Below are positions 1 through 64,000 of a DNA stretch of 64,000 nt, piece after piece. The translations under genes were made by a program, and so were the position numbers. Source of the DNA: Pegea sp. RAD2-039 (lineage: Eukaryota > Chordata > Thaliacea > Salpida > Salpidae); contig JAQGEQ010000263.1 in the NCBI GenBank assembly GCA_034620365.1, forward strand, positions 868,001 to 932,000, given 5' to 3'. The notes under the pieces were generated by a model. That model had not been told where the DNA came from, made no database searches, and saw only the letters and a program-made list of their open reading frames with translations. Position 1 is the first letter of the stretch. Every line of letters begins with the position of its first letter.

Positions 1-708
1 AATCGACGAAATTAAAAAGAGTTGTGGAGTTTCAAGATTTGTATCTAAAGAAAAAAGAGATGAAGCTATTGAACCAAGCTCTGGTGGTAATAGTGTTTCA
101 AAAAAAATACAAGAAGTAGTTTGTTGATTGAAAGTGAAAGCATGAAGAAGAAAGACATTAATGTAGAAATAAAGAAGAAGAATAAACGTAAATCTACTGT
201 CGAAAAAACTGATGTTTCCACAAAGAAACTGCGACTAGATGCAAATCAAAACTTGTCGAAGAAATCTTCTTCAAAAGCTTCGGGTGAAAACAGTAAGCAA
301 AAACCAAGTGACAAAAGTTCTTTGAAACGAAAAAGAAGAAGTTTTGAAGTAAGATCAAGTAAAAGTGGATCTTTCTTCACTAACCCTTCTTCGGTGTCAT
401 CTGTGTCGATTTTTGCTCAAGAAGATTTTGACTTTTCACTGTACCATGTACTGCGTCAAGCTTTTGAAGAAGAACTAAAAGCTTGTGAAGAACGGACTGA
501 AAAGTATGTTGCTGAGCAGGCCTTGATATTTGAACAAGGTCTTGATCAGGAGAAAGAATTGAATATTTTAGATTCAAACATTGGTGAAGTTCGAGTTGAG
601 GGTGAAAGTCAAAAGCAAGAAAAAATGAAAAAAGTCCAGAAGCCATCTGAAGAGAAGCCAAAAGTGTCTTTCTGGAGATGGCTTCTTAATAAATTTTACG
701 GAAAGTAA
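1..708 (+). pseudogene. Damaged copy of the Lys/Ser-rich gene, left part outside window
   Basis: This is a near-identical copy of the last exon of the gene at 4,406-6,391 (positions 1-790 match about 5,690-6,480). Compared with that copy, one G is missing near position 117, so the frame inherited from upstream runs into a stop at 132-134. The downstream frame, read from the ATG at 142, is still fully open to the TAA at 706-708 and ends in the same aromatic and basic tail (SFWRWLLNKFYGK). The missing base argues for a pseudogene, although a shorter protein started at 142 cannot be excluded. The protein family is not recognised. An AATAAA lies near 770. Confidence 0.55.
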
Positions 709-2770
709 TTGATGCATAGTTGTAAACTGTTTTCGAGTCAGTTTGTAAACGTTTGTAGATACTGTTGTAAATAAAACGAAAAAATCAAACTTCGTATTTA
801 CATTCATTTTAAAATAAACATTCTCAAAACTGTCAAGAAGTTACATCTTGATAGTACTTGTTAGGAGCTTTAAAAATGATCAGACTGATTAAACAAGATC
901 AAATCTGATTTTGAGAGTATTATTTGTTTTCAACTTTCTTGTTTAGGTTGTTAGATGTTGAAAGTATTGTACATTGCTTTTAATAATATGTAAGCTTCTA
1001 ATATAAGATCGGCAAGAGGAAGAGTGTTGTTGTCTGAGAGATCAGATTTGTACCTTCTAACCGCGCGTCGCTTGTTTATATTTGCAAACAATATTATTGC
1101 GGACACAAATTCATTGAATCTTCAGTCAGAACGATATTTAATAAGCTTTGAAAGCAGTCATTATAGAACATCTGCTTCAGCAGATCGAAGAATCGTGAAC
1201 TGTAGTTGACCCAACAAAAGTAACCAAATTTAGAATTAATAAAATCAGACAAAGTAATAAAGTGCAACATCCCAAAAGTGGCTAGCCAGGTAGCGAAGGT
1301 TGTGAAGAGTTTGGAGAAATACTGTTAAGTCTGTGCTAAATGGGTTTATTGAAGCCAGAAAAATGAAAAATTCTGACAATATCAGTCGAAAAGATGGGTT
1401 CTTTGAGTACTATAACTACAAGAACGCTATGCTGATACAGTTGATTCATAACTGCATCTGCAAAGGTACAGAGATGTACAAAAGAAGGGTTGCGACAGTT
1501 CTCGTCGTAAAAGCTTTCTTTTTGTGAATCGTGTAAATATTGATTTAAATATAACAAAGAAATCAAACTGATTATTTCTGTTTTATTTAAGTGAGAGTAA
1601 TATTTATCTATAATTTATTTATGAGCAATACAACGTTTGATAATCTTATTCTGGTTGTTCCCATTCTACAGATTCAACAAAGTTTGTATTTTGTGAGTGT
1701 AGTTCCAATTATTTGCAACACAGCTTAAACAGGAGCAGTGAAATTAGAGATGAATTCCCACGATTTGATGCACAGGATGATTTAGAGGTAGCGTTAGAGG
1801 AACGTTCCAGATGCCACAAGTGAAAAAAGTAGTTCTCAAACTATACAACAGTAATCATAGTAATTAGTAATTACATAGAATGTTCATAATACAAAGGAGA
1901 AAAGAATTAAATGAATTGCCTACAATGTTAAGCAAGAATGTACTTCTGTAGTTGTTGGAATCGAACCTTGTTTGTGTACAACGTTGTGATGTTTGCACCC
2001 CGCATGTTTAGTAGAATATTTCCTTCTCTTTAGCATTTGATCAAACACTAGACCTTTCCCTTAACGTTTAATTAAGATATCGTAGAGAAAATATAGAAAG
2101 CAAGTTGTAGGTTGCTTCAATAGGCCTGGTGGTCTGCCTGCTGCATTCGTAGAACCTAATGTATGAAACTGCTTTGATGAGTTCTTTTCCAGTTGGTTTG
2201 CAATCTAGATTATGTATGACTGGTAGTCGTTCCATTTTATCCAGCGTGGTGTTGGTCACGGTTGTTTTTTTGAGGGCAAGGGTGTGAAAAGTATTCAACC
2301 CAGCTATATAGTGGCTCATCTTTATTGTAGAAGATTTCAAAGAAGGTTTTGAACAGTTTGTTGGTCTAGTTGCAGTGCTTATTCCATCGTAAACGGATTT
2401 ATCGTCATCTATTGCTGCTACAGCTTTGATTTTTATATTGCTTTTGCAAGGACAAAACTAATTTGCATCTTTTCTTGCAGCTCTACCAAATGTCTTTTAA
2501 GCTTTGTGCAGATAACCAAGAGTTGTTGGGGTGGGTTCGTGATGTTGTTGACATGAGCATGACACTTCAGCTCATCGAGAGGCAGTAACGTGTCGACGTC
2601 TCTTTCGAATCAGTTCTTGCTGCTATAATAATAATGCTACCAGACATAGAAGCTGCTATGAGTAATCTTTCTTAAAGCTTCCAGTACGCTGTCGTATATC
2701 TTAAGCTTTATAATAGACCAAGACATAGAAGCAGTGGTGTCTGTTGATGATGTTAGCTAGATGATGAATG
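709..2770. other. Spacer with no supported gene
   Basis: This stretch holds no reading frame I can assign. Scattered short open frames occur, the longest being 90 codons on the minus strand at 2,068-2,340. None has a recognisable domain or splice context. A tRNA T-arm-like string (minus strand, 1,957-1,967) has no supporting clover-leaf. Base composition is less AT-extreme than in the deserts further right, so old decayed coding sequence is possible. Confidence 0.5.
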
Positions 2771-2774
2771 TTAT

Positions 2775-3520
2775 CTTGGCATCATTAAGTGGAAACAAAT
2801 AAGATTACGTGGCTTTTAAAGTATCATGATGACGTAAAAACAACTAAAATATAAATATGTAGCAATAAACAAATGATTTCTTCTACATATTTGTTTGCTT
2901 ACGACAGCGTCAAGTTGATTTAAATATTAAATAAATGTTTAAATCCGACGAAAAACTTTTCAGAACTTCTTTCTGTTACAAAAAGAAGAGAAATTTTGAT
3001 TAAAATCAAACTGACTTTGTCAGTTCTCCAAAAAATAATAAAAATAATAGTTTGATAGATGATAAACAATAGAAAAATTCATCCTATTTATAACAACGTT
3101 TTAGTCTGGTGTTTATGGGCGCACTTAAAATTGATAATAAATATTAATACAAATTTTAAATGTGATTAAACTGACTAATTTAAATAGCAACTGTGCTTGC
3201 AGACTCATACAAACCCTTCTGTAAACTCATTTAAGTTAAAAACTCAGTAGAGTTTAAAAGAATTGGACTGGACGAACGATTAACTAATTTATGATTGCTT
3301 AAATAAGAATAATTCAGTTATTTGTACCTTTTTAGATTGTTTCTTCTTCTTAATAGGATATTTTTTTGAGTTGCTTTGCGTCAACTCGCTCAATACAGTC
3401 GACCATGAAGTTGAGTTCTTCGCCAAAGATTTCGCTTTTTTAGTTTTTGCCCTTTTTTTAAACTGTCAGCAAAAGTTTTGTAAACAAAAAATCCTTGATG
3501 TAAAAGTAGATTTTGAAAGC
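2775..3520 (-). repeat. Left arm of 0.75 kb inverted repeat (antisense copy of exon 2 region)
   Basis: Read on the minus strand, this segment repeats 4,540-5,300 with only scattered differences. It contains the end of intron 1, exon 2 and the first part of intron 2 of the Lys/Ser-rich gene. The antisense exon 2 copy lies at about 3,335-3,440, including the motif for STSWSTVLSELTQSNSKK. The two arms are separated by about 1 kb. The arm probably remains from an oppositely oriented member of the same gene family. Confidence 0.85.
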
Positions 3521-3865
3521 AGAAGAGACATTTAAAGCATTCTATTGCCGGATCTTCACCAGAGCAAATTTTATTGCAGGGTTGGCAATTGCCATTGCAA
3601 GCTTGTTTTGATGAAGTTGTTTGTGAAATAAATTGTTTCTTATTTTTATCAGGAATATCTTTATATTTGATCGTAAGGTCTTGGCAGTTTTATTTGGATA
3701 TACCAAAGTTTGTAAGAAAGATTTTTAGTGTCACTAACCACTTAAACAATATATATTATATATATAATCTACAAATAACTTCCTAGAAATAAGTTTATCA
3801 CAACTTATAAGCACTTATTCAAATAGAAAATAATCTATAACCTGAAACTTATTGAATTAGATGTT
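3520..3865 (-). mobile_element. Reversed 5' fragment of the CR1/L2-like LINE
   Basis: The reverse complement of this segment follows the LINE at 11,840-12,150: first the 5' untranslated region, then the start of ORF1 with its cysteine-rich finger (the frame giving the CNKICSGEDQ region). Matching is clear but the reading frame is broken. The fragment abuts the inner end of the left inverted-repeat arm, so it may mark one breakpoint of that rearrangement. Its 5' end coincides with the 5' end inferred for the copy at 11.84 kb, which helps to define the element's true start. Confidence 0.75.
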
Positions 3866-4099
3866 ATCAATCATTTAAACAGCAATCGTAATAATAAATA
3901 ATATAAAAAGCTAATCCAACAAAACTTAAATAGTTATGCTTTACTTGAATTGGTATATATAATCAAATGTAGTGATAAGCAGGGGTAGAAATCCTGTTAA
4001 AATTAAAAAAATACTTTTGAATCCCTACTTGTATTATTTTCTACATTTAATTTCAACTATTCACAATCTCAAAAAACTTGTTTGTATTATATAAGTTCC

Positions 4100-4335
4100 A
4101 ACCAAGTTTTTGTAAGATATGAAAATAATTTAACTTGAATTAGATTAAATTAAAAATGACAAAATTGTAAAAAGTCGAAATAGTTCATTAAACGGAGGCT
4201 AATATACAAAACTATAAGAATAGTGACGTAATAATCATACCATCAACTCTTCATCGACTTGTTAATTTCATTTAACAATTTATTGATCGGAAGTTATTTC
4301 AAAGTGATTTATTTTCAAACTTTTTTCTTATTACG
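4100..4335 (+). promoter_or_regulatory. Repeated upstream block of the Lys/Ser-rich gene
   Basis: This AT-rich block directly precedes the intact Lys/Ser-rich gene and recurs, diverged, at 6,632-6,845. The most constant part is the right end, including the strings ttatttcaaagtgattta and ttttcaaactttttt. Position upstream of the first ATG and conservation between copies suggest a promoter, but no experimentally known element was recognised. A TATA-like string (gaatatataa) follows near 4,345. Confidence 0.4.
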
Positions 4336-4405
4336 ATTATAACTGAATATATAATTGTTTATTTTCGGCTATTTCTCTAACTACATCTTCTCAATAAGAA
4401 GAACA

Positions 4406-6391
4406 ATGGCTAAAGCAAGAATTTTGCAAAATACAAAAGCAAAATTGAACTATGCATCTGTAGTTCGTAGATGGAGACGAAACAAACATAACCAAAAGAT
4501 AAAGTTGCTGAAACAGGTACTAGCACTTAATAATCAATTAAAATATTTCAAAATCCACTTTTACATCAAGGATATTTTGTTTACAAAACTTTTTCTGACA
4601 GTTTATAAAAATGGCAACAACTAGAAAAGCGAAACCTTTGGCGAAGAATTCAACTTCATGGTCGACTGTATTGAGCGAGTTGACGCAAAGCAACTCAAAA
4701 AAAGCTCCTATTAAGAAGAAGAAACAATCTAAAAAGGTACAAATAACTGAATTATTCTTATTTAAGCAATCATAAATTAGTTAATCGTTCATCCAGTCCA
4801 ATTCTTTTAAACTCTACTGAGTTTTTAACTTAAATGAGTTTACAGAAGGGTTTGTATGAGTCTGCAAGCACAGTTGCTATTTAAATTAGCCTGTTCAATC
4901 ACATTTAAAATTTGTATTAATATTTATTCTAAATTTTAAGTGTGCCCATAAACACCAGACTAAAACGTTGTTATAAATAGGATGAATTTTTCTATTTTTT
5001 ATCATCTATCAAACTATTATTTTTATTATTTTTTGGAGAACTGACAAAGTCAGTTTGATTTTATTCAAAACTTCTCGTCTTTTTGTAACATAAAGAAGTT
5101 CTGAAAAGTTGTTCGTCGGATTTAAATATTTTATTAATATTTAAATCAACTTGACGCTGTCGTAAGCAAACTAATATGTAGAAGAAATCATTTGTTTGTT
5201 GCTTCATATTTAGGTTCTAGTGGTTATTACGTCATCATGATACTTTAAAAACCACGTAATCTTATTTGTTTCCACTTGATGATACCATGATGACATTAAT
5301 GATGTTAAAAGCCCTCCTTTGCATTTATTGTAATAAATAAGTTAATAATGCTTAGTTTGAAATAAATCTTTTGTAAAAAAAAAGTTGAAAAACACTAGTA
5401 CATAGTTTAATAGATCTACAAGTATTTGATATTCATAATATTAGAAGCATTTAACCCTGGAAAAAATTTTTCTTAATAAGTTAAGTTGAAACTAATTAAT
5501 ATTTTTCTTACTACACAGCAAAAAAAGAATGGTAAAAATCAGACAGTCAGCAGAGATCCACAAAAAAAAGAAGATCGAAATGAAACGAGCAGTTTGTGTT
5601 CTTGGATTACATTGAAGAGTCAAAAAGAAGCAACAACCTCACCCAATTTGACTCTTCAACTAAACAAGTCACAACTAATGATAATTGAAGAAATGAAAAA
5701 GAGTTGTGGAGTTTCAAGATTTGTATCTAAAGAAAAAAGAGATGAAGCTATTGAACCAAGCTCTGGTGGTAATAGTGTTTCAAAAAAAATACAAGAAGGT
5801 AGTTTGTTGATTAAAAGTGAAAGCATGAAGAAGAAAGACATTAATGTAGAAATAAAGAAGAAGAATAAACGTAAATCTACTGTCGAAAAAACTGATGTTT
5901 CCACAAAGAAACTGCGACTAGATGCAAATCAAAACTTGTCGAAGAAATCTTCTTCAAAAGCTTCGGGTGAAAACAGTAAGCAAAAACCAAGTGACAAAAG
6001 TTCTTTTAAACGAAAAAGAAGAAGTTTTGAAGTAAGATCAAGTAAAAGTGGATCATTCTTCACTAACCCATCTTCGGTGTCATCTGTGTCGATTTTTGCT
6101 CAAGAAGATTTTGACTCTTCACTGTACCATGTACTGCGTCAAACTTTTGAAGAAGAACTAAAAGCTTGTGAAGAACGGACTGAAAAGTATGTTGCTGAGC
6201 AGGCCTTGATATTTGAACAAGGTCTTGATCAGGAGAAAGAATTGAATAATTTATGTTCAAATATTGGTGAAGTTCGAGTTGAGGGTGAAAGTCAAAAGCA
6301 AGGAAAAATGAAAAAAGTCCAGAAGTCATCTGAAGAGAAGCCAAAAGTGTCTTTCTGGAGATGGCTTCTTAATAAATGTTACAGAAAGTAA
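4406..6391 (+). CDS. Lys/Ser-rich putative nuclear protein, intact copy
   Basis: Unrecognised gene. The proposed exons are 4,406-4,516, 4,602-4,736 and 5,519-6,391, all joined in phase 0 by GT-AG introns and giving 372 residues. The short first exon encodes a basic segment with RRWRRNKHNQK. Exon 2 has its own ATG at 4,611, so a start there is an alternative. The long last exon is very rich in Lys, Ser and Glu, with clustered basic stretches that look like nuclear localisation signals (KKKNKRKS, FKRKRRS). An acidic, probably helical segment follows (EEELKACEERTEKYVAEQ), then a C-terminal aromatic/basic tail with SFWRWLLNK. There is no signal peptide or membrane helix. AATAAA lies at 6,453. A second, damaged copy is at the left edge, so this is a local tandem family. 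Chromatin or RNA binding is plausible from composition only; no function can be assigned. Confidence 0.6.
4540..5300 (+). repeat. Right arm of 0.75 kb inverted repeat
   Basis: This is the partner of the left arm at 2,775-3,520 and contains exon 2 (4,602-4,736) plus flanking intron sequence of the Lys/Ser-rich gene. The arm ends fade at about 4,540 (inner) and 5,300 (outer, near the tacgtcatcatgatac string). A transcript that read through both arms could fold into a long hairpin; the annotated gene contains only this arm. Confidence 0.85.
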
Positions 6392-6631
6392 TTGGTGCAT
6401 AGATGTAAACTGTTTTCGAGTCAGTTTATGAAAGTCTGTAGATACTGTTGTCAATAAATTTAAAAAATCTAACTTCGTATTTTTATTCATTTGATTAAAG
6501 CGTAGATTATTTTTTCCTTTTTCATAAAGTTACTTTCGTTAGAAACGTTAGCAATTATAATAATCAGGAAAGAAAATGTGGCTGAAACTTAAAACCAAGA
6601 ATGCTTAAATTTAAAAATCCTCGACTAACCA

Positions 6632-6845
6632 ACCAAGTTTTTGTAAAAATTGAACATAATTCAATCTGTTAGAGAAATGACAAAATTGTAAAAAGTCAAA
6701 TTATTGTGAAGCTAATTTTTAAAAATACCAGAATAGTGACGATATAACAATATCAAATCTTCTTTACTTGTTATTCTCATTTTACAATTTATTGATCGAA
6801 AGTTATTTCAAAGTGATTTATTTTCAAACTTTTTTCATATTACGA
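6632..6845 (+). repeat. Second copy of the upstream block, without a following gene
   Basis: This is a diverged copy of 4,100-4,335, lying about 240 bp after the stop codon of the intact Lys/Ser-rich gene. It is in the same orientation, as expected if another family member once followed. No exon 1 or exon 2 of the family is found downstream before the PARG gene, so the next unit has been lost or replaced. The region 6,846-7,660 holds only short open frames (for example 83 codons on the minus strand at 7,081-7,332) that I cannot assign. Confidence 0.7.
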
Positions 6846-7664
6846 AATATTAATGAAAAATTATCAAGTTTCAGAATGAAAATAAATAACATCTTAGGGA
6901 TTTAGTTTCAAATCACGATTAAATAAATAATCAGTTAAAGTATTATGGCTATCAAAAAGAGTTTGAAATATTATATTATTATTTCGGCAATTCTTTTGTA
7001 GAACAGCTCCATATTTCTCAAATCTATATAATCAAAATATACCCAAATTTCTCTAATCTGTCAGAGACACAAAAATGACCTTAAACAAATTGCAGTATAT
7101 GGATTTGAAGAACTTTGTTTCCGAGGTGATTGTGGGGAAAGAGATCAAATAAAACCTGATTAGGAGAGTTTGAAACTTCTGATAGATCTTCAGCCCCTTT
7201 TAAATTCAAGGCGTTGCAGAGAACTACGGCACTTTTTTGGCTTATAAAGATGAGTTTATAAATTTTTAGATAAGGTCTATTAATTTTCCATGAGAAAAGA
7301 GAGAGGTGGGTTCGATATGAAATGTGAATCATGGTGGAGAAATAAAATTGGTTATTGCAATTTGAAATGGATATCTAGAACCACTTTGCTATATCTATTA
7401 TGTTGAAAGTAGTTAACAAGTTGGTTTACAGACAGAAATTGCACCCAGATATTGGAAACTGACTACCACTCTCTATCAACATCTCTATAAAGATCTTTCT
7501 AAGGATCATCTATCTACGATGATAAGAATAACTGAATTTCAAGAATGAGACAAAAAGCAAGATACAACGAGTATTATTTGAGAGAAACACACACTGGATT
7601 TGCTTATCAATTTTTTGTTCGACATTTGGTGAAAATACACTTTAAATAAATTCACAGTACAAAT

Positions 7665-7670
7665 TTTATT
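7665..7670 (-). terminator. Poly(A) signal of PARG
   Basis: AATAAA on the minus strand about 95 bases past the PARG stop codon, the first such hexamer seen downstream. Confidence 0.5.
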
Positions 7671-7764
7671 GTGTCTAAACCATGTGACATCCTGTATTGT
7701 GACAAGTCTTCTTCTTAACGAGTATAAACGGTTTAAATCCAAAGGAAATTAAAAAAAAATTCTT

Positions 7765-11772
<4,008 letters not shown>

Positions 11773-11834
11773 CTAAAAATATAGTAAAATATTCATATTT
11801 TTACCATGATAGAGTTATGCAACTTTATGTTCTA

Positions 11835-13258
11835 AATTCTATTTGAATAAGTTTCAGGTTAAAGGTTATATTCTAATTGAATAAGTGCTTAAAAGTTGTG
11901 ATATAGTTATTCATAGGAAGTGATTCGTATAGTATATATATATTGTGATTGGTGACAGTAAAAATCTTTTACGCAAACTATGGTGGATCCACATAAAAGT
12001 GGCAAGACCTTACGGTCTGCTATAAAGAAAAATCCTGAAAAACCGACTTCATCAAAGCAAGATTGCAAATGGCAATCCTGCAATAAAATTTGTTCTGGTG
12101 AAGATCAGGTAATTAAATGCTTTAAATGTCTCTCCTGCTTTTGTCTCGCCTGTAGTGATGTGAGCAAGAAAATTTATATGTTTGATAAAAACCAGATGAA
12201 GCAAATGGGATTTAAATGGTTCTGCAATAAATGTAGAACCATGGACATAACAGCCCCCTTATCTAATTCTAATCAAAACCTATTATACGACATCAGCAAA
12301 TCTGTATCTGCTGAATTAGTAAAACTTAAATCAGAAATTGCCAAAGATGTTGCCAAGATCAATGAGAAAATTTCTAGTTTGTCTCAGTCAATATCTACGT
12401 TGATCAAAAAGAACCTTTTGCTCTGACATGCGATCACAATATGATTGAATTCAAGCTCCATCAAACTTTTTCTATGAACGTTAAAACTTCAAGCAGAAGG
12501 AATTTTTACTGTGGAAATTATAATGGTATTAACAAGTTTCTATCAGATATTGACTGGATTTCTAATTTCAACTCTTCCGAAGACATCAATACTATTTACT
12601 CAATGTTTACTAACATCGTTAAAGAGTCAATCGAAAAATTCATACCTTTCTACAGAGCCAACAAAAAACCACATTTGCCCAGATATTACAGAATTTACAA
12701 CATTTAAAAAACCTCATATATAAACAAACTAAAACAGACCCTTCCGTCAAATCTCTGTACAAAGATCTTTGTATAGTTTACAAGAAATCTATTTCTAATT
12801 TCTATTTGGGAAGAGAAAGTTTTATCTTCACCTAGCAAGAAAATGTTTTTGGGTTTCATAAATCGCAAGCTTAAGGCGAGATCTCAAATTCCTCCCCAAA
12901 TTGATAATAGCAACCAGCTTATGATGGAACCAGAAAATAAAGCTGAGTTGGTAAACAATCAATTTAATAGCGTTTTTATAACCGATGATGGCAATACTCC
13001 TCTCTCCTACTCTGACATTATAATATTGCTAACATTGTCATTTCTAAACTGTGATTTTTTTTCTCTTTCTTATATTATTAACATTCCATGTAATTGTTCA
13101 CTGTTATATGCTTTGAGTGATTTCGAAATACCATGTGTTACATCTTTTACTTTCTATATTTCTAACTTAATAAATGTTATTTGTGAAAATGTGTGTTAGC
13201 GAGAGGTGCTATTTTCAGATACCCTCCCTTCACATTTATTGAAATAAATAAAAAAAAA
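11835..13258 (+). mobile_element. Internally deleted CR1/L2-like LINE
   Basis: A non-LTR retrotransposon copy, antisense to PARG, upstream of the first PARG exon listed. In order it has a 5' region of about 140 bp, ORF1 (11,980-12,426), then a short piece of ORF2. That piece is the endonuclease/reverse-transcriptase linker at 12,441-13,015, with the family-typical FIPFYRANKKPHLP and a later MFLGFINRKLKARS stretch, broken by frameshifts. A conserved 3' tail ends in an AATAAA-type simple repeat at 13,235-13,258. The whole reverse-transcriptase core (FADD-type block) is missing, so the copy is internally deleted and dead. The same tail occurs at 39.5 and 58.4 kb, and the 5' end occurs reversed at 3.5 kb. 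Assignment to the CR1/L2 group rests on the zinc-finger/coiled-coil ORF1 and the microsatellite tail. Confidence 0.8.
11980..12426 (+). CDS. LINE ORF1: zinc finger plus coiled coil
   Basis: A 148-residue open frame within the LINE. Residues 29-84 carry a PHD/esterase-type LINE finger: Cys29, Cys34, Cys38, Cys47, Cys50, Cys53, Cys55, Cys58, then Cys81 and Cys84. Residues about 100-145 form a likely coiled coil (SAELVKLKSEIAKDVAKINE). This layout is known for ORF1 proteins of CR1-like elements, which bind the element's RNA. The frame ends just before the ORF2 remnant. It may be truncated at the C-terminus, because the deletion that removed the endonuclease begins close to the stop. Confidence 0.7.
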   Translation: MVDPHKSGKTLRSAIKKNPEKPTSSKQDCKWQSCNKICSGEDQVIKCFKCLSCFCLACSDVSKKIYMFDKNQMKQMGFKWFCNKCRTMDITAPLSNSNQNLLYDISKSVSAELVKLKSEIAKDVAKINEKISSLSQSISTLIKKNLLL

Positions 13259-16200
13259 TCACCTTTTTAAGTATTTATAAAAATATTTTAAAAAAACACT
13301 AAAATTGGATACACCTAGTCAGACTGAAAAAATCAGAAATATAATTAAATAATTTTTTGTCACACAAGAACAACAAAATTCACCTTATAATAACTTCATC
13401 TTTTATTAAATCTTTTTGATTTAAACCTATTAAAAATCATAGTATTAAAATCAGTTAGTCAAAAAATGTGATTTGAAATATACTTAATTAAATTTATATC
13501 ATGCATAAATACATACCTAAGTTTGCATTGTTTAATTCAAAATCATCTTGGTAACCAACAGTTATATCATTTTTAGTTTTCATTCTTTTCTACAATGAAT
13601 AAAAATTGAAAACTGCAAAAAACAACTTTAAAATTTTTACTAACATTTAAATGACTGTAGCTCATATTATTAATATTATTCTTATGTAAATTCCAGCAGA
13701 AAAATCAATTATTGTCTATTGTTATTTTTGTCTGCAAAAAAAATTCAAATAATTTCACATAATTTATGGATTAAAATGTATTTAAAAACTTATATTATAA
13801 ATATTGTATATAAAACTTGAACTTTATTTAAAACTATAAAATTTGAATATATAGTAAAGTTAAAAAGTTTTATGAAGTTAGTTTGAGTAAATCTTAAAAT
13901 ATAATGATTGATAAATCTTTTTATCTACAAAATTTTAAGTAAACGATTGAATAAAACTTATGTAAACAACTTAGAACTATAGATTTAGTTCAATAGACAG
14001 AAGAAATCTATAAGAGATACTTTTACTGGTTAGCAATAGAAAAAATGAATAAAAAGTAAATTATCAACCTCAAATCATTGTATTAGAACTTATTTTTCAA
14101 ATTAATTAATTTAACAAAATATTAATTAATTCAAACAATAAAATAATTAATCCAATTTTTAGGTTATAGTAATAACAAGTTAGTTCTAACCATAAACACT
14201 TTAAATCAAGAGCAATTCAAATAAATAACAAATATTGAAAAGATTAAACAAAATGTTCAAGAAAGTTTTTAAAAATATCTATGTAGCAAGGTTATAAGAA
14301 AAATATTTGTGATAAAATTACTGAGGTAATCAAATTTAAACAAGCAAATAATTTTTTTAAAATGCTAGCAGATAAGACAAGCCTTTCTCGTTATTATCTT
14401 AAATGGGTTTTAATTTTTAAGATTTAAACTTAAAAGAATATTTTGAAAAATTAGGCCTAAATATTAAAAGTTAAATACAATTTTCTTTAAAAGAAACAAA
14501 TTAGTGATTTAGTCTATTTTTTGAATCACTTTTCCCAGCTTTGAAAAATTTCATTACTATAACAGAAATTTTAACTTTTCATCAGACTCTAATTTTCTAA
14601 ATTTTAATTATTTCAAGATAATTTTTAGAGTACAAATTGATACAAGTAAGCTTTATATGGGTAGCTAAATTATTTTTTGCATCACATAGGATTTAAAAGA
14701 TCAAATATCTAAATATAAGATTTAATTATGTACTAATGCATTAAACGTGGGAATCGTAAAAGTATACCTTTTATATTATATTTAATAATTATTCTTCTTT
14801 TTATAATTTAGAAATCTTAAAAAGAAGCTTTTTTTTACTTTAATTGTACATTTAACCAAAAAAAAATAATATTTTAAAGTTATCACTAATTAAACTATTA
14901 TTTTATTAAAGTTTAATCTTGAGAATTATAAACGACCACTTAATCTTTTAGAGCAAATTATTTAGTCGAGAGTATCCTTCAAAAATGCTTTAGAAATATT
15001 GCTCAACAAACAAAGAATTTTAATATGTATAGGTGTCATTTTTCGGTATCGTTGTCATTAATATACTTATTATATTTGAAAAGTAAAACAATTTCTGTTT
15101 ACACCTCTTGCCATTAATCGACTACTTTTTCTAAAGATTTTTTTATAAATTAGGTCTTTTAAAAGATCTGTATTTTGTTTGTTTGTTTACAAACATAAAG
15201 ATCAAAGATTATAAACTCCTAAAAGTAATCAAATAATGTTTAAACTATGCTTTAGCTTTGATTAAATTGAAAACTTTTGTAAGCTTTTAGCTATCATTTT
15301 TATAATTTATTGAACACCTTTTGCTGTACTAAAAAATACTCTAGTAAAAATCAGAATTTTAGCTATAAAACCTTTGTTTACCAAAGCAACTGGTATACTT
15401 AAAGCACAATTTTAGTTATCAATTGGGCTTACTTATAATTAAAGTAAATAATTACAGCTGAATATGTTGGTTGATGCCTATGATAACCATTATATTATGC
15501 AGCAATTAACGAAAACTTATATAAATTGAATAAGAAAAGTGACAAAAAGAATAAAAGTGTGATAAAGCATTAAAAATATTAAAGTAAGATATCTGGCTGT
15601 TTTTTGTACGAATTAATAAAACATCAATTTCAGCATAATATGACTTTCAGCTTGTTTATATTGAAAGTGTAAGTCGATAAAAAACATTATTTGATTTTAT
15701 ACCAGTCTTATTCAATATATTATAACCTATTTTACTTTTTTTATTTCTAAGGAAAAAATTAAGTTTTTAATTCATTTAAAAAAAAAAGGTTTCTAATTTT
15801 ACTTTTGTGATTTAGTGAACAAGGTTCTTGACTTGAAAAAAAAGCAAATTTAAATTTACTTCTTATATTACTTCAACTCAAGAGCCGTGAAAATTATATT
15901 CTTTAAACAAAAATGTTCATCTATTTATAATTTTTCTCCATCTATTTTTATTACCCTTTGTTTTTTATCTTGAGAATATAAATTAATCCAGCTTTTAAGA
16001 ATAAATCTTTTACACCTGACTTTATTTTTTTACAAACTTAGCTTTTAATTAAAACGTTTAGATGTGAATAGCTTTATTCTTATATACGGAAAACGATTTT
16101 CAAACTGTCAAAAAAAACAGTTTTGATTTGACTATATGAATTTTAGTTTAGTAGATCAATTTTCTTATAAACTGTTATATGTACTTTCATACAACTTAAA

Positions 16201-19200
16201 TTGCTTTCGCTAAATTCTGTTATTTTCAAATTTATATCAACTTATGTTTTGAGTAATTTACAATAATACATCATCTTAAGACTATTTATCAGGCTTTCTG
16301 TAAATTAGAATTATAATAAACTTAACTAAAGATGATGAGATCTAAGATGTGATTAGAAACTAATTTATAGCAGTAACTAGATAAGAAATAATTTACAACG
16401 TTTTGAAAAAGCTGACTCGACAAAAGTTGCTGATAAATTCATCAGTAAAACATATTGGAATGAAATACAAGTTGAAACTTTTCTGCTGATTGATGGTGTT
16501 TGTTCAACCAAATGCTATCCTACAACTTTCAGATATTTGTGAGAAAAATTATTATTACGAATTTTTTGGTTTTGATTCAGCGTAATTTTATACACTCTAA
16601 GCTTTAGCCATATTTTCTCACAAGTTAAGAAGAACATTAAAAATCTTTTTATGATAGAAAGTAAGATACAATTTTTTGCAGTTTAAAAAGAGATATTTTA
16701 TGGTAAAAATTTAGACAGATAGTTTTAAAAAGTAATATAAGGGTATAATTTTAAAGAGAAAAGAAACTCAAAAGATAAACTATCAAACAAATAAAATACT
16801 TAAGTAATAGAAGAAAGTAGATAAAAAGTTATATGTTTACAAAATTTCATTTGATTATAGAAATCAGTTAATATTCATTAAATTATTGTTGTTATTGATA
16901 TTATAATTGAATTGTATTTCTTATTATGAGCAGTATATATAATAACAAATAATATTTTTTTTTTACAAGTTTTATATAATTTCAAGTAAACAAAACATTG
17001 AATTATTATTTATAAGAGAGTTGTTTTTTGTTTTAAAGCTGATATTTTATTTAAATAGATTTTTTTAATGTAGATTTTCATTGAAGACATTTTATTTGTA
17101 AAATTTCAGCAAATTAAGACGTTAGGAGTGGTCACGTACGAGAAAGCATCTATTCTAAAAAAGGTTTTTAAGTTTACGTTTTAGTAAATAATCCTAATGC
17201 TAGAGTTAGATATTAATTATTTTGTAGATGTTAAAGTATTTTCTAAATAAATTTATTCACAAAAAGAAAAATCATTATTTTTATTTTGTTTCTCATTTGA
17301 AAAAAATTGAATTACCATAAATTATTTTATGATAAAAAATTTAATATTTATTTGAACTGTTGTGATTTAAAAAAATAAATTTGATCAAAGTACTGTTTGC
17401 TCATTCATTGTCTAAAAAACTAATAATTGAATTATTTTAAAAGTTATTTTCAAATCGATTTTGGGGACTATTGAAAACTTGCTATGATATGTTTTAATCG
17501 CTGAGACTCAGAAATGTTTTGGCATTCTATAAAAGCTGTTTGAGGAGAATGTATTCCGCATGAGTTGGCAACAGTAAAAATTACCCAAGGCTTTTTTAAG
17601 TTTAACTCTTTAAAAAAAAGAATAGTTTGTTAGATTTGGTGGTTTTAACAACTGTAAACAAAAGTTAAACTTGAAAATTTTTACTTTAACAAATATCTAT
17701 TTGTGGGGATAATGATACAAGGACCCATCTAATCTAAACAAAGCTGTCTAATATTGATACGACTTCTCAATAGCGCTATTCACCTGTGAGTCATTGATGT
17801 AAGAAGATACTCAGCAGCAAACTAGCTTAATATTTTTGGGCCACTTCCGATACTAAAGAAAGTTTCAGATAATTAAGTCATTACGTAATTAAGATGATAT
17901 ACAATTATAAAAGGCTAAATAATTAGTTTATCTTTAAATCTGTTTGAAATTTTTTTGTTTAATCATTTATATCTTATTTTTATAACTTTTAAATTATTTA
18001 AAAAATTAATTTTAGCAAAATTTTTTTTACAATTTTAAAACTAAATATTTTTCTTAATTATATTTTTATTATTTTTTTCTATATAAACAAAATAAATCCT
18101 AGAAAAAAACTTGTTGAATATTGCAAATTCAAGTAATATAAGAGTGTTTTTGTTTATTATTATTATTATTTTAATACTTACAATATGTTTGAAAGTTTAA
18201 AGTAAGTTTCGTTATAAGTTTTGTTTAAAATATTTTACTAAATTAGCAATTCTTTGAAAGTTTATCTTTTTGAAAATTTAGGTTAAAAGTTTAACTAGAT
18301 GTTTATATCGAAACATCTTTTGGGTAGAATTTAAAAGAACTTACGACTATTAAGTAGAATTATCCATTTGATTCAGTAAGAACATATCTTTTAAAATTTA
18401 CTTTTATTTTCAAAAACTAAACAAGCTAATTAAAATTTATAAAATTTTGATTTCTAAATTACTGAAAAATTATTTTAATTTTTTTAACAATGTTTAAATG
18501 CTTAAATACTTTTGGTATTTTAGTTATTGCTGTTTTGCGTTTATGTTTGTTTATTGGTTTACTATTTTTGCACAATATAGAAACTTGTTTGAGTATTAAG
18601 TAATATATAGATCATTTTGGTATTATATCAAGTATAAGAACTGCTTAAGAATCAAATTTGAATCATATATGAATTAGAAAGAAAAACTATTTAAGTAATA
18701 GGATTTTAAAACTTTTTGACAGAGAATTTGTTTCCAAACTTATAAATATTAATATAGAAGATTATAAAGCGATACTCATGTATTTTTGTCGGCTAATTAT
18801 TGTTTTTTAGTTAAAAGTTTTAGCAATCATAATAATTAAATAAGAAAATATTGTTAAAGAGCTAGTTATTTTTAAACTTTATGTAAAATATTGACTTCAA
18901 AAACATAATTATGTAAGGAATCATTACTTCACCTTCAAATTAGTTTTCTATAGTCACTAATTTCTTTTATTGAAAGATATTTTTGTTATTATGAGAGCTA
19001 AAAACTTTGATGTAATTTTAATGTACTTATATTTGAAAATATTTTTGATTTCTAAACATAAAAGAAACTTAAAAAAGATCAAATTACTTTACACTTTTAA
19101 TAGTCAATTCAAAAGATTATTTTTGTAAAAATTATTTTTTAGTCATTGATATTTAAATACTCTAGAATAAATAAATCAGAAAATAATTTTAGCTTGTTAA

Positions 19201-20872
19201 AAAGTGATCTAAAAAAGAAACTTGAAAAAAATTGTATAAAAAATAAATGATGGTAAATAATAAACGTTTATAATCAAACTTCTGTTTATAAAATTTTGCT
19301 TACAGGAATACCGGTCGACAATCTATATATAAATTAGCTGGCAAATTTTAAGTAGAAATTTTTGGGAAAATATTTCTTAATTTTTGTAATGAGCTTCCAC
19401 GTTGAGTTTCTATAACAATGAGAAAGTTTTTAGTTTAATTACTAATGACCTTTCTTAAGTAATTACTGAGTATTTAATAGTTTGAATACTTTATAAAATT
19501 TAGTGAAAATTAATGGAGTAGTTTAGATATTTAATAATCAAGAAGTAATAAGTTTATTGTTGTTATATTTTTAATCATTTATTGATATTTTTAATATGAA
19601 TCTTTCAAGAAAGCTTTTTTTCATTTTTTTCAGTAATATTTTATGATATTATTGATTTTAGCATTTGTTTTTGCAGATGTACTTTGAAAGTTTAAATTGG
19701 TCTAACTTATCTAAAAATATTATTAGAAGTTTTCAAATAAATAGATTTATTAAATAAAGTTTAGTAAAAAGTTAAAGAAAATGGTTAGATCTCCAATGTA
19801 ATAATACAATTAAGGTTTTTATTATCATTTCGTAATTATTATTTTATTGGGTTATATAATTGTTTTATAGTTTAGCTGTAAAAGTGCCCCGGTAGTAATT
19901 ACTACTACTTAGTAACAATTTTTACTCTTGAGCTTGAACATATTTTAGTTAAGAATCTACCGAGCTAGAGAAAATAAAACCTAAAAAAATATCAGAGTAA
20001 GCTTGGCAAGTTTTTAGGTTTTTTAGTACTTTCTTTAGTGGTTTTAAAAAGTATTTGTTTTTAAGATAGTCATTTTTGAAATCATTTGTTTGTATATAAA
20101 CATTTACATTAACATGCTTTTACATTGGTTCATTTTGCGAAAACTAAAAGATGTATATTTTAAGGTTGCTATTATTAAACTCTTTAATCTGTTAAAACAT
20201 TTATTTCACATTTAGGTACTATAGCCTATTAAATCATACTTTTATAAGGAATAGAAAATGATATGTAGCAAGTATTTACCAAACAGTGGTTTCAACTAAT
20301 TATTATTTCAAATTTTCTGAACAGAAAAAACACAGATGAGAGAAGATAACAGTTTTTTTTGTTTAATGATCAGAAAAAAGTTTTTTTAGCAACAGTCGTC
20401 GCTATATGATTCCTTTTGATTTGGTTTGATAGGGTTGGAAATTGTAATTAACAGAACAAAATTTACTTGAAGCAGTTTATTGCTAGTTTTTTTGGATTAG
20501 TTTTATTTTTTTTGTTGGCAAGCTTTAGTAAAGAGTTTTTTATAAATTTTTCTAACCAAACTCCCATTTAATAATTAAGATTAAGGATTACTGCGTTTAT
20601 TTTTTGAAGACATTTTTTTAATTTGCCTTATTCTTAGTTTTGTAATATATAATTATGCAAACGCCAAAATTGATGAAACTTTTTTTGATTGAGTTGTTTA
20701 AGTTAAAAGATAAATTCTTTTAAATATAAGAAGAAAACATCAAACTTATTTTATAATAATAGTTTAATCCCTAGCTTTTGTTGTCTGATTAAACTAACTT
20801 ATATAAAGATTAACTGTATTATTTTTTCAGATTTTTTTATAACACAATTAGGTTAACAAGTGAAAAGACAAC
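13259..20872. other. Gene desert, strongly AT-rich
   Basis: No open frame of 60 codons occurs on either strand between the LINE tail and the cadherin start. One possible small minus-strand exon lies at 13,592-13,520: preceded by an acceptor-like tag and followed by the donor gtatgt, it encodes a frame with MKTKNDITVGYQDDFELNNA. It could be an upstream PARG exon, but an extra exon would be needed to keep phase. Otherwise I see only A/T-runs and short microsatellites (for example TTA repeats near 18,157). Confidence 0.6.
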
Positions 20873-23800
20873 ATGAAGCAGATAATTTTCTTTTTGTTTA
20901 TGATATCAGCTGTTAAAGCTGTTCAAAATGACAGGATATTTGCTTTCTCTCACTTTACAGTAATGGAAGAAATGTCTACAGTAAAAGAAATTGTAGATGT
21001 AAGAAGTTTTAAAAATCTCTAAAATCAGACTTACATTTGTTAGAAACTATTTTTACTCAAAATCTTCTTCTGTAGGTTTCAAAAATATATTTGGACTCAG
21101 ATGAAGAACCAATAAATAACGTGGTTTTTCAACTTGTTGATGATTATGACCAAACTTTCTATTTTGAAAAAGGAAAACTTTTCGCTAGACCAATGCTAGA
21201 CCGAGAAACAATTCCAGAATATAACGTAGAGGTTCGAAAATAAATTTGAACTTAAATTAAAAGCCAAGTATTTTAAACTGGTTTAAAAACTTTAAATTCA
21301 GATTATTACCACAAACAGACTTATGGTTAAAACGGAATAAGAAAAATGATTCTTTAAAAAAAGCCTAGACGTCTTTCATTAATTCTTATTTTAGATTGAA
21401 TTTTATTGACATCGATTTTATTTAAACTAACAAAATATTCTCAGATTTTTGCTTATGAAAATGGTGTTCAAATGGCAAAGGCGAGAATTACTATAAAAGT
21501 TAATGATGTCAATGATCATGCTCCTTCGTTTGATACTGCACAAAAACATGCTTCAGTTGCTGAAAACTCTCCAATCGGTAAATTGTTTTGTGTTTACTAA
21601 ACATTTATTTTGTGTATAATCTTAAAAGTAAAAATATCCGACTGAATAAAGTGGAAAAACAATTTTTAAAATTAAATTTTTCTTAGTTTTTTTTTTTAAG
21701 TTTGCTAACAACTTAAACTTTCAAAATATGAAATTTTTATCTGCGACGTTTGCAACTGAAAACGTTTTCTTTGTAACTCAAAGTTTTTTTATAAAATACA
21801 ACTTTTAGAAAAAAATAGCTTGTAAATAACAATGAACTAATAAATAAGCATTTTAAATCAACAAATTTATTTCTTTATTAACTAGTTTAGTTTTTTAACC
21901 AGCAGACCAATAAAAGGCTTTGATATAATCTTCATTTTTCGTATACATACTAGATTTTTAATTTTCAATATTTCTACAGTTCTATGTTTTAAAACAATTT
22001 ATTTCTTAGACTCAAAAGTGACCACTTTTACCGCCACTGATCTTGACGACCCAGAAACTTATGGTAAACTTGGGTACTCGTTACTGACAGGCTCAGAAAA
22101 TTTCAGAATAGAAAGAAAAACTGGAGTAATCAGAACTTTAAAAAAATTTGATCGCGAGCAAAAAGATACTTATGAATTGGTTGTCGAGGTACAAAACTGT
22201 TGATTTATTTACTGTGGGAAAAATTGGAGTTATTAGTCAATTTTTACTTATATTTTTGTTGAATTTCAAACTCTAAAATTCTAAAATTTTTAGGCTCATG
22301 ATTCAGATGGCATCATATCTATGCATCGGACCTCTACAGCTACTTTGACTATCCATATAGATGATGTTAATGATAATCCTCCTGTATTTTCAAATAATCT
22401 GATTTTTAAATATATCTTTGAAAACACTGGTTAGTCGATAATTAGTTCGAAAAGTTGTATCTTGTATCGCTCTGTAGTAACTTTTTGTGATTTCAGAGGA
22501 AGAATTTGATATCGAAGCAAGTGATAAAGATTTTGGTATAAATGCTGAGATGGTTTATAGTTTAAAGCCACAAAATGATTATCAACTATTCACACTGAGA
22601 AGTGAAAACAACAAAGCTTTTATAAAACCAATAAAAGTACGTTTATTGAAAAATAACCAAGAAAAAGTTTCAACAAATTTAACTTGATAGGGTTTAGATT
22701 ATGAAAAGCATAGAAACGTTCCTCTGCAACTTCATGTTATTGTCAAAAATACGGTTCCATTAGTCCAAGAGGTTGCAGGAAGTTACCAGAATGAAGCCAC
22801 TATTCAAATTCATGTACAAAACGTCAACGAAGCACCTGAAATCAATCCAAATATGATGTTTACAAGTAAATATCTTTCATACATTTTTTAAATCATTATT
22901 TTATGTTAATTAGATTAATAAAAATTGATTTTTCGAAACAGTTGACGAAAATGTTCCCATCTCAACACTCGTCGGTAAGCTGAAAGCTATCGACCCAGAA
23001 GGTCATAATTTTCAGTGAGTGAAACTTTTTAGAACTTATCATTTACAGAAGTTAATCTTTAACTCTTCATTATTAGCTGGAAATTAATTGACCCTAGCGG
23101 TACGTTTGAAGTTAATACTATTGGGGAAATAAGAGTTGCAAAACTGATAGATAGAGAAGATAAAGATGAGTATAAGTTGACTGTAGAAGCAGGTTGATAA
23201 AACTGTTCAAATAAAACATTTCCAAAACTATAATCGGATATTTTTCAGGAATTGATGGAGTAATGTCAAGTTCTGAAATAAGGATTCTTATTACTGATGT
23301 TAATGATAATAAACCTGAATTAGATGAGAGTTCAAGACATATAAATATGTGTGATGACATCAGGAAACATCAGGTCTTTTATATCTCTATTAGTCGATTT
23401 AAACAAATTTAACTGATTAATTTTTAACAGTTTAAATAATAGTTTTAGTTATTAATTTAATCAAGTATATATCTAGTATTTAATATTCAATTATTTTAAA
23501 ATGGTTTGTAATCTGATCTCTTAACATTATTCAACCCTCTGATGGTTTGCAAATTGGCATATTTCAACTTGATAATAAAATGTTATCCAATAGTTAATGA
23601 AATTATATTTTAATTAAAATAAAATCCACCTTTGCAAAAAAATCAAACTTTGTTGAGTTCTGCTTTCAATTATGTTTGTTAGAACTTTGTTTCTATCGAT
23701 TGAAAGTTAGAAGAATTTTGTTCTATATCGATTGTATTGAATTGAAAGTATTCAAAAGTAAATCCGTTGTTTTGAAAAGTGATTTAATAACAAAATATTT

Positions 23801-25698
23801 CGTTGTTTCAAATTCCCTAGACTAGTATTCAAATCACTAATGGTTTTCTCATTTTGATGTAGATTAGATTTAATATTTATTCTCAAACCTAACTTCACTT
23901 TTTCGTTGTTAGATTATTACCATGTAATCAAATTACAATTACAAGACAGCGCTACGATAATTAGAAATTAACGAACAAAAATTTATTTTATTTTCTTTAA
24001 ATATTATTATTTGGGCAGAAAATTCCTTCAACTATTTCGGCTATTGATTTGGATACAATGTCAGCGAATGGAGCGATTACATTCATTGAAAAACAAGGAT
24101 ACGATAAAGACTTTGCAATTCAAGATTTAGGGAATGGGTCAGCCGTGATTCATACTCAGAGGGATGGATTTAGTGCTGGAACTGAAGTGAAGTTGGCTTT
24201 TTATCTACAAGATAGTGGTTCTCCTATGATGGAATCAGAAGCAGAAGTAACAAGTAAATTTACCGAAGCGTTTTTGTTCTAACAAAAAATAATTAAAAAT
24301 TAATGAGAGTGTTTGTAGCAAGGAAGTTTTTTTTCATCACCTATCACTTGAGTTAAAGATAATGGCTTTGTGGTTTAAATTAATTAAAATTATTTGACAC
24401 TTGTTAAAACCGATTAAAATAATTTCGAGTGATTTGATAAAAACTTTTAATTTTCAGTTTCTGTTTGTTCTTGTAACATAAATGGAGATTGTTTAGAAGA
24501 GACATTATTTGCTGCCGCTGATGGCAAAAGCTTTAGTATTGCTGCAATTATTGGATTTCTTATTTTAGTGATGTTGATTAGTAAGAACCACAAATTTTAG
24601 TATTGAAAGTTAATTATAAATGAAAAATATGAAAATATTATTGTCTTTAAACTTGTAATCACACTTAATAAATACAACAAATCTTCATTGTAATTTTTAT
24701 TGATTGGATTTATCTAAATCCGTTTCTCTTCTCATTTAATTTATCGGAAAATTATTCATTAAAAGAATCCGGTTTAATTGAGACATTGATAAACAAATAT
24801 TCAAATAAACTGATTTATTTTCAGTTGTCATCATCTCAGCTGTGATTGTACGTCGTCGTCAGAACGACGCTACTATTGCATACTCAGTAAGTTCAATCTT
24901 TTTCTAAACTTTGATAAAACTTTTTTGAAAACTTAATTTTGCTTTGAATTCAAAATTAGGTAAGCAAAGATGAAGATGATATTAGACTGACTATAGGAGG
25001 AGTTACAGAAGGGTGTGAAGAAGACACTGATAACTACTGTATACGAGCCTTAACTAGAAACAACAAATATTCCGTGATGAAAGAAGAACCTTACATGTAA
25101 GTCGCGAAGTTTTAGATGATTTCAAAACTTCAATAAGCATCTTGTGATTTGCAAATCAATTTGTTGTCAGTATTTTGTAAAGATCTAAATTTTACAGTTA
25201 TCATCATTATATACCTGATGTTGAATTACCAAAGCAAGTCTTAAAGAACAAACTTGATGGAGAAGCAACAGTTCCTGATACCTTAAAAGTTTGTAGAAAA
25301 ATATAAAAAAATACAAATTCAAAGAGTTCATTTTCGAAAACAATTTAGATGTTTCTTTATTTAAATAAACATTTCAAATTAACTTAAAAAATGAAAAAAT
25401 TTCTCAAATGTCATTTCTGAAATTTCATTCATTTTTATTAACTTAATTTGCTTCAAATATTTTATCAAAACCCATAACAACTTTATATATTCTTCACTTC
25501 TGTTTTTATTCATCAACTGATTAATTAGAATCAACCAACTGTTGTTTTAAACAGGTGTATGTAGAAGAGGGAGAAGGATCCGTTGCAGATTCTTTAAGTA
25601 GTCTTGCAAGTGATCGTACTGAAGATGATCAAGATTACGATTATTTGAAAGAGTGGGGCCCAAAATTTGAAAAGATTTCAAAACTTTATGGCAATTAA
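20873..25698 (+). CDS. Classical cadherin, five EC repeats, catenin-binding tail
   Basis: Calcium-dependent cell-cell adhesion receptor. Exons: 20,873-20,998, 21,076-21,231, 21,445-21,577, 22,010-22,188, 22,294-22,429, 22,497-22,636, 22,691-22,865, 22,942-23,014, 23,077-23,192, 23,249-23,373, 24,019-24,253, 24,458-24,580, 24,835-24,896, 24,960-25,096, 25,198-25,288 and 25,555-25,698. All phases agree; the total is 716 residues. The signal peptide is MKQIIFFLFMISAVKA. EC linkers are seen as DVNDHAPSF (about 116), DDVNDNPPVF (about 222), QNVNEAPEI (about 334, lacking one Asp) and TDVNDNKPEL (about 428). A membrane-proximal EC5 ends VCSC. The transmembrane helix is at about 555-580 followed by VRRR. 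The tail ends in the beta-catenin site (SVADSLSSLAS, DQDYDYLKEWGPKF). No LamG/EGF block is present, which points to a chordate-type cadherin. No tryptophan is seen near the start of EC1, so strand-swap adhesion of the vertebrate kind is doubtful. Confidence 0.93.
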
Positions 25699-27550
25699 AC
25701 TGCTTTAATTTTTTTGTAATTTTTTTTATATAAAAAAATGTGACTACAAAATTCTTTTTTTTAATAAGTTTTTTTTTTTCATTGTTCATTCAATGGTTTA
25801 GTTCAAAGTTCTCTATGGTACATGACCAAGCCTTTTCTTCACTTTTATAATAATGGCCTGCGTTTATTTGGCTTTTTCTAATCTACTTTCTTTAATTATT
25901 TTTATGTAAATGTGAAACTATCAAGATAATAAAGACAAGCTAATTTTCAAATCAAATCAAATAGTCTAATTAACATTTTTACTCAAAATCGTTGCAAACT
26001 TGAACCAGTAACACGTAATCATAATTTTTATGCAATGTTTTTCTTATGTCGATTTTTAGCCACTCGATAAAAATGACATATTTTTTGTTGGCTTTAACCA
26101 CTATTCAATAAGCTTTTAGCACTAACAGTTGTGTGTATTGTCTCCTTGTAATTTAAGCTTCTATCTCTTGATCTGCCTATCATCAAATTTGTTGAACTTT
26201 CTTAAATTTGGTCACTTCAAACTGTTCTTATTTCGATTTCGATTTCAACTTTTAACTTATACTTCTTTATAGCTTTGATAGTTTCCACGAATAATTTACA
26301 TAAAATTGATTCGTTTATTTCGAATAAAATACTTTGATGTTTGATATTTTGTGTTTTTTAAATGATTCAAACGAAAACAAGCAAGTCTAAATTGTTTAGA
26401 AAGTTTTTTATCTCATTACTAAGCGCCGTTTTCTTTAACAAATAGAATAAAGATCGATGCTTTCATTTCTTTTTCCTAAACACATATGCTAACTTGAAAC
26501 ATATGTTTCAGTTGCTTCTTCACTTTTTCAACGGTCCTATAGATGATGAAATAAAATGATGAAAAAATTCCTCTCTTGGGAAACCAACTTTTTTTGATAT
26601 TCAATTCAGACTACGCTCGAATTCGCCTAGTTACGTCATACTGGTTTAAGATCAGCTGCTGATGTAATAAACTGAAAGTTGAGAGGGATGCTGATGACAA
26701 TTGTGAGAGAGAACTGAAAATCAAATTATCTTTTATGTTTTAAGCAGCAGGAATTCTCGGCGGAGTTTTATACAAACTTTTTTATCAAATCACGTGACTT
26801 AATGGTCTAAGTTATTGTATTGGACCGGCTTGAGCCAGCTAAATTATTCACTTAATTTGTTGTAAGTTCTTTCTTGAGTGTTTTTTTATGAACTACTCGG
26901 CTATATAGGTCATAGTCGGAACAATAATGCCAATTTTAACCTATTTTCTTCAATGACCAACCACAAACATAAAATTGGCTTCTTCTGTACAACAATTCTT
27001 TTCTTTTTGGCAGTTTAAGATCGGAATAAACATTTATCTAGAGACAAGTTGTTGGAAAGCTTCAATCAGAATTTTATTAAATTTTCTCCACATAAGATAT
27101 TTTCTATCTACTGTTTCATTCATTTCAGATAAAGTCTTAACTTTAAGTTTTATCCTTTCTGCTCAACTAATTCGAGTTATCTAGGCTCTAATTGGATTAC
27201 CAGATGCCACTTCAAATATGTTTTGGGAGATAAAATACTTAAGGAATGGAAATTGTTGATTTGAAATTCAAGTTTTTCAACTTCAAAATGTTTCTTATTT
27301 TTACTCTCAAACTATGCCAAGTTTAAAAGCTTTAACTTAGATAAATGAAAGCCATTTGTGTTAATTGCTTTTTTTTATCTTCAGTTTAATTACAAAATTT
27401 TAAGACGCAGATACTTTTAAGTTTGTAGACTGACTTCAAAGATGCTAAAATATTAAAACTAAAATATCTTTAAATAGTAAAAAAGATGCAAATAATCAGA
27501 TTTTTTCAAAATTATTATTTCATTTATCAGCTAAATTATTAACAATTTAT
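25699..27550. other. Cadherin 3' flank, no gene seen
   Basis: AT-rich sequence after the cadherin stop, with AATAAA-type strings around 25,929 (aataaagac) that could serve as its poly(A) signal. The part 26,560-26,960 is less AT-rich and has a TCACGTGAC box near 26,791 and a ttacgtcata box near 26,632. No exon could be built there. Confidence 0.45.
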
Positions 27551-28170
27551 TTGAGAAAGAAATGTAGTTAAATAATAATGCATAAATCCCATAATACAAA
27601 TCTAATTGCAAAAATAAAGAAATATTTTGATAAAAAAATGTTAGAAGTTGATCAATTTTATTCAAATTAAATGTTACATGAGAAATGAGACCATGAACCA
27701 ACTTTATATCTGTCATAAAAACCAAAATTTTTGTTGAATCAAACTGCAGACTGAAGTTAATAGTCCACAGAAATATAAGATGATGAAGGATACTTTACAG
27801 CCATCTATGAAAACGCGATCATTGTGTTGAAAAATGGATGAGAAGAAAATTTCCAAGATGTTGAGAAAGAAATGTAGTTAAATAATAATGCATAAATCCC
27901 ATAATACAAATCTAATTGCAAAAATAAAGAAATATTTTGATAAAAAAATGTTAGAAGTTGATCAATTTTATTCAAATTAAATGTTACATGAGAAATGAGA
28001 TCATGAACCAACTTTATATCTGTCATAAAAACCAAAATTTTTGTTGAATCAAACTGCAGACTGAAGTTAATAGTCCACAGAAATATAAGATGATGAAGGA
28101 TACTTTACAGCCATCTATGAAAACGCGATCATTGTGTTGAAAAATGGATGAGAAGAAAATTTCCAAGATG
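27551..28170. repeat. 310-bp tandem duplication
   Basis: Two head-to-tail copies, 27,551-27,860 and 27,861-28,170, both beginning ttgagaaagaaatgtagt and ending ttccaagatg. By eye they differ at about one position (gagacc against gagatc), so the event is recent or the copies have been homogenised. A minus-strand open frame of about 64-76 codons occurs in both because of the duplication; it has no recognisable similarity. Confidence 0.95.
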
Positions 28171-31100
28171 TGTATTCTTCTTTTCTCTTCTTATACTTTT
28201 GGTGGTTTTAAATAAGTTTAAAGTTAAAATTTTTGATGATTATTAACTTTATTAAAGTTGAAAATGATAAAACTTAAACTTTTTTGACAACATATCTTCA
28301 AGACGGCAATATAAAAAGTTGAACATTTTTAACAGATTGTAAAATGTTATCACAGATACGAGAAAAATATTTAGAAGTTTTATCAATTAAGTTATAACAG
28401 TTGAACTTTAATCATTTGGGAAAATTCGAAAGAAAATCAATCTTTTAACAAGTTTATTACATCAATAGATATTGTTTAAACTAATTACTTTTCTATCTAT
28501 TGAAAAAAACTTTGATACTAGATTTTTTCTCTTTTTTATATTTAGATGAAATACTAAAATAGCTCTTTTATAAATCTTTAAAAAATGTATTCACAAATAA
28601 AAATAATTTTAATAATTGAATATTTTATAGCTGCAAAAAATAGTTTTTATTTTATGATCTACAGCAAATTGTTCTATTTAAAATGATAAAACTCTAAAAA
28701 GAATAAAAGTTAAATCTTTATAGTTTTAATTAATTAGTTTAAACTATATCATTTTAATTAGTTCTTTAAAAAAAAAATTTAAAACATTTTGATAATAAAA
28801 CGATAAAATATAAATTGATAAAATATCACTACAAAAAAGCATTTTTTTACAAATTTTTTTTATATTGAAGATTAAAGTTAATAGAAATAAATTCCATATC
28901 TCTTTGAAATAGTTTTTGGAAATGTCACAGTTACTTTGCGGCAATTAAAATACTATTTTGATGTATAACTCAAAAACTCAGCAGCAAAAAAGAATAATTT
29001 AATAATTTTCATCAGTTTCTTTATAATATATTCATTCACAGCTTACTCATACTGCAAATATGTCATACAGTTTTATAATAATTTTAGCTTTGATAAGTTA
29101 TTATTGACCAATTAAAGCTGTCTACAGCTAATAACTATCTTGTAGTTTATAACTCCCTTTAGCAACATGAAACTATTTTTGTTTATAGTTTTAAATAATC
29201 CTAAATTTTCAAACTTAAGGTTCAATAATTATACTATTTGCGTTTTTCTTTAACATTAATACATAGACTAATAAAAAGAATAATTTACCAATTACATAAA
29301 CTCCTATTTTAATGCGTTGAAATATATATAAAAACTCCTTTATTAGGTACTTTCGGAGAATTTATAGAACATGCGTAATTCTTTTAAAACAGAAATAATA
29401 TTTTAACGTTCAGTTGATTTATTTTTCAGCCAAAAAGGAGTTTTGATCAATTTTGATATTTTGGTAAAACTAAAAATAATACAAATCGTTCGTATTGATT
29501 TAAATTAGCTTGTGTATATCCATATCATAGCAAAATGTAATTAGATGTCAATAACTTTAATTAAGTTAAGTCTAAATACTTAAATTTGTTTTGACATTGA
29601 ATGTTAGTGGAAATTTTATCAAAATAAAACTAAATTTTACAAAATTCAGTCAGCCCATATTGCAGAAAATTATTCAAACTAGTTTTATTTAAGTTTGTTT
29701 GCATTTAATCAATAACTTCTTGAAATTGATATTCAAACTGAAACTTTTTTATACACTTTGGTACAACGAATCTTGCTAACAAGAGTTTAAACTGTAAAAA
29801 CTGTTACAACCGATTCTAAAAACTTTTATTATCTACAAGCTAATAAAATAATGCTTCATTATTCTAATAAACTTTAACCAATAACATTAACTAAGTTCTG
29901 TCATCTACGTTTTAATCATGAAATATTTTTTACTTTACCTGATTAACTGTTAATTAGCCCCAAAATTTAAATTATTAGAAAAAATTTTAAAACAATACTT
30001 TGAAAATAAGAGGAATTTTTTTTAAATAGCTTTACAATTTTAATTTATAAATGGCATTTACAAAAATTACATTTAGAAAATTATCTTTATTATACTTCAT
30101 AAAACTATTAAATGTTTCTTCGGTAGCCTTGTTGTTCAACAGTCGAATTATTTTACTTGTTGATGAGAAATGCTAAGTTTGTTTTATCTTTCGATTTAGC
30201 TCATCAATTCAAATATTCAATCTTAAAAAAAGTTTCTTCCAAAGAAAAATTTTTATTTATGCTTTCACGTAAAAGTTTTACAGAAAATTATATTTGTTTC
30301 ATTTTAACATCTTTTTATATTTTTGTTTACTTCTTTTGCTTATTTATTCTCTTTTCTTAATAAGAGTCAACAAGATTATTTACTTTTTATTGCTGTTTTA
30401 TTTGCTAACAGTCAGCTTATAACAAAAAAAGCGTTGGAATTATTATATAAGGATAAATTTGTGAATAACTCCTACTTTATTACACAAATTAAATCTTTAA
30501 ACCTTCTCATAGCCCTTAAATCAGCCCAAAAGGGTATGGACTACTGCTTATGATTACATCTTCGAATAAATAAGCTAGCAAAAAGATCACTTAGTAAATG
30601 TCATAGCGTTGTGTGCAATATTTGGTTTATTTAAACTATACGACAGAAGATTATTTAATCACATATATGAATTTCATTCGAAGACAGGTCTACCCTATTA
30701 TACTTGTTTATAGATTTTTATGCATGCTTACAGTTAGGTTGTTTATTGTACTTGCTGTTGTTATTGTGCACATTTTATAGGTCTCTTAAAAAGTTTTTAT
30801 CAATATAATTTATTGTAATGTAGCCATGATAAAGGTCTCCATAAAGGATAAGGTATTTAAGACACTCATTGATCTTCAAAAAGCTTTGTAAATAGAAGAG
30901 TTTTTCAGAACTTTAAAACTCACATAGATCGAAATCAATTTAATGGATTTAATGGATGACTCAGTTTTCCGACTTTGCATAGTTAACTTCCAGCTGTTGG
31001 TAATGATGTTGAGCATAAAGCATCTCTGTGTAGAGGTTTTGATAGAAAGAGATTTTCTTGAAAGCAATAATAAGTTTGTGTTTATGCCAGCAGGTTCACA

Positions 31101-32640
31101 AAATGGCTTAGTTGGTAGACGCTAATAATGTAACAAAGAAACAGGCACACATCGGGTGTATGTTTTAGATATGGTTAAAAAAGACATTATAGTCAGGTAT
31201 GTGAACTTCAAATGAAGTCATCCAGAAAGTAGTCAAATAGAAAAAGAAATAATGAGAGAGCTACGATAATTGCCGAAAAACTCTGAGTATTTATGCGCTA
31301 CTCAGTCTTATGAAAAATCAAACCATGTCACCGTCTATGTTTTTTTTTATAAGTTCACAAACACTTTCAAGAAATTAATGGTATAGTATTTTCTCAATAT
31401 TATTTTCAGTAATACTTTTGAAAAAGAAGAGATAACGATAAAGTTTTTGGCTGAGCTTCGTAGGCCAAAGTAAGTGATAAAAAGAGGTTGACATACCTAC
31501 TTCATTCCTGACTGTGCATGAGCTTGGGTCTTAGTGAAGAGTAGCTGAACTACTTGCCTTATTTAGATTAGTTGTTTTGTGGAACGGTCAAGTGATTTAC
31601 TACTCAAGCTTTTGCTTTTACGGAAGCAAGGACAAGATAAAGGCACCACCCCGCACGTGAGGTAATGTTTTATACCGTATTTTGACGATGAGGTGAAACT
31701 CTAAATCACGCGGGCAAAACAAGGTGTTTTATCAGAAAGTTGTTTTAAGCAATCGTCTATTTTGTGCCCTTAAGATAGCTAAGAGGTTGAAAAACATCAT
31801 TTTCATTAAGCAATATAGTAGGACCCATTTAACATAGTAGCTAGTAATTATTAAAAAAATACCGATAAATATCAGGTTATGATTATCATTACATTATCTG
31901 TATTATATTTTATATAGATTAAATTGTTATTATTTTTCTCAAATGTATCATTGAAAATGATATTTGAAAAGCACTATACCAAAAATCTAATCAAAAATAA
32001 TTAAAAAGCATAATTTTATTTTTGTTAGATGGACTGACCAAAATTATATAAAAGAGATAGGTTTAAATTGTTTGATTTTCAACAAAAGAATAACTTTGCG
32101 AAAAATTTAATTTTTTTTAAATTTATCTACACTTCAAGGCTCAGCATTCACAATTTAGATTAAATACAGGCTACAGGTACTTCTCTGGTATCTTTAAATT
32201 AAATTATTGCAGTCAACTTGAGTAAATATGAATTTATTTTTGTAAAATTAACTTATTATTAGGATATTTTTTTTGAGATTTTATTAGAGTTTGCTTTATA
32301 ATATAATCTTATTTTAGATTTCTTTTCCATAAAATTTTTAATTTATATTTATGTTTTCTTTTTTGATCTTATTGCAGAATATTTAAGAAATATTTTAAAA
32401 GAAAGATGTTTAGATTTTGAATGTGACGCCTAAAAATTTATAAAAATAAATTTGATACCATTAAAATAAAAAAAAATTTTGATAATTTATTTTATCTGTT
32501 TCCATAAAGCTATAACAATTAATAGAATTAACTAATTAATTATTAGTGAAATGAGATAGTATTTATAATAATATTTCTTAAAAGTATTCTTTTGTTCTTT
32601 TTGTATCACTCTAATAAGACATTTTAAAATTAAAAATAAT
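28171..32640. other. AT-rich spacer with decayed-looking stretches
   Basis: No supported gene. Two overlapping plus-strand frames at 30,157-30,553 contain a polar stretch (KKALELLYKDKFVNNSYF) that I cannot place. The segment 30,880-31,820 is richer in G and C than its surroundings and looks like decayed coding or transposon sequence. Neither has a clear splice or domain context. Confidence 0.45.
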
Positions 32641-32666
32641 TTTTGTATTTACTAGTTTGTAATAAA

Positions 32667-35029
32667 ATGTCAAACTCTGAGGATTCTAAGGAAGTGATTA
32701 CAGCTGCTTCAAGCTCTTTGAGTACTGATCATAAGAAAGAGGGTCAATTAGAAAAAGAAGCTCTTTTAAATAAACCTTTTAGAGGTAAAAGAAAGTTAAG
32801 TGTTTCTCAGGATCGTAAAAGGAAGAAATCGACAAGCAGTGGAGATGAAAGTCATATTTTGCCAAATACTTTCTTGTTTGGTGGCAATATTTCAGATCCT
32901 TTAAATTTGAAAGCAATGATCAGAGGTGAATCTGATTGTGTTGACTCTGGTTCACCAACCAAAAAAGCAAGATTAATTCCTAAGAAACCTGATAGGAAAT
33001 TGAAGATGCTTCCAGCTAATTTCAAAGATCCACTTAGGTTAGTAACTGAAGGACCTATAGTTAAAACTATGAAAGTTAGAAAAAAGAAGAAACAAAAAAT
33101 AGATACAAATGTGAATTCTGATACTTCTACTGCTGCAACTCTAAATAACCCAACAAAACAGGTTTGTTTTATTTATTTATTATCAAAGTTTTTATTATAA
33201 AAGTATTAAAATTTTAATTGATTTCTTTAAAATATTTGTTGAATTCAACTTGTATAAACTATTATTGAGTGAAGATGTTCAAGTAAACAAAGCCTATAAT
33301 CAATATTTTTATATTAAAAAAATTGTTTAGTCTACCAACAGTTTGGTTTTTATAAAATCAAACCCATAATTTCATTAATGTTTAATTATATACCTCTTGC
33401 TTTTCAAACCCTTTGAATATTACTTTAATATAAGAAGACTTTTTGAGTAAAAAATCTACCTACTGCAATAGTAGAGGGTCCTTACATATGTTGATCTTTA
33501 ATAATTTTTCAGACTTGCACTTAAAAGTATAAAATACTTTTTTACACATATGTTTACATTTTCATGAAAAGCAGTGTTTTTAAGTGCTGTTAGTAACAGA
33601 AGTTGTTTGTAAAAACAAGTTGTTATTTTAAAGTCTTAAAACATCAATGACAGAAAAACTTGAGTCTCTTAGAATTCAAACTCATTGCTTAAAGTATCAA
33701 CTAGAAGCATAAAATCAATCATTCAACCAAAAGATCAATTTTTACTGGAAATTTAAAGTCTTTTTAGCAGCTACCTTTGATAAAACTTCCTTATTTTACT
33801 TTATTATATTTTAAGATCTTTTTTTTATTTTAGAGATTGTTAGAGACTGGAAGAAATGATCAGATTGTTTCCCCGGCAGTTGCCCAAGACCTTACAATGC
33901 TACGAACAGTATTTGAATCTGGGAGCCAGCCAGGTGCAAAAGTTGTCACAGAATCAATGGTGAAAGCAATCAACTTCAAAAGTGGAAATTCCAAATATCG
34001 ATTTGGCAATTATCATCGTTACTATGGATACCGTTGTGATAAGAAGTTTAGTGATCCGCGTATGGAATATCTTCTTAAAGATTGGTTCAAAGGTTTTGAT
34101 CTTTTCAACTTTTTTTTCGATTTTTACATCTTGCTTGATGATGCAGATAAAGATGTCCTTGATGTAGGGTGCAACTCAGGACAACTCACTCTACTTGTTG
34201 CTAGGGACTACGGACCGCGAAAAATAGTTGGAATCGATATTGATGATAAGTTAATAGTGACTGCGCGATCTAACATACGTCATTACGCGACAACGCTATC
34301 CAAGTAACCAATCAAATCTCGTCGTAATCGCTAACTAGTTGATCTTCTTTCTAAAGATCTCAACATCTGAGAAACAGCGAGTATCCAGCTGACTTCCTTG
34401 ACCAGTATGGCCCTTCAGTCGCCCCACCTCAGGAAACGGGAACAGGAGACTCAACAAAGTTCCCCAATAACGTCATCTTTCATCAAGTCAGAACTCATCG
34501 ACTCTTTATCTTCAGGATTCTTATCTTCCTTCTGTAGGGAAATTATGTGCCAGAAGCTCGAGAAGTCCTCGACTGTCAGGAGCCTGAGTATGATGTTATC
34601 ATGTGTTTAAGTGTGACAAAATGGCTTCATTTAAATTGGGGTGACGACGGATTAAAAAGGACTTTTAAACGGATGTACAAGCAACTAAGAGCAGGCGGTA
34701 AACTGATAATTGAACCTCAAGATTGGAAATCTTATGGAAAGAAGAAGAAGCTAACAGTAATGATGATGCTATTGATGTTACTTCAACTTTTTTTAACTTT
34801 ATCTATTTTCAGGAAACTATTTTCCGCAATTATCACCAAATTAAGTTGAAACCTCAACATTTTGCCAAGTATTTGGTCGATGAAGTGGGTTTTATTGAAC
34901 CTAATTATTTAAAATGTCCTCAATATGCTGGTGGTCAGTTCTTTCTTTTATTTTTGTAACCTTTTATTTAAACATTGAAAGCTTTCAGGATTTCAACGTG
35001 CGATCATCGCTTTCACCAAACCTGAATAA
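32667..35029 (+). CDS. MEPCE: 7SK snRNA methylphosphate capping enzyme (Bin3 family)
   Basis: SAM-dependent methyltransferase that methylates the 5' gamma-phosphate of 7SK RNA and stabilises the P-TEFb-controlling 7SK particle in the nucleus. Exons: 32,667-33,161, 33,834-34,092, 34,147-34,303, 34,357-34,486, 34,538-34,756, 34,813-34,930 (or -34,933) and 34,989-35,029; about 472 residues. The N-terminal third is basic and disordered but carries the family motif [13 protein letters not shown] and a second DPLRL. The Bin3 domain shows [14 protein letters not shown] motif [14 protein letters not shown], the acidic GIDID, then [42 protein letters not shown] and the end [13 protein letters not shown]. 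The second intron (34,093-34,146) is 54 bp without stop, so its removal is inferred from family alignment. The end of exon 6 marks the outer edge of the large inverted duplication. Confidence 0.93.
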
Positions 35030-37984
35030 ACTGCTTCCTGATCTAATCTTTACAAAGTTTTCTTCAGTTTTTATTGACTTTTGTTAAGTATTTCACAATC
35101 AATTAAAATCATGTTTTCGGTTTCGGTAATAAAATTGTTGTTTTAATTGATTTTTACAACTTTGTTTACATCTCAAAAATATCTTTAAGATTTTCAAAGA
35201 ACTTGTTTTGTTTTATTTAGATTTCATTATTAATTATGACTAAATAGAATAAGTAAAATTGACAAAATCTTAGAAATTTTCTTTAATATCAAGTTGAAGG
35301 TATCGAAGCATGAATGAAATTTTCACAAGCTAGATTTACAATCCCTTTCTTATCAATCTTTGCTCTTTAAATCTTAAATCATCCTTTTAAAGATGGCTAG
35401 CTCAGAAAGATTTATAACTTCAACTGAAGCAACTCTTGAATGTCATTGCTGAAAATACTGGACTTTGTGGATGAGGTGATGCAAACTGAAATTTTGTCAT
35501 ATTTTAAATAATAGCGAAATCGAGATAAAATGATTTAAAATCATCAACATTCATTATATGGCGGCGATGAGATCATCTGGTAATCTTTGAACAAGGATAA
35601 ATGATCTTTTTACATTTCCAACTAGATTAAACTATTCCAATTCATTTTTTTAAGCTGATTATCTTCAAAATATTTTTCATATTTTCAAAAACATGCAAAA
35701 AAAATTGCTGAAAATTAATTTATTGGATTAGTGGTTATTCGATAATAATTATCTATTTGCCAACTTATCACTTCAGTTATTTCTTTTAGAAAATGTTTGG
35801 CAATGTTTAATCAAATATTGATCTATCTAAATTTTTTCGTTAGCTTTTTCAATGCCAAAGTATTTCTAATCTAATAAACTTCCTACTTTTTTTACAAACA
35901 TTGAATCTAGAAACTTTTATAGTATTTTAATTGACCACTTTCATTTGAAAACATAGAGAATATCATCATTCGATTTACTAAATTTAAAAAGATCAACTTT
36001 TTTAAGTGAGTTTGTATTGCCACAATTTTGTTAACTAGAAACTATAAAATTATTTAAAGTTATAACAATAAGTTTTTCAGTTAATTTAAATTGTAACTAA
36101 TGGTGGTTTAAACTCAAAGCTACAAATAGTAAATATTACAGCTCTAATGCAAACTGGTTATTGTATCTATCAAAAAGCTGGTTAAAAATTAAAGTTAATA
36201 TCAGAAATACTGGTTGAAGTTACATCTAAAGTACAATTATTTAATAAGAAATTTGCTAGATTGGTTCACAACTCAATTCTTGGCTAATAATACTAATAAA
36301 AGGCAAACTTGTATTTCAAATCAACTTTGTGGTCAGTGGTTGTTCCAGAGATGAACATAAGTTGAAGCGCCCACATCAAAGGGCATGCATGTTGTTATAC
36401 AGGTGAAAAGTTGTGTAATACTTATGAAGAAATCTTGAGTATGTTAAATATTATAATTAATCTTATTAAATAACTAATTAGATAGAATATATAAAGTACT
36501 ATCATCACTGTAAATACCATCAGTAGCTGTATAAGGAAGAATTTTTGGGATTTTAATGTAAATTTAAGATACTATAAATTTATTAAAAGTAAATCAATTA
36601 AAAATCAAGTTAATATAAACTGTAGTAGTGTTTAAGAGGTTTTAGACTACTTCTAAATTACAATGCCAATGAGCTAAAAATAAAATTTAATTGAAACTAC
36701 ACAATTGAAAGTTTGTAGATAATTTGTTGGAGAATTTATTATAGATGGTTCCTGTTTTACAAAAATGAGATGATATAAAATGCAATTTACCAACTTAGTG
36801 AAACAGTTTTTTCATCTTTTGGGTAAATTACAGATTTGGAAACTTTCTAACCATTTATCACTTTGAAAGAAAGGAGTGATTCACATTTTTCTAAATTTAG
36901 TTATCTAGTTATTGTTGGCAAACCGTATATTGTAAATATGAAGCAAGACTTAATAAAAATCTTTAGTTTATAATTCAATCTAGCCTTCTAAATAGCATAT
37001 TTATATTCTCATTTTGCTATTCAGACCATTTCAATAAAAGCAGTTTCAAAAGCTTTGAACGGTATTCAGGTTACCACAGAATTGATTTCAGCTATATAGA
37101 AGGAAGATTTTCAGCTTTAAATTTTAGCAGCAGAAAACCCACAAAAAATAGGAGATGTCGAGAAATCTTTTACTGATAAAGTCAAAAAAGATTAGATTTA
37201 GTCAAGTGAGAGGTGACTAATGAAATAAACTCAATTTTGAAACGTTCTTGCTGCTCTACGCGACATCTTTTTCTTAAAATGAAAAAAAAACACTAAGAAC
37301 AGAAAAGAAAACATCGGAAGAGTTTCTTTTGTAAGAAATTCTTTTGGAAGTTCTCAACATACCAGAAAAATCTACATCTTCAAGTAATCCATCATTTGCT
37401 TCTTTGTAAGTGAACTCTGGAAACTTCTAGCAACCAGAAGGCTTTTTATACAAATTCGATTCCTTATGATCAAGTAATCTTACTGAAGTATTGAATGTCA
37501 CCCTTGATTCAATTTGCTTCAGTAGTTATTCAATTTTTGTGGAGTAGATGTTGCAAATCTGTTTGACTTCTGATTTAAAATAAAATTAAAATGAGGATTT
37601 ACCCATTTGTTGATAAATCCAGAAAAGATTAGAAACAAATAACTTCTGAGTCTTACAAATAATTACTTTTCATTCGTTTTGTTCATATTTAATGCTTTTT
37701 GAGGCTGATACTGAGGTGTTTAGCGAAGCAAATATGTAAAAAGAAAAGCACTTTAGTAGCTAAGACATTATTGACCTTCTACAAAAGAGAATATATTTGA
37801 AAGAGCAAAAAGATTAGTTTTAAACTCTTGATAATGATGTCTGCGTTTACACAAAGAAAATATTTTTAAACTCATTTTATAAAGTTTTCTCAAATGTTCT
37901 AATATAAATTAATAAATTAATATATTTTGTAAACATTAACTACAAATTAGTTATGAATAATGGGAAAAAAGTCGAGAACGGCTA

Positions 37985-38100
37985 TCGAAACGGCGAAACT
38001 CAGAGGCCTTTTCTAACAGTATTGGACCAGTTCTCTCGACAGGAACCGGCCGGATTAGCGAGGGACCTATTAGCGGCGGCCTTTATAGCGAAGATGCGCT
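37985..38100 (-). mobile_element. 5' tip of Tigger-like element left in the left arm
   Basis: About 115 bp that match, in reverse, 47,715-47,850 at the 5' end of the Tigger/pogo-type element in the right arm, including the terminal-repeat core cgctaatccggccgg. The transposase region and 3' end are absent here. Because both arms have the 5' end, the element was probably in place before the duplication. Confidence 0.65.
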
Positions 38101-38806
38101 GATTAAAAGATTGATTTGTTTGAATTTAGGATAAAATATTAGTTTGGTTAAACAACAAAATAATTCTCAAAACAGTATCACTAAATCAGCGTTGTTTGAA
38201 ATTTTATTCACTCGTAAATAATAATAATAGTAGAACGGCCATAAGGGATGTGCTCTGAGTAATTGACTCCTAAAACAAAACTGGTGAAGAATTTTTATGG
38301 CATCAAAAAAAAATTCAAAGTAGTCAAGCAAAAAAACCTAAGAATTAATATTTAAAAGTTTTTAAAGCATGAAATGATTGTCATTAAAATGCCATCCTAG
38401 TTTTTATGGAAATCTTGATATCTATTGGCGTTCTAACTTTCATAAGTAAATGTGAAATATAAGCTAGACTTGTTTTATCTCAAATGTTGTTTTTCTATCA
38501 CTTTTCCTAAGCAACGAAATTGCTGTGTCGTTAAAAACTTGAAAATAAAATGTTATTTTGTTTATTTTTGGAACTGAGGTAACATTAATATTTTTACTGA
38601 AGTGTTATTGATAGAAAAAAATTTTTAGTTCAAACAATATCTTAAATGCTTTCAATCACAAATATTTAACTGGTCTTGAAAAATTCTATCTTAGTGTTAA
38701 CCTAATTTTATTCTATTGTATTCACATAATAAATATTTACAAAGTATAAATTTCTTTACTCAGCAAAGTTAGAAATATTTCAACTGCAAATAATTCATTT
38801 ATGGTT

Positions 38807-39459
38807 CATAAAAATACTTTGCGTTTTTTGCGAATTAATATTGGCACACATTGGATACCAAGTGCAGGAGACGCGGTGAAAGGGGCCGCGATTGAAGCCT
38901 GGAAGAAACGTTGAGGTACACGTGGACAAATTAGAAGCAGACCTCATATTCTGACAACGAAACACCAACAGGAGCCCTTTTAAGGGCACCACAGTCATTC
39001 GCCCCATCACCACACATGCAGGCGTGGTAATCGATTTCTTCCAAGGATTCAATCAAATCAGTCTCCTGATCAGGAGACATCCGAGCAAAAATGGTTCCTA
39101 TCACAAATCAAAAGATCAAGGTCAAGATGAGGATCAGGAACACGATGAACCTTTTGCAGCAAAGACTTGTATCCATTCAGGAAAGTATTTTCGGATGTTG
39201 GTGAAATCAGTTCCGGTGACAGCAAGATGCCACTGCCAAGCAACAGATGACATGCGGTTGCTAAGCAAGCAAGAGCGCGATTACCTTTTTTGTCGTTTGC
39301 ACTTCAATCGTATTCTTCTTCCATTCATCAGTTAGTTTCGTCACCGACTCTTCACTTTGAACAAACAAAAAATCGAAATTAAACTTTCGCAAAACAATTG
39401 ACGTCATCAACAACAACACAATGTTTGACCTTTGCCATGGCAGTCTCGTCGCTTGGACC
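38807..39459 (-). pseudogene. Truncated ATP13A fragment (exons 17-20)
   Basis: Reverse copy of exons 17 to early 20 of the complete ATP13A gene, including its introns. Minus-strand frames show [15 protein letters not shown] (exon 17), the exon 18 [10 protein letters not shown]-type segment, and exon 19 at 39,097-38,943 with [11 protein letters not shown]. The fragment starts inside intron 16 and stops inside exon 20. From that point 1.37 kb, including the rest of the coding sequence, has been deleted and the sequence resumes in the 3' flank. Exon 19 reads SPDQETDL, where the full gene has SPDQKTDL, so the P-domain hinge lysine is lost. It cannot make an ATPase. Confidence 0.92.
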
Positions 39460-39504
39460 TTGTTTAAAAACTTTTCCAAATATCTTTCGATCACAAATGG
39501 TCTT

Positions 39505-39680
39505 GATTTTTTTTTACGTTGACCTTTTTTATTTATTTATTTCAATAAATGCGAAGGAAGGTGTCCGAAAAGAGCCCCTCTCGCTAACACACCTTCTCAC
39601 AAATAACATCTATTTAGTCACGTTATTACGATAGAAATACAGAAAGCAAAAGATGTAACAAATGGCATTTCTTAGTATTC
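39505..39680 (-). mobile_element. 3' tail of the CR1/L2-like LINE
   Basis: The reverse complement matches the tail of the LINE at 13,120-13,256, including gtgtgttagcgagagg and the terminal (aataaa)-type simple repeat. Only the last 150-180 bp are present, the usual 5'-truncated form. It begins some 45 bp beyond the left-arm breakpoint, close enough to be relevant to the rearrangement. Confidence 0.8.
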
Positions 39681-39998
39681 ATTAGAATTTATTGTTGTAG
39701 ACAATTGTTACAGTTACTGTTAACAGTAATTAAAAACTGTTAAATTACTAAGACATGGAAAAATTAAAAATATTCTAGGTAAAAGTGTTATTTACTTGAA
39801 TAATCTTTTTAAAATTTTAATATAATTTTGTCTAAAACATTGTTTTTAAAATGAGCGTTTTGGAATTTTCCAAATTAATTAAAGTACATTTTCTCATACA
39901 TTGTTAATTTTTAATAGAAATACTCATTAGAAATTTCATCTGGAGTATTGGCCATGTCTTTTAAGGTTAGCTGACATCTATAATAAAATCTAATAAAT

Positions 39999-42900
39999 AT
40001 GACTTCATACGATAATAGTGATGAATTTGTGAGGTCGCAGTTGATTCCATCTGAATCAGGTATGTTAAATATGCTATTTAAATTTATAATATCAAACTTA
40101 TTTTGCTTAAGGCTATGAAATTATGTTTGTTAAACTTTAAACTTTTTAGTTTTCTTTCTTTTTTTACTGGACTAGTTTTAGCAAGCTAGTTGCTACCACA
40201 ATTTTAAAGCACATTTTATTGCTTTATGATTTTTTATGAGTTTTTGAAAGTACTTTTGATTTTTCTGCTTTTGAAAAATTTGATATTATATTATATATTA
40301 TAATTTTCATTTAAGTTTAAACATTAATAAATATAAATTAATTATATTTCTTAAACTTCTGGACAATGTGATAGCTAGATTTTTATATATTCAAACTAAT
40401 AAGATTCATTTATTTCTATTTATAGTACTTTGAATATTTTTTATTTGCAACTTTATGTATTTTATTTTCAACTATTTTCTTTATGAAATGATGATTTTAA
40501 ATCTTTATTTAATCATTATGATTATAAACTTTATATAATTTGATTATAATATGTAATTTATATTTATATATTTTTCTAAAATAATGTTATAACAAAATAT
40601 GTATTAATTCAAAAAGTTGTTTTTGAAAAGTTTTTGAAAGTTATCTTTCAAAAGTGTATTTTGACTTAAATATTGTTGATGATAGCTTACTTTATTACAT
40701 TAAATCGGTTGAAATATTGTATATTCTTTTAAGAGTACACACTCTTATATTTTAAAATGTGCTTTTATGGTATAAGTTATTAATTACTTTCAATTACCTA
40801 AATTTTTAGATAATTTACTAAATTCAATATTTGAAATGATAAAAGTTAAAATGTTGTGTATTTAGATTAATCTCTAGTGCTTATAAATTTATGTTGCCTA
40901 TACAAACAGCAATAAACATTCAAAAGTTTAAAGTTCATTTTAATAAAATCATCTAAATGCATTTCAATTTTCAATTGATAAAGATATGTATCAATTTTTT
41001 GATAATTTATTTGTGCAATTTTTTATTATAAATAAACGATTTCAACAATTTGTTTACAATTTGCTCATAAAACTTTTTTTTCCTTTTTTTGACTTTGAAA
41101 TAAACTTTATTAGATAAACTTTAGTAGATAAACTTTGTAACCGCTACAATATAACGAGAAATGAACTTTAAAACGCTGTAAAAGCTAGATAAAATATTTT
41201 GAGGCTTTTAAATCAATGTTTTTTTAACTTCCTGATGGAAAAGTAGTTTTATTTTTAATCTTAAAAATTATTTTGTAACTAAAATTTCAAAAACTTTTGT
41301 GGTATTTACTGATTTTGAAAGTAAAAGCTTAAAAAAATATTTATTAGAACAACTAGAAAGTTATTATGTTTTTTAGTGTGTTTCTTATCCAGTATTTCTT
41401 AGTAATGTATACTAATAAAAAGAATGTTTTTATCAAAGTTGTTTTCTTGAGAGCTTAACAAGGCCTAATCAAGTTGTTGCCATCTATAACCACTAAGTAC
41501 AAGATATATTTGTACTATAAAAAAGTTTTATAGTTTTTATTGTTTATTTTTGGTAAGAAGATTGAGATGCAACTAGTTTTAATTGAGATAGAATTTTGTC
41601 TCCTTATATGTGTGTTTGTACAGAACTTATTTATAAAGAAGTTTTTCTTTCAAATCTATTTATGATAATAAGTTTTTAATTCGAATAATCTGTTTCATAG
41701 ATCTAAGTTATGAGATGGCTCGTAAATATTACTGTACAATTAATAAAGGCCTTCCCAATGAACTTAAATGTACTGGATATGAGTGTAGTATGTTAAAACA
41801 GTTTCTATGTGTCTTATTCATTGTAAGTGGTTGTTGTTGAACACCAACGGTTTTATAATATCAATTATTTCTGTAGATATGTACAGGTGGCTTGGGTTTA
41901 TTGTTATTTTATTGGAGGCCTGATTGGAAGTTAATGTGGTCAAGTGTCAAAACTGATTTCTTCTCAGCTACATCAGTGTTGATAGAACCATTTGACAGTC
42001 CTGGTCAAGTCAGTATATTTTCAATAGATATTTAAATGTTAAAAATTCTGCTTTTTATAAAAGATATAAATTTTTTGATTGGTCATAAAAGCATATTTTT
42101 AACTTCAATTTTCATTCATCTAATGAATATTTGTTAGCAGAGGTCTGTGTCAAAAATATCATCTATGCCAACCCAGTTAGCAGTATTAATGGACTCGTTA
42201 TATGACTCAAAACAGAAAAGGTTTAAAAACTTCTTTTAATCTCATACACCACTATTTAAAGAAATTGTTTCAGTAAAAATAACCAGCCTGCTGTAACAAG
42301 TCAACAGTCTACAAAGTATTTCTTTTACCAGTCTAAAAGATATATTTGGAACTTAAAATTGAAGGTTTGAACATCAAAAGATATTTCTATTTGTTAAAAA
42401 TTGAATATTTTTAGACTTTTGTTGAACTTATTGGCCTAAATAAGAGAGCCACTGTTGGCCAAGTTTATAGAGACTCTAAACTAGGATTGGGAGTAAGAAA
42501 TAGAGAAGAAAGACAAAAACTTTATGGAGAAAACGTCATTAATGTCGAAGTATATCTTGCTTTTGTTTTTATTTATCTAAAATCATCAGATTTCCAATGT
42601 CAATTTTTTTAGGTACCATCTTGCCTGACACTGTTACTTACAGAGATTCTGAACCCCTTTTACGTCTTCCAAGCATTTTCTTGTGCCTTATGGTTTTCTG
42701 ATGAATACGAAATCTATGCTTCCACAATTGCAATAACTTCAGTTATTTCGGCCTTAATATCACTTTACGAGGTAAGCAAACATATTTACCGAATTAAACT
42801 ACAAATAACTTTCAAAGGTTCGTAAAAATTTGACAAACTTACATAAAATGGTTGAGTATCACAACAACACCAAAACCACACTAATTTCTCATGATGAAGA

Positions 42901-45900
42901 TCAAGAGTTATGTACTGAAGTTTGGTCGAAAGACTTGGTCCCTGGTGACGTCTTTCTAGTTCCTAATGGTGGAATGCAACTTGCCTGTGATGCTGTACTA
43001 ATTTCTGGTTAGTCTCATTGAAACTGGTGTTTCCACAACCAGCTAAAACTGGTTTCTAGGAAATTGTATCGTTAATGAAAGCATGTTAACTGGTGAAAGT
43101 GTACCAGTCACCAAAACACCAATAACTGTGAAAGATGAAGAGACTTTGTACGATGCAAGAGAGTTTAAACTGAATACTTTGTTCTGTGGTACTTCTGTTA
43201 TTCAAACTAGGTTTGTTCCAACTTATCTAATCAATTTGATTTAATCGTGGTGATTATACAGATACTACACCGGAGAACAAGTGAAAGCGGTTGTAGTGCA
43301 GACCGGTTATTCCACAGCTAAAGGTGACCTGGTCCATAGTATCTTGTACGCCAAAGAAATCAATTTAAAACTTTTGAGAGATTCGTACAAGTTTGTGGGA
43401 GTTCTGTTTGCAATTGCATTTGCTGGTTTGGTCTACACCATCATCTTTATGGTGAGTTGTGAACTCTTGTAGACTTTTTTTAACATCCAAGATGTAGTCG
43501 TCACAAGATGAAGTGATAAGCGATATCGCGTTGAAAGCTCTTGACATCATCACTATCGCGGTTCCACCAGCCCTGCCCGTTGCCCTGACAATTGGCATCG
43601 TTTACGCTCAACAAAGATTAAAGAGAAAGAAGATAAATTGCATCTCGTCTCAGCGGATTAATATCAGTGGACAAGTGAGTGTCACGTGACTAGATGAAGA
43701 TCTAACTGATGACGTCATCACCAGATCGATGTAGTCGCGTTCGACAAAACTGGAACTCTCACAGAGGATGGTCTCGATCTTAATCACATCCTCCCATCTC
43801 GAAACTCTATTTTTCTAAATCCTCTTAAATCAGAAGATGTTCAATCCTCTTTAGAGTGTTCAGATCATCTGCTTCGCGCGCTAGCTACTTGTCACTCGCT
43901 TACTAAGATTGATGACGCGCTCCAGGGAGATCCCCTAGATATTAAGTTGTTTGAAACTACTGGATGGCAACTGAAGGAGCCCGAGGTGCCCTTTTAAGCC
44001 CCATTTCAACTTCTTCATCTAACCAACACTTGAGCAGGTTAATGAGGAAGACCAATTTGACAACATCCAGTCCACATACGTACAACCCTCTTCCATGTCC
44101 ACTCAGGTACGTTTTCATGTCCTCTGTTCACTATTGATTGGTTTGTGTTAGGTCAACACCGCTAACGAGCTTGCGATTGTTCGATGTTTTGGGTTTGAAT
44201 CAAAATTGCAGCGATCTTCAGTCCTGGTCGCGTCCACGCAACAACGCGATATGGTCCTGTACTTAAAAGGTGCCCCTGAAATGGTGATCAGTCTCTGTCG
44301 CCCTGATACTGTCCCCGCTGACTTTGTCGACACCTTCACGGTTAGTAGCAGCTGTGCGCGATCATCTAATCACGTGACTTGTGCGCGATCATCTAATCAC
44401 GTGACTTGTGCGCGATCATCTAATCACGTGATTTGTGCGCGATCACCTAATCACGTGACTTGTGCGCAGGCGTTCACACAGCAGGGAAATCGCGTAATCG
44501 CGATCGCTTACAAACCAGTCAAACTCAGCTGGTTGAAAGCTCAAAAAGTTGAAAGAAGCCAGGTAGAATCGGATCTCGTCTTTCTCGCGTTGGTCGCGCT
44601 TCAAAACAAACTCAAACCACAATCGAAACGTTAGTCTTTTGTGTCCCTGATGCCTCTTAATCCTTGCATCTTCCCCAGTGACCCTGGACACGTTGAAAGC
44701 CGCTAATATCCGTTCGTTGATGGTGACCGGTGACAATCTTCTAACCGCGCTTAGTGTCGCGCGCGAATGTGGAATGATTAATCGCGCTGATAACGTCATA
44801 CTCGCGCATACACAATTACCTGATGACGTCATCGACAAGCCGTCGTTGACGTTTACATATAGTGTAGAAGGCGCCGATGGCAGGTTGGTTATTGATGACC
44901 TAGGAGTAGTGACGAGGTAGAGGAAGAGGCCCGTCGCTGGTGAATATAAAACCTCTTAATCGATGACTCACTACTCCGTATAGGGTCCCAGCGACGAGGT
45001 TGCCATGGCAACCGGTAAAGGCCAAACATTGTGTTGTTGTTGATGACGTCAATTGTTTTGCGAAAGTTTAATTTCGATTTTTTGTTTGTTCAAAGTGAAG
45101 AGTCGGTGACGAAACTAACTGATGAATGGAAGAAGAATACGATTGAAGTGGAAACGACAAAAAAGGTAATCGCGCTCTTGCTTGCTTAGCAACCGCATGT
45201 CATCTGTTGCTTGGCAGTGGCATCTTGCTGTCACCGGAACTGATTTCACCAACATCCGAAAATACTTTCCTGAATGGATACAAGTCTTTGCTGCAAAAGG
45301 TTCATCTTGTTCCTGATCCTCATCTTGACCTTGATCTTTTGATTTGTGATAGGAACCATTTTTGCTCGGATGTCTCCTGATCAGAAGACTGATTTGATTG
45401 AATCCTTGGAAGAAATCGATTACCACGCCTGCATGTGTGGTGATGGGGCGAATGACTGTGGTGCCCTTAAAAGGGCTCCTGTTGGTGTTTCGTTGTCAGA
45501 ATATGAGGTCTGCTTCTAATTTGTCCACGTGTACCTCAACGTTTCTTCCAGGCTTCAATCGCGGCCCCTTTCACCGCGTCTCCTGCACTTGGTATCCAAT
45601 GTGTGCCAATATTAATTCGCGAAGGACGCGCGGCGCTTGTGACGTCATTTGGCATGTTCAAATTCATGGCGTTGTACTCTCTCATCCAGTTCGTCACTAT
45701 CACCATCGCGTACTACTATCTATCTTCACTTAGTGATGTTGGCTTCATGTACATCGATCTTGTGATTATCGACCTTATCGCCATCACCATGTCTCGAAAC
45801 TACCCCTACAAGTCGCCTCACCAATTCTGACCATTCACAAACTAACTGATCTTCATCTCAGGGATCTACATTCTAGTCCTCCATTGACTAGCTTGGTCAG

Positions 45901-46723
45901 CAAGCCGGTATTGGCTTCTCTGATCTTTAATGTGATTCTTCAAGCTGGAATTCAGCTTGCTTCTGATTCTTATCTAATGTCTAGATGTTGGTACAATTCT
46001 TTGCCAGTTGGAGAAGGTGATAACTCCTAATTAATCTCTACATCTTCTCATCATATGTCTTGCAGTCAATCAAACTGTCTTCAACAACCTATCTTCCTGT
46101 GGTTTCAATGTGTCTTTTATTGATCAGAGTCAAGTAAGTTCAGATCTTCTTTTCGTCTTCTTCTGATCACTTTTATGTCTTAGGTTGAAGATGAGAACGA
46201 TTATATGAGTTACAATTCAGCAAACCTTCTACTGTTGTCTGTCTTCTTATATCTCAACGTATCAATCACATTTTCACAAAGTCATCCATATAGAACTCGT
46301 ATACCCAGCAACAAGCCTTTTTTGTTTGTACTTCTCATTTTGTATGCTTTAAATATTTTTATTATATTTTTTGCACCAATCGATGTATTGAATTTTATGC
46401 AAGTTCGTCACCTACCAACTAATGATGTTAAATTTGCAATGATCATCTTTGCTGCTTTACATTTCTCCTTGAGTATTTTGTTTGAAATCTTGGTGATTGA
46501 GAAGTTTTGTGTGTGGAGAATACTTGATGAAGTTTGTGGTAAAAAGTCCATGAAAAAATATCAAAAACTTGTTGAAGAGTTGGAAAACGAGAAAGAAAAA
46601 GTTCGTAGATTCAATCCTAAATCCTGCATCAATAAGAAGATTCAATCTGATATTTTCCATTTGGAAATTTATCAATCAAATACATCGGTTGAAAGTGAGA
46701 ATAAGCTCTCATCTAAAATGTGA
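39999..46723 (+). CDS. ATP13A: P5B-type ATPase, ATP13A2-5 family, complete
   Basis: Endosomal/lysosomal P5B ATPase; characterised family members export polyamines. Exons: 39,999-40,059, 41,701-41,822, 41,877-42,008, 42,141-42,220, 42,274-42,364, 42,415-42,549, 42,613-42,771, 42,818-43,007, 43,060-43,210, 43,262-43,451, 43,498-43,674, 43,725-43,985, 44,038-44,106, 44,152-44,340, 44,470-44,629, 44,679-44,883, 45,096-45,165, 45,218-45,299, 45,353-45,507, 45,552-45,811, 45,862-46,016, 46,066-46,133 and 46,184-46,723. All phases agree, giving 1,233 residues, usual for the family. Motifs: TGES (about 334), the P5B-specific PPALP (about 460), DKTGTLT with phosphorylated Asp about 503, KGAPE (about 644), MVTGDN, then MSPDQK and CGDGAND (about 871). 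N-terminal membrane-associated segment: [16 protein letters not shown]. The C-terminal tail after the last helix is polar, with [16 protein letters not shown]. Exons 17-20 are duplicated in the left arm. Confidence 0.95.
43681..43690. promoter_or_regulatory. Palindromic E-box identical to the CLEAR consensus
   Basis: GTCACGTGAC in ATP13A intron 11. This is the consensus bound by the TFEB/MITF family, which in vertebrates controls lysosomal genes including ATP13A2. Only the sequence match is seen; function in this organism is an inference. Confidence 0.35.
44353..44468. repeat. 27-bp minisatellite with E-boxes in ATP13A intron 14
   Basis: Four exact-length 27-bp units (44,353-44,379, 44,380-44,406, 44,407-44,433, 44,434-44,460) plus a partial fifth whose tgtgcgc runs into the splice acceptor ag. 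Each unit contains TCACGTGA, with CACGTG at 44,371, 44,398, 44,425 and 44,452. The intron is 129 bp (43 codons) and has no stop in the exon frame, so an unspliced message stays open. Family alignment (VDTFT joined to [11 protein letters not shown]) supports removal of the intron. Confidence 0.95.
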
Positions 46724-47700
46724 AACCAAAAATTGTCAACTTCACTTTGTAACTAGGTGCCTTATTACTCCAGCTTTAATTTCTAAAATGGATATTAATA
46801 CTTTTGGCCTGATGCTACTAAAACGTTATTTAAAACGTTGTGTTTCTGAAATCTTTCAAAGTAGTATTAGTAGAAAATTGTTTGATGAATTTATAGTTCA
46901 GCTTTCTATAGCTTTTTTTGTTTTGATGTTTAATATTTTCTGGTTGTTTTGCAAACATTTTTATTTAAAAAGAAAATATTAATGTAATTGTATGAAGTAT
47001 TTTGGAGAACCATAATGAATTATTTGCAGTTGAAATATTTCTGAATTTGCTGAGTAAAGAAATTTATACTTTGTAAATATTTATTATGTGAATACAATAG
47101 AATAGAATTAGGTTAACACTAAGATAGAATTTTTCAAGACCAGTTAAATATTTGTGATTGAAAGCATTTAAGATATTGTTTGAACTAAAATTTTTTTTCT
47201 ATCAATAACACTTCAGTAAAAATATTAATGTTACCTCAGTTCCAAAAATAAACAAAATAACATTTTATTTTCAAGTTTTTAACGACACAGCAATTTCGTT
47301 GCTTAGGAAAAGTGATAGAAAAACAACATTTGAGATAAAACAAGTCTAGCTTATATTTCACATTTACTTATGAAAGTTAGAACGCCAATAGATATCAAGA
47401 TTTCCATAAAAACTAGGATGGCATTTTAATGACAACCATTTCATGCTTTAAAAACTTTTAAATATTAATTCTTAGGTTTTTTTGCTTGACTACTTTGAAT
47501 TTTTTTTTGATGCCATAAAAATTCTTCACCAGTTTTGTTTTAGGAGTCAATTACTCAGAGCACATCCCTTATGGCCGTTCTACTATTATTATTATTTACG
47601 AGTGAATAAAATTTCAAACAACGCTGATTTAGTGATACTGTTTTGAGAATTATTTTGTTGTTTAACCAAACTAATATTTTATCCTAAATTCAAACAAATC
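46724..47700. other. ATP13A 3' flank
   Basis: Downstream of the ATP13A stop a different frame stays open from 46,569 to 46,982 and ends in a hydrophobic stretch (IAFFVLMFNIFWLFCKHF). An acceptor-like tag lies near 46,756. It may be 3' UTR or an alternative last exon; I cannot decide. From 47,010 on, the sequence pairs with the left arm (38,807 downward). Confidence 0.4.
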
Positions 47701-47714
47701 AATCTTTTAATCAG

Positions 47715-49345
47715 CGCATCCTCGCTATAACGGCTGCTGCTAATGGGTCCCTCGCTAATCCGGTCGGTTTCTGTCGAGAGAACTGGCCCAATACTGTTAG
47801 AAAAGGCCTCTGAGTTCCACCGTTTAATTTACGGTGAACACTCTAAACCCTTTTTAACAAGTTAGGGGTTTCAATGGAGGTTTTGCTGGAGATTCGGCTT
47901 GAGGATTCTCAAAATATGCGGTGAGAAATTAAGTTCAGATAGCTCATCTGCTGAGCAATTCGTTAATGAATTTTCTGGCATAACCGAGGGCTACTCCGAA
48001 CATCAAATTTTTAACTGCGATGAAACCGGATTGCACTTTAGAATTTTGCCTGAACATACCTTAATATCAGTACACAACCGGCCGGATGGAACGAAAAAGG
48101 CAAGAGATTGGTTGACAATAAATTCCTGTGCAAATGCCAGTGGAACAATAAAATTACCTTTATTGTTAACTGATAAGAATAAAAATCCGCGTTGTTTTCG
48201 TGATCTCAACTAGGTGGCGCTGCCGGTTGTCTACCGAAATCAAGCAACTTCTTGGATCGACTGTGATATTTTCCGAGATTGGGTTTTTAACTGTTTCGTT
48301 AGCTAAACGAAACAAAAGCTGAGAGAACTTGGACAAGAAGAAAGGACCATTTTGTTCCTCGACAATTGCTCTGCCCATCCAAGTAAGGACGAACTTATAT
48401 CAGCTGATGACAAAATCACTGCCAAGTTTCTACCTCCAAATGTTACTGCACTGATACAACCAATGGATCAAGATGTGCTCGAATCTATTAAAAGGGTCTA
48501 TAGAAAGTCGATTCTGAGAGATCTTGTATCGCATTCAACCTTCACCATACAGGACTTTTTGAAAAGAATTGACATGATCAAAATTGTCAATACCGTTGCA
48601 TCCGCTTGGGATATAGAAACACCAACTGCTATAAGAAACTCATGGAAGAAATTGATGCCATTACCAAGCTCTTCTATGCAAAACAGTGAGCCTTCGGAAG
48701 AAACTACAAACAGCAAGTTTACTCAGCAATTTTCGAGGATGAATATCACATTTCCAGACGATGACATCCAAAACTGGATGAGTTGCGATGGTCCTGGGTA
48801 TGAGCACATGGACGAGTAAGGAATTGTTGCACTGATTTCTGGAGACAACGAAAAAGAGGCGGATGAGGAGGTGGAAGACGAAAATAATGTTTCACAATCA
48901 TCAAAGAAAATAGATGATTACTTAGCCTACTATCGTTTTCAACCAGAAGCCAGACCAGAAAGTGGGTCACAACTTGTCCAATTCCGTGAGTTTTCTGCTT
49001 AGAAACGAGAAAGCACTATCAAACAAACCTCCATTCTTTCCTTTTTCAGAAAGAGTTCCGATATAAATTAAATTGTTTACGGTGTGATTTGTTTTCGTTA
49101 AATTAATTTTAAACCTTATCAAAGTTTTGTTTCGTTTATTTTTTCTCTGTTTTAATTGTTTGGTTCGTTTAAAAAAATGAAAATAAATTAAATTAACGGA
49201 AAATTTAGTGTGCGTTTTATTATATGTATTGCATAATATAAAAGAGGTAGATTGTTTAAAACAACGATTTTTTGTTCTTATCCGGCCAAAGGCTAATTCG
49301 GCCATAATTATAAAAAGAGCTTGCCCAACATGGCCGGATTAACGA
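47715..49345 (+). mobile_element. Tigger/pogo-type DNA transposon remnant
   Basis: Cut-and-paste element of the Tc1/mariner superfamily, jerky/Tigger branch. The ends share the inverted core tcgctaatccggtcgg near 47,750 and, reversed, tcgttaatccggcc near 49,325. Between them lies a decayed transposase (47,899-49,002). The N-terminal DNA-binding CENP-B-like domain is missing, because the frame begins with RILKICGEKLSSDSS, which in relatives follows that domain. Exact ends and target duplication could not be fixed. Confidence 0.8.
47899..49002 (+). pseudogene. Tigger-like transposase, broken
   Basis: DDE-type transposase remnant in one frame. It keeps the first catalytic Asp in FNCDETGLHF, the conserved KARDWLTINSCANASG, the second Asp in LFLDNCSAHPS and the third in QPMDQDVLESIKRVYR. 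Three in-frame stops interrupt it, at about 48,211 (TAG), 48,304 (TAA) and 48,817-48,819 (TAA). After the last stop an acidic C-terminal tail with KKIDDYLAYYRFQPEA continues to the TAG at 49,000-49,002. The catalytic triad is intact but the protein could not be made whole, and the DNA-binding domain is missing. Confidence 0.88.
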
Positions 49346-50180
49346 TTCATTGTACAATCTCATTATTTGTTAATCCTTATTTAGATGCTTCTGAGCAAAC
49401 GTTTGAAACTTAGATAACATAGTGTGGTGTATTAGTAGAGTATCTTGCCGCTGTTGTAAATGTGTTATTCAGGCGTGTATCGTGATTATAATTGTCGCTG
49501 TTGTTAGTCGCCTTCTCATAAATTTGAATAAAGCTCGATGTAAAGAGTCATTATCATTACACATATCACCAAGTGAACACAAATTTGGAAAGCTTCAGTA
49601 TCTCCTCTCACTAAAAGACGTCAGGTCAGCAACTGTAGGGTAAAGTTAGTTAATTCATCTGATACGAAGAAAATTCTCAAACAAATGTGTTGTTGAAATT
49701 AGACAAAAGATTTTTTTTCTTGTTATTCATAAGCAGGGGCATCGAACCAGAACTTGCTGCTCCTTCCTAGTAATCTTGTTTACGACAAAATTATTAGAAA
49801 AATGTTGTCATTCTGAACTGTTAAAAAAATCTGTTTACGGAGTCAAAGTGACCCAAAATAAGATTAAGATATCCACGCTTAATATAATATTAACTATAAT
49901 AGTTCTTCAGGAGATGCACAAGCAAGTATCTTAACTAAATCATTCCTATGAGAGTTGATTTTGAAAAAAGGATAAATATTGAAAAAGATAATGTGGAAAT
50001 TAAAGAAAATAAGCAGAAGCAGAACAGCTGATGTAGAAACTGTACCATAAGAACAATATTGTTTACAAATAGATTAAACATCACATTATTTGCAGTTTGA
50101 TTTATGTGGATATCCAAAAACTCCAAAATTGCTGTTTTGTAAATCAATAATATGAAAATTTCTTTTAAATTAATGTTTAC
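49346..50180. other. Right-arm-only segment, possible orphan exon
   Basis: Lies between the transposon remnant and the point where pairing with the left arm resumes. A plus-strand frame at 49,422-49,643 (73 codons) begins with cysteine pairs (SCRCCKCVIQ), then a strongly hydrophobic helix (ACIVIIIVAVVSRLLINL) and a polar part ending at a possible donor (ggtaaagt). It resembles a membrane-anchor exon, but no partner exon was found. The minus-strand hydrophobic frame at 49,935-50,207 is probably chance. Confidence 0.3.
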
Positions 50181-53075
50181 AAAATATATTAATTTATATT
50201 GGAACATTTGAGAAAACTTTATAAAATGAGTTTAAAAATATTTTTCTTTGTGTAAACGCAGACATCATTATCAAGAGTTTAAAACTAATCTTTTTGCTCT
50301 TTCAAATATATTCTCTCTTGTAGAAGGTCAATAATGTCTTAGCTACTAAAGTGCTTTTCTTTTTACATATTTGCTTCGCTAAACACCTCAGTATCAGCCT
50401 CAAAAAGCAATAAATATGAACAAAACGAATGAAAAGTAATTAGTTATAAGACTCAGAAGTTATTTGTTTCTAATCTTTTCTGGATTTATCAACAAATGGG
50501 TAAATGCTCATTTTAATTTTATTTTAAATCAGAAGTCAAACAGATTTGCAACTTCTACTCCACAAAGATTGAATAACTACTGAAGCAAATTGAATCAAGG
50601 GTGACATTCAATACTTCAGTAAGATTACTTGATCATAAGGAATCGAATTTGTATAAAAAGCCTTCTGGTTGCTAGAAGTTTCCAGAGTTCACTTACAAAG
50701 AAGCAAATGATGGATTACTTGAAGATGTAGATTTTTCTGGTATGTTGAGAACTTCCAAAAGAATTTCTTACAAAAGAAACTCTTCCGATGTTTTGTTTTC
50801 TATTTTTAGCGTTTTTCTATTATTTAAAGAAGAACGAGATGTCGCGTAGAGCAGCAAGAACGTTTCAAAATTGAGTTTATTTTATTATTCACATCTCACT
50901 TGACTAAATCTAATCTTTCTTGACTTTATCAGTAAAAGCTTTCTCGACATCTCCAATTTTTTGTGGGTTTTCTGCTGCTAAAATTTAAAGCTGAAAATCT
51001 TCCTTCTATATAGCTGAAATCAATTCTGTGGTAACCTGAATACCGTTCAAAGCTTTTGAAACTGCTTTTATTGAAATGGTCTGAATAGCAAAATGAGAAT
51101 ATGAATATGCCATTTAGAAGGCTAGATTGAATTATAAACTAAAGATTTTTATTAAGTCTTGCTTCATATTTACAATATACGGTTTGCCAACAATAACTAG
51201 ATAACTAAATTTAGAAAAATCTGAATCACTCCTTTCTTTCAAAGTGATAAATGATTAGAAAGTTTCCAAATCTGTAATTTACCCAAAAGATGAAAAAACT
51301 GTTTCACTAAGTTGGTAAATTGTTTTTTATATCATCTCATTTTTGTAAAACAGGAACCATCTATAATAAATTCTCCAACAAATTATCTACAAACTTTCAA
51401 TTGTGTAGTTTCAATTAAATTAAATTTTATTTTTAGCTCATTGGCATTGTAATTTAGAAGTAGTCTAAAACCTCTTAAACACGATCACAGTTTATATTAA
51501 CTTGATTTTTAATTGATTTACTTTTAATAAATTTATAGTATCTTAAATTTACATTAAAATCCCAAAAATTCTTCCTTATACAGCTACTGATGGTATTTAC
51601 AGTGATGATAGTACTTTATATATTCTATCTAATTAGTTATTTAATAAGATTAATTATAATATTTAACATACTCAAGTTTTCTTCATAAGTATTACACAAC
51701 TTTTCACCTGTATAACAACATGCATGCCCTTTGATGTGGGCGCTTCAACTTATGTTCATCTCTGGAACAACCACTGACCACAAAGTTAATTTGAAATACA
51801 AGTTTGCCTTTTATTAGTATTGTTAGCCAAGAACTGAGTTGTGAACCAATCTAGCAAATTTCTTATTAAATAATTGTACTTTAGATGTAACTTCAACCAG
51901 TATTTCTGATATTAACTTTAATTTTTAACCAGCTTTTTGATAGATACAATAACCAGTTTGCATTAGAGCTGTAATATTTACTATTTGTAGCTTTGAGTTT
52001 AAACCACCATTAGTTACAATTTAAATTAACTGAAAAACTTATTGTTATAACTTTAAATAATTTTGCAGTTTCTAGTTAACAAAATTGTGGCAATACAAAC
52101 TCACTTAAAAAAGTTGATCTTTTTAAATTTAGTAAATCGAATGATGATATTCTCTATGTTTTCAAATGAAAGTGGTCAATTAAAATACTATAAAAGTTTC
52201 TAGATTCAATGTTTGTAAAAAAAGTAGGAAGTTCATTAGATTAGAAATATTTTGGCATTGAAAAAGCTAACGAAAAAATTTAGATAGATCAATATTTGAT
52301 TAAACATTGCCAAACATTTTCTAAAAGAAATAACTGAAGTGATAAGTTGGCAAATAGATAATTATTATCGAATAACCACTAATCCAATAAATTAATTTTC
52401 AGCAAATTTTTTTGCATGTTTTTGAAAATATGAAAAATATTTTGAAGATAATCAGCTTAAAAAAATGAATTGGAATAGTTTAATCTAGTTGGAAATGTAA
52501 AAAGATCATTTATCCTTGTTCAAAGATTACCAGATGATATCATCGCCGCCATATAATGAATGTTGATGATTTTAAATCATTTTATCTCGATTTCGCTATT
52601 ATTTAAAATATGACAAAATTTCAGTTTGCATCACCTCATCCACAAAGTCCAGTATTTTCAGCAATGACATTAAAGAGTTGCTTCAGTTGAAGTTATAAAT
52701 CTTTCGGAGCTAGCCATCTTTAAAAGGATGATTTAAGATTTAAAGATCGAAGATTGATAAGAGAGGGATTGTAAATCTAGCTTGTGAAAATTTCATTCAT
52801 GCTTCGATACCTTCAACTTGATATTAAAGAAAATTTCTAAGATTTTGTCAATTTTACTTATTCTATTTAGTCATAATTAATAATGAAATCTAAATAAAAC
52901 AAAACAAGATCTTTGAAAATCTTAAAGATATTTTTGAGATGTAAACAAAGTTGTAAAAATCAATTAAAACAACAATTTTATTACCGAAACCGAAAACATG
53001 ATTTTAATTGATTGTGAAATACTTAACAAAAGTCAATAAAAACTGAAGAAAACTTTGTAAAGATCAGGAAGCAGT

Positions 53076-53194
53076 TTATTCAGGTTTGGTGAAAGCAATG
53101 ATCGCACGTTGAAACCCTGAAAGCTTTCAATGTTTAAATAAAAAGTTACAAAAATGAAAGAAAGAACTGACCACCAGCATATTGAGGACATTTA
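53076..53194 (-). pseudogene. MEPCE 3' fragment in the right arm
   Basis: Minus-strand copy of the end of MEPCE: a piece of exon 6 (from about 53,194), intron 6 and exon 7 (53,116-53,076) with [13 protein letters not shown] and TAA. It has no upstream exons because the duplication breakpoint lies inside exon 6, so it is non-functional by itself. Confidence 0.92.
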
Positions 53195-54738
53195 AGTTTT
53201 AAACCTTGTAAAATATTTAAAGTTTATAAGGATTAAAATATTCTAGATATTATTTAAATAAAGCCAAATAATATTTTCTTATCAGATTTTTTAACAGATA
53301 ATCTTTTGTTAAAATAAAATTCGATTTCGCTGGGCTTGTCTCGAACGAAGTGTTCTAGATGACTTATAATAAACTTTTATTGGAATTTAAGTTAAACAAT
53401 TTTCATATTGAAAAATATAAGCTTTATGCATTGTAAACACAAAATAATAATATTATCGAATTATAGTTTTATTTATATTTTGGAAGATTTCTTAGTTTTA
53501 TTATTAGAAATTTTCTTTCTAATACCCACTGACAAAATATTTTATAATTTCTTAACTTATAGGTCATTCCTGTCGAGTACTTTTAAATATTTAATTATAA
53601 CAATTGTTATAAGATCTAGTTAGAAAATTTAGCTACAGATTATTTTTGTCGTTACAGAACCGGCTAAAAATGGATTTTAAATTACAGCTGGCAAGTCTCA
53701 TCAGCTTGAGGTATTTCTTGGCTCTTAGCACTTTAAGTTTTAAATTTTGATACCTGATGAATAATAACATTAGAAATACAACTTCTTATAATTTCTGGTT
53801 TCCGGTTAAAACTTTTCACTATAAATTATATAAGGATTAGGTTTAATTGTTTGATATTTTCTTGTGAAATTCATATAAGTAGTACCTGAAGATTAGGATT
53901 ACATTTCATAATTTTAATGAAATTTTAACATTTTGGGAAACGTGTTTCGAATTATCGTTAACTAGTAAAAAAGCGCTGCTAAAGATTCAGAAAAAGTTGG
54001 TTCCATTTACAGCTAACATTTTTTGAATTTTTGCTGTTTTATGATATTATCAGAATCATTTAAACTTTTAAACTAGATAATTATATTTTCTAGATATTTA
54101 TAAAAGCTTAAAAAGCAGTTAAATTATGATACATTGCATCAAATAAAAGTTTGAACTTTCTTTTTATATTGACAAAAAAACAAATAAGTTTTGCTTTGAG
54201 TATTTCTTTTGTAATTTTCAATAGTTGCTTCATTGTGGTTTTTGTTTTGTTAAAAAATTACTATTTGAGTTTAAACTTTCTGTTAGTGGCAAAATTTAAG
54301 TAATTTTCTTAAAACTTTGTGAAAGTCAAAAATTATAAAACATACTGTGATAGTGTACTATTTGTTAAAAAGAATAGTACGTGGCTCGTAGCTACTTCAC
54401 TTTTATATGCTACATTTGAACATTAATCAATTTGATATGTTCTGTTTTACTCACAAAATGGTATTATTAAGCTTTAAAGTAAGGTTATTTTTATCAAAAA
54501 TTCTTGTTCTTGTAACTTTTTGTTGTTGTCATCGACGTAACTTTACAATTGAAAAATATTTTAACAAATTACAAAAGCAAAACAATTTTTAAACTTAGAT
54601 ATGATTTCTTTATTGTTTAAAATTTGGTAGGAGAAAAAATAGAGAGTTTTCTGAACAAAAAAGTTAAACAATTTGTAATAAATTCCATTTAAATTTTAAA
54701 GATCACACGTAAATACAGTTCAATTGCAAAAAAATCTC
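53195..54738. other. Spacer between right arm and carbonic anhydrase
   Basis: AT-rich, no supported gene. Open frames of 61-71 codons at 53,408 and 54,407 are hydrophobic and lack context. AATAAA on the minus strand at 54,609-54,614 may be the poly(A) signal of the carbonic anhydrase gene. Confidence 0.5.
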
Positions 54739-56151
54739 TCAAATCATAATTAGAATTAAACAAGCAAGAATAAGAAGAATATTTGATTGAAATTTGTTGC
54801 TGCTTGAAAAGTTTTGATAAAGTTTTCTTCCATTCATCGGTTGAATTGGCCGAAAGTTACTTATAAAAGTTTCATTGACTTGACTCCTTAAAATATCAGC
54901 CTAAAAGTATACAAATATTAATCTTTGATTTGCATCGCCAGTTTTTATCTGTAATTTATCCAAATACTAACCTTCAAACTAGATATTTGAACGGTTTTAT
55001 TAAATACAGTCCAAGTAACTACCTCACTGCATGGTGGGGTAGTTAACGACCCACTAAAATACAAATGTACATTTACTTAGATTACTAAAAGATATATTTA
55101 CTATTTCAAACTATTTACTTGTATCGGTAATAATCACTTAAGTTCTCCGGTAATAGATCACTTATAGGGAAATTCTCCACTTGGATTTCAACATTAGTAT
55201 TCAATTGTGTAACTAGTTTCATAGCATCTATTATAGGTTCCATGTAAGAAGTGGAAGCGTTTTGAACTTTCTGAGGTAAATAAGAAATAACCAATAAAAC
55301 ATTTGATAAACATCACTGGAAAACCACAAACTAACATCAATAAAAACTCCAAGTACTGCTAGGCCATCTGAATGTTTTAGAGCTTCAGAAATATTTTCGT
55401 ATTTGTTGTTGACATGTACAATATGCAGTTCACCAAAATACTGTTTTCCATCAACTGTATGTTCTGACCCTGTAGTGTTCCCCCAGTGAAAATGAAATTG
55501 AGCGACCTGTAATAACGTGATAGATAAAGTTCAAATGATTTAAAGCGAATGATTCAAATACTAGCAAATTAACGACAAATTTTATAAAGTTTTTAACAAC
55601 CTTAAAAGCGCCTGGTAAGCCAGCAACGTTTTCTTTCAGAGTGTATCCACCTTCAACCGCTACTTTTACTATGAAGTAAAATAAAAAAAGTTGTTAAAGT
55701 ATTACAAAAATGAGTTTCATTGACCGATAGAAAGGTTGAAGTTACCTGCATGCCCATTGTTACTTAATTCCATATTTTCTGGAGCAGTAAAAGCTTTTTT
55801 ATCAAAGTCACCCAGAGATTTGCTGATTGCATCTTTGGGTTTAATGTCAATAGGAGATTGTTTATTTCCACCACATTGTTTATATGAATCTTTCCAATAC
55901 TCTGCACCTTTATAAGATTAATATTAAATTAGTGATGATGAGTTTTGGTTCTAAAGTCAATTCTGTATTTACCCGTTGGTCCATCGTAGGTCCAGTCGGC
56001 GCCTACAAAAGGATGAAAAGTTTGTTTTTAAAAAAGTTTAGACTGAAGTTTTTTTAATGATCGATTATTTTTTAAACAAAAAAATAAGAAACTTACCGAC
56101 AACGTAGGAGAGATAAAGTGATAAAGCGAAAAAAAGAAAAAGAAATTTCAT
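54739..56151 (-). CDS. Alpha-carbonic anhydrase, secreted or GPI-anchored
   Basis: Zinc enzyme for reversible CO2 hydration. Minus-strand exons: 56,151-56,097, 56,002-55,973, 55,907-55,746, 55,668-55,601, 55,506-55,336, 55,270-55,119, 55,053-54,972 and 54,900-54,739; phases agree, 293 residues. The N-terminal signal peptide [16 protein letters not shown] is followed by [10 protein letters not shown], then KQSPIDIKP. All three zinc histidines are present: FHFHWG (about 110 and 112) and ELHIVH (about 133), with the Glu of that motif. GSEHTVDG and GSLTTPPC (gatekeeper Thr about 217) are also kept, so it should be active. The C-terminus is a short polar stretch and then the hydrophobic [14 protein letters not shown] directly at the stop, as in GPI-anchored relatives such as CA4 and CA15. 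Extracellular surface location is inferred. Confidence 0.95.
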
Positions 56152-58370
56152 ACTAGACTTCACCTAATTCTGTGAATATTTTAAATAGAAATACATAATT
56201 AAAATTTGAAAGTCAGTAAAATGCAAATTGTAAAAACCGAAGTTATATTCGTCTGCTCTATATACGAAGAACTTATCAGAATAAATGAAAGTTGTTCTTT
56301 CTCATGACTTACACTCAACCTTAAAAAAATATTATGCAAACTACAAAAAGTAAGCTGTTTTATATAATTAAAATTAAAATGTCGTAAACTACAAACAAAT
56401 TATAATGATCATGTCTTCATGAACAATTTCTTAGATTATTTTGAATCATGTTATGAATACAACAAACTTTTTTTATTTGCTTTTTACATGACTTATTTAA
56501 TCGCTTATCGATGTATGAGTCAATCGGCAACTACACCACGGTATGCTGTTCTAATCATTTCTTAGATAAAAGTTTAAATAAGCTATTTAAATCACTTGCT
56601 TACAAAATTTTGAAGAAAAACTAAAACTCTTTTCAGCTATTGTAATTTAAAAAATTTCAACTTAAGTATCGACTAACAAAAAATTTTTAATTTTAATTTA
56701 CCAAGAATATAATATTAAGTAAGAGACAATTGAAAAGTTATAATCTTAATCAGACATTTAAAAGGCAAATCTTTTAAACATCTTTTTTCTTTTTTTCTTT
56801 TTTTTTATTATAAATTTAACTTAAGGAAGTAAAACTAGTCTTTAGGGGGCGCCCTTTTTATATAGCACAATTTAACTGAAATCGAAATTAAAGAGATGAA
56901 AATATAACTAATGTTATTTTATGAATTAAATAATTAAGTTTTGACATTTATTTTAGCTGAAAAGTTTATTACAATTTGTAAGCGTACAATTCTTTAAACA
57001 TTTTGTAAATATAATTGCAATTGCTTAAATTATTCTTTAAAATTGCTATATATTCATATTTTCAATTCCTAAAAAGAAATTACATTAGTTTAAGCTTTTT
57101 GGTGCAAAATAAAATATCTAAATAAGGTCATAAGCCCATCAACATTTGTACTAAACTTGTTTACGTTTAGATATCTATCTTCTTATAACTATTTAATAAA
57201 ATCTTATCTATTCAGAACAAAAGGTATACTAGTATTTTGTTTATGTATTTTTCTTTTATGCTAACATATACTTTTCATTAAAATAATAATAAAATAAATT
57301 GATGCATATATCGCCACAGAAAAATTTTACTTCAACTTAAAAAAAGTCATTTATAAATTATGTGCAATAACCTGTACTACAAGAATACAATAAAACTAGA
57401 TAAGCAAGTTTTTAAATCTCAATAACTCAGAGCTCTTCTAAAAGAAACTTAACATTTTTATAATAAAGTAGATAAGACAAAAAGTTATTAAGTAAAATTA
57501 GGTTTCGAACAGAACAATAAATTTACGTAATTTGAATTGTGTAAGCATATAGATGATAAAACCACAAAAATTGGAAAATGTTAAAAAATATGAAAATAAA
57601 CTTTATCTATTATGAAATAAAAATTTTATAAGGCAGAAATTTATATGTTTTTAACTTAAATATTTAGTGCTATGAAAATCAAGTTTACTGCTGCAGGCAT
57701 CATCTAATCTACGAGAAAACTTAAATACTTAAAAATCTGCTTGAATCATGAAAATAATTTTTATTTATACTTGGCATGTTTGTTCGTTGTGTTTCTATAA
57801 AGATATGTTTGATAATAAGTTTAAAATGACTTAGGATATAAAAGGTTTATTTTCAAAACAACTAAAATGTTTTTATTTTATTTAACTAGTAACAAGCTAT
57901 TTATCTTGGTTTTGTAATTTGTTTTTCTTAGGCACTACAAATATGTTTTATTGTGTATTTGAACTATTTACTTTTCAAATACTTTCTCTACTAACATCGA
58001 CTTAGTTTTTTTAATGGTTAGAAATATAAACATCAAAAGATAAAAAATGTGTTTACAGTCTAGAGTTGAATCAGTTTAATTACCATTATTAGCTTACAAC
58101 TTCAATCGTTTAAACAGTCATTATAAGTTTAAATTATTGAGTATAATGTCAAGCATTGTTCATGATCTGACAAGCTAGTTATGGCAAACTAATCAAACCA
58201 TAATTACTTCTTTAAGTCGCCACAACTCATTGAATTCAGTTCATTTGTCAATTTGCCTACTTTTAGGAAAAGGAAAAGTACGATTAAAAAAGAAAGTTAA
58301 TTGGTATTGCTGTAAAATGACGTCTTGAACTTTATTACTTCTCACGGCTTCTAGATGCCAACTAACCATA
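56152..58370. other. AT-rich upstream region of the carbonic anhydrase gene
   Basis: No reading frame of note. A TATA-like string on the minus strand (tatata in ctctatatacgaag, near 56,260) lies about 110 bp upstream of the ATG and may belong to the promoter. Confidence 0.4.
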
Positions 58371-58377
58371 ATCAAAC

Positions 58378-58480
58378 TAGATTGATTTTTTTTATTTATT
58401 ACAATAAAGGAGAATGTCTGAAAAGAGTACCTCTTGCAAACACACAATCTCGCAAGTAATATTATTTATAATACTGATTA
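58378..58480 (-). mobile_element. 3' tail of the CR1/L2-like LINE, older copy
   Basis: The reverse complement follows the tails at 13.2 kb and 39.5 kb (gtgtgtttgcaagaggta, cttttcagacattctcc and the aataaataaa end), with more differences than those two show from each other. Only the tail is present. Confidence 0.7.
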
Positions 58481-61400
58481 AGATATAGATATATGACAAA
58501 AAATATTCAATATTATTAGGTAATCAATTGTCAAGTTATCAATAGAAAAATCACTAAGGTCACGACAAATGATAAAAAAATATCTGTTTTGTTTTGAATA
58601 AGCCTAACAGTGAATTTTAGACTAAAACTAATCATATTTCTATTCAACCTGCAGAAGAATGAATGTAGAATTATAAAGTTATAAGACAATGAATACGTTT
58701 AAAAATAATAACTATAATTAGAAATCTTGGGTTGAACTGCTTTGTTTCTGAAACACAATCCAAACTAAAATAAAACTTTTTTTAATTGAAACCTTACAAT
58801 AAGCCTGTTATACTTAAGTAAATTCATGCTTTGCTTCAGCTGAAGCAGGAAATTTTACGATTAATACAATCCAATCATAGAAACAACTTCATACAAAATC
58901 ACCAAAGTAATGACCAAGCAAGTAAATACAAAAGCCACTAGAAAAAATAAACTTAAGAAACATGTTTAGCTAGTACTACAGTTGTTGTAGTAGAAACCAA
59001 AGTTTAATTTAAAGCTATAAAGATAGAAGACATTACACCAAGTGCTTATTATTCAACTCATTGCTGTTTCGAAATATCAACGATTTGATAGTAGTTTAAC
59101 TTTAGACTTATACTGCAGAGAAGTAGGCAACCAAAACATTAAATTGTTGATTAAAGATTTTATTTTATGTTTCAACTTAAAAGAACTTTCAAATATCCTT
59201 AAACTTTCAATAACTATTTATGACTTCAAATGAAAATAGTTCAAATATTTTGAAATTGAATTATGATTTCTGATAAGCTTAACATTAAATCAAATTATTA
59301 AAAGTTTCCAAGCTTCTGTAGATCATAAAAAGATAAGGAAAGCTTATCTTATAAATATTTTTACAATATCGGTAAAGACATCATCTCATATTATTTAAAC
59401 AAAATTGTTTTTAAAGTAATATAAGTTTAAATTCCATGAACTCAGCATAAATTAAAGCGAAGCCTAATAAAAATACTTGCAACACATGATTTAAAATCTC
59501 CTAATTATGAGCATTAATAGGAAATTTGATATAATCTTTGATAGATCTTGGTGCGATGAATACTATCTGATAAAACTACATCTTCTATTTGATTATTTAG
59601 TGCGAGTATCTTTGGTTTTTATATTAAGGAACTTAGTTGAAACTTTGCGTAAATATTAAAAGTTACAAAAAGTTGGTTTGGTCAAATTAGCCTGTCTTAT
59701 AAGCTTATCGGTCAAATAAGATTGAATTCATAAGAAGATTGCATTTTAAAAAGATCTTTTATTCGGTAGTCGAACTTGAAAGATGTATTTACTTGTAGTA
59801 GCAAATTGAGTAAGTTAATATTTTTTAAAATTTTGAAGAATGAATGAAAAACAATAAATCTTGAAACTAGTCAACCTTGATAAATAGACATCTTCTTGAT
59901 AAATACCTGGTAATTTAAAAGTTCCAAAATCTATTTCATACTAAACAGTTTTATTTTTAACTGTAAAAATTAACTATTCACAAATATATATCTTTTCTTA
60001 TCTCCAAAAAATATCTGCTGTAAATAAATATTCAGTTATGAACTTTATAACTCATGTAGCAAATTTCAGGCAAATGAATTTTGTTTTCTTCAACTATCTA
60101 CTTTGCATAACATTTTAACCTTCAAAAGTTGAAGTCAATAGCTATATCTACTAGATAAAACTTAATTATAGAATGTAAATTACTAACATACAAATGACTT
60201 CTATTATTTATTGTTATTGTTTCTGTGTTTTGGTGTGTTGCTATAGTTTGTAACCATAAAACAAATGTTAATAATACATGTTAAATATTATTTATTGGTT
60301 GTTTACTGTATTAGAAATAGAAAGCCTTCATAAGAGTATAAAAGTTTCTATTTTAAGACCAATTTCAATTGACTTCATCGCTTTAGTCAAAATAAAAGTC
60401 AGACAATCACGTTTACTATTTTACTTTAGTTTTTGAAGTAGTATGCGACTTTTCGCATGGATGTAATTCTATTAAACTTTTTTTAGTTTTTACAAAAACA
60501 ACTCACAAAATTATAACTTTCGATAAGAAGTTAACAAAATTTCAAAAATTATGAAAAATCAATTCATTAACATTATTTAACATTCCTGAAAAAATTTGTA
60601 GAAAAACAAAGAACAGTTTTTTGAAATTTAATAAATCTGTAAGCAAAGTTTAGACCCTGGTTAAAAATCGATTTAGTAAATTGTCGGACAGATTTTCAAG
60701 TTACTGATAAAAAACTTCTAAAGTTCAACTTTGTTGTCTTGAATTCTTCAGCTAAGTTTTTAACTTGGTAAAGTCAGATGAAATCTGAACAAGATTTTAA
60801 TCAGAAATAATATCATATTAAATTCTAGTTGTTGTCCTATATATATTTTATTTCAAATTTATTAAAATATTAAAATTTAATCAAAAAAAATCATCAAAGA
60901 CTTATTTTAACATCTATAAGTATTATCCAACAAAAATTAATTAAAACCTTGAATTTTCAAACAAAGTATTTTTCAAAAGTTTGAACTTTCTTTGTGCTGA
61001 CCTAAATTCAAGCACAAGAAGGATTTTGTTATAATCTTACTTGGCATAAGTTAAGTGTCAAATAATTTCATAAAATGATTTATTTCTGTTTACTGTTTTA
61101 GTTTACTTTTTAGTAGCTGTTTTTTTACTGAGTTATAAATGATCTCAAACAATTAAATTTTTCAAAATAATTGTTTGCTTAAATCTTTAAGAAATTTCTC
61201 TTTTAGCCTATTAAAATGTTGTGGTTAGTTTTTGAAAGATTTTTATTAATACGAGTAGTTTATTTTATTAAAAATAAATAACCCAAATATTTCTCTTTCA
61301 CTGCTTACTTTTAAGGAATTTTAGAGCCATGCTTTGTAATTCAATCTCGAATAATCTTTAGATTTATAAATGAAGAATGTAAATAAGTTTGAAAAACATT

Positions 61401-63612
61401 TTTGATTAATTTTAAAGAACATTTAACCTGGATTTTCCAACAATTAAAATACCAAAATAGAATAGAAGACAGTATTAAAGATAAGTTTTTTAAAGAAAAC
61501 AAAATAATTTTAATTCAAATTAATGATCAATTAAATGTAAGCCCAAAACATGAATGATTTTAAAATTATTCAATTTGTCTGCTAAATACGAGCAATAAAT
61601 TAAATATCTCATAATATATTTTTAGTTTATACAAAACTTTTTTTAAGTTGATCACCCAAACAGTAGTAGTCGTCCACAATTTCAATCAAAAAATTTGTGC
61701 CATAAATTGACAATTTTGAGATGAAGCAAAAATAACCATCTTTATTTGTTGAGTATATTAATTCTTAAGTATTAAATAGTCTGAACTATTTATCTTTTTT
61801 AACGCATGTATGCAGATAACAAATTATACAGCTCTTATAAAAAACACAAAGTAATTGGACAACGAACAGAAGATGAAAAGATCTTAAGTACTAAATTTTA
61901 AGATAGAAATGTAGAAAAAATAGTAACACTGCAGAGGTAAATATAAGTTAAAAATCGAAAACAAAATAAGATAAAATGAAATGCAAAATAAAGATACTGG
62001 CAGCACTCATGCGTTGACAAAGTTTTTAAATCATATTTTTAAACAAAATCTTAAATGAGTTAATAGATTCTGATGTAGTGCTGGAATCAGAAAGAGAATT
62101 CGAAACTGTGTTCACCTAATTGAAAAGCTAATCTACTGACTGTTATTAGAGTTGTTAAGTAGATTGATTTTTACTTAATTTAATTAACAAATTATCTCTT
62201 TAATAAACTCGTTTGTAGTATTTAATGTAGTAATTTCTTCATAGTCAAACCAATAATTGACTTTTTTTTTAAATTTACTCTAGTTAATTGATGATGCATT
62301 CTATAATCACAATTTATTTATAATCATTAGTTTGAATTTTAGTATTTCTGTTATTATTTGCAGTTGTAAAGTAACTACAAAAATTGACATCTTAAATGAA
62401 CTCTTATGAAATGAATGAAACAAATACTACAACAGCATAAAACGCTTACTATGAGTAGAAACAGTTTCAAAATTCGGATTAAATTCTTCGACCTATGTAG
62501 AGATTAAAAAAGACGATTGTTGGTCGATCCAACTGTCCTTTTTATTTCAAGACTTTAATTACTAAAATTGTAACTTTATCTTTTAATTGATAAAGATTTT
62601 GCCAAATACTTTTACTTAAGCTGCCATCGATTTGCAAGAAGAAAAAGGAATATTACATCATACTGAGTAGAGCTATGTAATTAATGGTTTGATATTATTA
62701 TGTTATATTTCCTGTACGAGACTATTTATACGCAAGCAATCAAACAACTACGTTATCTTGGTTTAAATAAAATCAATTATTTACTTTTCAATTGTTTTAT
62801 ATACTTTTGAACATATGTCACCCACCCAAAAATAATTTGTTTCATAAATTATTTGTCAAATTAATCATTTTTACAGCACTATAAGCTTGAACTTGATTGA
62901 ACGAAATATATACTTAACAGTTGGGTTTTACATTACAACATGAAATAAAAAACTAATTATTTTTGGAAAGCTTTCAAAAATGTTTGACTGAATAATTTTT
63001 TTTAAAAAGCCGTGTGCACAAAATTTCAGAAAACTTAAAATTAAATATATTTTGGAGTTATTTAAAAATTTTAATGTTCATAAAGTTTACTTAATACTTA
63101 GATAAATCTTCTGAAAAATTTATAATAAAATATAATTTTATTAAATTAATAAAAAGTGTCAAAAAATATTTTGTAAAGAAAACTGTTTTACTATCTTTTT
63201 GCAAAACTTTTTATTTTCACTTTGTTTTCTCTAATAAACAAATTAAAACATTTGGAAATATTTATTAATGCGAAGAATCAACAATCTGTTTTAAAACTTT
63301 TTTTTAATATTTTCCAATATTTAAGGTAATTAACTTTCTAAAGACTAATTTTCATGTATAAATGTGAAATCAATCATGAATTTTTTACCCACATCGATCT
63401 TCTATTTAAGTCATGAAAGCTTTTTTAAATTACTGGATAAAAATTTGAAACTTTGTACAGCAATAATGACAGCTAGTGGTTAGTTTTATTTTCTTGAAAC
63501 CAAACTCTATTAAAGTCTGAAAAAGATTTACCCAAAAGAATAACTCTGTGAAGATTAAATCACACAAAAACTTTACACTAACATTTTGTCTTCGATTTAA
63601 AATGTAGCTTGT
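58481..63612. other. AT-rich gene desert
   Basis: Nothing beyond a 63-codon frame at 59,042-59,233 without context. No repeat array, RNA gene or domain was recognised. Confidence 0.5.
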
Positions 63613-64000
63613 TTATATTTCTATCGGTTTCAAAACTGGTTTACGAATATGTCGCATAGAAGAGCCATTTTCTGTCGGCTTGAATGGAGCTAGGGCACCA
63701 TAAGGTTTAGGTAAAGGTAATTTTCCTTCATCAGGTATATAAGCATTAGGGCGAGGGGCGGCTGTTGTTGTAGTCCCGTCTTCTAGTTCATAGCCTTCAA
63801 AAACCTCTATTTCACTTTCGTTATTTTTGGATTTTTGTAAAATTTTTCTTTTGATGTACTTGTTCCATTCTTCTAGAGTTTCGTCATTAGGTGGTTCACC
63901 CTAATCAAACATAAAAATTAGAATAATTTGAACAAATTCGAAACAAAGTTACTTGTTGTAAATTGATATACGATTGTGAGACCATAGATTCCATATTCTT
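63613..64000 (-). CDS. C-terminal exons of an unidentified conserved gene
   Basis: Two minus-strand exons, joined in phase 0: one entering from the right edge to 63,953 and the last from 63,900 to the TAA at 63,613-63,615. The upstream exon encodes SMVSQSYINLQQ. The last encodes ETLEEWNKYIKRK, an acidic linker, a Pro-rich part (AAPRPNAYIPDEGKLPLPKP) and the compact end PYGALAPFKPTENG, SSMRHIRKPVLKPIEI. The spacing of Pro, Tyr and basic residues looks constrained rather than random, so it is probably a conserved intracellular protein. I could not name it, and most of the gene is outside the window. Confidence 0.7.

Follow-up and report, generated by a model that had tools for sequence, protein, structure and literature searches.

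An inverted duplication around the ATP13A gene of Pegea sp. as the probable scar of a small inversion with a staggered breakpoint

How did one stretch of the Pegea sp. RAD2-039 genome come to carry two near-identical arms, in opposite orientation, around most of a single gene? The stretch analyzed here (the window) comprises 64,000 nucleotides, C32:868,001-932,000 (contig JAQGEQ010000263.1), of an assembly of 105.7 Mb in 387 contigs. In this assembly, a search for COX1 gave no match, and TTAGGG repeats are present on four contigs. A sequence-only reading had described a giant inverted duplication at this locus and had raised instability, gene conversion, hairpin formation and amplification as possible consequences, with a chimeric assembly of two haplotypes as the alternative. 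Self-BLAST of the window agrees with the arm coordinates of that reading to within one base and places 34,912-39,459 opposite 44,984-53,193 in inverted orientation. The principal features are as follows.

32,640 to 35,029, plus strand: MEPCE-like gene (Bin3 / 7SK methylphosphate capping enzyme), its start taken as that of the first open frame
34,912 to 39,459 (4,548 bp), plus strand: left arm, with the MEPCE 3' end, intergenic DNA, what remains of a transposon, and ATP13A exons 17-19 plus part of exon 20 as a truncated fragment in antisense
39,460 to 44,983 (5.5 kb), plus strand: spacer, with DNA upstream of ATP13A and the first 16 of its 23 exons
39,999 to 46,723, plus strand: ATP13A (P5B ATPase), 23 exons and 1,245 aa, uninterrupted across spacer and right arm
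44,984 to 53,193 (8,210 bp), minus strand: right arm, with ATP13A exons 17-23 (on the plus strand), a transposon, intergenic DNA and a MEPCE 3'-end fragment (on the minus strand)

The arms align in three collinear inverted blocks, each with E = 0 in the self-BLAST: 34,912-37,939 with 53,193-50,170 (3,037 columns, 97.6%), 37,988-38,819 with 47,825-46,995 (832 columns, 97.7%) and 38,821-39,459 with 45,629-44,984 (646 columns, 97.4%). Across the whole alignment, 81 of 4,478 aligned sites differ (98.2% identity) when positions 37,935-37,990, which hold a 48-bp left-arm patch and its edges, are excluded, and 102 of 4,534 when they are counted in. The former value bears out the near-identical reverse pairing over about 4.5 kb that had been read from the letters. 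Small gaps of 1 to 8 bp are present in both arms, and the longest identical runs reach up to 284 bp. With arms of 4.5 and 8.2 kb, the word "giant" overstates the duplication.

Two genes cross the boundaries of this structure. The MEPCE-like gene encodes a Bin3 domain (E 5e-28), and its C-terminal piece matches the 7SK methylphosphate capping enzyme 5UNA (E 5e-43). The piece used for the 5UNA search was spliced one residue off; the exact splice was used for the frame check, in which the last two exons, joined across a GT-AG intron, are open to the stop at 35,029. The MEPCE coding sequence passes into the left arm at 34,911/34,912, the arm's outer edge, and its complete 3' end is found in the left arm only, the right arm holding just the part beyond that edge. 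By eye, the last exon differs between the arms at two positions, both synonymous. For ATP13A, splice sites were placed by eye and checked through translation and similarity to ATP13A2 structures. The resulting model has 23 exons with GT-AG introns and a spliced frame of 1,245 aa without interruption, and the protein matches ATP13A2 structures along most of its length (best E 4e-213). Exons 1-16, or approximately 802 of the 1,245 aa, lie in the spacer, as the description of the spacer as the 5' two-thirds of the gene had implied, and exons 17-23 lie in the right arm. The coding sequence continues from spacer into right arm without a break, and the gene is complete only through that arm. Each arm also holds a fragment of the other gene; the same convergent MEPCE/ATP13A junction, with the two 3' ends facing each other, is indeed present in both. 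Thus, the gene that is broken at one copy of the breakpoint is whole at the other, MEPCE by way of the left arm and ATP13A by way of the right arm.

The left arm is shorter than the right because of two large gaps relative to it, of approximately 1,365 bp and 2,344 bp. The features that bear on these gaps and on nearby repeats are listed below.

37,940 to 37,987, plus strand: 48-bp patch occupying the place of 2,344 bp of the right arm
37,988 to 38,105, minus strand: left end of a DDE_1 transposon, with an internal transposon junction identical to that of the right-arm copy
38,820, plus strand: position of the ~1,365-bp deletion in the left arm; about ten bases close to the join are mismatched
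39,524 to 39,671, no strand assigned: dispersed short repeat of high copy number, whose matches start 48-75 bp inside the inner junction
47,712 to 49,346, plus strand: DDE_1 transposon copy with an internal deletion; many family members are present in the assembly

The smaller gap corresponds to right-arm positions 45,630-46,994, which are missing from the left arm, and takes out ATP13A from inside exon 20 past the stop codon. The larger corresponds to right-arm positions 47,826-50,169. A source for the 48 bp in its place was sought across the assembly, and no other match was found. The sequence-only reading does not mention the two large gaps behind the difference in arm length. Both fall in the arm that carries the spare ATP13A fragment. 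Comparison with the intact gene and with other copies of the transposon suggests that the left-arm differences are losses rather than gains, and the nonmatching bases at both gap joins appear to resemble what end joining often leaves.

The DDE_1 transposon, which extends across the intergenic DNA and which we take to be of the pogo/Tigger type, gives a relative date. Its internal deletion amounts to ~320, 50 and 180 bp in comparison with copies L008, L009 and L010, respectively, and its left end shows the same internal junction and the same flank in both arms. Because this junction and flank are common to both arms, the insertion predates the duplication. The order of events would thus be transposon insertion and internal deletion, then duplication, then the left-arm gaps.

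The number of copies elsewhere was assessed by querying the assembly with the DNA of 44,984-46,984, 32,500-36,500, 36,400-38,900, 47,600-50,400 and 53,150-54,150, which covers most of the arms. Apart from the transposon and some short, weak similarities, no further arm copy is among the matches listed; the query 36,400-38,900, for instance, gave 23 listed matches, of which 4 are the two arms and 19 the transposon end. Nor do the matches listed include any duplicate of the MEPCE body, of the ATP13A exons or of the right flank. The spacer is single-copy, the dispersed repeat excepted, as judged by a protein search for the ATP13A exons and a DNA search for the upstream part; from 40,061 to 44,983 the search was made through the protein only. 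In the search of the assembly with the ATP13A protein, there were at least 26 matches, 24 of them inside the window (the gene and its left-arm fragment). The other two, both weak and on contig C139, would seem to belong to a different P-type ATPase. A 136-bp DNA match on contig C30, an older relic of exons 21-22, was missed by the protein search, and the protein-match count is therefore a lower bound. Transposon and short matches apart, the arm DNA, most of which was searched, would thus originally have been single-copy, and its inverted duplicate flanks the segment between.

We consider the structure to be, probably, the scar of a small inversion with a staggered left breakpoint. Since the MEPCE body and ATP13A exons 1-16 continue into different arms, in the simplest ancestor the junction would have been present once, between genes arranged tail to tail. 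Two breaks approximately 8.2 kb apart, on two strands or on sister chromatids, may have opened this junction, one in the coding end of MEPCE (34,911/34,912) and the other in ATP13A intron 16 (44,983/44,984). A third, clean break would have occurred upstream of ATP13A. If the segment with the first 16 ATP13A exons was then rejoined in reverse, each end of that segment would have been left with its own copy of the 8.2 kb of junction DNA, the two copies in opposite orientation. The duplication of this DNA is what leaves MEPCE with a complete 3' end at the left and ATP13A with one at the right. From the split in gene continuity, it would follow that the spacer segment is inverted relative to the ancestral order and that 39,460 once touched 53,194. 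The left arm, in which the ATP13A fragment was spare, would subsequently have lost approximately 1.4 kb there and, in the transposon region, approximately 2.3 kb. This is the simplest route, in that a single event yields the structure and keeps both genes, and a duplicated-breakpoint inversion is expected to place the two native connections on different arms.

The same product could have arisen by template switching of the MMBIR type, in which synthesis runs through MEPCE and the junction, jumps to the far end of ATP13A, copies back and jumps to the right flank. The product would be identical to that of a staggered-break inversion, and a repair-only origin of such duplications has been argued for inversion O7 of D. 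subobscura (PMC7584159). Differences between the arms also cluster near some junctions, which could speak for error-prone copying. Divergence is uneven, with 10 differences at 118 sites of the transposon end, 9 at 46 in one cluster, 7 at 59 around the 1.4-kb deletion, and 4 at 39 together with a 7-bp gap at the inner arm end, versus 51 at the remaining 4,216. However, two jumps would be required, the second landing past the copied segment, and neither join shows microhomology: given the ancestor proposed above, zero bases are shared at either by eye. Similarity between the 30-bp flanks, in a comparison not anchored at the joins, is likewise not above chance, as random pairs reach at least the same score in 3,812 of 4,000 cases at the inner junction and in 1,267 of 4,000 at the outer. 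Microhomology of 2-8 bp, as in published fold-back cases, may have been lost; taken as they stand, the joins fit plain end joining, if the proposed ancestor is right. We regard template switching as a rather unlikely origin, but as the main rival to the inversion. A fold-back inverted duplication after a double-strand break, with the single-copy spacer as its loop, is far less plausible. Human inverted duplications with a disomic spacer resemble this locus in having two inverted arms around a short single-copy spacer, and the 5.5 kb seen here falls within the range of 766-70,466 bp published for 21 sequenced junctions (PMC3907307). In the model presented there, however, the spacer continues from the noninverted arm that bears the native flank (PMC3907307), such that the arm joined to MEPCE should also continue into ATP13A exons 1-16. 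Here, the native outer flank and the spacer gene are continuous with different arms, and a fold-back would therefore need a second flip of the spacer.

Two further explanations bring in repeats or the assembly itself. A large mobile element bounded by long inverted ends, acting through ectopic recombination or through its own transposition, might be suggested by the DDE_1 end inside both arms and by the dispersed repeat 48-75 bp from the inner junction. The edge of the latter does not coincide with that junction, and no repeat edge lies at the arm ends in the DNA searched, which at the inner end of the right arm starts at 44,984. As the arms carry the ends of host genes and no additional arm copies with these ends are among the matches listed, this origin is hardly credible. 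A misassembly, one contig joining two divergent haplotypes, has in its favor that a divergence of 1.8% is within the allelic range of many invertebrates. Nevertheless, the exon-removing deletion is confined to the left arm, so that the left "allele" would be without its ATP13A end, and two separate false joins would be needed, with no repeat edge accounting for either. The lack of a second copy of the unique parts among the matches listed points the same way, although a purged assembly would look alike. The chimera that had been offered as the alternative is, on these grounds, unlikely, and the inversion with a staggered breakpoint is the reading that we carry forward.

Regarding the instability proposed for the locus, exchange between the arms is possible in principle, given identical runs of the length reported above. 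The arms differ less in their inner part, which includes exons, than in their outer part (8 of 1,252 versus 52 of 3,010 sites; Fisher p = 0.006, post hoc), with p = 0.03, again post hoc, once one mutation cluster is dropped. This difference could be a weak sign of gene conversion. There is no sign of amplification: besides the transposon and short stretches, the two arms are the only copies among the matches listed. Where the spacer starts, a short stretch matches the right flank in inverted orientation; 171 of 4,000 random pairs equal this match in score, and it was taken as weak and set aside.

Other inverted duplications were surveyed in C32:1-200,000 and in the window. Within the 200 kb, copies of >1 kb are confined to the first 46 kb, in DNA with long open frames. 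Some of these frames look reverse transcriptase-like by eye. Between 46 and 200 kb of C32, no inverted pairs of ≥95% identity are among the 60 matches listed, which extend down to 242 bp. As the survey represents a small fraction of the genome, it says little about the frequency of such structures.

Inversions with duplicated breakpoints are known from Drosophila; those of D. subobscura are much longer than the one proposed here. In D. mojavensis, the account of inversion 2h describes an intact copy of 7.1 kb and a deletion-ridden copy of 2.7 kb, for which staggered breaks were invoked (PMC3355041). Inversions 2h and 2q, as treated there, resemble the present locus in that single-copy, gene-bearing DNA is duplicated in inverted orientation at the two ends of the inverted segment; the uninverted relative D. 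virilis was compared in that work, whereas the ancestral order is inferred here (PMC3355041). The flipped segment at this locus also differs in consisting of 5.5 kb of unique DNA plus one arm. A further parallel is offered by the D. subobscura inversions O8, E1, E9, E3, E12 and O3, for which a duplicate from one ancestral breakpoint only is described, with truncated gene copies decaying while the other copy is preserved (PMC5080602). Here, too, the duplicate would derive from one breakpoint and the spare truncated copy would have decayed; unlike this locus, the D. subobscura cases are, as presented in that source, polymorphic chromosomal inversions (PMC5080602). The Pegea feature is probably a further example of this known kind, an inverted duplication at an inversion breakpoint.

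In the present arrangement, MEPCE, the left arm, ATP13A and the right arm are all read from the same strand, and a read-through transcript would consequently contain both arms. It is a long shot that such a hypothetical transcript would form long double-stranded RNA including both gene ends, from which small RNAs might arise and dampen MEPCE and ATP13A, or that the arms could let the spacer flip back. Were the spacer to flip back, ATP13A would be severed from its sole complete 3' end. If the inversion is read correctly, the locus would be a compact case in which a small inversion cuts two genes and both stay whole because the break site was copied, with the decayed left arm illustrating what becomes of a dispensable copy. 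A large inverted repeat in an assembly is not necessarily a sign of error or of an amplification hot spot.

The intron between exons 14 and 15 of ATP13A (intron 14) consists mostly of a 27-bp tandem repeat (window 44,353-44,467), the reading frame of which is open through to both adjoining exons. Immediately upstream of the gene, at window 39,524-39,671, lies a dispersed repeat of ∼150 bp, for which at least 44 matches, including itself, were found (40 scored of 2,090 first-look candidates). It has a further copy in the window:

13,125-13,258, second copy of the ∼150-bp dispersed repeat

Also within the window, a 311-bp unit is present twice in tandem at 27,551-28,171, with 99.7% identity between the two units.

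Another repeat occupies window 1-6,492 and C32:857,401-873,303 (C32 being the contig on which the window sits) and is found again on two other contigs of the assembly, C68 and C69. At least 56 matches to the window 1-6,492 repeat were retrieved (the best 40 of 600 candidates were scored), and some adjacent copies are spaced 9.44-9.48 kb apart. The window segment is itself internally repetitive:

2,761-3,518 and 4,546-5,303, inverted pair (758 bp, 94.5% identity)
1-809 and 5,683-6,492, direct copy (810 bp, 96% identity)

Taken across C32, C68, and C69, this repeat looks like a small ampliconic array. The start of C32 (positions 1-46,335, loci L016-L020) is densely packed with direct and inverted copies of up to 9.9 kb, the longest of which are 88-98.5% identical; these copies carry long open frames, some of them reverse-transcriptase-like as judged by eye.

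On another contig, a remnant of ATP13A exons 21-22 was detected at C30:964,403-964,538 (locus L003; 77% identity). The remnant contains stops and retains the intron between the two exons; it may stem from an earlier, partial duplication of this same end of ATP13A.
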